DNA of 64,000 nucleotides from NCBI RefSeq assembly GCF_964204865.1, contig NC_135250.1, positions 24,109,395 to 24,173,394 of the forward strand. The letters are read 5' to 3'. Source of the stretch: Styela clava (Eukaryota > Chordata > Ascidiacea > Stolidobranchia > Styelidae). A program made the position numbers and the translations under genes. The notes below the pieces were generated by a model. That model did not search any database. It was given only the letters and a program-made list of their open reading frames with translations, and had not been told where the DNA came from. This document shows positions 1-64,000 of the stretch, piece after piece (position 1 is the first letter of the stretch; each line of letters begins with the position of its first letter).

Positions 1-2996
1 AAGTGAGCTCCACGCATACCTAAATCCTGATTCAACTGAATAATAAGAAAAAAAAGTAAAAAGTTTGCGATATTCTGGAACGTTGAGACGAAATGCTTTT
101 TATTGTTGGTTGACTCATTCAAAAGATTTGTTAACGTCGACTTCCTTTGCTAGTTCGTAGAAAATATCTGGACAATAATAAATTGATTTTAATAAATTCC
201 AATATAAAAGATATTAACAAATTTTCAAATGATGATTTGTATTATGTATGTTTGTATTACTAAATATATCTTGAAACTAAAATTTTGATATTTTACAAAT
301 GCAGAAGCCAATCACATATTATAGTATTATTCTCATTTCCTACCAGCGATGCTTTCCATATCCGGATTCCATGTGCGAGGTGGTTTATTTTCCGCTCTTG
401 AGTTTACGTATTGATAAGCTCTGTGAAAGAGGCAAAGTTGAATGCAAGATAAAATTGTATAAAAAATACGAGATGTTTTGAAAAAAATTTGTTACTATGA
501 TTTAACGACGTTTTCTCATCCAATCATATTAGTAACCATCACGATAATAAAATTTGGGAGTATGATACAGATTATTCAAGAAGGAGTATTGATCAGTTGA
601 TTCCCAAGTGGGAAATAGTTTCAGAAATATGATGTTTTTGTGGTTAATTTGCAAGCTGTCTGACAGGTTGAAATATTTCATTTTCACAAGTTTTAACCCT
701 TTTACTAAAAGTCGCAGGGCGCGCCGTCATTTAGATAAGTGGAATGGGTTAAAATAGCTCTTCGTAATCGTTATTTCATTCAAAAAGATTTAGTGTCAGT
801 CAGATTTCATCCTAGAAAGACAATTTACATTCTACAAAGCAATACTTATTTGTGTTGTGTGGGTGAACATCCTATTGCAAGCAAATCAATCAGGGTGACA
901 AAATAAGTCTATTTTTATTGTCAAAATTTTATATTGTTCCATCCAAAGTCATAATGTATGCTCATGTTTGAAGTCAATAAACGTCAGCAGCCATCATTAG
1001 GACTGGACATTTCGAATCGAATATTGAATAATAAATTATTCGAATCCGTTTGAACAAAAATTTAAAATTGCCGCCATCTTGTTTTCTTATTTTACCGACA
1101 AAGATCGAGGTGAATTCCTCAATTTTTATAAAAGTCATATTTTCACGTTTCTTATTGTGTGTGAACGCTCAGCAAACTATCTGAAACATGTTCTCGATAA
1201 TATAGGCGTCCCATCACAATGAAATAGTCACATACAATTGAATATATTTCAAGTATTCAAGATTCTATTCGAAACAAATATTGGATTGGATTTTGATATT
1301 ATCAGATTTTCGAAAATGCCCAGTTTCACTTATAATTTGGAAGGACGTTCGATCTCTACTACCTTAAGAAACTTGAATCAAGCTGCGACTGAGAAAACTT
1401 TATCGAGTGGAGGCATATTATAATTTTACTTATAAACAGTGAAGTTGTGCCCTCAATTGCACTTTAAATACAAACTGAACGCAAAATTAAATATGTTTGT
1501 ATCAGTTGTAGATAATTAAAAAAAATGTATGTAGTGTTCAAATATTCACGGAAATCGTGGATGTTTTTGTCATTTCCACTAAAGTTACAACGTGGCAAAG
1601 GCCCATTGTAAATCAGTTGAATTTCCACGTTTTTAGTTGAAATGCGGGCATGAAAAAAACGCGTGCTTATCTGATCAATGAGGGCAACAAAGGAGTGACC
1701 AAAATAAAAGATTTTGAAAACAAAACCAAATAATACGGGAAATCCATTTCAAGCAAAGGTCGCTACAGTCCCTGTATTGTTCTATAGCAGCCAATTCCGA
1801 TTTCGCGCGATTTTAGCAATGCCTTGTGCAAAGCCCATATTATATTTAATACAATACATGAGGAAACTAGGTTAATTGAGTCCAAATTCTTTTGAAAATA
1901 CGCAGACGGTTTGCAAAGCAAATTAGCCAGTCATTCCGCTAGGTTTTCAAATTCAGTAAATATGCAAAGTGAAATATATTTTGTAGCCCACCTTAAAAGC
2001 TAATTGTTTTCTGCGAATAATACGACCTGGCGTTGTGTCTAATCTTTAATGTTAATACTAATAATAGTATTCAACTTTTGATACCGATTTGTATTCAACA
2101 CATGGCCCTTTCAAGTGGATTTTAAGCAGTGTAAGTCATCTATTGTTTTTATCGAGTTTAATATTATTTTGTTTATGTAGATGCTTAAAGTTAAAGTAAA
2201 ATTATAGTCTTGAATTACGTATACATTTCTGTTAATGTTGGTATGCATCGTCGTTTGGCAACTCCGTGTTCGTGTAGTGTAGTGCCCACTGGTGGTTGAT
2301 GACTATGAACAAGTAGAAACCACCATATAAAATATTTAACTTGTTTAGGTCACTCAATTATCTCAATGCAGCAATGCATTGGCTGATTCATGACGGCTTT
2401 CAGTAGTTTTCAACATACTTCTCGATAACTTGGTCTTGGTGTATCATTTCTACTAATGCCACCCTAGCCAGACCCGATTTTATGAGTCTGAACTAAAAAT
2501 TCAACGATTCTCAATGAAACAAGGCTGAATTATCAAATTTAAAGGTAATAATTCGTTTATCTTTTTTCAATTTATCACTATGTTTAGTTCATCTTGGAAT
2601 CCAAGTGGTCGATTCTTTTTTCCTGTTTGTCATGAAATCGGCCAATCGTTTGTGACATCTCCAATACGGAGAGTTAATGAACAAGCAATCGAGTCATGAC
2701 GTTTTGGTAACAATAACTCGACATACGGTAGATTTAACTAACTGTGTGAGGTCTACCATAGTGAATGACTGAATTGATTTTCTATCAGCTACAACTATAA
2801 TCAAATGGCGGGTATAAATTTTAGAATAATTGAATCGTTTTATTTTTTGAGTTGGTTAAAATACAAACAGTAAAAATAGCAGTGGATTCACCGAGTGAAC
2901 TATATAAATGCGTCGCTCACACATCAATCATTACAGTTACTTCATTTTGCAGAAAAAAAAAATTAAATTTTGAGTCGATTATAATTCGAGCTCATT
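1..2996. other. Gene-free flank with dispersed repeats
   Basis: No supportable coding exon on either strand. It holds the TIR-bearing repeat at 1002-1324 and, at 2839-2844, the minus-strand poly(A) signal of the GCNT gene. The rest is unremarkable AT-rich sequence. Confidence 0.6.
1002..1324. mobile_element. MITE-like element with ACTGGRCATTTYCGAA termini
   Basis: Left end ACTGGACATTTCGAATC and right end whose reverse complement reads ACTGGGCATTTTCGAAAATC form terminal inverted repeats. The interior contains a GCCGCCATCTTGTTTT block and a GTGTGAACGCTCAGCAAACT block that recur at about 31250-31620, 34930-35300 and (partly) 49610-49975. No clear target duplication seen. Confidence 0.6.
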
Positions 2997-5900
2997 TCAA
3001 TGTTCGATGTTCGACAATGTTCGATTCCTCATCCACTCTGACAAGCATTCCACAGCGATTACATCAATACGTGGATCAAGTTTGTTTGCAAAAATTCCTT
3101 TCTGATTTACCAGCCAGAAAAGGTCGGCTACCCCGTATATGCAAATTGATCTGATGTATTTTGTTTGACAATGATATGTTCTATCATCAGCCCAAGTTCT
3201 AGTCCTTGTGATGACGTCATTTTCAGTGGCGCGGAATTTGGGGGTTGGGGGAAGACTTCCCGGAACTTGCGGATGCATTCTCTGTATCGTCGCCCAAACG
3301 TGTTCATCCGGAACTAATGTATCTTTATTCCATTCAAAGAAATCTTCTATTTTCTGATCTGCAAAAAATATGAGTCGCTGATTTTATTTCATATATTCTG
3401 ACTTAAAATTTTTAAAATATTATTTGAGAGTCCTAATGCCAAACAAGCATTGTAACATTATCACATATAAATAGTATCAACATTTGATACCCTTAAATTA
3501 AGATTGCTAATTTTTTGGTGCTCCCGAAGTATGTGTACCGAGGTGGGGTACAACCTGAACCCTAACCTGGTACACATACTAAGTTCAGGTTGTGCTCCAT
3601 ATTGGTACACATACTTCTGGAGCTTCAATTTATTAAAGGCATTTTGGAGCGTATCACTTTTACCCAAAAAACGGCAGAAAGAATTGCAGGCCTGTTTGAC
3701 TATCGCTCGCCTGATTGACTTGAGCTCGTCTGATTGTTTATGCTAAATCATCTATCGAGGTAGTTTCAGAGTGAGTGGACATAAGTCAGTCGTTTCGTTT
3801 TATTATTTGCAGTTATTGTTATTTTATTGGGCGTGTTTTCTTTACTTATTGAAATTAGTTTTTGATGGCTTTAACTACCACTCAGGCATATAATCATAAC
3901 TCGGATAACCAAGTAGGCTACTTTCTGACGTTATAGCACAATACAACAATAGTCGTTTTTCCCCTGATAATTTGAACGTACGAAAAAGTTGGGAACCGCT
4001 GTGGTATGGGATTAGTTATCTAGTTAATTCTTTCAGATGCATGGGCGTGGAGGCGTGGAGGAAGCCGGTGAGGAGACAAGCAATCCTCCTGCAATGGCAA
4101 GCGTATTCCGAATATTTAGCCGAATCGTCGAGCCTGGCACATCAAGGAATTGTTTAGTCCAAACAAAGCCAGCTTGCAGTCAACACATTGAAGCAAATAA
4201 TTCAAGAATATCCTACCGCCTATGAAGTATTCGGCGGCTTCTCTAGTCCAGATAAAATAATCAGTTCCCGAAAACATTCGAATTCCATGTGGAGGTGCAA
4301 CTTTTTGCTGGTTAGTTGCCTTTAACCACATGTGATTATGTTTAGTTTTCCATGGTAATGTATCCAAAAATGATCCCGGGATCTTGTATTTGTATTTATA
4401 TCTGCAATATAAAAAAGCACATTTTGGTATGTTTGTGTTGCTGAATTGAATATATATATGTATTAATGGCGAAACGAGGATCCTAGGAGCGCCTATAATT
4501 AAAATTTTCATCGATGACAAAAATTTATTGATAGTTTGTGACGTCAAATGCTTACTGCGTCATAGGGATTCTATAAAAAAAAACTCCAAATAAAATACCT
4601 TCGCTTTTTGTGTTTCCGGCCAACAAAACTTGCAGAAGCCACACTGTTAGTACCATTTAAATTCTTCAAAGCCCGAACGATTTCAAGATTTGATTTAGTG
4701 GGCAAATCAAGTCCACATAGGTTGAATACATAGTTCCATTGATAAGACTTCTTTCTGAAAAAAATTTGAAAATCTTGATCTATGAACTCGTTTTTTTTTT
4801 GTAAACGTAGAACCCTACAAATATTTTTTGAACACGAAATGGACTTATGAATAGTCTTGTTATTTTACTATATCATGGATATTTTCTGAAGCTTGGCTTT
4901 GCGACACAAGAGAGCAATACTCAAGTATATGAACACGAAAGCCAAATATTAATAGTAGTATCAAATTTTACAGTACCGGTGGTTTTTCTTATCTAAGCAC
5001 CCACTTTGGTGGTCACTAGATCGCTGAAATGCGATCGCAGATTTGTCACACGGTGCGCCTTCTAGCGACAACAACAATCTTTAATCATTGAGAATTCCAA
5101 TGCAATGGGTCCAGTATTGATTTTTTTCACGACAAAAAACAACAAGAGTACTAACAACAACAACAATTTATCAAAACTATCGATTGGTTCACTTCGTACG
5201 CAAAAAAACATCAATATAAAACATTCACTAATGGTCATCAGATTATTGCCGATTTTATAAATGAATTACAATGTTAATGAGAACTATTTGATGATATAAT
5301 TTACTTACACTCCCACAAGATCTGTCAAGCAGTTTAAACTAGACTGAACAATTGTCCAATGTGTGTAATATACTTCCGTCATCGTAGAAGCTAGAAAAAC
5401 ATTATCAAAGCAATCTACAATTTCTTTAACTCTTTTCTGAAATGTTGGATCTGATTTTTGATCGATGTGAATGCAATATATATTCTGAGGATGATATATC
5501 AATCGAAGAAGATTCTCAAACGAATAGAGTCCCCTATAAATAGAATGTCGTTGTTTGGTCTTGCTCAGAAATATTTTTAATTTTATTTTGACCTCATGGC
5601 ACATCTAATTCCTTGAACCAGAATAATCGGTATCCCCGTAGTATTGCAACAAGATGGCGGACACCGAAACGTAGTATGTGTAGAATCTTCTAGATATTGT
5701 TAGATATCAGAGGCTGTTAGTACCTGGTCTTGTTCAGAACAAAAGGGGCGTAAGTTAGCGTTGTTCCCCGCCCACCCACCAGCATCCCCCCCCCCCCCCC
5801 TTGTGTATATAATTATTATACAAATTATTATACCATAAAGAGGAAAACTAACTTAGATACGCTTATTATGTATGCAATTGGATAGTTGCGTTCTTCTTCT

Positions 5901-6443
5901 GTCAATGGCTGTGTAATATATTTTCCTTTTGACTTTAATTCTGAACAATTTCTGGTTAGTTGTGATATTCTATCATCATGAAGAAATTTTTGTTTTTCAA
6001 AACGATATTCCTGAAAAATGTTGAAAAAAATAGTCAACTTTTCAAATTTATATTTGTTATTCACTCTTGAGTTTGATCTTACCTCGTCGTTTATCCAGTC
6101 AACTAATTCTTTTGCTTTCCCAATCGCTTCAGTATTTCCTACAAACAACTCATTGCAATTTATTGTTTCCAACATCATTTGAACACTTGGTAACATTCCA
6201 AGATATTTTGTCTGATTTGAGAGAAATTTATCGCGGTAAATCCACTAAAAAATAAGCGTAGTTCAAATAGCAGTCAAGCTGCCCAGTGCAACAACAAAGA
6301 AATTGTAGAAATGAGAAAATACCATTAAAGTTAGCGAGCGGGAAGCTAAAACTATAACTATGATCAAAGTAACTTACTATGACAAAGTATATTGTTACTC
6401 CGCTAACGCAGGCTAGACATAGTAAAAAGTATTTTGTTTTCAT
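2997..6443 (-). CDS. GCNT-like: GCNT-like beta-1,6-N-acetylglucosaminyltransferase (GT14), copy 1, 7 exons
   Basis: Exons (minus): 6443-6378, 6244-6083, 6010-5853, 5533-5309, 4754-4599, 4401-4217, 3358-2997; 437 aa with GT/AG borders throughout. The family (Glyco_transf_14, core-2 branching enzymes) transfers GlcNAc in beta-1,6 linkage onto O-glycans in the Golgi. Visible: an N-terminal hydrophobic anchor at about residues 4-22, a short stem, then the catalytic domain with [16 protein letters not shown] (about 146-153), [32 protein letters not shown] and ADLFWL..KGIFANK. The Glu of PDEH (about 336) matches the catalytic Glu of mouse core-2 enzyme. Length agrees with vertebrate GCNTs, whose coding region is usually one exon; this one is split by six introns. 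Start: the Met at 6443 aligns with the start of the plus-strand copy; an in-frame Met lies 8 codons upstream. AATAAA on the minus strand lies at 2844-2839. GCNT1/3/4 cannot be told apart. Confidence 0.9.
3521..3622. mobile_element. Palindromic ~100-bp foldback MITE, copy 1
   Basis: Left arm CTCCCGAAGTATGTGTACC and right arm GGTACACATACTTCTGGAG are near-perfect reverse complements, with CAACCTGAACC... inner arms. It lies in intron-free sequence just beyond acceptor 3359 inside the last intron of the minus-strand GCNT gene. Same family as copies near 7.8, 8.1, 31.2 and 47.3 kb. Confidence 0.75.
5786..5800. repeat. 15-bp poly-C tract
   Basis: Uninterrupted run of 15 C in AT-rich DNA, inside intron 3 of the minus-strand GCNT gene; on the transcribed strand it is poly-G. 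Length may be uncertain in assembly. Confidence 0.9.
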
Positions 6444-6951
6444 ATTCTTTGCTTGGTGTAAATGCATGCATTATACAACGTATCTGAAGACTGAAAATAA
6501 TATATATAGAAATAAGATGGTTAAGTAGGACAGACCAACTGGTAAAGTTTTTTCTACAAAAAGATGATGATCGCACGTTACTCCAACATGCAAATATCAT
6601 TCCATTGGCGGACGCAGGATTTTCAATGAGTAGAAAAGATAGATTACGATATGCAATTGTTGGTATTCTGTAGTAGGCTGTTACATAAATTACTGGCTTT
6701 TGTGGAAGTTACGTTGCGCGAGAGCTAATTACAATATATCACATGTATTTGGCATAGATGTATATTTATCGAGCATTTAAAGTGTCTGCGAAAACGCTTT
6801 CAAGTGTAGAAATGAAGGTTAGCTAGGCCTACTTGAGATTATCATTGAAACTTTGTTGTTGTACGCGCGACAGACGGTACAGTAACTTTAGTTCAAATAT
6901 CGAATTAGACGTGATTACCACCGCCATATGAATTGTTTCGACCGTTGAAAG

Positions 6952-7113
6952 CAGGGCTTCCACTATAGATGTTTTATATCTTGATCTAGATGTTTTTTTC
7001 AAGATCTAGATGTAAAATTTGGAGCCTAGATGTTAGCTATAAAATCTAGATGTTTCTAGATGTTTTTCGAGGTCAATCTAGATGTTTTTAGTCAGGCAAA
7101 AGTGGCAGCCCTG
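6952..7113. mobile_element. 162-bp hAT-type MITE with perfect 8-bp target duplication
   Basis: Ends CAGGGCTTCCACT and, reverse complemented, CAGGGCTGCCACT (one mismatch in 13). Both sides carry GTTGAAAG (6944-6951 and 7114-7121), an exact 8-bp target-site duplication as made by hAT transposases. The interior is built of repeated TCTAGATGTTT units. Non-autonomous, no coding content. Confidence 0.9.
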
Positions 7114-7768
7114 GTTGAAAGTCTCTAGCTATTCTGGTAGATAATATTAGACTCGATTTGTTTGCTCACTTGTCTTCGTCTGCCCCATTACCTATCAAAT
7201 TTTAAGCCTCCACTGAAAATATATCTGCAACGCAGCTTACAACTTAGCTAGTAAGCGTATCTATCTGCTAATAATAGCTGCTGTTAATGTGACTATATTC
7301 AAGAACGTATGACGGCAATGACAAATCAAACATCGGTATTGTACCTGTTAAGACGCCTTTATCAAACAGGCAGGCCTAAAGTAAATAAATCAGTGTAATC
7401 GCGATTATGGATTTTGTGGAAGCTCTGCACTATTTCAATGACGTGAAATTTAGTATGTCACATATCTTCAACAATAAAGTGCTTGGGTATTTTGAAGCGA
7501 GGTAATTTAGTATGGAATTATTTGCTGTATGCTTACGTTTTATGTTCGCAACATTTGTATCTTCGAGAACCTTTCGACTTACAATATATATTACGCTGGG
7601 TATGCATTTTGAAAAATAGTAGTACAGAACGGTGGTGGTTCATGTAGAAGTAACAAAAGCGCTGGTATCGCTGGCTAAAACACTGGTTGGCTTTCATGAT
7701 GCGGAGAAATCAAGAAGATTGATTTTAATCGTGACATTTTTTTGCCATTCTGATATATTTTTTGGGTA

Positions 7769-7870
7769 CTCCTGAAGTATGCGCACCAAAATGTCGCACA
7801 ACCTGAACCCTAACCTGGTTCCCAACCTGAGTTCAAGTTGTGCGCCATTTTGGTGCGCATGCTTCAGGAG
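7769..7870. mobile_element. Palindromic foldback MITE, copy 2
   Basis: CTCCTGAAGTATGCGCACC at the left and GGTGCGCATGCTTCAGGAG at the right, with CACAACCTGAAC/GTTCAAGTTGTG inner arms. Same family as copy 1. Confidence 0.8.
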
Positions 7871-8042
7871 GTCCCTTTTTTGTTCGGTACGTTTACTGTG
7901 ATTCGACTGATATCATGAATATTTTACTTATTGGTCACGCAAAATTTGCTATAATTTTGCAAAAGCGTACCTTGCATAATATTTTTAAAAAAGAGCGAAG
8001 CAATATTTTATTCAAATCTTCCCTTAAAATCTCAATTGGGTG

Positions 8043-8155
8043 CCTCAGAAGTATGCGCACCAGGATGTCACACAACCTGATTCCTAACCGGTACACACAT
8101 ACTATGTTCAGGTTGTGCGCCATCTTGGTGCGCATACTTCTGGAGGTCCCTCAAT
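8043..8155. mobile_element. Palindromic foldback MITE, copy 3
   Basis: CCTCAGAAGTATGCGCACC left arm and GGTGCGCATACTTCTGGAG right arm; only about 170 bp from copy 2. An apparent 127-codon open frame across both copies is an artefact of the repeats. Confidence 0.8.
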
Positions 8156-8675
8156 TGTATAGAGCTGGTTGTCAGACTATACTACCGTACCACAACAAAT
8201 TGTATTGGCTACAACGTCACTGATTGGCTGTTCGAACTATTGAGATATGATCACGACTCCAACTGAATAAGATTTTTATTTGGAGATGGCATGACCAAAC
8301 AGGGAAGTTAAAATTAAATGCAAAGTCGCTCCTATGTGAAGTTTCAATAATTTTTTAGAAACCACCCTATAAATTCGAATTGAATATTTTAAGCAAATAT
8401 AACAACAACTGTAGTGAGATCCGTAGGTACACTTTACTATACTTCACGAACCCTGGACTGCTTCATTTCCAAAACACAAATTTATTACCAATCATTATAT
8501 TTTATCTTCATTCCAAACAACAATTTTAAAAAAGTTCTATACAAAATCATAGAGCATACCGGCATATCACGTATAGTCAATATTGAACATAAGCCCGGTC
8601 AGTCAGCTACATGTGAGTTATGGGTAAATTAATATATCTAGAACATTATACGTAATATATTTAAAACTGATGCTT

Positions 8676-9742
8676 CTAAATCGCAAAGCAGGTAGCAGAA
8701 GGTTCGCCACGGTGGTCCATTTCACGATAGACTTGTAGAAGGCTCAAACAGCAACAACAACCACTCATGATAGCATCGTCGCACAAATTACCCTGTTTAT
8801 GCAATTACATATTATCAGTCACTTTCTACAGAACATGAAGGTTTCAAGAATGTACGGTAAAGAAGTCAAAATATTTCACGCCTAAATTCATGCTGGCTGT
8901 AAAAAGGAAACACACATATTTTATAAATACATTCGCATCATATTAGTGCGAATTGTTATGAAAAAGCAGCAAGAATACAAAGTAGATAGAATAGATTTAA
9001 CCTACCCTGATTTTGTGCCTGTAACGTATTGCCACTCTTGAACTATGCATGAGATGATAGTAGCACAAACATCCGTACACCCAGCTATCACCAAACCTTG
9101 TTGCGAGGTTGCACGCGAAGCATGATGGACAAAACATTGCGCATAATACTGAAAATAAAACTTCAATTAAAATTTGTTTAATCACGTATTCTCTTGTGAA
9201 CGACAGACAACTTAAAAAGCATAAGAAAACTTTCCATAAATTGAAACAAAAACATCAAAATTCATGGTGAAATATCGCATCCCTTGAAAGGCACATATAT
9301 CCGAAATAAAGAAAGGTAATATACTTTTAGCAACTTACTTTTTTGTATACGTATTTCAGTATTTATTAGGACACAAATTCAAAACGATTGATTTATTGGT
9401 TGCGGATAAAATTTTTCCACATTAATATCAATCATCTCAACAGCAACAAAAACAACAAATATTTATCAAAACGATCTATATGTTCACTCCGTGCCCAATA
9501 TCAGACGCCCGTTTGAAAAAATACTCACAGGATTTAGGATCGTTGCAGCATCCACATAATCCCGAAGACCAATCATTTTCACGTTCCATAGTCTGAGGCA
9601 CGGGAGCCATAATAATTGTTGTGGGAGCAGTATAGACAGCTTGCACTGCTCCGGTATTCTCATACCCTGGAACCGTGCTCGGCGCACTTGGTGCCACTTG
9701 TCCCGGTAGAGTTGGATTTTGTTGCGTTTGTTCTTCTGCCAT
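8676..9742 (-). CDS. PLAC8-like: PLAC8/cornifelin-family Cys-rich protein, 3 exons
   Basis: Exons (minus): 9742-9529, 9148-9006, 8792-8676, all with GT/AG borders; 157 aa. The N-terminal ~50 residues are Pro/Gln/Thr-rich and lack a signal peptide. The PLAC8 domain follows: DWSSGLCGCCNDP, then CAMFCPSCFACNLATRFGD in exon 2, and in exon 3 a Cys cluster (GCCCCLSLLQVYREMDHRG) ending with the family's typical Q-x-x-R-E-[ML]. Family members are small Cys-rich proteins with varied roles (placenta-specific 8, cornifelin, plant FW2.2/PCR metal and cell-number regulators), so the exact role is unknown. The gene lies in the gap between the two inverted GCNT copies. Minus-strand AATAAA at 8486-8481 is about 190 bp past the stop. 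Exon 3 is shorter than 120 bases and was found by matching domain and phase. Confidence 0.85.
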
Positions 9743-12221
9743 GTTGGATCAAGATTATATTCTTGCTTTCAATAAAAATAAAATCTATATATCTATAGAA
9801 ATGGAAAATGAATAGAACTGAAATCAAAAAAGTTTGTACGATAGGTATCTGCTTCAACATTATTTTATGTTTTTCTTAACAAAACATCGCCAAGTTGAAT
9901 TATCGATGACGTTCAGGCTGATAAAAACTATATCATGATAAAAAAAAAATATCGTCATGGGATTTAAAAAATTGTCCCCAATTTTGTCAATGGGAAAATC
10001 AAAAAAATATTGACATATTTTTCATCGTAATTATTATTTTCATTCCATAACAGACTAAACATATGAGCTCACATTTGATTCCCTTTCTCTGCTCGAGTAA
10101 CATTTATGTTCGCGGTCAACCGTCGGTCCAAATTACACCAGAAATGCGTTTGATTATAAAGTCATCACTTAGTCTTAGAGTCTTAGACAGTTATGGCTAT
10201 CTCCAATCAATTTTCCACGTTCATAAAATAGGATGGAATGATTGCTCGTTGTCTGAAATAGTCCGACAAAAGTAAAAAAAAAACACGGAAATTGTCTCCG
10301 TTCAACATAGTCTGAAATAACTTTTAACAATATACCTCGGTTAATATGCCTGTGCGCCTGGCAGCTCTTCCTCAACATAGAACGCTCTAAGTTGGCATGC
10401 TGAATCTGTAACAGAATTATTTATAAAAGAGGCATCTTCGACCTGAGTACCCTGTTTATTTCAAGTTCAAATAATATCACAAAATCACGTAACTATAACT
10501 AAATAAAGAGCACACCGATTGCTGACAAATTTATCTCTGAGGTGAAGCATGATCAAAATCACCGAGACAATGATCACTAAAGAAAGAAATGCTACTTCAT
10601 TAAATAAATGAATATTTATTTCCGCTTACAGCGTAAGTTTCTCATTTATTGTACAACCATGTTTGATGAACCATAGGACAATATTAACAACAGGGTTTGC
10701 ATAGATATTAGCAAAATAAATACCTACTCTTATTTGTGTATTCAAGAATTGAAATTCTTAGAATACATATACGCGCAAATACTTTTACGTGATGTAGTCA
10801 AGCAACAATAACAACATACATTGTTTTAAAACTATTCTGTATAGGGGCAAATAAGTGAATACTCGAATGTTAAAACATGTCCCGATGCAAAGAAGAAAAG
10901 AAGTAAACACAAATTGCCTCTTAGTGACCGGGCACCGTCCCCCATGTGGGCCTCAGAGCACATTGGTAGGCACAAAATTTATATTACTTTTCTATTGACA
11001 GCAGAGAACTCCCCGTTCTTCCCAGTTTCATTGCTTGATTAGGTCATTACTCGGCGTGTTCTCTCTTTGTTGAGCATGAATTGTTTGGGTATAGAGGGAT
11101 TTAGAATCTACCAATTATAATCACACCATAAATAGTATTCTTAAGTTATAATATGTTATCTTCATAAATATTAAATAGCACACATCACTTTGGCTTTTTT
11201 TGAAACATTGTATTGTTAAATTGAAATAACATAATCTTACTTACCACTCTAATACTGTCTCATTCAAGTATTCTTGTAGAAATATATAAGGATCCGAGGC
11301 GAAAGTAAACAAGGAGAAATCGCTTCAAGATTATGTACCATATCTTATTCTCGCATTGTATTCAGTTATTATTTATGAAGGAAAATGAGCTTTTCCGATG
11401 TAACATACAACAATAATTTACGGTTTTATATTTAATTCTTATTGTTATTCATACCATTCAAAATAAAGTTGACCAGTAAACCAAACATATTATTTGAAAC
11501 ATGGGGGCATTGTTAAGAGTTGTCAAGTCTTTAAAAGTAAGTCCGTTGATTATTTATAATAACATTGCAATCTGAGTAGTGATGAAGAAGATGCCTATTG
11601 CTATTTGCTAGTATTGGAGCTAGCAAGTGCATATCTGATATTACAATCAAAAGTGGTGTTCCACGTTCAGACCTCTAGAGGTCCGCCATCAAAGTCAAAA
11701 TTGTTGAATAAAACAGTAAAAGGTTTGCATATTGAACTGTTATCACTGAATATTTTATTAATCGGAGTCTGTTGTTGGGTAAAGATATGATGTTTTTAAT
11801 CAGACCGGAACGATTCCCTATTATAGGGAAAAATAGTCGAAAGAAATTTTACATATATAGACTATGCATAATCTTGCTGTCGCAATAGTATTGGGAGACA
11901 AATTTGACATTGAGATTAATAATAATGGTTCTTAATTGCACAATACGCTTGAAACTAGCGGTTTTGCGAATAAACGATACACCCCTCCAAACGTCTGCAA
12001 CAAAATTATTGCTATTTGAGTTCAAAGTAAGACTTGGAATAACGCACAAAGCCTGATGCTTATGCTGGAAAGTGTATTGATCACCCCATTCATTTCCGTT
12101 TTCCAACAATTGGTTCCACATAAACAATGTCAAAATTACCATGCTAAAAGAATGGAGGTCCCATCGAGAATACGTAAAAGAATAATGATATACAAGTTCC
12201 AATGTCGGCTGCTATCTTCAG

Positions 12222-12554
12222 TCAACTTTTTTTAAACCTGAATATTTTGTTCTCGATCTTTTTAACACGGTCTCGTTTTGACCAAGCTCTATTTGACAAA
12301 GCTTCAAATCTTTTGCACTCTCCGTACTTCGTACTTTTTATACTTTTTCGAATGGCAATTTCGGACAGATTTAAAGGATTGGCATTTTGAAAAATGGGAT
12401 GCAGTTTTTTTGGTTTGTTGTATACGCTGCATCGCCGCCTACTTGATTTAGACTGGGCCTGGATTATTTTCGTTCGTTCCGCTGTTTCTACTTTTTTGGA
12501 AAAACAATTCACAATCCACAAGACGGCGTTACCAAATCGGTTGGATTTCATCAC
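12222..12554 (-). CDS. Unrecognised 110-aa open frame, doubtful
   Basis: A basic frame starting MMKSNRFGNAVLWIVNCF and ending in a Lys-rich tail. A further open frame lies just downstream on the same strand (12202-11849). Neither shows a known domain, signal peptide or supported splice pattern; the antisense strand is also largely open here. It could be a decayed mobile-element fragment. Listed only because it is the largest unexplained open stretch between 9.8 and 17.2 kb. Confidence 0.12.
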   Translation of the reverse strand: MMKSNRFGNAVLWIVNCFSKKVETAERTKIIQAQSKSSRRRCSVYNKPKKLHPIFQNANPLNLSEIAIRKSIKSTKYGECKRFEALSNRAWSKRDRVKKIENKIFRFKKS

Positions 12555-15127
12555 ATAACCCTAATGACTACATACCGGCGTATAATCGATTCCCAGAATA
12601 CTTTAAGCCCATTTTTGGCCTGTCTCAGACTCAGACCCATCCAAACCATGTAGTTCTGACTGAGATTATTAATTTAACACGTAGCTTAGAAAATAGTTCT
12701 CGATATAGCATCTGGTGATTATTTCGAATTCAGGCTTTTATTGGGTTGACCGTAAAGCGTTAACAACTTTATTGGGAAGGTAATTCTCAGTCTTTCCATC
12801 GGAATGACGTTCATAATTCATTTCACGTTGTTTACTTCCTTTTGCGTTAGTTTCAGAACAAAAAATTTAAAATACGTACATTGAGTGGAAGTGAATATGT
12901 CAGTACCAATATCAATGATTATCAATGAAAATTAAATTTTTTGAGATATATTCCAATAATGTTCAGCATTTATTCTAATTACCGAAGGCAAGGAATATGA
13001 TACAGATCATTCGTTAGGCGTTGACAGAAAGATGGATATCACATATATATATATAAGCGTACTTCCACATTAGATTAAGCTTGATTAAAGAAAATGTGGA
13101 TTAGTATTGTCATTATTTTAAACCAAATCCCTATTTGTTAGTTGTTTCTAAAATAACCAAATTAAGGGGTGTTTTGTATTGTGTAATTAGTAGTTTAAAT
13201 CGCCTGTACAGAATATAGTGCAACCACAGTCAGATAATAGCGTGTACAATTAGTAATTGGCCACTTGCTGTTTCAAAATTTGACTCAATTAAACATAAAT
13301 ATTTATCTAAAAAAAAATTTGTAATATTTTCTTTGTCAATATTATCATTAAATATTCCTATGTGCTTTGTGATTTAGAAGCTACTCGGTTTAACATGACA
13401 TTAGCAAGTGGTGGGACGTTATTTAGACTGCATAGTTGCCTGAAACGATTTTTGAGAATACTTGTTGTATTTTGAACGCCTGTAGCGGATGTAACTATTC
13501 TCCTACGCATATATTTCCCGCCAATCTGATCCCTTTTGGACATCCTTAAATAAAATAGCAATCACTCTTTGTTCAAACACTCGAGAAACGCCACTTGTAT
13601 GTAACGTATTCTTGCAACGGTCGCATGAAATACGTAGCTGGTAAACACAAAGTGGTTTATATTTATAAGCTTAGACACACTTGCAATTACACTATACATA
13701 TTCACACTATAATGAAATGACAAATATACATACGAATAAACATTACTTTGTGAAAAATTTGTACACATTAAAATCACATTGTAGTAAAATGGATGAATAT
13801 ATACAAAGGTAACTTTTTTGTTGAAGGAACGTCGGACGCCGATTTTATATCTGTTTTATATATAGCGAAGCCACCATGACTTTGTAATACGTAGCAAGAG
13901 TAATATAGGCGCAAATTTACGCATGATATGTCATCTACACTTACAAGAAAAAACAAAAAAACAATGACGAACTCGCCGCCCGACCGTGACTTGCACAGAC
14001 GCGATTGTGAGGAATCTCTGATCAAGCATGGACCAAGGATAAACACACACTACAACGGCGTACCACTCTGAAATACTTTAGACATCCCAAGAACAATAAA
14101 TTAACAATCTATAGCCAGGTTATATGACCTGGAATTACGTGCTCGTCTATAATTTAATAACGGAGGGGGAAATGTTGCGTTTGACGATTTTCATCAAACT
14201 TCATTTCCACCAAACAATCTAACTTAATGTCTGGTTGAAGCGAAGAGGAGAACTATATATGAAGTTCTCGAGTCGCTGTACCGTATAGGTACTCATAATG
14301 GCAGTTGTTTTTGTTTCAGCATCTTAGTGTTCTTAGTTTAGTAGCTGATCTCTAGGACTTTTGAATGTAACCCAGTCAATTTTGTTACAAACAGTTCTTT
14401 ATGTGAATAGCTGAAGCCACAGTGCGTTAACGTGCTGACTGTGACCGGTATCACATTTATAGTTTGAATAGTTCGTGATTCTCTGTTTCATTGTTAGGCA
14501 ATCAGTGCTGGATTTTAATGGTCATTGTAATATAACTGTTTGTTTTCTGTGCTCAAACGTCTAATGGACATATTTACTTCCCTAAAATGAATTTTAAGAA
14601 TCTTGCAACTTTAAAATTTGTAGTGTAATATTGGAATAATACTAGAATTTTCTGCGTTGTTGCTTATATGCGATATATATAAAAATACGGATATAAATCT
14701 TCAAATTATGTTCAGTAAAGTCAATCTGTGGCAACGACGAAGTGTTCAGTATATGCCACCTGTTTTTTCACTCAAGACCAAATTTGTAGAGTGAAGTAGA
14801 CTTGTTTGGTTTTAAAGTTCAATATATTGAATACTCGAATTTGCGTCACAGACCAAAATAAAGGTTAAAAGTTTACAAAACCTATATTGTTATGATAGAT
14901 TTTCAGATTGTATTGAACTTTTCTCCCGTGATTATTCCTTGCTACTTCGACTGAATGGCTTTTTCACCATAGATCTAATAACGTTTCAGAATTCATTCCG
15001 TGTACACCAGTCAAAGTGAGCTACTGATCCATATGTATTCATACACAATTCAAAATATTTGAAATTGCAAGTAACTCCTTTAGCAAACAAAAGTGTTGTT
15101 GTATTAAGAAATCGTCATTTTATTGTG

Positions 15128-15350
15128 CTGGTCGCAATGATCGTGAGGTTAAAGCGTTAGACTATGTTAACAATCGGTGACGTGAAACTCACTACCGCAA
15201 TTATGTTTCTCATTGCAGGGTTCAAATTCACGCTTGGTGTAATTTGTGGAGCGGTTAATGCGTATCCGTGAAGATTCAGGTTCTTAAAAATTAGTAGCAT
15301 ATATAATACCATTAGATACCGGTAGCTGCTTGTGGAAACTTATTATTTAA
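15128..15350 (+). repeat. tRNA-derived SINE-like sequence
   Basis: A stretch resembling a pol III box A (GATCGTGAGGTTAAAGCG near 15141) is followed some 75 bp on by GGTTCAAATTC (15220-15230), close to the box B consensus GGTTCGAAYCC. The spacing is longer than in a tRNA and no cloverleaf can be folded, so this is a decayed SINE or tRNA relic rather than a tRNA gene. Confidence 0.4.
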
Positions 15351-15827
15351 AGGGGTATTTAGCCTAAATGAAAAATTATGATTAATGTGTAAATCTTTGT
15401 GCAGTACCAAATTCTGAGATATGAAAGGTGAGAGGCGATGATAGACTTGAAAAGTATGATTATGCAAATGTTGCCAAAAGCGGGAATGAATAAAGCTGTA
15501 ATCATTTCGCCGTAAGTCTTTCCAAATTAGATCAATACTATTTTCATTTTATACAATTTCTACATTGGCATGGCTATGAAACGCGGATAATAGACAATTT
15601 ATATTTGATTAATGTTTAAAAAGTGGCTGATAATCCATGGCCCGATTCTGATGACGCTCATGTTCATAGGCTTCTCGATGCTGCGTTCCCCATTTCCGTT
15701 TTAAAACAATGTTGCATACATATTGGAAACTTAATCCAAGAAATTAAAATGTGATCATTTGTCGTTTGATTTCATGAAATAGTATCGTAAAAAATCAGTG
15801 AGATTAGAGTATTAAAACATATGACTG

Positions 15828-15960
15828 AGGAATGCGTTAGTTTAACGGTTAAGCATATCGATAGAAAACATCTCGGTAAAGCTCGTAACACAGATTTCTT
15901 ATTTATCTGATATGGAGAGACGCTATTCTGGCAGGTGATATAGATCAATTTTATTTATTA
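15828..15960 (+). repeat. Second tRNA-like/SINE remnant
   Basis: GCGTTAGTTTAACGGTTAAGC near 15834 resembles the D-arm/box A of the element 700 bp upstream; box B is not convincing. Confidence 0.25.
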
Positions 15961-17049
15961 ATTCTTAGTTTTGTGAAAAAAATGCCAGAACACTGTCCCG
16001 GCACAGCTCTCGTCTTTTTCATTATGATTTATCTTGTCTTCGTCTTACATTGTGTCTTGCTAGTTTTCTATATTTGACAAAGAAAGATAAATAATACTAA
16101 AAATTTGTAGTAAAGCCCACTCGTATACTTAGGAAATATATTATGGAATCTTTCATATTTGTGATACTTTAATGATAATTGCTTTTGTGAAGAAAACTGA
16201 AGCATATTTTGGGACTAACCCGGATCTATATCCTGCTCTTTGTGAAGGCCATTCACTGATTGATTGGTCTTGGTCGCGAGGTTCAGAATTGTCCAAACGC
16301 GACTCATCACTCATAATAACAAAAGCCATGTTTTTAAAGAAGATAGGAAGTGGTCGAAAGAAGACATAAGATCGTTTACTTATTAAGCATGTATGGCTGA
16401 ACATATATAACCTTGCTGTTTGGCTTAGGTATATCCTGTTTTGTCGGAATAAGTTAGACTATGATCTAACAGAAGCTATAGCACATATTCTTGCTTTTCA
16501 TTTCTAAAAAGTTATGTGATTCTTTGATACTATCTCATTCAAGTGTCCTTGTGAAAATGGCCGCATACGGATGGATCCTAAGTAGAAAGTGGACGAGTAG
16601 AAAGGAATATCAGTTTATTACGCAACAACCTAGTACTCTCCATATATGGTTAGTTTTGTTATCAGGTAGAATAACTTTTCCCCCACATTGATACTTGACA
16701 AATATTTCAGAATTTAACAAAAGGATTTTCTCTGTTATCTTATTGTGTCATCGAGTGAGAGAGACCCTGTGTATATAACGAATATCATTCATTGAATCGA
16801 CTTATGTAACATTTCAATAAAAATAGTAAGAAGAAAAATCTTTTCGTTTCAACTTTCAAACTTATATAATGACTTAAATTCTAGGTATAGCTAACAGACT
16901 GTTAATATAATGTAAGAAGCTCAAACTTTAATTATTTCAGAAGGTAAGTCATCATAACGAAATCCTGCAAAATTGCTTTAATATTTTTTGGTATCGATCA
17001 GACTTTAAAATATTATGAAGGTCAAAGATTTTTGTATATTACCCGTTAT

Positions 17050-17123
17050 TTAGTTCAAAAACATTACCTGTAAATTTTCAACATATGCTTTTTGTCTAGA
17101 TTCTAAAAATGTTTTTGAACTAA
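17050..17123. repeat. Perfect 15-bp inverted repeat upstream of GCNT copy 2
   Basis: TTAGTTCAAAAACAT (17050-17064) and its exact reverse complement ATGTTTTTGAACTAA (17109-17123), with a 44-bp loop, 137 bp before the ATG at 17261. Could be a hairpin in the 5' UTR or a small foldback element. Confidence 0.7.
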
Positions 17124-17260
17124 ACATTTTTTACATTTTTTACAACACTCAAACACAGCTTAAAATAGTTTATGATATATTTATTCAAAAATTGATCTAG
17201 ATATTAAGTTTACTATATATGTAGTTAAATTTTGAAACGTATATTCAACTGTTTTAATAG

Positions 17261-20200
17261 ATGGAGATTTGGAAGCAAAAGCAACTCGCAATCGTCTTAC
17301 TTTGTTGCGTCTCAATTTATGTTATCATGGTGAGTTACCTCACATTTCTGCCCCTTGCTTTCCCGTCTTCACCCATGCCACAGCCACCGTCCACCATGGA
17401 CATCATTGTCGTCTGTTGGCCATGTCTGTTTTTAAATAGTATACACAGTTTTTTTTTCTGTTTTCCTATATTCTAACTTTTTCAATTTATTTTTCGGTTT
17501 TATTGCGTTTCAGGGAAATATTAAAGAAAATTTGATGCCACAATACACTACTAGCCAACGTTATCCATACATGCTCAAGGATAATTCATCTCTCTCGGAA
17601 GCAAAACGAACTTTCATAGAGAAAAACGACTCAAAATATTTCAACAATAACACGTTTTTGAAACAGACATTCACAGAAGAAAAAGAATCATTGACTACGA
17701 CTAAGGCAAAAATGGTAAATACAACGTCTACCGTTATAACTACCACAAACACCTTCACAACCACAGAAACAACAACACTGGATACTACAACGTCTATTGG
17801 AATACCTAGAAGTCCTTTATTGAAGAATTTAGACTGTAAAGGAATAATGGACGGAAACAACGAAGCTGTTAAAAAAGCTAGGAGGGAAGTTGCTTTGATT
17901 AATTCGGAGGTAAGGAAATGGGGTTATAAAATTTGCCTCATTATCTTTTCGGAAATATAAGCTTTGCTCACTATGAATCGTAATATTCGTGAATAAATTT
18001 CTTTCTTATTGCGAACATTATTACAATACTTTATAATCGCAATAGATACTACAATTGGCTCAGGTGAAATATAATTTTATTTGTTGTCATATTATCTAAC
18101 TAATATACGAGTGTATTGACCTCTTGGCTTCTTGTTTGTTTCTTGGAGTTAATTTATCAAAACATAAAAATGCAGAATTCCTATTTCCACGGGTTTTTTG
18201 TTTTTCCATATTGTTTACGGATGTATCAAAGAGGATATAATAAGAAACAAAGGAGAATCGCGTGCTATGTATATTTATGTATTTGATCTGCATTTCTATG
18301 AGGACTGGTATATACATTTTAGATACTTCTGTATTGAAAAGAGCAATCATTGTTTTTTACCCCATTTCCAACATTTCTAGCTTGTTTTTTATGTTAGCAA
18401 CTTGAGGAAAGAAAAAAGAAATATCTTTCTGACGAAAGAGTTGCAGAATGGACAAAGAATTGTTCTTATTTCAAAAGTAGAAGGAAGTATATCACTCAGC
18501 CTTTGAGCGAAGAAGAAGAGAAATATCCAATCGCATACATCATAAGTGTTTACAAGTGTGTATCGTTGGTAATATGAAGGATAATGTAAACAATTTTATA
18601 ACAAGAATTCAACAATGCAGTCAGTAACTGAAACACTTGGAAAGTCAGAGTCAACTCCTAGCGTTCCGTTTCATAACTACAATGCTTTATAATCAAAATA
18701 AATTCAAATTTTTTATTATATAGTGCATGCGGAGTCATAACTATAACCATGTCATGTGTCACAGAAAAGTTCTCTTCGACCCTGACTTCGACTTTCGAAA
18801 GATTGACGACTTTAAAATGACTTTAATTTTAACTCCAATTCCGGTTTCCGTTACCGAATTCAAAATCATTGCACCTCGAAAAATTGTCTCTTTTATCTAC
18901 GACTCCGGCTTCATACACCAGATCAAAAATATGTAACTCCGATCTCACCGCCTGACCTACGCAAACCATGCAAAATCATTTCGTAGTCTTTTGGTGGAGA
19001 ATTTCAATTCATGTGTAATTTTACAGGAGCCTTCACTCATTTGAGAATCTTCTTCGATTGATATATCATCCTCAGAATATATATTGCATTCACATCGATC
19101 AAAAATCAGATCCAACTTTTCAGAAACGAGTTAAAGAAATTGCAGATTGCTTTGATAATGTTTTTCTAGCTTCAACAATGACGAAAGTATATTACACACA
19201 TTGGACGATTGTTCAGTCCAGTTTAAACTGTTTGACTGATCTGATAGGAATGTAAGTATTGTATATACTTCATAATAGCAACAGTGGTTTTAACATGCTG
19301 GTAAGCGTTACATAGGCAATAACAACAAAATTTCCAAAACATAGAACCATTCTGTGTCCTAAAAAAATTATGTTCATTCTTAATTATATGGGTGAAAATT
19401 TTTTTTGTGTTGAAAAACTCGAAAATATAGGTTGAAGTTTCACAACTTTTATTCTTTTGCAAAACTAATATCATACGCTGGAAGGTTTGTTGTACATAGC
19501 CTGGAACGTATTACAAAACTGTTGTTTTTATGTTGTTTTTATGAAAATATCTCCGCAACTAATGGCTAATTCGGTTTTAAATTTTTCGTAATTACTGATA
19601 AAATTTTACCTTTACCGCGGAAAAAATACCAGATTGCATTATAAAAGTCTACTTTATATTAATTGGAAAAGCTGAACACAATCAATTACAACTAAAAAAA
19701 TTGTAATAAAATTTTATTTTCAGGAAAAAATCTCATCAATGGAACTACGTATTTAACTTATGTGGTCTTGATTTCCCAACAAAAACAAATCGTGAGATTG
19801 TTCGAGCTTTGAAGAATTTAAACGGTACTAACAGTGTGGCTTCTGCAAATTTTGTTGACAGGAAAAATAAATTGCTCAGGTCAGTACTAACGTGAAGTTC
19901 TTGTGCTTGCTTTAACAAAATAGGTAATTTTGCGTGTTCGTTTTGAGAAGTGTACTTTCTATCGGGGTCTGCGGAGCCCGAGGTACCGCAGTCCCCCAGT
20001 ACCGTGCATACACCGTACATAAGTCGCGAAATATTCTATATTTAAATCCTAGAGACCATCAGGGGGAGGGGGCAAGGTTTTTGGTCCAACGGCCAAACAT
20101 TTTGTCAAACTAAACAAGCGGCCCATGTTAGTGTGACCTGAAAATTCACATTTTATGATCAATATTCACAGTGTTACAAAAGCAAAAGTGGAAATAAGCA

Positions 20201-22385
20201 TCGTGCAAAATCTAAATTTAATCGCAATCTCAACAAATCTCTTTCTTTTTAAGCTAGAACATCAAAATTTTGTTTTAGTTTGGTTGTAGCAGTATCCAGA
20301 GGGTTAGACTGAATTATCAAGCCGGACGGATTTGGCCCGCGAGCCATAGTTGAAAACACTTGTCTAAGGCTTTCATTTTGCGTGAATATTGAACGATTAT
20401 TTATGCGTGTATTTGTTCAATCATATTACGACAACCAGTTATTTTTAATATTGTTCCACTTGCGTCCTGTGCATTACTTTATGAATTTACGTATTATAAC
20501 CCCCGTATAGACGAAATGTCCTCCTCATCCACGCCCTAGTTTTAAATCTTCTGAATGAAATCTTGGTTCAGGGGGGATTTCGCGTTTCGAAAGTTAGGTA
20601 TTAGATTTATGTAAAGCGCGTCATGTTAATGTAGCTTACAAAATGACATATATTAGTGAATGTGACGTATAGCTAGGTATAAGGCCATAAGTTTAGCATG
20701 GTTTTCTGAAACGAGCGAACTTGTTTTTTAGTGAGTTCGATACAAAAAAGAACACTTTATCAAAATTTCCCACCATTTGTTACAGCATAAATTATAGTTA
20801 CCTATATTCTGTCTACATATTTATCAATATGTTATTTGTTGAATATTATTCATCTAATAACAGGTTTAAGTATGAATTCAAACTTCCAACCAAAATAGTG
20901 ACTGGACACGAATGGTTAACTGCAACATATGTTAAAAAGAGTCCACCACCTCATGGATTCCAGATGTTCTCTGGGACGGATTATTTTATTTGGTCAAGAA
21001 AGGCCGTGGAATATTTTATGAATGGTAAAGATTAAGGCTGGGCGATTTTGAATACTTGTTAATTTCTGAAAATTTTTTTTTTCGAATCGGATCTCAAATA
21101 GGCTACCTTGAACAATAATACAATGACGTAATTGTGCTTGACTTTTTCATTTTTATGGCTCTTCTAGACATATGAATTACTGAAAAGATAGAATCCATCA
21201 TCCAGTTTTTCAGTTTGTATAAGTTACCACATCCAGTAAGACACATGTTTTATCAATCACTGAAACAAAAAAAAAACTTATGTCTCAGAATTGCATAATA
21301 AAATTACAAGAGGGGCATGTTTTGGAATTGTCAAACAATTAAATAAAAAAACAGCGATCGAAAAGTTCCAACGGGAGGTGGCTTAACAAACAATTAAAGA
21401 ATTTATCTCGAAATATGATGAATAGAAAAATCTATTTGAAATTTTCGTCTGAACCGATTTAAATAATTTGCTATTCGATTCCAATATTCGATTCGAATTG
21501 CCCAGCCTTTGTAAAGGTTGAAACCATATCTAGGGATAAATCATCATATTTTAATTTCTAATTTATATCCTCACTTATTATTCTCGTTACTTTCTTTTGT
21601 TATCCATTGAGGTAATCTAATATTCGTTTGTAACGTATGTATTTAAACGATTCATATTTTTAGAACCAATATAAATAAAAAATTTACTTAAAATAAAATT
21701 CTAATTTGTAAATGTCAGACTGTACGAACTTCCCATTCACTGACCACTGTACCACTGACTTTCCACCGAGAATCAAAATTAAACATATCTATGTTATGGT
21801 GGCAAATTGGAACCATACTAATTAGGATAATACAATGCTATGGATGTTTTCCTTGTTAATATTCAAAATAATGTGGCGTAACAATTAAAATTTAGCAACC
21901 GCTTAGACACTTTTTACCTCTAATTTTCAAACATGGTTGTAAACATAAGATCGTTTTCGTTTTTTTTCTATTTAATTTTAATTCTTAGTTGTTATTTCTT
22001 CAATGCATTTCATGCAGATTCTAAAATACGAGACTTTTTTGAATGGAACAAAAATACGTTAGTACCAGATGAGCACGTATGGGCGAGTATTCAACGAATG
22101 TATCCACAAGTACCAGGGAGTCTCCCACCAACACCGGACTTTCGAACAACAGAAAGTGATGTAATCACAAGAACTAGAGTTTGGGGTGATGCTGTATATA
22201 GATGCAAGTCACGTTATGTGCGAGCTATATGCATATTTGGTGTGGCTGATCTACATTGGCTTGTGGCGCAGAAAGGGATTTTCGCAAATAAAATGGACTC
22301 ACAAGTTGATGCTGTGGCAACTGAATGTTTAAGTGAATGGTTACGAAATCGTACTTTTGAAAATACGTCTTTGTATAAAATATAA
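17261..22385 (+). CDS. GCNT-like: GCNT-like beta-1,6-N-acetylglucosaminyltransferase (GT14), copy 2, with Thr-rich stem
   Basis: Exons: 17261-17329, 17514-17909, 18398-18555, 19027-19251, 19724-19879, 20864-21024, 22018-22385; 510 aa. Intron phases are the same as in the minus-strand copy at 3-6.4 kb, and exons 3, 4 and 5 have the same lengths (158, 225, 156 nt). This is therefore a head-to-head duplicate, about 10.8 kb apart start to start. Residues 1-23 are a signal anchor. Exon 2 is much longer than in copy 1 and encodes a stem with 19 Thr in residues 84-117, a likely mucin-type O-glycosylated stalk that copy 1 lacks. The catalytic domain is intact: [48 protein letters not shown] (catalytic Glu about 407) and KGIFANK. 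Expected role: Golgi type II enzyme branching O-glycans. The last intron carries a hAT-like insertion directly at its donor. Confidence 0.9.
20050..20365 (-). mobile_element. hAT-like 'GGCCCGCGAGCC' non-autonomous element in GCNT copy 2 intron 5
   Basis: Read on the minus strand it matches the sequence at about 44507-44815: GCGGGCCAAAT, TGATAATTCAGTC, GCTACAACCAAAC, AAAATTTTGATG and TTGAGATTGCGATTA blocks occur in the same order. The ends resemble hAT termini of the GGTCCAA/TTGGACC type but are eroded. Confidence 0.5.
21033..21510. mobile_element. 478-bp TIR element inserted on the splice donor of GCNT copy 2 intron 6
   Basis: Ends TAAGGCTGGGCGATTTTGAA and, reverse complemented, AAAGGCTGGGCAATTCGAAT. 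Flanks are GTAAAGAT (21025-21032) and GTAAAGGT (21511-21518), a 7/8 match 8-bp target duplication. The left copy is the first eight intron bases, i.e. the 5' splice site itself. Confidence 0.65.
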
Positions 22386-22425
22386 CTTGATAAGAAAGTG
22401 GTGCCGTGGATCGTTTTGTTATTAT

Positions 22426-22800
22426 GCTGTTGTTGTTGTTGTTGTTGTTGTTGTTATTTTTTTTATTTTTTTTTTATATCTTTTTGATTGTTAAAAAAAT
22501 CCCTTTTTACAACTGGGCCAACTACTTTTAAAATTTCCCGTGTTTAAAACTTTTGTTGTCGCTAAAAGGCTATCACTTTTATTTATTTCAAAAATGTCAG
22601 TAAACTCAATGAAAAATGGAATTTGTTTTCACTATAAAATTTTTGCGATGACGTCATCAAAAATAAAGATTGCGCACCACGTGGCGGTTCCGCGTTCGCG
22701 AACGTTGCGATCCGGAAGACTACGGTGCCGGTATTGCAAAAAAATTGGATACCCATACTACTCCGTTTTAGCCTTCGTTTCCATATATTTGAGCATTGCT
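22426..22800 (+). repeat. (GTT)n-anchored repeat with TGACGTCATCA core, copy 1
   Basis: Starts with a (GTT)n microsatellite (22428-22456), then shares ordered blocks with 36460-36760: TTTTATTTATTTC, GATGACGTCATCAAAA, AARATTGCGC and a GC-richer tail. The perfect TGACGTCA inside is a CRE-type palindrome. Confidence 0.6.
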
Positions 22801-25613
22801 TTCTTGATTATTAGTAATACATCCACTGTCTAAGAATATCTGCAAGTATACTTGCCAGTACTTCCAAATATGCTTGGGAAATTGATCAAATTACCATGTT
22901 GCGCTCATTCAAAATCAACACAAAAAACTCCTTTTGTGATTCAAACACAATTTCGCGGACACAAGGCTGTACTACGTTGTCTATGATCTTGGCTATCCGC
23001 AACAATTATTGCATGTATTAGAAATTATGCTTAGAATTAGAAAGTTTGTGCTAATTGCCATGCAGTGTATTTATGCAAAATTGTTATTTGTTACTTCATG
23101 ACTTTCCATCCGACTTATGAACCAATAAATTTCAGATTTTCATTCTAAAAAAGATTAAAATCGTTTAAATTATATCACTTTTGTTCGATTTTTTAAATAT
23201 TCTTTTGTTATTATGAGTTTCAATATCTCAACTGAAATTTCCGCTGCGTGTTATTCCGCCATCTTTTCGACCAATGTCGTACCGGTACTGATGTAAATTA
23301 CCACGGTAGTGGGAAGCATTTGAATGATTAGACCAGATTTTCTGATATGGTTATTTATTTGACAGTACATGGTACATAAATAGTGTTCAATAAATATTCC
23401 CATGTTATACAAATGGTTGTTCATTAGGAGATATTTGTTGCTTAATAGCATAAACATTTTTTTATTTTATTTTTTTTCATATTCCTGTTTTGTGGTTACT
23501 ACGTGCAATAGAAGTACATAATAACACTAGCATATCTTCTGCAAATAAATTTTATTTATCCAACGATAATGGTTTTATGTAAAATCAGTCAGATTTAATA
23601 AATTGAGGTAACTGGTATTTGATGTTTTATTCCTTGACGAAGCGCCCTCAAGTGCTATATATGATACAAAACGATTTTGCGTAAATCGCAATTACGCATT
23701 GGCGGACTCAAAAAAGTTGAAATCGTTTACAATAACGCAACTGTCACTGTCGTTAAATTTATGTAGTTTGGTCAGTTGTGCGCTTCGTTATTTTGGCACT
23801 TATCCTGGTCTGCGCCACAAAATATCTATGTCAGGCTCCGACGTCAGCCCTAATGCTGAAACACCCCAGATATTTGAATAGTGTGTACAATCTTTGGCGC
23901 AATGAATAATCGGCTGAACAATCTTAATATTTCAGAATTGAGAGAAAAACAATTGAGTTCAAACGCAAAATTATAGCGACCATGAGCCTGTTATTAATGA
24001 GCAGACATGTTGATTATGAGTCAAAAATAATATGAAATCATCAACGAATTTCAACTGTGATTGGGTAACGTTTACAGCGGAAACATTATTCACTCAAGAC
24101 AGTTAACTAAAAATCATTTACTTAGTGTAGGCTAATACCACTAGGTGATCTAGTTTCATTTCATCATCAAGTTGCAAGACTTCAACCTATAGATATTGAA
24201 AATTTGTTCAGAGCAAATCTCAAGTAGATAATGAAAAATAATTTGCAATCGAGATATTTTAGCTGAATTTAAAAAAAACAGGTATTTCATATGAACGCTT
24301 CAAGACCAATTATCGCCGCCCTATTATCAAGGTTGGACATTGATACGAATACGCAATACAATTTTGTAACGTTATCTTGTCTAATTCAAAACCATTGTCA
24401 CGATATAGACTGTAGAGTATGTTATCATTTCGCATGTCATATCTCATGATTTAGTTGCAGCAAATTATTGATTATCATGTATGAATGTCATGTTGAATGC
24501 CACGGTGAAGCAGGCAATCAATCCTTCTCGTTATATAATATCAGTTGAAGTTTTTATTGTCACGGGAAAATAATTTAGCCTATTTTGTTGCCAAAAACTG
24601 GCTGGTAATAGCTGAAATATATAATTTATAGCCAGTGAGTGAAATAAACATGAATATAGAATACAGAAACGTCAAATTTCGACAAGTTACCCTCTAGGCA
24701 AGGAAGCCGAAAGAAGATTTGCCCGGAGGTATATAGCCTTTGTGCAATTATGATGACAAAGAAAGATATCGGCTGTTCCACATATCGCTCGCTGAATTAT
24801 ATTAACTAAATAATTCCGTGGGGTAATGGAACGATTGAATTTTCTTTTATGGCGCAGTTTGGGGTCAGGCTCTATGTATTGCAACCAATCTGTTTGACAG
24901 AATATCAAAATAGTTATGATAGTACATTGCAGTGATTGCCCAGTAAAAATAAATTAGAATGGGCAGAGAAACAAATAGATAATATAAGGTGAATTGAAAA
25001 CGGAAAGCATAAAAGTCTTGAGATGAAAAAATTGAGATGTATGAACAAGAGAGAAATATGGGCTCGAATATCATCTAATGGCGAAGAGCAGGAAGCCTAT
25101 ACGACTTACATTGAAAGCTGTTTCCTGATCATTCATCTTCATATCTGATCATTCAAAGCTTCTGATTATAATTGCAAGTCCAGTCGTCGCAATAATTCAC
25201 TACGATACTGATGAAATCGCAACCGAGCTATATAAGCAGTGCTTTGGGCGTAAATTTGCAAACTTGTATGGCGTCATTGAACTGCCACGTGGTGGCGCAA
25301 TAATTGTTGAAATAGCGTGATTTTGGGTGAGATATTCAGTTGTATAGGACTCATGATGACAGAACAAATAAAAGTAAGAATAACAAACCATTGCACAAAA
25401 CGATACATATGTACATTTCGTGCCCAGTAACGGTGTTACCATCAATGTTACCAACCCCGATGTTTTTGAAATAATGAAATCGGCCGTAGGTTAAAAAGGT
25501 TGTTTTAATAATGTAAGAAACTGAAGTTTGAATTGGTGAGAAACTCGAATATAGAGGGCGTTGACAACGTACAACCTTCTAACGATATTTTGAAATTCAC
25601 ACTAAAGACCTCA

Positions 25614-25621
25614 TATATAAA
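25614..25621 (+). promoter_or_regulatory. TATA-like box of the P450 gene
   Basis: TATATAAA 86 bp upstream of the P450 ATG; a start about 30 bp downstream would give a 5' UTR near 60 nt. Sequence-only inference. Confidence 0.4.
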
Positions 25622-25706
25622 ACTACTTACAGTACTTTGTTTATTAATGTGCAAGCTTTTTATGTGCAATCTATTTCATATTACTGTTTAGGTTGTTTCA
25701 GTAAAA

Positions 25707-28063
25707 ATGACTGAGTTAGAATATATGATTGCGGGTATATTACTAGGAATATGCTCTGTATTATATCTCTTCTATTTACCCATGACAAGACCTAAACAGT
25801 TTCCTCCCGGACCTCGCGGAATTCCCATAGTTGGAAGCGTCCACTTAATAGGACAACATCCGCATATAAGCTTTGCAAAATTAGCCTCAAAGTACGGAGA
25901 TGTGTTCAGCTTGAAAGCATTCAATAAATACTTTGTTATAGTTAACGGATATCAAGCAATTAAAGAATGTCACGTCCAACATGGAAAAATAATCAGTGGT
26001 CGTCCTCTGAAGTATATGGTTCGTCATCTCATGGGTGATCAGCCGACTGGTATTGTTAATGATTTGAGTTGCACCCCCACATGGAAAGCACACAGAAAAA
26101 TGTTCAACTTTGCCATGAAAAAAATGTCTGCGAATCTTCGAATCGATGACATAATTATGACTGAAGCAGAATGTGTGGTGAACGAGTTGGAAAACATGGC
26201 GAGTGCCGATGAAGCTATCGACTTATCCAACTTACTTGAATGTGGAGTTCTCAATGTTATTTCAGGTCTTTTGCTGGGGAAAAGATTTGATTTCAATGAC
26301 CCCAAAATGATTTATTTTGTTAAATTGAACCAAGAATTCTTTAGGTTGGCAACAGTTGAAAGACCTACTGACAGTCTTCCTGATATATTTCCATGGATAA
26401 CGAAATTTTGGATCCCAAAAAAGATAATTAAATTGACACAGACGATAAAGTGTATCATTGATTTCTGCGCTGAGGAAGTCGAAGAACACAAAAATAAGCT
26501 CGACCCAAAAAATCCAGTCGATTTTATAGATTATTCCTTGATAAAAATTTCCCAAAATTCCGAACTCACAGAAGAATCTCTCATAAACACTGTTACTGGA
26601 TTATTTCAGGCTGGAAATGAGTCGACAACCGCCACCTTACGGTGGGGTATTTTACTGTTATCTAATAACCCGGAAATTCAGAAAAAAGTTCACAACGAAA
26701 TTGACGAAATTATTGGAAATAAAAACGCAGCAAAATACAATGAACGATCAATGATGCCTTACACAGAAGCAACGATGCACGAAATTTTGAGATTTGCTAA
26801 TGTTGCTCATATCGGACTACCAAGAGATGCAGTGGAAGACTTCTATATAAGAGGGCAAGTATTTTTCGTATTCTCAACTTGGTCTTCTTGTATCGAAAAT
26901 AAAGCTTAGTATCCTAAATTAGTCAGTTTGATAACAGAAAAAGTTACTATAAAAGGGATAATTACCGAACTCGTCCAAAACAAGTTTAAATCAATTTGGT
27001 ATCTTCTTATGAAGAGTCATATAATCATCCATTGCATCTGCAATGAGTTAGCATTTTAAAATGTTAATTGCTTATTGCTTGAATTGACAGCAAAGGAATG
27101 GCTTTGGTTTAATATTGCCCACTAAATGTATTACATCCTATTGTTGTAGGAAGAAAGGTCACCTGATTTACTTAACGTTTGAACAACAAACATTCACAGT
27201 ATATGTTAATTATCCGCTGCTTTTATTAAAACATTCTTTAAGTTCAGTTCTAGATATAAAGTAATAAATATGATAAAATTTATGTTACTTTCGCCCTTCG
27301 GACTTTCATCAATTTGTATTTTATATTTCAGATATAAAATTCCAAAAGAAACAACATTCATTTTGAATCTTTATTCTTCACACATGCAGGAGGATAAATG
27401 GAAGAACGCTTCTCAATTTGATCCAACAAATTTTATTGATGAGGTATGTACACTACAAAAATGACTTAATGCGTTCACGATGTAATACTATTTTGTACGA
27501 GACCTAAATCCGTTCAAAATGTATCGGACATTCCTGGTTTTAAAAAATTTCCAAGTCTGTAAAATTTATAAAATACCTATTATATATGTTTCATTCTCCG
27601 TCGTTTGGTGTCCTAATATGTCATTCAGACGGCCATGGGCCTGGCCTCCTTCATGCTGAAATGTTGTTGAGGTTCATATTTTTATATACGTTCGACGTTA
27701 GAATAATGGTATTTTAAAGTGTTAATGTGCTAGCTCGTGATAAAATAAACGGGTCATGTTATATTTTTCCTAGCATATGAAATCAGAAATCTAAAAATTA
27801 AAATTTCAAAAGAATCTCGCATTTTCTTTTTTCAGAATGGTGATTTTTTCAAACCTGATGCATTTGTTGCGTTTAGTGGCGGACCTCGGATGTGTGTCGC
27901 GATTTCACAAGCAAAACACGAAATATTCTTGTTTCTCGTTGCTATATTACAGAAATTTTGTATTAAACCAGAACACGAAGGGGAGGTGTACGACCTGACT
28001 CCACGTCCTGGTCTCTCATTACTTCCAAAACACTATAAATTTCGTTTTATAAAACGATTTTGA
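25707..28063 (+). CDS. Cytochrome P450, clan 2 (CYP1/2/17-like), 3 exons
   Basis: Exons 25707-26854, 27332-27443, 27836-28063; 495 aa, a normal P450 length. Microsomal haem monooxygenase with an N-terminal membrane helix (about 7-25) and a Pro-rich hinge (PPGPRG, about 33-38). Further motifs: C-helix WKAHR, I-helix oxygen-binding motif AGNESTT, K-helix EILR (ExxR), a PERF-like region with FDPTNF, and the haem loop FSGGPRMCVA with Cys about 440 as thiolate ligand. The usual Gly two residues after the Cys is Ala, which many active P450s tolerate. Intron 1 has a GC donor (GG|GCAAGT at 26855): a GT alternative four bases on would read into a stop, whereas the GC-AG junction restores the conserved frame. 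A TATA-like TATATAAA lies at 25614-25621; AATAAA at 28263-28268. Substrate is not predictable; overall fold and loop place it in the CYP2 clan. Confidence 0.9.
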
Positions 28064-29678
28064 GCCATGGTTGCTGTATTCTGCAGTTTTTGATCTACGT
28101 ATCCCAGAGAAAAAAAATTGAAAGTGCTGAAAATGTATACAGATTGAAAACATTTTCAAATTGACTTTTGTAAAGGACGCTGGAAATTGTGCGCTGTACT
28201 TTTTTGTGAATTTATCACAAGTGTGTCGGTATTACTGAATATATATTCGAGTTTTACCATTTAATAAATATAATATTTAGATTAACAAACCATCTTCTAG
28301 CGACTATTTTAACAATATGTATAAGTATCTTTGAACTGGGTTGCGAGAGACTAACTCCGTATCTTTCCTCTATTCTATGCCCATATGCTAGTGGATTCGT
28401 ATACATATACTACAAGGGAATTAGGTAGGATGTATAGGTATATTTGCACTAACGTCTGGTTATTTTGATTAGAATTTTGATTCACATAGCTGTGTATAAA
28501 CGTGCTTGGTAACTAAGGTCAGCATATGAACACGAAGCCCACAAAACGGTATTGGTAAGATATACAAGGCATGTGAGTACCAAGTTTACATAAAAGATCG
28601 ATGTACATCTAACACGAACGTGGTCTAGCAATACGGAATAAAATTGTTCCCATTTAATTATTTAAAATGAAACAGCAAAATGTTTGCTGAAATATTAGGC
28701 CCCATTAGACTCAGAGGAAATTTTAACGCTACAAATGCAACTGAAATTTTGTTTAAAACGCAATTATTCGTGGGTTTAAAACAACTCTGGCTTCTATTCT
28801 CTTTGAGTGAAAACATACGAATGCGAATATCCGGGATGCAGTTTATTGGTGCAAATATACAGGCGCAAATGTATGCAGCTGCAAATGTGTTTACTAAAAT
28901 CACGTAATGTAGTCGATGCTTTATATAATATGCTACTTAGATATATTAATGAGTTGATAAATCAGGAATCTTGTCGCTCTGGCTGCGCTTTCTGAATTGT
29001 TCAGGCTTTGGATGAGATGATGAGCTAGCTAGGGTTTATGACAGTCACAACACTAACGAGCTATTCTAAAGCCCATTGACTAACAATATTTGTATAGAAT
29101 ATTTATTGCTGGCATAAAATACTAAATTCCGAATTGTTTAAACGCAGGAAAGAGGATAATAAAAAACACTTTTTATTTTGTATGAAATTTAACGACGCAT
29201 TGAAATATCGTTTGATTATCTATTGACTGTGCCCATATCCTATACATTGATTGAAGTTTGACTTGAATTTCTCTCCGTATGGTTGAAGGGGACAATAAGC
29301 GGAAACACAACTTTATTGCTTTCATTTCCAACAGTTTTTCAATATAACGAAATAAAATAGTGTATAAAGTAGGATATAACGTCTACCTAATGTTCATACA
29401 CCTAACATAGTGAATAGCAGACCTTGGCAGCTGTAGGTTTTTTTTTCGCAAGCTGTACAGAAGTCTAAGCGTATTCCGAAACATTCAAACTAACTTAAAT
29501 GTATGGTTAAAACTTATCAAATCAGAAGATGTATTAAAATTAAGATACTTTTAAATTCATTATTATGAATTAGGTTCCTGGAATCTTTATAAAAAAGATT
29601 TTTTGATTTTTTGTACCCCGTGAAATGAATTATTTTCTTATTTATGGCAATATTTCAGGTCATACTTGTAACTCTGCT
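28064..29678. other. Intergenic region between P450 and peptide cluster
   Basis: Holds the P450 AATAAA at 28263-28268. Nothing else recognised; small overlapping open frames at 28.66-29.0 kb on both strands are not supported. Confidence 0.5.
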
Positions 29679-30778
29679 ATGGATTCAAGAAAGGTTTTAA
29701 TTCTCTTTTGTCTTTTTGCCCTTTCGTCCAGTATGTTTAGGTAAGTATTTATTAGATTCATTGAAAATAAGATAACAGTGTCTAGAAAATGTTGTGTCTC
29801 ACACTTGTAAGCACGCTTGTTCCACTTTGCTATTCACTTGTTTCCACTTGTCTAACTGTTCTGTGTCAGGTTAGATATATATTGTGGGGCAAATGGTTAA
29901 AGTAAGCATATGAACAGAAATTCATATTTTATGGGCAACCAACACATTTGTGATACTAAATTGACATTAAAAAAATAGATTTACAAAGCAAGCGCGGATA
30001 TTGACTGTTTCATGTAATACAGTCTGGCAATACAATAACACTACTAAATTATAGAAAAATAAATCGGTTAGATCAAGTAGAAAATCAAAAATTGAATCCT
30101 TTTGAATTATTTTGCTTATAGACGAAGAAGTCCCCAAACTGATACTGCATTAAGACGTCCTGGTACCTGGGGTCGAGGTATGTTGCATCCTTTGCAGTTT
30201 GTTCATTTATTAAAATAATAAATATATAGGATAGGAAATATATAGGTCATCAAAACGCCCATATATCTGTGACGATAACATGATCAAATTTTGGTCCCGG
30301 AGTCCCTGATAAAATTTCCCCAGAACAGTACAGGGGTCATGCAAGTTTTCATTCGAATTCGAAAGTCAATGATGTAGATTTCAAAATATAAGCATTTACC
30401 TAGGTTTGCCACCATTATTACTCTTGGTACACTTTGAATATCATTTTGTTTTGTCATCGTTATGTTTGCTTCTATATATATTCATAATATGTACAATTCA
30501 GCTAATGAATATTCCTTTAAATAACTGATTGAAAATATAACTTGTACCGTTTTACTATACAGTCCACGAAATATTCATTTACAATGTGTATTGCATTCTA
30601 TAAAAAAAATCCTATAAATTTTTCATTTGTGAAAATATTCACATACATTGGAATAAATGAAACCATAATCTTTTTAACAGCTTCATTTGAGCGTGCCGTG
30701 AGAGACGAGGAAATACCTGAAGATGAGAATTCGGATGCAGCGATTGACATTGTAGAAGATTTCAATGAAGATTATTGA
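29679..30778 (+). CDS. Small secreted precursor 1: signal peptide, Arg-rich core, acidic tail (71 aa)
   Basis: Exons 29679-29740, 30122-30177, 30681-30778, with intron phases 2 and 1; AATAAA at 30833-30838. Residues 1-19 form a strong hydrophobic signal (VLILFCLFALSSS). The middle exon is strongly cationic (RRRSPQTDTALRRPGTWGR). The last exon is very acidic (14 Asp/Glu, 2 Arg in about 32 residues). Signal, cationic core and anionic C-terminal extension is the arrangement of several tunicate antimicrobial-peptide precursors, but no known peptide is recognised. Alternatively it is a regulatory peptide: the dibasic RR followed by PGTW-GR could give a C-terminally amidated fragment. The two downstream genes share the same three-exon structure and phases, so they are homologues. 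Function is unproven. Confidence 0.72.
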
Positions 30779-31123
30779 TAAAAGGAATATCGATAATTTT
30801 GTTAAAAGTTATTCCGAAGAAAAATTAATTCAAATAAATATTGTTGATTCTGTCTATATGGTTGTTTGTTTTTGACTTAGTAATGGGTTAAAGTAGACCG
30901 TACCACGGTATAGTTTAAGTTTGAGTTTCAGGGTTTGATACAAATTTAACAACATTCTTTGAATTAACAAATTGGTGATGTAGCAGAGGTGGTGCTTTAA
31001 AGTTTAAATCAACACTTGATATAAAAAATACAGTAGTATGTGTACCAGACTAGGGCTAGGCCATAATTTTATTCCAATTTCCCTTATTTTAGTTTTATTA
31101 CGAGTTTGCGGACTAGACAAGTG

Positions 31124-31220
31124 ACTCCCGTAGTATTTGTACTTAAAATTATGGCATAACCCTAACCTGGTATACATACTACGTTCCGGTGTTCGCCATC
31201 TTGGTTCACATACTACCGGG
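31124..31220. mobile_element. Palindromic foldback MITE, diverged copy 4
   Basis: CTCCCGTAGTATTTGTAC left arm and GGTTCACATACTACCGGG right arm; inner arms eroded. It is preceded by an AGGGCTAGGCCATAATTTT block that also precedes the half-copy at 40.68-40.87 kb. Confidence 0.65.
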
Positions 31221-31865
31221 TGTACCGAATTATATTGGTTGTTCGAATAGTAAAGACTTCGAATCGGTTCTCAGACGAGAATTTCGAATTGCCGCCATCT
31301 TGTTTTTGTTTTTGTCTGCGCAAATCCCAGGTGAATTCTTTATTTTATTATTGAAGACATATTTTTAAAATGCATCTCTGACATATGACTTTTCTTCCCA
31401 GTGAATTATTGATGAAACATGCTTCTTATTGTATGTGAACACTCAGCAAACTTTTTGAGCGATAGATAACGAGGTTTCAGCAATTTATGTGTCTGAAGGA
31501 CCCATTACAGTAAAAGATCAAATGCAATTACATATCTTCCAAGTATTTGAGATTCGATATGATTCAAAAAAATATTTCATTAGATTCTGAAATTATCAGA
31601 TATTCGAAAATATCCAGTCCTAGTCAATACCATTGAAAAATCATTATCAAATAATGAATTACTTAACAAAAAGAATCGCGACACCAGGCTCCTCGATATC
31701 CTAGAAATAACGGGAATTTGGTTTCGCATATGCTCCACACAAACACACCAGATAACAGATTATTTTTTTGCGTTTCTTCAAGAATATGTATAGCTAGTAT
31801 AGTATTTATATCTGTGTAAAAATCAAATACGCTGTCGATATATTTGGAATCCTCGGTCATTATTT

Positions 31866-32141
31866 CTTATCGATTTTAATCGGTAAGTATGTTGATAGGT
31901 ATTTGTCTGTCTGTCTGACTGTCTGTCTGTTAGATGCACGCGATATCTCACGAAAACGAGATTGAATCTGCTCCAGATTTTTTATGTGCATTCATCATAT
32001 CTCGGACCAGAAGCCTATTGATTTTGGACAAATTATGTCGTATAATTATCGAGTTATTAATTAATTAGTGATGGGACACAAGGTGTCACTATGGAGTAAA
32101 AGCGCTGTTTTGCGGGGAACCCTAACATTTGATCGATAAGT
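31866..32141 (+). mobile_element. CGATAAGT-TIR MITE, copy 1 (in unit A only)
   Basis: Begins CTTATCGATTTTAATCGGTA and ends GATCGATAAG, so the ends are inverted. Internal (TGTC)n run at about 31906-31930, GATATCTCACGAAAACGAGA, and TTATTAATTAATTAGTGATG. An inverted copy lies at 38726-39039. Confidence 0.75.
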
Positions 32142-32927
32142 CCTCGGTCTCTGACCGATATTCTCGTTTTGTACTTTAGAGTTTAGGAATCTTGGGTTCG
32201 TGATAAACTTTAAATCATGATTCAAAATATTACGGTAGACGATGCAGAACACTTCCATATACACATCAAAGAAATGATCAGTATATTGAATGTCAACCAT
32301 GTAAGGAGGAGGAGATTGGCATCAAATTAATCGGGTAATTTCACCCAGCTATCTGACATATGTAGCTTGTTGTTAGCTAGTTATTTTTGAGGTGGAGTGC
32401 GAGAACAATTCTAGAAAGGGGACGCGGCTTAAAAAGTTCGAGAAGCACTGAATTAAATAGATGTTATTGAAGTCATTGTAAAATTACAACCTCGGTAATT
32501 TCAAATAAATAACATTTCACAAAATGAATCAGTCGGTAATTATAAATAAAAATTTATCGGTTTCATTCTACATAAACGAGATAGTTTTCAGTACGTTAGG
32601 TGATCATTTTTTTACGGTTAAACGCTGAAAATATAGCGTTGAATACCTTGTAACCATATGGTTATCACCGATATATAATACAAATTACTTCCAGAATCGA
32701 TTAGCTGTACCGCTAAACTTCATTGTTATCTTTTTGACTAAATTCTCAATGTCAAGTCGATCGGTGGAATCATGAATTTGATTACCACAATTTCCACTGT
32801 TATACGATAAAATGGCGGAAGTAAGCTGTTTAATATAATAAAAAATGTCTTTTCATATTCCTATCGGCGCATACAAAGTTGGCAGACTATAAGCATCAAG
32901 TTTCACATCAAACGTGAAAAAAGCAGA

Positions 32928-34361
32928 ATGTCGAAAATAATTATAATTTTGGTATTTTGTTGTTCCATCATCATTATCTCTTGTCAAGAATTCAAGTGAG
33001 TTGAAGTTATTTTTGTCATAAATAAAAATGATTTAACTTTTAACGTTGTAATTTATTAATTGGTTAGTTAAAATATCTTCTTTTTTTTATTAACAGCATT
33101 TTTTGATATTTCTGCAGTTTACTAGTTTGCATACCTGATTAAGATTACGATTTTAGGATCGAATCTGTATATTACAAAACGTGATTGTATTTTTTTCATG
33201 TGAATCAGTACCTTGGCGCGAAAATCATTTGAACGAAAAGATGATTTGAGACATAGACCTTGTGGCAACATCTATAATCTTGTGTTGCAAATATAACAAC
33301 AGATTTCAATAGTTATAAACACACTTTTACATTTTCAATTTATTCAGAATAGACACACGCTTGACGACCGCTGTAACAGAAGGCGGCGGTTGGTGGAATC
33401 AACCGAATACCAATTCCAAAAAAGAAAACACAAAAGGTGAATGAATACTCGTGGTTTGATCTGGAATGAAATCCTCAAAAAAAACATTTTGTTGTATTTT
33501 GCATTCAAACTTTTCAATTTATTGATAGAATATAAGAGAGAGTGGTATAAGAGTTTGGTAGGAAGCAAGTTGTTCATGCTCTAAATAAGGCTTTGGAGCA
33601 AGATTTCCCAAACTTTCTGTTCATTGGTAATCTACACAGGATTTTTCGTGTATCCCATAAGTTATCTTGCGTGCTGTGATTGTACAAAATTAGGGCATGC
33701 GGACGTAGACTTGATAGTTACTGTAGTTGTAGTTAAAGCCTCTACTGAGATGAAAATGTGGCTCTACTCAGAGGAGTTCTTCAAATTAATACAATCGGGT
33801 GATGAAAATATTTTGATCCAACCCACATAGCCAATGTAGTAGTGATAGCAGTGTATACTAGTAATAGTAGTATGGCAGTTGTTCCAAACTGTGCTTCGAA
33901 CTGTGAGTCGCAAGATAATTACTCACCAGTTTATCGTAAAATCTCAACCCATTTTTTTTTATAAAATACCCATCATGTGCCCACATAAACAACTTAGTAT
34001 GTTAAGAACGCCATAGTCATAGGCTTCGTATCACCGAATACATTAAATTTGCCCCCCATCAAATTTGCGACTGGCTGCGCCCTTGGCCATAGTATGATAA
34101 TGAAATATTATTATGTTTCACTTTGCTGTTCATAACACCAACCTATGCCAAAGCGCATACACATAGCCAACTGCAAGATGCTATCCGAGCGTTGCGCTAC
34201 AAAGAATACTTAACATAAATTCATCATAAAGTATTCATTTCTAAATAGCATTCGTAAACATATTTATTTCTATCCGCACAGTTAAAACAAAAGACTTTGA
34301 AAAGCTACAAACAGAAGAACACCTAGATGTTCTGCGAGAAGTCCTTGAAGATCTTTACTAA
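32928..34361 (+). CDS. Small secreted precursor 2 (78 aa), member of tandem family
   Basis: Exons 32928-32995, 33348-33436, 34282-34361 (68, 89, 80 nt; phases 2 and 1). Residues 1-19 are a signal peptide (IIIILVFCCSIIIISC). The middle exon encodes a Lys-rich stretch with GGGWWNQPN and a KK site. The last exon encodes an amphipathic acidic tail ending VLREVLEDLY. AATAAA at 34366-34371 follows the stop directly. It lies in duplication unit A; the copy at 36.3-37.8 kb has exons 2 and 3 of exactly the same length, which strongly supports the model. By hand count the core exon is about 43% identical to that copy and the tail exon about 62%, so the presumed mature region changes faster. Candidate host-defence or signalling peptide precursor; no family recognised. 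Confidence 0.78.
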
Positions 34362-36257
34362 GTGTGAATAAAATTCAAGTCATTTAGGGAGTATAATCAG
34401 CGAAACCTTTCTTATTTTTCGTTAGAGCTATATGTTTGGCATGGCTTACTGAAATGACGGATTTTTTTTGTAAAAAAAGAACCTTTTTTTTATTTTCTAT
34501 AATTTGAATCCCGCACTGACTTGTCATTTCGTTATACTCAGCATTCAAGAAATTATATCCAGTATTTTAGTTGAATTTTATCAGTTATTGTTATTTTTGT
34601 AGAAGACCACAGAAAATATACGAATAGCATCCTAATGAAATACTAATTTCCAATTTGGTAAATGAGCGACTGTCTGTTTATGAGCGACCGCCTTTTTATG
34701 GTGTTTTAATTTGATTTTAAATTTGTTCAAACTTAGGTCATGCGATTTTACCCGGAAGTAAAGAAGGCTGATCTCCGAGGGCAAGTTAAGAGCCATTACT
34801 AAAATGTCAAAAAGATACTGACACTATGTTTATTTATGTTGGTGCGTTGCACCATGATAAGTACCAATTAGCGGGACGATTGAGCAGTTTAATTAAGTAA
34901 ATTCTAATTTCAAATTGAATATCCAAATGGGATAGTAAATTCTCCGAATCGGTCCTCAGACGAAAATTTGGGACCGCCTCCATCTTGTTTTTGATTTTGT
35001 CTACCCAAAGGCGAAGGTGAATTCCTCATATTTTTATTGAAGACATATTTTCAAAATGCAGCTCTGACATATGACTTTTCTTTCTAGTGATTTATTAATG
35101 AAAAAGATTTTTATTTCGTGTGAACACTAAGCAAACTGTCTGAGTGATAGATAACAAGTTTTCGACACTTTATGTGTCTGCGGGACACATTCCAGTGAAA
35201 AAATCAAATACAATTGAATATATTTCGAGAATTTGAGATTCGATTTTATTCGAAATAATAATTGATTCGATTTTGAAATCATTGGGTAATTCGAAAATGC
35301 TATTGGAAAACAACTATCAAATAGTGAATTCCCTATAACAAAAGAATCGTGACACCAATCTTCGCGATTTTCTAGTAATAAAGGATATTGGTTTCCACAT
35401 ACATTATCCACACATTTTCACCAGAAAATAGATTATTCTCTTGCGTTTTTACATATATGTATAGCTAGTATAGTATTTATATCTGCACGAAAATCAACAA
35501 CTTATTTTGTATCCATTATATTGAATTTCAACCATCTAGGAGGAGCTCAAGACATTGCCATCAAATTAAACGGGTCTATACGTTTTGCAACTTTTTATTA
35601 ATTTTATTATTCATGTTCCATGCACGTATTTACAACATTCTTTTTGAATAAAACCTACTTTCGCCCTACTACCTGACATATGTAGCTTGTTGTTAGCTAG
35701 TTATTTCTGAGGTGGAGTGCGAGACTTGACAAATTCTAGAAAGGGGACGCGGCATAAAAAGTTCGAGAATCACTGAATTAAATAGATGTTGTTGGAGTCG
35801 TTAAAGAATTGCAACCTTTGTAATTTCAAATAAATAACACCTCACAAAGTTGAAAGGTCATAAATCATAAATTAAAATTTATAGATTTCAGTCTACGTAG
35901 ACGAGATAGTTTTTAGTACGTTTGCTGAACAACATTTTACGGTGGAGCGCAAGAAAGGAAGCTTCGAACACTTTAAAACCTATAACCATATGGGTATCAT
36001 CGAGATATATTACAAATAACTTCCTGAATCTATTAGTGTAACGATAAATTTCATTCTTTTCTTTTTGACTAAAATCCTAACAATAAGGCAACCGGCGAAA
36101 TTGCAAATTTGATTACCGCCATCTCCATTGTTAGTCGATATAATGACGGAAGTAGGCTATTTGATATAATACAACACTTTGTCTCAAATTCCCATTAGCG
36201 CGAACAACGTTAGCAGACTATAATAATCAACAGTCGCATTAAACGTGAAGAATTAGA

Positions 36258-37785
36258 ATGGCAAAAATGATATTGCTTCTGTTATTTTGTTTCTTCGCCA
36301 TCTCGTGTCAATATCGCAAGTAATTCGAAGTTTTTTTTACGAAATTTGAAATTGAATGTGGTTAGATTAATGTTTCACACTGTAATCTATAGTTTGAAAC
36401 TTTTTTATGTCTATTTGGTTATTTTTGGATACCTATAAACCTTGGAGCATTTTGTTGAATTAGTGTTGTTGTTGTTTTTAGTATTGTTGTTTTTGTTGTG
36501 AAATTGAAAATCGCTTACTACTTGACCAATTGTTTAGAATTTTTGGGGATTGAAGGTTGTTGCTGTTGTTATAAGGCCATTATTTTTATTTATTTCGAGG
36601 GATCTTCAGAATTCATTTTTCCCTTTGTGTGATGACGTCATCAAAATTAAAAACTGCGCCCTTGCGCATCGCAATTCAGCGATCTGATGGTCAGACTACC
36701 GATACGGAAAGACGGTATACCAGTACTGTGAAAGATTCGATACTCAATTTTGTTATTTTATGAGAATAATACCTTCATTACAAAAACTGTGTGCGCGAAA
36801 AGCTAGTTTGGGACAGGAGACAGGAAAAATAAAATCCTGATATGTTTTCTAATTTATACAAAATAGAGAATATGCTCAGGCAGTCGCGTTGTATCAAAAT
36901 GTGTTGTCTCAAGTACATCAACCTTTTTTCAATCGTACTTAACAGACTCCTGATACTTGCAATTCTTTTATTCAGAATAGGCGAGTACAAGTCGAATGCT
37001 AGAAAAGGAGGCGGTAATTGGTCGAACCTACCGAATGAAAATACCAAAAAAAAAGAAAGAAAAGGTAAACATCAGTGATACAACCTGAACTAAAAATTCA
37101 CAGAAGAGTCATTTGACTGTCTGTTACATTCAAACTGTTTCTAGGTGTATTACTAGATATGATCAATGACAGGATGAAATTTGTTAGATACCATAGAAAT
37201 GACTGTGATTTTAAAACTGTTTTTCATGTTGTTGCCCCTCAAAACTACGTTCGATATCAATCAGTCATATGAGAGTAGTAACTAAGAATTTCGAACAACT
37301 GCAAATTATCCAGTATTCTCCACAATGTTTATTGCAGTCTAGTCTAGACGTAAGATGATCGTCATGGAATTAAACGCCAAGTTATTATTAAACTTTAGCG
37401 AGGAAGCACTGGATAGCCTAGTCTAGTCCTCATGACCAATCGTACTCGCCTGTGGTTCTCGGACTGTATAAGTCGCATGATAATTCAAAGTGCATCGCGG
37501 AATATCAACGGGCCACTCATTCTAGTTGTGATCGTTTATATGAAATAAAAAGCTTAATATGAATTAATATGAATGTGAATTTACTATATTATATAAGCGT
37601 TTCATCAGTAGTTGTACACGAAATATCTGTACACAAATCAATTGCAAAAGTTAATAACTCATTTCTAGATAGCATTTGTAAACAGATTTATTTGTATGTA
37701 CACAGATAAAACAAGAGACTTTGAAAATCTACAAATAGAAGACTATACGAATGTTCTGCAAGAAGTTCTTGAAGATTTTTACTAA
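36258..37785 (+). CDS. Small secreted precursor 3 (76 aa), member of tandem family
   Basis: Exons 36258-36319, 36976-37064, 37706-37785 (62, 89, 80 nt; phases 2 and 1). Signal peptide in residues 1-17 (MILLLLFCFFAISC). The core is rich in Lys/Arg with GGGNWSNLPN and a run KKKERK, and is more basic than in copy 2. The tail exon is acidic and ends VLQEVLEDFY, nearly the same as copy 2. Intron 1 is about 300 bp longer than in copy 2 because a (GTT)n/CRE-containing repeat sits in it (about 36460-36760). The conserved block just upstream of the ATG, shared with copy 2 (a stretch beginning GGCAGACTATAA in copy 2, AGCAGACTATAA here), may mark the shared promoter. AATAAA candidates at 38143 and 38216. 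Confidence 0.78.
36460..36760 (+). repeat. (GTT)n-anchored repeat with TGACGTCATCA core, copy 2
   Basis: Inside intron 1 of peptide gene 3 and absent from the same intron of gene 2, so it inserted after the duplication. Shares GTGATGACGTCATCAAAAT and the flanking blocks with the copy at 22.4 kb. Confidence 0.6.
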
Positions 37786-38725
37786 CTGTGAATTTATTTC
37801 AAGCCATTTAGGGCGGGAGGGAGGGGGGTTGAAATATGCGAAACCTTTCTTGTCTTTCTTTAGAGCTATAAGTGTGGCATGCCTTACTGAAATGACGGAG
37901 CTTTTTGTTAGTATACTCGGACAAAACAAATGTTTTTTAATTTTAAATCTTACCACTGGCTGGTCATTTTAATATATTCAGTATTCAAATAATTATATCC
38001 AGTATTTTAGTTAACTTTTATCAGTTATTGTAACTTTTGTATACGACCCCAGAAAGTAAACGGATAAATGGCATTACAATGATATACTATAAATAATATA
38101 CTAATGTTATCTAAGCAAACTTGCACTATATGTAATAATTGTAATAAAATACGTTGTTAATGTACAATATTGTTCATTTGTTATAAATGTGCACCATCAA
38201 AATATGAATTGGGCGAATAAAGTTGCTTTTTCTTTTCAATAGAATTGAGTAAATGTTTAAATGAAAGCATCTAACGTAGGATGACAAAACAGCCTTGTGC
38301 TCGATTAATTTGGTGTCAATGTTGTTTCCGGAACGTGCGTTTCCGAGAATGCAGCTTCCTAATTTTGTGCGAATACTTTTTTATAGGAATGCACTTTTAT
38401 ACGACAACGTAGTTTTGCGACAAAAAATTTTAGCACGAATATAGTTTTGTACAGGTGGATAATGTATTTATGCGAGAATATTGTTTTACTTAAATGTAAT
38501 GTTAGGAGAAGATCATTTTCGCAACAACAGAGCAATGTTCAAACATATGGAGGCAAATTTGCAATGACTAATAATTAACCTAGTATCGCCGATAAAGTCG
38601 GTATCTGTTCCTTCAAAGGCTTTTGAGGGAACTTGTAAATCCAGTGCCATCAACGCAACAATACATAATGGTACCAGTATGAATGTGAACAATGAAATAA
38701 ACGAGATAGCGATCGGAGACCACCT

Positions 38726-39039
38726 ACTTATCGATCCTCTGCATTTTTAGTAAGGGGATACCCCAAAACAGCAACTGCGGTTCCAATTCCTTTGCTCTGA
38801 CTCAATAGCGACACCGCGTGTCCCATAACTAATTTATTAATAACTCGCTCATCATACGACATAATTCATCCAAATTTATCACTGGGTCCTAGATATGAGA
38901 TATATACAAATGCACATGCAAAATTTGGAGCAGATTCAATCTCTCATTCGTGAGATATCGCGTAACATACGAAAGTGTTTAACAGTCAAGCAAACAAACA
39001 AATACCTATCAACATACTTACCGATCGAGATCGATAAGT
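38726..39039 (-). mobile_element. CGATAAGT-TIR MITE, copy 2 (inverted)
   Basis: Reverse complement of the element at 31866-32141: ends ACTTATCGAT and ATCGATAAGT, with matching inner blocks (GTGTCCCATAACTAATTTAT, AGCAGATTCAATCTC). The 101-codon frame across it is a repeat artefact. Confidence 0.75.
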
Positions 39040-39252
39040 ATAAAGATTCCGCTTTAGTTAAAATAAACAGTCTAATTTATATTGAATTATCGGATATGAT
39101 AAGTCTCAAGGGTAATTTGACAATACAAGATTATATAAGTCAGAGCCTTTCTACCGGCTTTCACGCACTTTCATGCATTGAAAATTTGAAATCAAATTGA
39201 TTCGATAGCTAAGGCGAAAATTTAATTTTTTCAACAACCAAAACCACTTTAA

Positions 39253-39275
39253 GAACAACAACAACAACAACAACA
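39253..39275 (+). repeat. (AAC)n microsatellite
   Basis: Seven to eight AAC units. It heads a recurring block, (AAC)n then TTATCAAAA-like then TTCACTTCGTRCCCAA-like, also seen near 5150, 9440 and 56040. Confidence 0.8.
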
Positions 39276-39580
39276 AAAGACTAACCACAATAACAAGATT
39301 TTACCAAAATCACAGTATATGCTCTTTGTACCCAAAATACACTTGCGCACATAAATTCGCTCATAAAAAAACATTTTCGCTGAAATCCATCCTCACTAAA
39401 CTACAATTAATTCTCACAAAAGGTTGGTTTGAAATTTGTAAAACAGTGTGGTTCTAACTAGATTATTAGGTGTTCAGATTATTATTATTGCGACACGTAG
39501 ATGTAATATGCCACATTCCCCTTATTGCGCGTCATTGGGTCGTCCTTTCTCTCATTACTCATGACATTGCAAAATGATTC

Positions 39581-39882
39581 GAACAAAAAAACAAAGAATA
39601 TTCTATTTGTACCTATATTACGTAATAACATTATCTCATCGAAGAGGAATTGTCGTCAACAAATAAGTTGAGTGAAACTTGACGTGGTAAACATCTCACC
39701 CGAATAAATCCCCAAAACGTGTATTGAATGAACAAAAGAATATTCCATTTATACCTATATTATGTAAAAAGAGGATCTCATCGAAGAGTAATGAATTAAT
39801 GAAAACAAGTAGGTTGATTCAAAGTTCAAACTTGAGGTGGACATCTCACTCCGAGTAAATTCCCTTAAAATGATTGAAATTC
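39581..39882 (+). repeat. Two-copy tandem repeat of about 150 bp
   Basis: Units 39581-39729 and 39730-39882 share GAACAAAA, AGAATATTC, ATTTRTACCTATATTAYGTAA, ATCTCATCGAAGAG, GTGGWMATCTCACYC and AATAAATYCC blocks in order. Confidence 0.75.
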
Positions 39883-40187
39883 ATAAATCAAAATTAATAC
39901 TCAAAGCAAGTATATAAATATGTTTGCAGAAAATTTTGATTCAAGCCACTCAAAAAATATATTGAAGGTTTTACACTTTTTAGTATACAGTTTTTAACGG
40001 ACTTGTATTGTACCGGCGGACATTTTTTTTCGAAAACATCACCTGGGGAATTCCCTATTATTTGGAAACAAATCGCTATAAACAAGTTGACTGATTCCAA
40101 AAAAACATCGCAGAGTTCAACATAACATGTTTGTTCAGTATAGTTATTGCAACATCATACTCGCAATAATATACTAATAATATAATA

Positions 40188-40510
40188 TGCGACTGAGCCG
40201 CCCACGACAAATTCAAACAATGAATACGCGTGCGCTACCAGAATAGGGCGGAACATGCCGAAAACGGGCGACGTCACCGGATAATAAACAAGTACGTCAT
40301 CATGCGCGTGCGATATCATCAACAACCCAAACATATATAAGGAATGTTATAAGATAAATTATACTATTCTTATACTGAAGAGTAAGAGACTAGTCTCTAA
40401 GATTCGTTAGTTGATACAATCCACAAATCATGGGAAGGGCTGCAGCCAGTCGACGAGTATAACGTAAAAATAAATATGAATAAACCACGTACCACAAAAA
40501 AAATTCCGCA
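40188..40510 (+). repeat. Possible solo LTR or promoter-like unit
   Basis: GC-richer head with GACGTCACCGG and ACGTCATCATG, a TATATAAGG box at 40334, a hairpin-like AGAGACTAGTCTCT, and AATAAATATGAATAAA about 130 bp on: LTR-like order of enhancer, TATA and poly(A). TG...CA ends can be drawn but no target duplication was found. Confidence 0.25.
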
Positions 40511-40679
40511 TTCAATCAAATTGTTATGTCAATTTGTATTGGAAATAAACTACGTGACTGCGAGCGGAAGCATTAAGAATCAGTTTGAAGTGTATTAGAG
40601 TTTTCTCAAAGTGACAAGGTGATAGGTTACGATTCAAGCAATAATAAGAAAAAATACAGTAATACAGAAAACATTAAAA

Positions 40680-40868
40680 ATAGGGTTAGGCCGCAATTTT
40701 ATTCCTATTTACCTTATTTTAGTTCTATTATGATTTCTGGGACTGCACATTGTTAGCCAAGTGAATATACACCCTGCCCATAGGCTTCAGTTCCTTTACA
40801 CAACTTTATGTAAAATAGGCGTACGAAACTAGTTACCTCCATATTGGTACACATACCTCTGAAGCGCC
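40680..40868. mobile_element. Half copy of the palindromic MITE with its left neighbour block
   Basis: Right arm CCATATTGGTACACATACCT at 40843-40862 and an upstream TAGGGTTAGGCCGCAATTTT block as at 31.05 kb; the left arm is lost. Confidence 0.5.
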
Positions 40869-41565
40869 TAAAAATTTCTAAGGAACTCGAAAATTGACCA
40901 GTGTATATCAATATATCACTAATAAATATCACTAAATAAAATTTTAAATCAAACTTAAATTTCGCAATGTCTATCGTTTATCAACCTTTTATGAATGAAC
41001 TATATTCTATACCGGGGGTATTTCTTTGTTGGGTCAGATAGTAACTGACATGCGCGTGAGTCGTCTATTCGTCAGCTTACCCGTAAAAAACAACCTGCAA
41101 TTATAAAAATTAGCAGTGACGTTTTCGTAAATTCAGTAAAAGCTGTTTGTTTATATGCAGTGCCATGATATTATTTTCGTCACTTTCGCCTCAGTATATC
41201 CTTGTAGACAGGTATTAATTCTATTCAGTGCCTTCTTGAAGCTAAATAGTAAAGTAGTAATTGTTTGAAACCGAGATATATTATAAAATATTCAAATAGT
41301 GAAAGCAAAATAGAGAATTGTATACGCGAAAAAGTTACTTAAAAGAGTGCGAATTGTAAGAGCTTTTGTGACGGCGCTCAGAATCTCTTCATCAGAATAT
41401 AATCTGACACTTACTTGGTCATAGAAGACCCATGTCATGATTATCTAAAATAATTATTTTAATATTTTTTTTAATTTTTAATAGCTTTATTAGTCATACC
41501 TTATCATTGTAGTTGAGTTTATGAGAATCGCTGTCCGTACGTAAACAACGAGAATATTAAGAAAT

Positions 41566-44500
41566 ATGTACAAAGATATCATTAAAACCGTCGTGCCGGC
41601 AGTTATGCTTTTGCTTGTATTCTCTGTGGTGGGTATATTTGCTTCATCAGAAGTAAGCAATGACACGTCCGCCATTGGAACAAATACAAATATCACAACA
41701 ACAGATACAGCAGATTACGTTTATTACTACGACAATAAACCGCTTGAAACACAACAGAATGGGTGAGTGTTTAATTGAGTAATGGCAAAAGGTGTGGTCT
41801 TAAAAATTTCATATTGGATCATAGTTAATAAAATAAGTTACAGTTCAATTCATTATGGAAATATAAATCACAGAGTGATCACGAGTTTTTAGATTTTTTC
41901 TATGCCCTATTTAAGTGAGGATTTGAAACAAACATAGCGCCTCGACTTTATTCCAATATTCACACCGCAAACAAATCTCAAAGAGCCGACAATATTTATA
42001 GTGGTAGTAAAATTTATAAACTGTTTTTTATTATGTGATCCGTGCCTTAATTTCTCACGAGAATTCAATGACTCACAGTTTTACCAATTTATAATTAATT
42101 CATTTTGTGGAAAATTTTAAAATATTATTTGTTAAAAAACATATATATATTTGCCCATTACCTAAAAAATTTGATAAAAAGTCTATCTCTAAAAATATTT
42201 TCAAATTTAAATTTTTTTGGAGCCTAATTATCAAGAACAACTCTTTTTTTAGGATAACAAAGGAAGAAGTAGAAACAATATTCAATACTAAATGGAGGAC
42301 ATTCATGAAAAGAGAATTTAAAGACAATGTTAATATTGTTGCAAAGGTCTGTTATAAGCTAAATTACTTTTTGTAAAAAAAAATTAATGGAATTTTTAAT
42401 AATGCCTTACTAACAATTGCAATAACAGTCGCCATTAGATTGTATTTTGTTGAACTTATTAGACGAATGCGCTTGACTAATAGTAAAACGATCGTGGAGT
42501 TGGAAACAACCTTTGACGATCCAATATCTATTTATAAATTTATTCTGTCGAAAGATATGAGATGATGTCGGTTAACAAGAGACCTTCGTATGGCGCATAC
42601 TTGCGTCGTTCTCTACGCTCAAAGCCATGTACAGGCAGTCGCTGATATCTCTCGCTATGAATAGAGCTAACGTTATTTCGGAAAGTCCGGAATTTTAACA
42701 ATACTCGTCAACACGGACGGGGAGGTATCCGAACGGTCCCAAAAGAGGAAATTCTTAAAATGTATTCGGCATGGAGATTTTGTTAATTAATTTATCAGCA
42801 TTATAATAAGTTGTTATGTATTTAACTTGATGGTGAATCATTAATGTAGTATGTCTGTTATCCGAGTGAAAATATCTTGAACCGTTCTAACTATTGTTAT
42901 TACGACTGTATCATATATATGTAGTTCACATTTTGTGAAAGTTGTCATATCGTATTATTTAAAATTCATTCCATACTGTTTATTAAATTTGGTAAGCTAC
43001 GGTAAATTGGAAATTATAGTTCATTATTACGATGAAGCTCAACCTAATTCAATGCTGAAATGGAACTTATAACTCACTCATTAAATAAATCATGAAAATT
43101 TTTAATTGAAACAGGAACTGCTAAACATGAGAAACAACTGCATTACCAAACACGATAAATATTGGTATTACGACTACGGTGTGAACGACTGCAGGAACTG
43201 CCTGCGTGAAGATTGCGAAAGGAATGATGTGTGCGTTGCGCAATGTGGAGGTAATTTAATATTTGTTTCCTATTTTCAATATTTATCGATGTAATCTGTT
43301 ATCATACTTTACTGTAGTCCTATTTCCGAGTGTATGATGTGGTATTGGGGCATATCTTCCTGTATTCTAAATCTAGCCTTGTACTGTTTTTTTTTTATTA
43401 TTCGTTTTTTTAATGATAAATTTTAAGTATTTTACATCAACACTTTTAGGCGTCATAGATATTGGGAATTTGATAATATTTGAATAGTGACTTTTGCCAT
43501 CAATTGTAACCAAAATTGAATAATTCGCATGTGATAATAAACAAGATTTGACTTGTTTGACATGGATTTTCCTTATGCGAATTGTTTCGCAATATTTGAG
43601 CCGAGGCAAAATCCCGCTTCGTAAAAAAGAATGTTTTTTAGATATACAGAGTGGTGATTTTATTAATTGGTATGAAATGTAAGGAATCATTTTAAGGCAA
43701 TTTTAAAAACAATTTTTATTATTAGTTAATTTTATTTATCTTCCAATAACAATAAGTTAGACAGACGCTTCAAAATAAGAGGTATTAATTTGATGTACAT
43801 GCTACTCCAAAACGGCGAGACTCCTGACATTACCATTCTTGTAGATTTTTAAGCCCTAGTTTTAGCTTTCTTGGGTGCAGGATTTCAAAGCCTGATTAAT
43901 AGGCTCAAATTTTATCAACTAAGATTTAACTTATAGTTGGTGATTTTACTGTTCAGAAATTCTTCGTGTGAAGGCTTTAGAAGAAGAGTCTGCGAGTAAT
44001 CGCAATTTAGCGGTAAGTGAACATCGTACGAACTTTGACTTTGTGATAGAGTAGTAATTGTTGATAGGGTTATGCTCTAAAGCAGTGGTTCCTAAGTTTT
44101 TATGGCTTGTGGCACACCTTCCGAAAGCTTTAGGCACTTATGGCCCCCCATGTTTATAATTTAATCATCAATGAATATATACAGAATTAACCATTTGCCT
44201 TGGAAGTAACAGATTCGTCATTCCCATTTGTGTTATATCACCATTTGCAAATGTATCTAAAATACTGCATATGATCATTATTTTATTAATTTAATTTTCA
44301 AATATTACAGATAATATCACTGACATTGATTGGGATACTATTTGTAGTTGTTGTAGTTGTATTCTCAATGTCGGCATCCAAATTCTACCGCTTGAGCAAG
44401 AAATACGAAACCGTAAAACCAGTACGAAATGTTCAACCAACGAAAGCTGATGCCGACGAAGCTGCTGAGAAATTGGTCAAAGTAATTTGTCAAACAGGTA

Positions 44501-44919
44501 AGAAATGACATGGGCAAACTGCGGCCCGCGGGTCGAATTCGGCCCTTTGGGTAATTCAATCCGGCCCACCTGATGCTGCTACAACCAACGTAAAACCAAA
44601 TTTTGATGTTTTTGATAAAAGGAAGTTGTTGAGATTGCGATTACATTTAGTTTTAGCACGATGCTTATCGTTTTCCACGTTTGCTTTCGTTACTGTTATC
44701 ATTGTTTATAAAATGTAACTTTTTATGCCACCCTTCCATGGCCGCCAATCTAAATGGGCAAGATATTTGGCCCGTGATCCGAAAACCTTGCCAATCCCTG
44801 TATAAAATATTTGAAATTATTTATTCCTATTTAACAATGGAATGAGCTTATGATATTGGTAACTTTGTATTACAGATAGCGGTACAGGATCAGCAGTGAC
44901 AATTGCAAAGGAAACTTAG
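41566..44919 (+). CDS. Type I membrane protein with one BCMA-like Cys-rich repeat (TNF-receptor-like), copy A
   Basis: Exons 41566-41762, 42253-42346, 43115-43250, 43957-44012, 44311-44497, 44876-44919; 237 aa; phases 2,0,1,0,1. Order: signal peptide (VMLLLVFSVVGIFASS, about 12-28); Thr-rich linker with YVYYYDN; a charged helix-like segment; the Cys module at residues 106-141 with six Cys spaced C-x16-C-x2-C-x4-C-x5-C-x3-C; an acidic stalk; a transmembrane segment (about 162-182, ILFVVVVVVFSM); and a basic then acidic cytoplasmic tail of about 55 residues. The Cys spacing and the aromatic-Asp pair six residues before the second Cys resemble BCMA-type single-CRD TNF receptors (known BCMA spacing 12,2,3,8,3). 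No death domain or clear TRAF motif is visible. Donor of exon 2 (AAG|GTCTGT) is weak. AATAAA at 45309-45314. Confidence 0.75.
44085..44150 (+). mobile_element. hAT-type remnant in intron 4 of receptor copy A
   Basis: GCAGTGGTTCCTAAGTTTTT is a typical hAT end (CAGTGGTTCYYAA), followed by GTGGCACACC and GGCCCCCC; the other end is not found. Confidence 0.45.
44507..44815 (+). mobile_element. hAT-like GGCCCGCGGG non-autonomous element in intron 5 of receptor copy A
   Basis: Left end GGGCAAACTGCGGCCCGCG, right end ACCTTGCCAATCCCTG; homologous in inverse to 20050-20365. It starts only about ten bases beyond the exon 5 donor. Confidence 0.6.
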
Positions 44920-46644
44920 CATTTACGATTACACTAAAGTGCTGATGAAAACCGTCACTTCGCCCTAATGAGAGATCTCAATGAACCAGCACAAGCTATG
45001 AGGAATCCGAGTCAGGTTAAAAATGGAGCAAAAGAAAAGAGAGTTTTTACCGGAGAAATATAGATTTGAAATTAAGTTATTTGACAAGGACTTGTGAATA
45101 ATTTTTACGAATTTCAAATTATAGTAGATTATTGGTAGTAGATATTGATTGTCATGAATATATTCTAATTGATTCATGTTTTAATGATGATGACGTGAGA
45201 ATTTGATGAATTTTTGAATAACTGTGAATCAACTTGACTTGATCAACTTATCTATATACAAATTCTGCTGTTGTATATTATTTTTTGTTTTTGTTTGGTT
45301 TGATTGTGAATAAAGTGGTTGTAATTCAGATTGAGTGTATAAATTTTTAGGAATAACAGTAAAAAAATTATTAACAAAAACTTCGGAAGGAATAAAAAAC
45401 TGAAATTTTAATCGCACGGAAAAAGATAAAATCCAGTAAAAAAATACTGGGAAACACCCAAGTAATAATATGAAACCAAAGTATTACAAATATTTTGTGG
45501 TCAGATTAACCTTTTTGCAGGTGAGGAATAATTATCACACAAGTGGGGAAAATTAAAATAATATGCCACTTTCCGAGTCTTACTCACGAGGGCCGAAGTG
45601 TAGGCTGATAAATATTATTCCATGTTTATCATGGTCACGCGCCAGTGGCGATTGGCAATGAACTTCTATGTAAAACAGTACATTAAAACTTTTACGGTTA
45701 AACTGCCGAAAGTTTTATCTCTATTAAAATCATTAAAAAGTACAAAAAATATGAGACTGAAGTATCGATGTCTAATAATAGAATGTACTAATTTGACAAT
45801 ATATGATGTAGGATTTTTTTTTTAGAGCCGAAAACTAGTTTTCGACTTACTATGCTGATTTGTTTTGAATATATTCACACGGTAGCCAAGTAGCCAAGCT
45901 TTGAAATGTAAAAATTGCAATTTAGTTTAGATTGACCAAGTTTTTAGGTTATAAAACTACAACTTTAATGCCCGAGTGCTTTGCTAGCTAATTTCCATGT
46001 TTCTATGTGTTCAATTTTGATAGACCTAATTAAAAATAAACCAGTTGTTAAAAATGTTGCAGTGCATGTAACCATTGTTTGTGATGGGGAATTTTTGATA
46101 GCAACGAAGCATAAACGACAATGTTAGCGTGCCCCAGGGCTGCTAAATTAACTAATGGAAATAACCTAAAAAACCTCGGATTTTCTCCACATTCTAAGCA
46201 AATTAGTCTGGGTTGGTTTAAACACTAAACAAAATGGTTGCTCTCATAGAGGTGACAAGCACGCAACATTTTTTGGTCGTGAGATTAAGGTATAAGCAGC
46301 GTTGCTTCACCTCAATTTCTGTATTTGAAAACAAGGTATTTTCAAATTATAAGAAAACGCTTTACAATATCGCATGTATATTTTTAATTTATATTTTTTT
46401 GGTTTCACTTTGAAATATGTTGCTTAAATAGGTATAATTATTTTATGCTTCTGGATAGAATGAAATAAAAATAGATCAGAAGACATTTAAGTTCTTACTC
46501 AATCTAAAATGATATGGATCTTTGGATATAAAAAGCTATATCGTAATAATCAGTATCCAAGGTTACACACCTATTCTGTTTTAAAATTTGTCGCAGTATG
46601 TATTCTGCCATTCAACCTCATTTTTTCAGTTTTTTTGCATAGAT

Positions 46645-47220
46645 CAGGGTGGTCCAAGGTTGATGGCCTCGCGAGCCACACTATTATTTTTGATGTGTTC
46701 GCGGGCCACAATAGCGTAACTTATAAATAACTGCAGATTGATTGAATACCGAATTTTACAAATTTGAGATACAGAAGAGTAATTACTAAATTTTCTGACA
46801 TATAGGCAGCATTTTTTGTAATACTGTTTGAGCTGATTGCGACACCCAGCAGGAATTATATTGTTCGGCCATAACATTAATATTTAGTTATCAGACATAG
46901 CCAACCGAAACTAATAGATTCCTCATTCGATTTTCAGTTATTTATTTAAGTCTATTTTGCTAGCATTGATTCCCGACCCAAAAGATAGAAAGCCAACAAT
47001 TTAGATTAGCCAATCACATTATTCAACTTCGCTGGTTTCCTCAGCTAGCCATAACACTAGTCAATTCATTGACATTAGTGGTGTAACAATATATCAAAAG
47101 ATTTTTCTGGGTATTTTTATGACGAAACAACACCAAATTTCGGTTTGTTCGATTTTTCGTTTACCCTCCCGCAATGGCCACGCGGGCCATAGATAATATA
47201 GCCGCGGGCCACATGTAAAC
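46645..47220 (+). mobile_element. hAT-like element with CAGGGTGGTCCAA end, 3' end eroded
   Basis: Starts CAGGGTGGTCCAAGGTTG and has GCCTCGCGAGCCAC, GTTCGCGGGCCAC and, at the far side, CACGCGGGCCATAG and GCCGCGGGCCACATG. The expected right terminus is missing. Confidence 0.55.
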
Positions 47221-47238
47221 ATCGTAAATTTTTTAGAC

Positions 47239-47340
47239 CTCCAGAAGTATGTGCATCAAGATGGCGCACAACCTGAACATAGTATGTGTACCAGATTATG
47301 GTCCAGGTTGTGCGTCATCTTGATGCACATACTGCGGGAG
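47239..47340. mobile_element. Palindromic foldback MITE, best-preserved copy
   Basis: CTCCAGAAGTATGTGCATC / GATGCACATACTGCGGGAG outer arms; inner CAAGATGGCGCACAACCTGA / CAGGTTGTGCGTCATCTTG arms; centre TAGTATGTGTACCAG. Confidence 0.8.
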
Positions 47341-47779
47341 CGACGATTTTTTTAATTCAAATTAATCTCATTCACCACTTCGTTTTTATGTGAGTTAGTT
47401 TGAGTTCACGTTTCCCAAACGGGAAGGAATTTTGCTTAGTATTTGCAGTGGTATTGTGTCGCGTGAAAAAAGCTTTCTTCGATTACATTTACATTCAGTA
47501 TCTTTCCAATATCAACAAATTGATGCGAGGGAAATCTATTTCCAAAAATAATATTTATGCCCATGATTTTACCTATTTTAATACGCCATCGTGTATTCAA
47601 CGTTATTCAAACAAAATTTAATCTAAGAATGGAGTGCATTGAATTATAAATATATAGTTTATTGTGTGGAAATAAGCATTGTAATTTAAATATATAGTGA
47701 CAGGGGATAATTTGCACAGTATGCTTCATAATTCAAGTATTTCATTCGGGAAAACGGTAATTTTATTCTTCAAACTGTC

Positions 47780-48005
47780 ATTAGTTAGACGTTTCAAGCA
47801 AGGCGATACATTCTGTCTATCGTAGATCTCATCCTTGCCTTTTTGTGGCAATTTTGTCTCCGGTGTTTATTTTGCCTTGGTTTGCGCAGCGTGTTGAGAA
47901 TGGATTGGAAATCATCGCTTAGACGCCATTACGGCAAAGGCATAATTGCTGAAATAAACATTTCCTGAACAGCCTAATGATATTTGTTTAATATCATATA
48001 CTTAA
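47780..48005 (+). repeat. Left member of direct repeat flanking the hAT element
   Basis: About 225 bp nearly identical to 48915-49148 (shared TTAGACGCCATTACGGCAAA, CCTGAACAGCCTAATGATAT and others). Confidence 0.85.
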
Positions 48006-48019
48006 TGGATTGGTTAAAT

Positions 48020-48913
48020 CAGGGTGGTCCAAACTGCGTCCCGCCGACGCATTCGGTGCGCCCGCAGAACAATTTTAGCGTAGACTACTAAACCATTGGC
48101 AGATATTTGTATTTATTAGCATAACAGTTTTGATTTCTTTTCAAACTATTCCAACTGGGAATAATCCTTTTCCTGATCCCGATGTCGTGATTGATGTTTG
48201 TTATTATCACGGAATTTCATTGTTGTATCTATAAACGTCAAGACGGTGGCTATTTGGGAATGACGTGCTGTGATCGGTAAAGGAGAATGAATTGTCTTGT
48301 GCAGACAGGAACAAGCCGATGACATGAGCTCGCGTCAAGTAACTCATTTGAATAGACGTTTCGTGTCTTTATTTTAGTCAAACCACTCCTCTATTTTTAA
48401 GCGTTGGCCATGTAACAGCAGGGACCAATCGCAAAGCTGACGGAGCGCAGCACGATCCAGCTTTTTTTCATCGGGATCCAAAATTTTAACAAGGTTGTTT
48501 TTTGGCGGTTTCAAATTTAACAATTCATTATACAATGAGTGTAAAAAAGGTAACCGAGGTAAACTGAGAGAAAACGCATTTACTCCACAACAACATTAAA
48601 CCACAGTGTCTGGTGTGTTTTCAAGTAATATCTTCACAAAAGAATATAATTTTAAGCGACATTACAAAACCAAACACGAGAAAAGATACCGAAAATACCA
48701 CGGTATTTCCCGGGAGGCCATTTTAAAATAACTAAAGGCTTCATATAGTTTCCTTGAAAACCTGATTAGAACAATAAACTCTCATTTTTAAATATATTCA
48801 AAGTGAGTAATTTCGCGATGTTTTGATCACTTTCGTGTTTTTCCGACTGCGGCCCGCGAGACCTCCTCAAAAGTTTTTTCGGCCCTTTAACCTCGCAACA
48901 CTGGACCACCCTG
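48020..48913 (+). mobile_element. 894-bp hAT derivative with CAGGGTGGTCC termini
   Basis: Starts CAGGGTGGTCCAAACTGCG and ends TGGACCACCCTG, inverted termini of at least 11 bp. The inside keeps a decayed zinc-finger BED-like coding segment. It sits exactly between two direct repeats; no 8-bp target duplication is apparent. Confidence 0.75.
48534..48730 (+). pseudogene. Decayed hAT transposase N-terminus (BED-type zinc finger)
   Basis: From ATG at 48535 a frame MSVKKVTEVN meets a stop. After a frame change KPQCLVCFQVISSQK appears, and in another frame EYNFKRHYKTKHEKRY then HGISREAILK before a stop at about 48731. CLVC...YNFKRHYKTKH is the C-x2-C ... H-x4-H pattern typical of hAT/GTF2I-repeat-type BED fingers. 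Frameshifts and stops make it non-functional. Confidence 0.65.
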
Positions 48914-48914
48914 A

Positions 48915-49148
48915 ATTAGACGTTTAAAGCAAGGCAAGACATTTTGTTCTTCATAGTTCTCATTCTTGCCTTTTTGTGATAATTTTGTCTCGGGCGTTTA
49001 TTTTGCCTTAGTTTGCGCATCAGCGTGTTGAGAATGGATTGGGAATCATTGCTTAGACGCCATTACGGCAAAGGCATAATTGCTGAAATAATAATTTCCT
49101 GAACAGCCTAATGATATTTGTTTATTATCATATACTTAATGAATTGGT
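48915..49148 (+). repeat. Right member of direct repeat flanking the hAT element
   Basis: See 47780-48005; differs by scattered substitutions and small indels. Confidence 0.85.
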
Positions 49149-49324
49149 TCAATTAATAACTAAAAGCAAAATCCTTTCCTTTGTCAGCCGTAATTTGTTG
49201 GCCGGCATTTCTGAAAGTAATCTTTATCTTTATAGGAGCTGATACATGTTAAATCAGAATTTCTCTGGCATTATCCCGATTCTGCTTTAATAAAATACCT
49301 ATGTATAACATCATTTATTCCTAC

Positions 49325-49495
49325 ATATCGTTTGTCTGGCGCAGTGGCTTTTAACCAGCAGGGTTTTGCTGCTCCTTATATGATTCCGCTAGTTTATATT
49401 CATATCCGATATTTTTATTTGTGCACATCAGTGATTGAATATTTCTTTGGCGTTTCGCGACCCCCAAAAGGCGAAAACCACTAGTGTATGGGAGT
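49325..49495. mobile_element. Short hAT-type MITE (CAGTGGCTTTTAACC)
   Basis: CAGTGGCTTTTAACCAGCAG at 49342 and GGCGAAAACCACTAG near 49468-49482 are inverted ends; TTTCGCGACCCCCAAAAGG inside is typical of the CAGTGG hAT group. Target duplication not clear. Confidence 0.5.
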
Positions 49496-49610
49496 ATAGA
49501 CATGTTTAGGAACAAATGAAAATGTGACAACATTATTACAAGCATTGGTATGTGGATGTTTTGCTAGACACAAGAGCGATCAAAGTAGTTAACAAAAGGC
49601 GAAAATCAAA

Positions 49611-49975
49611 GTATTCGAATCGTGCTTGATGGACATTGAGATGAATTACTCGAATTGAAATAAATAGTGAATTATTCGAATCGTTTTAAATCTTGATTTT
49701 TGGTGAAGAAATCTCTTCAAAATGCAATTTCCGCATACAACTCTTTTCTTCCTTGCCAGATATTGATGAAACATGTTCTTATGTTTCAACTCAGCGAACT
49801 GACTGGTTGATCGATTCTATATTTTCAGTAAGTTATGTGTTCCGGGAGACCATTTGTAATGAAGAGTCGAATCTAATTACGTCGTTTAAATATTAAAGTC
49901 AAATAACTCCAAAGTATTCGAGATTCGATTCGATTCTAAATTCACTAGGTATTCGAAAATTCTCTGTGTACGAAC
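49611..49975 (+). repeat. Diverged copy of the ACTGG/ATTCGAA family
   Basis: GTATTCGAATCGTGCTTGAT, GAATTATTCGAATCGTTTTA, GATATTGATGAAACATGTTC, CTCAGCGAACTG and a final AGGTATTCGAAAATTC follow the order of the 1002-1324 element. Confidence 0.5.
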
Positions 49976-51447
49976 GGAACAAAGCAAATTAATATAATTT
50001 AACAGCATAAATATGTCGTTCGCCTTCTCAAGTCTGTAAACGCAAAGCCACACCTCCGTCACCGATCCTCACTCATTCTTTTGTTCTTAATTATATGAAC
50101 TTTCCCGTCCTGTGGTTAGTCAATTACGCAATATGTGTACGTGACAGATCTTACAGAATAGGTAACATATTTCAAATATTACGAGGGAATTCTTCTACGT
50201 TTCATTTATTCCAAATTGTATATTGTTAAAATTATGCATGCATCACAAATATTTATACAAGTTTCATAATAAACAAAGTTGATATACGATGATGAATGAT
50301 TTATATTCTCATTTTCAATTTTTTTTGTGACAAATTACGTGATCTTTGCTAATGAATTTTTACTAAACCGACTCTCCGAAAATAGTAAAAATATCATCAC
50401 AAACGAAATTTTGTGAATATTTTAATGTACAACATCATTTACAAAGCAACTCCTCATAACTTTAATTTTTTGAAGATTGTAAAAGGTGAAAAATGTACTT
50501 TTAGCTGTGAAAAATTGTAAAAAAATGGTATTTTATTCATCATTCACACTCACTCATTTCCCCACTACAATTTTTGATATACTTCCATACGTTTACTTTC
50601 GAAAGTTGATAAAATTAGTGATTGTGGCAATCAGAAGAGCATGGTTAGCAATATAAAGCTATATAGCACACGCAAGACTGGATTATTATCGCGCGGTAGG
50701 TAAGCACCATGTCCACTAGGTCCCAAATTCTAAAATTAGAATCCGGAACCAACGCGGAGCATATTCACGTTGATTAGATTTTACAAATTCAACACGTACA
50801 TCGATAAAGGAACTTATATATTCAAGTTAGCTGTCTTTTATAATGCCACACAATTTTCTTTTTTCATTGAGTTGTATAAATCTTTCTCATATCTTTGTTT
50901 TGAGGGGACAGTGAAATGGGGGTTGGGGTGTGTGTAAAAAATTATAATTTCATTTCAAATGGTTAACAAAATGTGCTAACAAAAAAAGTACATTTTTTAC
51001 AATTGTACAACGGTATATATGTATTACTTATACAAACATCAAACATCAAATTCTGTTAACAAAAATGACATATAATTCAAATATTAGAGACCTATCGAAG
51101 ATTTTTTTACTCGGTCAGATTTTCGGGCATGATTGTAAACATTTGTACGTAATCATGGCTTTGATAGCTATTAGGCAACCTTTAATTGAGTTTTTTAACT
51201 TTACGTAAAAACCAAATCTATCAATATTTATTTTGTATTTCGGGAAGTTTTAATTTAGTTGTAGTAATCAAAATATGCCATTGGAAAAGCTGCGATAGCT
51301 GAGACTCAGGGAAGCAATTATTAGATTAGGTCTAAAAAATTGTTGCTAAAGTAAATCGGACGGGAAAATTTACAACAAAACAATTAAAATCTAAAGAAAT
51401 AATACATAAAACATGATTCTCTTTTCTGCAGTCTGGCTTGCTTCACT

Positions 51448-53756
51448 TTACGCATCATGTCCTGGAACTGAAAAGTATTTTTTAATCAGTTTTGTGGCCA
51501 ACATTTTTTTATATGTTAAATTAACAAAGGAAGTGGCATTTGTATTTGACCAAAATACAAATGCCTAATTATTTGAATTATATTGTGAAAACAAATAATC
51601 AAAAAGACACCTGAAGTGTAACGGTCGCCAGTTGCGTCGGTGGTTTTGTTGTAACGATATTTCCTCATGCGATATACTTTACCGCAGAGGCAGGTTAAGC
51701 CGACGGCGAGGGCACAGACACCAGCAATGAGTATAATCTGAAATTAAAAATACCGCGAAATGTAATTCATTGTAAATAGACCACAGAATAGACCACAAGT
51801 TTATTCAATAGTAGTAACGGTAAATTACACAAACGGATGTCTATAAAAATATATATTACATATTAATAACTTTTTTAACTATTTTTCTGCAGAAGTCTTA
51901 AAGTATGTTTAAAACTTGTTCTTACCATATAAGGCAAAGAATTTTCTTCTTTTTGACGTGGAAGATTACTCAGGAAAACTTTGGGAAAGAGATAATCTGG
52001 AATTAAAAAATAGAGCAATGCTAGAATATGTGCTGTGCGAGAAATTTCAGTTACCGCTGAGAAGCAGCGGATTGGTTAAAAATTTGACTGACTGGAGTGA
52101 CGCATCCGTAACGATACTTTAGGACCTTATTTCGACGAGTTTTCTAAAAAAATGGTGGACAACGTGACGGAGGCGTAAGGGATCAGAATTTTTTTTGCAA
52201 AAAAATTGATGCGAAATACCGGGTATCATTGACTGAAAGTAAATTTAAATTTGAAGAATAAAAAAACTTTAATTAATTAGAATTTACTTAAAATAAATTG
52301 AATTAATAAAAAACTATAATTAATAATAAAAATGTTTGCTAGCAACTTTTGCCATCTACAACGAAAGAACATTTGAAATCGATTTGTCTAGTAGTCGCTG
52401 AGAAAAGCGATTTTTACCAACAACAAGTACAATTGCCCCATCAACATCAAGTTGATACTAACAGCATCAATTTAGCACAGGCTTATTTCGAGCTTAATTA
52501 AAGCAGAAGTTCATATTTTTATGGTTATCGTTCTACCTTGGCACAGAGCAAGTCTCATTGGGTTTCCGTCGCATGATGCAATCGAGCAGTTGAAGCAAGT
52601 TTTCATTTCCAGGTCGTAGCGGGATTGTTGTCCATATTTTGCGATGCACTTTCCGTGTTTGGTCACCGTTTTCTATTAAAAGAAAATTACAAACAACATT
52701 TTACGCTTCCCGAATATGTGACACTGGCCCAACTTTATAGTCGGCGGGTTTGAAATACAGAGATTCTTTTGGTGATAAAATTAATTTTACATTTATTACT
52801 GCCTTTTCACACGTACTCTCGCTTTGAGCGAAGAAAATAAACTTCCTTGTCTTATGTTATTAACTGTGGCACTTCATACTAAGACAAACGTGTCAAAGTT
52901 TGCCTACTGGGATTGTAAAATTCAATAATAAAATTGATAAATTATAAACACGAAGAATGTATTTCAAAATGTAACAACCTGATATAAATTCAATATAAAA
53001 TTTTGGTGGTCATTTCCTTTAACGAAGGTCTCTACTCCGTCGTTTATAAGATCTTCGAGATCGCTGCAAAGAAAAATATTTATATGAAGTAATCCACTTC
53101 ACTAAATATTAAAAAAAAACATTAAAGTTTCTAGTAGGTCGGTGAAAATTTTAGAAAAATTTCAAAATTTTTTCAAATTTGGATTGCATATCAAATCGAA
53201 GGACAAAATAACAACGATCAAATAAAAATACAGAAACATAGCATCGCGTATCGCAGTCACTGAGCACGTTCCACGATCATGTGTTCCCATACGCCTGAAA
53301 AATACTGACTGAAATATTGCATACTATAAGAAAATTTAATCCTTTGCTCATAAATATTTTGAGAATCTCAAATCGATTGATCCATAAGTTTGGAAGAAAA
53401 TCGATATTTTTCAAACATCAACATTAATTTGGCAAAACGATCCATAGGTTCATTTCAATTAAATTTTTACTACTTCAAATTAATATCCAAAGAACAAGTA
53501 CGGCTGTGGAAATATTTTTCGTCTAGTGTTTATAGGCAACCCAAATCCCAAATTGTGCTTCCAGATCATCTACTGGGTTTGTACGTGTCTCATTATTACG
53601 ATTTTATGTTTAGGTATTTTTTAATCTGATTAAGATATACACTTACATTTGTTCACCACTTCCTTCATCGTCCGTGTAATAATAGTTATCGTCGCTTGTT
53701 TCATCACATTTTGCAATTGTATTGCAAAGTAAAACAAATGCGAACGTCTTTAGCAT
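51448..53756 (-). CDS. Type I membrane protein with one BCMA-like Cys-rich repeat (TNF-receptor-like), copy B
   Basis: Exons (minus): 53756-53647, 53063-52979, 52672-52537, 51996-51926, 51737-51611, 51467-51448; 182 aa. All five introns have the same phases as copy A and exon 3 has the same length (136 nt), so the pair is homologous despite low sequence identity. Short signal (LKTFAFVLLCNTIA), acidic NYYYTDDEGSGE linker, acidic helix-like segment. The module at residues 74-109 is C-x16-C-x2-C-x4-C-x9-C: the first four Cys match copy A exactly, the fifth is missing and the last is kept. YDLEMKTC places Asp six residues before the second Cys, as in copy A. Transmembrane segment about 135-152 (IILIAGVCALAVGL), then a basic tail of about 30 residues without recognised signalling motifs. 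It converges on copy A, 6.5 kb away. Confidence 0.75.
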
Positions 53757-55739
53757 CAAAAAATATTTAAAACCTACTGAAAAATATTTCTAAAATATTT
53801 TTAGGAACTTCAGGTGTTCCAAGTTATGAAAAATTTACGAGGAGGCAGTTTTAAATATCATATATCCACAAATCTTTATAATGAAATTATTTTAACATCA
53901 TACTACCTGATTGCGTCATCCTAATATCTCTTGTTTTATACTGCAATGCTGGTAATATTAAATTCCCATTAACTTCCTCAGGTGGGCACCGATTGGGAAT
54001 TTCACCACCGCGACCTATGAGGAAGAGCCATTTCCTCTTGTGTATTCAAAAAGCAATTAAATTTTACCCAAGTCATATAATATACAGAACAACAACCTCG
54101 ATAAAAATAGATTGTAGTTTGAAAAATTCATTAAAATAAATGTTCGTTCATCGAATTTATGAACCCGGGTATCTCATTGTTCACCATAAATTTTTACCCA
54201 TACTATCTAAACTAAGCAGAAATAATACTTCATAAATTTGAACTGGCTGGAAATCTACATGTCTGTCGTCTTATCCAGCTGTTCCGAATGAACTGAATTC
54301 CTATCACGTTCAGCGTTCATTGTAGAACTGATTTCAAAGTTAAGACCCAACAATTTATCGGGGGAACCCCCAGGTAGGCGAGAAATTAAATTTTAATTTA
54401 TAGAATCTTAAAATATATTTATTACGTCATCCACGACTATTGCTCGTTACTGGATTTGCGCAATAGCCTTCGACATTGCATCAATTATTCTGATCGATAT
54501 TCAAACTTTGGAACGGAAATAATCGAACGAGGGATCAGGCATTTTGAAAAAAAAAACTCTCTCCTAGAAAATTACCTGAAAGGAGGCGGTTGAAATGTTG
54601 GATTAAACTACCGTTGCAACATTTGGAAATCAGTTTTTGTTAAATAAATTCAAACTTTCGTGCTTATACGATATTTAGTCAATTTTGATATTAGATCTAA
54701 ATGCTTCTGATGTTTCAAACAAGGCCACCTTTGCTTGTCGGAAAAGAAGAATATTATCAATATCATAAATACTTAAAGTATTTAAATACTTAAATACTAA
54801 AGACAAAAATATTGTTTGGAATAGATCGCACGTCATGGCGTATTTCCACCTTTAAAATAAACAAGGGAAGATCAATTCTTCCAGTAATCGGAAGCCTCCG
54901 AGGGAGAAAATTTTTAACACAAAAGTTTTGTTGACAACCAAAAATCTACAATAAATGTTAGCTGCCTAACTACGATAGGTCGGCAAATCATTCGGAATCA
55001 TGAGCGGAATTTCAGCCAACAATAGTCGTAATGTTATGTTCAATAAATCATATCTCGAAAAACAGAATAACACAAAGTCATGGAACAACAGAAAGAATCA
55101 AAATTTTTACTAATAACTTCAACTTTTCCGTGAACTGATCAATTTCCGTGAACTGAACTCAGTCATCCAAAATTCTGGCAAAATGCACGAAATATTAACT
55201 TGAAATTCCCCAAAGTTAAAACCACAATAAGTCCTTCATCAACGAATATCGATACAAATGACAAGTCAGGAGAGTTTCGTTCTATTTGATACGAGTATGG
55301 TGGGCGGACAAATAATGAAAATTTGTCACAAAAGGAATGGGGAATATACCTTGGTATGTTGTAAAGTCTATTGAAGTCGTGAAACTAATTTCGAAATCGC
55401 GCGATTACGAAATCCTTAATAAAACTTGTGCGACTTAAATGATTCACCGAAATGTAAAAAAATAGAATTGTGTTGAGTTGAATATTAAGATGTGTGAAAT
55501 TGTCATCAATCTAAAAAATAAAAGTAAACGAAATAATACCGTGATTGGTGTTGTGAAAATTTCAAGTTTCGTTTTGCATTAACATTCAATCTATTCAATC
55601 CCGCGTCATTGCGTTGTATTTCCTGGACAATTGAAGAGCACAATAAGTAGGAATTTATATATTATATTCGATTTATTATACTTGTCCATTTCATGATTTA
55701 ATTTAGGTAAACATGTTGTTCATTTTTATATACAGAATA

Positions 55740-55935
55740 GGAGAAACAACAAGGGAAAAGCGCTCACCAAGAAAACCCGGTGGATCACCGGGTCCAGACA
55801 GAAAATTATTTCCACATCAAACAGTCCTATTCTGGTTTCAACCGGTTTGTGACGCATTGTCGGTTTCATGTTTAATAAACGTTTTGAAGCCCCGTTTCAC
55901 CTTATACGTCAGATTCGATATTGGCACGTGGGTAT
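55740..55935 (+). repeat. ACCGGGT-palindrome repeat, copy 1
   Basis: ACCCGGTGGATCACCGGGTC, then AAAATTATTTC, AAACAGTCC, GGTTTGTGACGCATTG and CGGTTTCATG; the same blocks in the same order as at 57.9 and 59.4 kb. Confidence 0.7.
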
Positions 55936-57884
55936 GGCATCGGTACCGGTACGGTTAGTCCATATAGCTGAGAAAATCGGCAAACAATTGCGTGGTTGCG
56001 ATCGGAAGAAAATTTGAAATTGAAAAGGAGATTTGGTCACAACGACAACAATAACAACGTCAATTCTGATAATATATCAATATGTACACTTCGCGTCCAA
56101 CAAAATGATTTAGATTATAGAATGTGGTATGGTGGTTCAATAATTTGTTTTATAGGGTGAAATCAATGTGCGATATAAAGTAATAAAAATCAAAAACTGT
56201 ATCGAAAATGCAAAATCGGACATTAACTCACGGCAGTTGATAATGGGGCCGCCTAAGATCGACAAGTCATCCGCTCAGAGAAACCTTTCTGGTGAATCAC
56301 ATCAGAAAATATACAACAGCGAACGAAACTCTCAATTAAAAAAATCGTCCACAAATACATAATAGAACGAAAATAGATTCGTAATGAACTGCAGAAATGT
56401 GGAGCGGCACATGACCATCTATCTTGTCAATTGATGAGATAATGCCAATCTAAAGTAAAACAAGGGCTTCTTTTAAATCAATTTTTATCTTTATTTTTAG
56501 TATTTTTTATTGAAAAACCCCTTGCATCGCCGCGAAACTACGCCAAAACGTTGCATTCTGGCAGCTGCACGCGCAGCCGGAATTATAATTTCAAAAATGT
56601 AAGTAAAAATTTCTTTTTTGACTTTTACTTCTATTGCGTACATTTATCGCCACGTTTGTATCTCCACCAAAGTCATAAGATTTTAACCAAAATGTTTATT
56701 CGAGATATCAGGGAGACGTTTTGAGTAAGAAAAATCATGAAACTTAGCCCACGAGCCTACTACAAAAGCAATTCAAACAAGGGTTTTTCTCATAAAATGA
56801 AGGCATTATTACGGTTAATACTGTTCGGTTGATTTAGGCTTAGCAAACTTTGTTTTTAAGGTTGAAGTGATAGAGTTTTTCAAGGTTATACAAACTCATT
56901 TATTTGATCGCTTTTCAATTTTCCCAAAGTGGCAGCGTTTTCAACGTAATGGCTTATCGGTTACCTCTTACTGCGCAAACCACCTAACTACTGCTTGAGT
57001 AGGTGTGTATGAGCCTCTATCGATATGTATGGCGTTTTAAAAGACTTATTGCAAATTAGAAGCGCTTGGCAAGTTTTTACATCCATTTTTCTTCAACATA
57101 TTTCATACAAAAAAATCAAATAGTACCCATTTAGAACAAAAAGGGCAAAAAAAACTTGTTTTAAAACAATTCTTTTTTTACAAATCCCTATCTGTAATAT
57201 TTTTTTTAGATTTGTCCCGACAACCCATTCAAGGATATGAAAAACATGAGTTTGGTTGCGTATTAGGGTTTAATTGTGTCCCCGACAATTGGCAACGAGC
57301 CATCGGGCTCCGGCTCAGGATTCTGGATTACAAATATTCGCTCCAACTCCATTTTGCCATAATCAAATTTGATGAACAAAATTTAGCATATCTATTTTTG
57401 CCTGATCTTTGCTGAAATTGTTTGAGGCAGCTAAATGATTTTCAGTTTATATTAAAGATATCATATTAAATATTCCTAAAATCTGAACTTACTACTCCCA
57501 CTCTTGAAAACGGGGAGTTTGAAAACTTTGGCCCCAACTAGATTTATATACTACAAAATACCCCGCTTCGAATTTTACCTGCCTTGCATGCGACTCAACT
57601 CGTCTATTAGGGAATTTTCTCATTTTCTATATTTCTTCAAAATATTCTTTCCGTATTCGGGAATTGATATCATCGCCCATATCGACGTAACCGCTGTCGC
57701 GGTACTGATGGGGAAACAATGGTTTCTATTTCAATCATTTTTTTTTATAAAAACGTAGAATAGGTAGCTTTTTTATATAGGCATTGTTCTCACTACAGTG
57801 CTGAAACAAATCGAAGGCTTTAGGCATCCATGTTAATTTACACGAATATGAAAGGAGACATAAATGAATCGTTACATTAGTGAG

Positions 57885-58015
57885 AGGAAACGCGTTCTGT
57901 GTGAGTACCGGGTGAATCACCGGGTCGTCCAAAAATTATTTCTGCTTCGAACAGTCCGATTTCGGTTTGTGACGCAATTGCGGTTTTGTTTTTGAGTGTC
58001 TATTGTCTGTTCAAC
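57885..58015 (+). repeat. ACCGGGT-palindrome repeat, copy 2
   Basis: ACCGGGTGAATCACCGGGTC, AAAAATTATTTCTGC, CGAACAGTCCGATTTCGG, TTTGTGACGCAATTGCGG. Confidence 0.7.
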
Positions 58016-59394
58016 CGAATATGGTAAATTTGCTTCTAAATTGGCGTCTAAAACTTTCCCGCATCTTTTACACCTGGTAAAAGAACGGACAAGATTGTAA
58101 GAAATTGGGAAGAATATTCACCAAAATTGTCTAACTATTTTCTAATAAATAGGAGTTTTAGTAATAAACATGAAGTTTATTTTATTTCTACGGCTTAGAG
58201 TTTAAGTAGAATAGAATAGGTTCAGAAGCGTACAGTAGACAGAATAGATTAAAATATGGTATTTTTATCGACAAAATTGCTATTTTGTTTTTTCGGCAAA
58301 TTTGCCTTTTCGGCAATATTAAACTCGCTTAAAATATATATTTCTCAATTGTAAAAATAATAAAATTGGTGAACTTTGGTAAAATTAGGTAAGTTTATAA
58401 TATATTACGTAATAATTCTTATTTTCTTCCTTATTTATGATGTTCTTTGTCAGTAAAATGAGCGACTCCCGTGCGGTAATTGTAGAGGTCATAATTCCAC
58501 ATTATTTGGTAGAGGTATATAACTGTTAATTTCGAATAATTCACATTTAAATTCAAATTGAAAAATCACTGAAACCACAACCTTTATCTAAAAATGTGTT
58601 ATATGCATTGTGTTACGAAAAATATTATTTCGGACTTATGGATTTCACCACTTCAAAATGAATATTTCTCTTCTCACAGTACTAACATATTTCTAAGTCA
58701 AGAAGATTGCGAATCATGCGAACTACAATGGTTGGCTCCGACCGCACTTCTCAACTACTGGATAATCAAATGCAGTCACTATTTTTTAATTTGCAGTGCG
58801 ACTCAAACTCGAACATCTTTTTTATCACAAATTCATCAAATTGATAAATTTGATTATAAATCCGGTTCCAGACTCCATGGGGTTTAAATTTTTACCGGAG
58901 AGTGTTTTAAAATTCCGTACTTTAACGAATATTTCACCAAAACTACTCTGACTTTGCTGCGTACTGTATATGATTACACTTATCTGCCAAGTAATTTCAA
59001 AAAAATTTCGCATTTCTGGGAGATGACATCATCATCCATAACGTCATATAGGCCGCACCGTTTTTCGTTAATTCAGTTTTTTTTTAGGAAAGTCCGTTGA
59101 AAAATTTGCTGTGAAGAAACTAATTATAGTTGGAATGGGATAACTGTGGGGGTGTATAGGAAAATATGTTAAGTATATATATATAACTATAACATAAGTA
59201 TATTGAAGCATCAGTGTGTTAGTGAGCAAAGCTGAAGTAATTTGAAATGCATATACGCAACGATAGCAGCATATGTATAACGATTTTTTATTTTTAAATG
59301 GAGCATCAGCAATATTTTGTTTATGACAACAGGCTGTTGTAATTTCGCATGTACGATAATAGTAATAAGAAAATTAAAAGTATGCAATTAAGTT

Positions 59395-59545
59395 GATCAA
59401 GGGAAATGCGTTCTATATGAGAACCGGGTGGATTACCGGGTCGCTCAATAGTTATTTCTGTAGCGAACAGTCCAATTCCGGTTCTGACTGGTTTATGTCG
59501 CAATGGCGGTTTCGTGCTTCAGTACAAGTATGGGTAAAATCACGA
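59395..59545 (+). repeat. ACCGGGT-palindrome repeat, copy 3
   Basis: ACCGGGTGGATTACCGGGTC, AGTTATTTCTGTAGC, GAACAGTCCAATTCCGG, ATGTCGCAATGGCGGTTTCG. An open frame of 112 codons runs over it and is not trusted. Confidence 0.7.
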
Positions 59546-61476
59546 TGCATGCTTTTTCCAATTGGTCAGTCATCAGGCTCTGATAAATTTGTTTATGTTC
59601 AAAATGCACTCATATGTAATTTCCGCACTGTTCTTCTTCATTTCACCTCAGGCTTTCAAAAGAGAGCAATCAGCTTTATAAAAATGTTAATTGCAGAAAG
59701 CAGATTTTATTCTGTTGGCCAGAGGCATTAGTCTATATTAAATATTCCTATTGTGACTAGGAAGACTCTCGTTTCAACTTTTGAGTCAACAAAGTTAGAA
59801 ATTGCGACTCCGACGCTGCCTTGTCTGTTAGATAATTTCTAAAAAATATAGATATAAATTTTTTTGAGCCTTGAGAAAGGGGCATCCCCGCTCATGAGGA
59901 CATGAAGACGTAATCGACGTTGTAGCACAAAATCATAGAGTAAAATGACGTGAGGGGAAATATAATCGTGTATTTCGCAATTTAAACATTTTTCATAAGA
60001 GTCCCCTCAGAAATTTGCAATGAAGCAAATAGGAAACAATTATTGTAGTTATAAATGGTACTCGAAACTAGTTTACGTTCGTAATAAGACTTTATGGATA
60101 TAGTTTTACAATATCTAATTCTAAACTATATCCTTTGCTTATTAATATCGAATGCAGCATTTAGACACTTTCTTTTGGATAGTTGGCCTTACAGTTTCGT
60201 TCAACTGGGTACGCTTACCTTGAGTGCTATTCAAAATTTGACATGCCTGTATGTATTGTGCATATTTTATTGCTGATTTTCTTTGCACTCGGGTATGTAG
60301 GTGTGTGGAACAAACGGGTAATAAAGGTATTCATTAACCTATGTTTGAAATCACGCGCATGAGGCGTGATATGAAGTGTCATGTCATAGGTTGAAGTTTA
60401 TGTACATAAAGCCGAAGTCAAGTCGACAATGTTCAATGTACTTTTCAGCCTATATCTAAAAGCGTTCCTGAATAGGATTTACGAAGTTGCGAAGTTTGTG
60501 CCAGTGTCATTTAGTTTTCGCCTTCTGGTAATAATTTCTCAGTTATCTAGGGATTCTAGAGTATGCGATATATATATCGGTAAATTTAAATGTATGATGA
60601 ATGTTGACGTAATCGCTCGAATTATGTTTTTCCCCTTTTATACGTCATCCGCGCGATCGGTTGTTGTCAAATTCCCCAAAATATGCACTGATCTAACGAG
60701 TCAAATAAAAACTTGTTCATATATTTGGGAAACATTGCTGCGTTTTTCCCCGAAATAAACAATTCCGTTGAATGAGATCTTCCTATTTTTAAAAAGGAAA
60801 ATCGAAATGGGAAAATCAAAATTTGCTTTAAAATACAAGTGCATGATGAACACATATATTAGTATTTTTTATCCGCAAAATAGCGAATAACCTACACGGC
60901 AGGTGATAGAAATTACGAATAGAATTCTTTATTGCGTACATACTCTCGCCATTTGCGTAACAGCGAAGTGTCACGGGTTGCCAAGATCAAACAAAATAAT
61001 AAAGTCTCTTAACAAAGAAATATTAAAGTAAAATGTTCCATTGAGGAACTTTGTTCTTTGCTATGAGCGAAATAAAACTTCTTATATTCAGACGACATTG
61101 CTTGTAACGTTAGCTTTGAAATGTAGTATAGTAAGAAGATGGATGAAGTAAGACTTAAAATAAAGAGAGCTAGAACATACTTTCGTTTGATAACTACTAA
61201 GATTTTATCTAATTACATGAGATTTGCTGCTAACAGTGTGTTCAGTGTTACAGGCACTTGGACTGGGTTTTCAGGTTGTAACTATTGTACGTTCTAGTTT
61301 GAGTTACTAGATAGTGTATTGAATGAAAGTAGTGATCAGAACATAAAAAATGGTTAAACGTTGTGAAAAGTATGTCGCCCGATTTCAACTTTGAATAGTT
61401 GGATTTTATTTTAAATTTCAGCTTAGTTGTGGATATTATAAATACAAAATATCTATGTATTTTGTATTCATTTCAG

Positions 61477-61636
61477 ACAAGAGATATATAGGCACACAAA
61501 AACCGATGCTGAAGATTTATCATTGCCTTTTTATGAATTAGACAAACTAGCTTCCAAAGAATATGGCGTATACTATATATTGTTTTCAACAGAATTGATA
61601 ATTTGTTGCAAATCAGCACCTAATCTTCCAACATAA
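61477..61636 (+). CDS. Candidate orphan or terminal exon
   Basis: A good polypyrimidine-AG acceptor (TTCATTTCAG, ending 61476) precedes an open frame from 61478 reading QEIYRHTKTDAEDLSLPFYE and on to a stop at 61634-61636. The acidic-to-hydrophobic composition looks protein-like in an otherwise very AT-rich area. No partner exons or family were recognised; it may be a pseudogene fragment. Confidence 0.22.
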
Positions 61637-62807
61637 CTGTTCTTTTGTAGTAAATGTGAAGAATTTGTTCGCAGTCCGGTCGGTTTTAACTGGTTTCAAC
61701 AAGTGTAAGCAATCAAGCGCGTCAACAAGTTTTACCTCTCGAGAGACCGGGTGTTTCCCCTGAAACTGGCCACGGGTGCTACATGATCAATGTTCAGCGC
61801 TCCCTCACATATTTATGCTCGATATTAAATCAATCATTTAAATATTTGGGTTATTTTATTTATATAAATATTAATTCAAAATGTGTAAGTAATTGTAAAA
61901 ATACTAACAATGAACGAATATCCAATGATAAAAAGATATGATAAACTTGCAATTGACAATGGGAACACAACAATGTTCAAACACCTGATACGCCGCCATC
62001 GAAATTTTCATCTTACGCAGTCCGACAAAATATGGTGCAATAACGGTCGCTGGGATGAAATTCGGTAGACTAAGAGCAGTTTTAAGGTTTAGGACGTTAT
62101 ATTTTGGTTAATTTAAGTTGTCAGAGTAAAAAAATGATAACAAAAAAACAATGCGCATGCCTTACAATACTATGGATCAATGATGAGTTTTAAGCAGCAC
62201 AAGTTATCAAATTTTCAGGAAAAAAAAATGATATTTCAGGCAAAGACTTTTGTAACAAATGACCAGTCGAGATCAACTTAACCATAGCCTTACATGGGAC
62301 TCGGTGTTTTTTTTTATGTATGAGCACAACAACGGCAATGTGTTGTATTCAATATGAGAAATAATGTACCACAGCACGGTGTTACAAATCAGACGTTTCC
62401 GGGAGTAATGGCGATGTTGCGCAATTTTTTTTTTCGGCGCCATCCCGCGAGGCACCATCCCGGGGAATTTACTGATAGATTTTCTGGTCTGTTTAAAATT
62501 TAAGAGAGAAAATATCGTTGCTATGTGATAATAAATGTTCTAGTCAAGAAGTAAACAGGCTTTTGCTAAATTGTAATTCACTGGCGAGGGAGCATATTTT
62601 AACGCATTCGGATAATATTTGTTTGTTTTTGTTATAAATTTCGTTACTTGATAATATTTTTACTTCTAGATGTTCAGTACTTCTTAGTTTGCCATAAATG
62701 TAAACTAAAGTATCAATAATCTCACTATTTTGTGAGGGTCGCGATCATTTGCGGCCACTGTGGAAAATTCATCACGTCGTTTGAAATAAGTTGTTCAAAA
62801 GGATACA

Positions 62808-62911
62808 ATGCATCGCGTACCGAATGGTCACAGGGCCAATTCTACGGGCACATCACTTGATCGCCATGGAATCTCCGAGAGAATATCTGAAACATCACAA
62901 GAAAAAAGTAA
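62808..62911 (+). CDS. Candidate first coding exon (plus), hydrophilic
   Basis: ATG at 62808 opens a hydrophilic frame (MHRVPNGHRANSTGTSLDRH, continuing Ser/Glu-rich) of about 34 codons that meets a perfect donor, AAA|GTAAGT, at 62912. Base composition is less AT-rich than its surroundings. No continuation is identified and it would overlap the intron of the minus-strand candidate at 63.9 kb, so it is tentative. Confidence 0.22.
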
Positions 62912-62934
62912 GTTACGCAGTTGGTCTTTTCACG

Positions 62935-62944
62935 CCATATATGG
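62935..62944. promoter_or_regulatory. Perfect CArG box (CCATATATGG)
   Basis: CCATATATGG fits the SRF/MADS site CC(A/T)6GG and lies in a 14-bp palindrome CGCCATATATGGCG. It sits between the two candidate first exons at 62.8 and 63.9 kb. Chance occurrence is possible in AT-rich DNA. Confidence 0.3.
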
Positions 62945-63059
62945 CGCTCTCGCATCTCCGAGTGAATTCTCTCGTTTTGAAGACTTGCCGAGAAAGAAAT
63001 GCCGAGCATTGTGTACCGGTATCTGTTACACGAATGAAATAACGAAATCACAGAGATAA

Positions 63060-63850
63060 AATAACATAATACAGAAGTGGAAGTCAAATAGCTTTTTATC
63101 GTTTGTGCGAGAATTTTTTACGGCCATGCTCATTTGGAGCGATAAGATTACTTTTGCAGCATTGTCGTTTTATGTCGATTTCAGAACATTACAAATTAGA
63201 TATGCAAAACGTTTATCAGGAATTCGCCTGGTCGATCCGAAAATATCCAAAATGCTGAAAACGATTCTTTTTAAATCTTAAGCGATTTTTAAATGTTTTC
63301 ATTATAAAAAAAAATATAAAGAGCATTGCGTATGGAAGTTTGTGATGAACGTCAGAGCGAATATAAATTAAACATAAATGCGGAAATCATCCAAACTAAT
63401 GCGCTCATAATTAACACGAAGTTACAGTATATTTACAATTCGTTCTAGCCCTGTTTTGTCGTCATGGCGTACACTATTTTATTTTTTCAACAGAATTTGG
63501 TCGGCATAACAATCCCGATATATAAAACGCAACATTATGCTGCAGTCATAAAAGTTTTTAAACAACCGTAATCTAATATTACTCTAAACCTAACGGCGGG
63601 TTTCGTGAATATTTGATAAAAGTTTGTGCTTATTAAAATCAAACTATTCCGAGAATTTCGTCCACAGTTTTTGTAGATTTATAAAATTAGATGTTGCGGA
63701 ATTTTTTTACAAGCATTCATCGTCATCTCAACATGTCGCAGTTTTTGTTTGTTTGAAAAATATCAATCTCACAAATTTCGTAATAATTGTTCAATTTACT
63801 AACGCATAACAAACACTCTAAGTGAGTTTAAAATAAATTTATCGACTCAC
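63060..63850. other. Stretch between candidate exons
   Basis: Nothing recognised; small open frames lack splice or domain support. If the minus-strand first exon at 63.9 kb is real, this is its intron. Confidence 0.4.
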
Positions 63851-63899
63851 CCCATGAGGTCCAAGAGGCAGATTCGTCATCGACTGCGGTCGCAGACAT
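63851..63899 (-). CDS. Candidate first coding exon (minus), rest of gene not found
   Basis: ATG at 63899, 16 codons (MSATAVDDESASWTSWG) and a consensus donor GTGAGT immediately after (from 63850). The short acidic/Ser-Trp peptide is plausible as the start of an intracellular protein, but I could not find a downstream acceptor exon that I trust, so the product is unknown. Confidence 0.3.
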
Positions 63900-64000
63900 A
63901 ATGGTCTCGAAAAATAAAAACATAGACTTATAAATAAAACATTGCTAAGTGCGGGTGTTACTAATATTGTGACGGAAGTCTTTCTGATACTTTTATCGAA

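Follow-up and report, generated by a model that had tools for sequence, protein, structure and literature searches.

Fn14 (TNFRSF12A) is a small receptor that has one CRD and a short tail; tunicates have TNF ligands that group with vertebrate EDA, in a cluster that also takes in APRIL and BAFF; and the TRAF2-type motif has the consensus [PSAT]x[QE]E. The TRAF-binding motif of Fn14 is given as PIEET (PMC7072601). A single CRD is also described for each of two Drosophila receptors, Grindelwald (PMC8024323) and Wengen (PMC6684607), of which the former is reported to have eight Cys in an X2-C2 module and to be without the Asp-x-Leu motif (PMC8024323). In taking single-CRD receptors to be best known from vertebrates, the preliminary description of the present locus overstated their rarity, because Grindelwald and Wengen, as described, already place them outside vertebrates. 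Three TNF receptors are reported for Ciona (PMC10923776; PMC4979521) and up to 14 TNF ligands per tunicate species (PMC12843592). Among the entries listed in searches of an open-access collection, judged by title and abstract opening, no tunicate receptor resembling BCMA, TACI or Fn14 came to light. A receptor family missed by the TNFR profiles would help to close the gap between receptor and ligand numbers in tunicates.

Two candidate genes of this kind lie in the window, the whole 64,000-nt stretch of Styela clava DNA that was analysed. Gene A (+ strand), as read from the sequence, has six exons and a 237-aa product. Exon 1 (41566..41762) carries the start codon, a hydrophobic N-terminus that would serve as signal peptide and a Thr/Tyr-rich stretch, and is followed by phase 2; exon 2 (42253..42346, phase 0 after) encodes an extracellular stem; exon 3 (43115..43250) contains the complete six-Cys module C-x16-C-x2-C-x4-C-x5-C-x3-C at residues 106-141; exon 4 (43957..44012, phase 0 after) encodes the membrane-proximal stalk; exon 5 (44311..44497) encodes the transmembrane segment (residues 160-178, KD19 3.22) and most of the tail, which ends, with the stop codon, in exon 6 (44876..44919). 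Gene B (- strand), read in the same way, has six exons and a 182-aa product: the start codon, a hydrophobic N-terminus (putative signal peptide) and an acidic/Tyr-rich stretch in exon 1 (53647..53756), the extracellular stem in exon 2 (52979..53063), a five-Cys module C-x16-C-x2-C-x4-C-x9-C (residues 74-109) in exon 3 (52537..52672), the stalk next to the membrane in exon 4 (51926..51996), the transmembrane segment (residues 134-152, KD19 2.65) with a short basic tail in exon 5 (51611..51737), and the final codons and stop in exon 6 (51448..51467). The gene models bear out the preliminary description in the six exons of each gene, the identical intron phases (2,0,1,0,1), the 136-nt length of exon 3 in both and the residue limits of the two modules. 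All ten introns of A and B are bounded by GT and AG.

The same description had spoken of a pair. A and B both exist, and their protein sequences mark them as homologous (BLASTP E=2e-7 to 9e-7), but they are not alone: two paralogues, C and D, lie 40-47 kb beyond gene B, outside the window, and make the pair a quartet. C and D have the phases of A and B and a 136-nt exon 3, so that the six-exon, identical-phase layout is common to all four genes; the splice junctions of A, B, C and D are predicted ones. BLASTP finds every one of the six pairs, taking the better direction of each, with A-B the weakest and C-D the strongest (E=1e-28 to 1e-29). Between exons 3 of C and D, 13 of the 45 first codon positions differ, 14 of the second and 30 of the third, the pattern that a conserved coding exon should show. 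An artefactual origin of the gene models is rejected, because four paralogues have exons and phases in common. Whole-genome searches, in which exon 3 of A was not among the queries, yielded no further copies elsewhere among the matches listed.

Alignment of the four modules leaves 35 of 45 columns variable, with C9, I10, Y19, D20, C26, C29, C34, N37, A42 and C44 invariant. Five Cys are thus kept throughout; the modules of A, C and D have six, and B, which is without the fifth Cys of the family, has an odd number. The opening C-x16-C-x2-C-x4-C is present in both A and B, as had been noticed, but the likeness does not continue to the end of the module, where A has x5-C-x3-C and B only x9-C. Where A and C have their codon for the fifth Cys, gene B has, by reading, one that differs at two bases; this is therefore not a fresh single change. 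The aromatic-Asp pair is found where it had been placed, as Tyr-Asp, with the Asp six residues ahead of the second Cys in A and B.

BCMA, TACI CRD1 and TACI CRD2 each have an aromatic-Asp at the position of this invariant Tyr-Asp. The resemblance to TACI CRD2 and BCMA (TNFRSF13B, TNFRSF17) goes further, taking in a six-Cys module, the distance of six residues from Asp to the second Cys, the C-x2-C that follows and the last spacer, C-x3-C; by reading, the spacers between the second and sixth Cys of A, C and D add up to 14 residues, the same total as in TACI CRD2. In contrast, the first loop has 16 residues in the quartet versus 12 in BCMA and 14 in TACI CRD2, and C-x4-C-x5-C stands against C-x3-C-x6-C or C-x3-C-x8-C in BCMA/TACI CRD2. 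Two marks of BCMA and TACI, the Asp-x-Leu motif and the Pfam match, are both missing: the strict motif is absent from all four modules, in which the two residues after the invariant Tyr-Asp are Y-G in A, L-E in B and C, and M-D in D, with no Leu at D+2. Grindelwald and Wengen can be likened to the quartet by their published descriptions, as invertebrate single-CRD receptors; Grindelwald, on the same footing, is also without Asp-x-Leu, but has eight Cys to the quartet's six (five in B).

Hydropathy supports a type I membrane topology for the four proteins, each with one compact Cys module. Judged by this means alone, a single span follows the module in all four (KD19 2.38-3.22), and the hydrophobic N-terminus is strong in A (2.56) and C (2.06) and weaker in B (0.87) and D (1.21). 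The tails are 30-61 residues long, that of B being the shortest (30). Scanning for [PSAT]x[QE]E finds PIEE at the end of tail C and SPQE in tail D, and no such motif in tails A and B; some motif of this form arises in 12% (C) and 31% (D) of tail shuffles, and P.[QE]E in 3.5% of those of C. The PIEE of tail C is the core of the Fn14 TRAF motif, PIEET, and with the single CRD and short tail makes up the likeness to Fn14, from which the quartet differs in having no match to the Fn14 model PF12191 and a module that the shuffle test does not favour (below).

It is possible, though we hold it to be unlikely, that A-D are small lineage-specific Cys-rich type I membrane proteins, of adhesion or defence for example, unrelated to TNF receptors, with a Cys spacing and a Tyr-Asp that are convergent with those of BCMA. 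Such an origin would account for the outcome of the profile check that had been proposed, which returned no match to any TNFR family model: none of the Pfam TNFR models is reported for the four proteins, and the PF00020 search of the genome, with 24 matches listed, includes none of the four loci, both at E<=10, a limit within which HMMER filters discard most matches above about 0.1. The BCMA/TACI/BAFF-R models PF09257, PF09305 and PF09256, all three of which BCMA itself matches, find no quartet protein at the same limit, and sequence searches of the PDB return no TNFR chain. These negative profile searches are weak evidence, because the BCMA and TACI models give no match to Fn14 either, which is an accepted TNFR member. 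The proposed structure prediction, AlphaFold2 on two-row alignments of modules A and B, gave models of low confidence (pLDDT 48.5 for A, 46.8 for B), strand-strand-helix-helix in A and strand-strand-helix with the hairpin elsewhere in B, and searches with these models found no structural match. The remaining matches are rejected: ribosomal S29/uS14 (fragments of about 13 residues), WD40_alt, DUF6843 and TRAM_LAG1_CLN8 (all below curated cut-offs), and calpain for gene A (E 0.0065; residues 81-127, the stem and first part of the module), because it is weak and repeated by no other search. Cys-preserving shuffles lend marginal support to a BCMA/TACI likeness (p 0.020 and 0.0245 for BCMA, 0.023 and 0.051 for TACI CRD2, as against 0.40 and 0.11 for Fn14), and the hhalign probability against BCMA/TACI is low (3.5%). 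That tails A and B have no TRAF motif also fits an unrelated family. What speaks against an unrelated family, besides the PIEE of tail C, is the retention of Tyr-Asp and C-x2-C in all four modules while most columns vary, and a similarity that leans toward TNFR modules and not toward a GCC2-type control: Cys-preserving shuffles reach the hhalign score in 20 of 400 trials for BCMA/TACI and in 23 of 400 for the genome's own ordinary TNFR modules, but in 203 of 400 for the control. The TNF-receptor reading of A-D is plausible; the layout, Cys module and Tyr-Asp position are supported, the profile and PDB searches return nothing in its favour, and the shuffle statistics are marginal.

The label "BCMA-like" fares worse. 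With Asp-x-Leu absent, hhalign scores the quartet at 14.28 against BCMA/TACI and at 14.22 against the own-genome TNFR_c6 modules (C4:6356917, C16:11021546, 11021967), which are likewise CxxC-centred but, unlike the quartet, pass the PF00020 cut-off. That near-equality, together with a module probably too short for a tree, leaves only a slight chance for a narrower form of the reading preferred here, in which the vertebrate BCMA/TACI/BAFF-R/Fn14 branch has true co-orthologues in the quartet and is older than the tunicate-vertebrate split, even though the aromatic-Asp position and the second-to-sixth-Cys span match TACI CRD2 and tail C has its PIEE. We would put scarcely more weight on the proposal that the quartet corresponds, in tunicates, to the BCMA/TACI/Fn14 branch. 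On this view single-CRD receptors for EDA-cluster TNF ligands would predate that split and would have undergone tandem expansion next to IAP genes of the downstream pathway, in an animal that lacks adaptive immunity. The quartet would offer a defined test of whether the single-module receptors of vertebrates go back to a pre-vertebrate ancestor, and bears on how TNF signalling emerged around the time that vertebrates arose. Alternatively, gene B, perhaps together with A, might be a degenerating or decoy copy: B is without the fifth Cys and has the shortest tail, with no TRAF-like motif, but frames are intact and splice sites canonical in both genes and the B codon is no recent single change, so that we find this improbable.

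The explanation that we favour, with moderate confidence, is that A-D form a tunicate family that grew by tandem duplication and whose members are small type I membrane receptors, single-CRD and TNFR-like, and candidate members of the TNFR family. Their mode of action is probably that of the simplest TNF receptors. Each protein would consist of a signal peptide and a short stem, then a TNF-receptor-type Cys-rich module encoded by one exon, and after it a stalk, a single membrane span and a tail. The module may fold as a beta-hairpin with a helical part, the Tyr-Asp hairpin touching a single subunit of a TNF-family ligand trimer, presumably one of the tunicate ligands that group with vertebrate EDA in the APRIL/BAFF cluster. 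Trimerisation would bring the tails together, and PIEE in C and SPQE in D could then recruit TRAF proteins and, via these, cIAPs. A and B, without a TRAF motif, may act as ligand sinks or co-receptors; B, with its unpaired number of Cys, would be the likeliest of the four to have changed its role.

In this genome a GH6 match adjoins a cellulose-synthase match, an arrangement that identifies a tunicate. Partial TNF-ligand matches above the Pfam cut-off occur at four places in the genome, and the PF00020 search finds ordinary TNFR_c6 modules there also.

The preliminary description assigned to the window a convergent pair of candidate receptor genes; both genes exist and are homologous, and the observation is right, but it is also understated, the pair being half of a quartet of paralogues. 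Gene A (41566-44919, + strand, 237 residues) and gene B (53756-51448, - strand, 182 residues), as rebuilt from the sequence, lie tail to tail. The exon structure that had been described is borne out: six coding exons in each, common phases of 2,0,1,0,1 after exons 1-5, an exon 3 of 136 nt in A as well as B, and introns that start with GT and end with AG in 10 of 10 cases. The short Cys-rich module encoded by exon 3 occupies residues 106-141 of the rebuilt protein A and 74-109 of B, exactly where it had been placed. In a single BLASTP comparison A and B share 23% identity over 154 aligned residues (E=2e-7). Inside the window no third copy came to light: a two-row profile run against 2153 six-frame segments brought only A and B above the inclusion threshold.

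The genome (376.6 Mb in 379 contigs; the window is C1:24109395-24173394) was searched with exon 3 of B, C and D as queries, and the other two members emerge with the first of these. Exon 3 of gene B finds itself, C1:24204527-24204652 (E=1.5e-6) and C1:24209425-24209544 (E=9e-4), with gene A absent from its matches. Reading the flanks of these loci yields gene C (C1:24203283-24205846, - strand, 207 aa) and gene D (C1:24207373-24210154, - strand, 212 aa), both of which follow the layout of A and B: six coding exons joined by GT-AG introns, an exon 3 of 136 nt and the phase series 2,0,1,0,1. When exon 3 of C or of D is the query, the matches at E<=10, among the best candidates scored, are the quartet loci alone, with A as the weakest of them (E 3.5 and 1.1, respectively); since this search scores best candidates only, more distant members may exist. 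C and D align with E=1e-28, and the remaining five pairs are likewise detected by alignment. Between C and D, the first, second and third codon positions of exon 3 show 13, 14 and 30 mismatches, each out of 45, a pattern that reads as the signature of a constrained coding exon; the bias is weaker, in the same direction, in more distant pairs (e.g., 23, 19 and 26 for A and B). The quartet extends over 59 kb.

In the 45-column alignment of the four modules the invariant columns are C9, I10, Y19, D20, C26, C29, C34, N37, A42 and C44. The Cys spacing in A, C and D is C-x16-C-x2-C-x4-C-x5-C-x3-C; the module of B (window positions 52537-52672, - strand) lacks the fifth Cys and thus has an odd number, so that one Cys would be without a partner under the pairing of the family. 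In BCMA and in each of the two TACI modules an aromatic-Asp pair occurs at an identical distance from the second Cys, and C-x2-C-x3-C comes next; the Tyr-Asp that all four paralogues keep thus corresponds in position to the hairpin of the vertebrate receptors. The quartet modules lack the strict Asp-x-Leu of the BCMA/TACI group.

Profile and structure searches, which had been proposed as checks, do not recover the family. No TNFR family is reached at E<=10 by hmmscan with the four full proteins or the modules alone. PDB sequences searched with the two- and four-row profiles give ribosomal S29/uS14 on top and no TNFR, and none is found with full-length A and B. The two AlphaFold2 models are poor (pLDDT 46.8 and 48.5), and comparison with 2 chains and 1 chain, respectively, gave no structural match. 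These negatives are weak, because Fn14 as a control finds neither BCMA nor TACI in PDB sequences or Pfam; BCMA, for its part, hits the Pfam models for TACI-CRD2 and BAFF-R, and TACI reaches BCMA chains at E 0.012. The same genome holds ordinary TNFR_c6 (PF00020) modules, with three matches over the Pfam cut-off at two loci (C4:6356917 and C16:11021546-11022080) and one further locus under it (C4:4300352). In hhalign the quartet scores a probability of 3.5% (P 0.012) against BCMA/TACI, 3.2% (P 0.014) against own-genome TNFR modules and 0.4% (P 0.17) against GCC2-type repeats; in the controls BCMA/TACI scores 18% against Fn14, 22% against the own-genome modules and 0.6% against GCC2.

The shuffle tests lean towards the TNFR reading. 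With the six Cys columns held fixed and the others shuffled 2000 times, at two gap settings, p is 0.0245 and 0.020 for BCMA, 0.051 and 0.023 for TACI CRD2, 0.07 and 0.10 for S29, 0.40 and 0.11 for Fn14, 0.31 and 0.26 for TACI CRD1, 0.30-0.67 for three own-genome TNFR modules and 0.40-0.99 for four other own-genome Cys-rich stretches; with 12 targets, no p value survives correction. Of 400 shuffles, 20 reach the observed hhalign score for BCMA/TACI, 23 for the own-genome TNFR modules and 203 for the GCC2-type repeats. The similarity therefore leans towards TNFR modules as a class, with no clear preference for BCMA. The TNF-receptor name for the quartet is plausible, not proven, and we consider it somewhat probable. 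'BCMA-like' as a statement of membership fails on both the Pfam subgroup models and the strict Asp-x-Leu. Nor are single-CRD receptors the vertebrate matter they had been taken for, Grindelwald and Wengen being counterexamples (PMC8024323, PMC6684607). What retains interest is a tandem family of single-module, receptor-like proteins in the sister group of vertebrates, undetected by current TNFR profiles.

In this reading the proteins would span the membrane, and the module of each would face outwards. PMC6684607 describes single-CRD receptors as a hairpin with a variable helix-loop-helix after it; there BAFF, APRIL and TWEAK cluster near EDA and Eiger, and these three ligands engage their receptors by way of one CRD, which touches one ligand monomer. 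Two further sources place APRIL and BAFF in the EDA cluster (PMC7674686) and the tunicate ligands TNFSF-T2 and -T3 in a group with EDA of vertebrates and related ligands (PMC12843592). Partial TNF-domain matches over cut-off occur at four places in the genome. Inside the cell, TRAF recruitment would be expected from the tails of C, which ends ...SPIEENTV, and D, where SPQE spans the last exon junction; a motif of this kind is missing from the tails of A and B. Fn14 brings in TRAF2 and TRAF5 through PIEET (PMC7072601). The motif reading is suggestive only, since P.[QE]E arises in 3.5% of shuffles of tail C, and any major TRAF-type motif in 12% (tail C) and 31% (tail D). The whole chain from ligand binding through trimerisation to TRAF recruitment is inferred.

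The gene order is A(+), B(-), IAP(+), C(-), D(-), IAP(+), with IAP-like stretches bearing BIR domains interspersed among the receptors and next to them. Of 10 chosen stretches, 4 gave a BIR match, one of them just below cut-off; the two IAP-like loci with such matches lie to the right of the window, at about C1:24173653-24178029 and C1:24219067-24226618. Further exons were seen by eye. The cIAPs are partners of TRAF2; the arrangement may reflect co-duplication, possibly without functional meaning. A MITE-like short inverted-repeat element with AGTATGTG ends recurs around the cluster (about 47230-47340 and near C1:24210500-24211400), and a transposon-like insertion at about 48019-48920 has inverted ends CAGGGTGGTCCA and near-identical flanks, each over 100 bases (both by eye). 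At 25692-28063 lies a CYP2-type cytochrome P450 with a long first open stretch (PF00067, E=4e-78); 106 P450 matches are listed in the genome, many clustered. Diverged copies of a core-2/I-branching-type glycosyltransferase, identified by eye, occupy opposite strands at about 2997-6244 (-) and 17436-22385 (+), with PF02485 weak, below cut-off, in 3 of 7 stretches. A cellulose synthase adjoining GH6 in an animal is a tunicate hallmark; here a GH6 match over cut-off lies at C9:16179895 (positions 136-253 of 305, E=1.5e-6), and some 1.8 kb ahead of it is an open stretch with matches to cellulose synthase (PF03552, E=9e-7) and GT2 (PF13632, E=2e-16).
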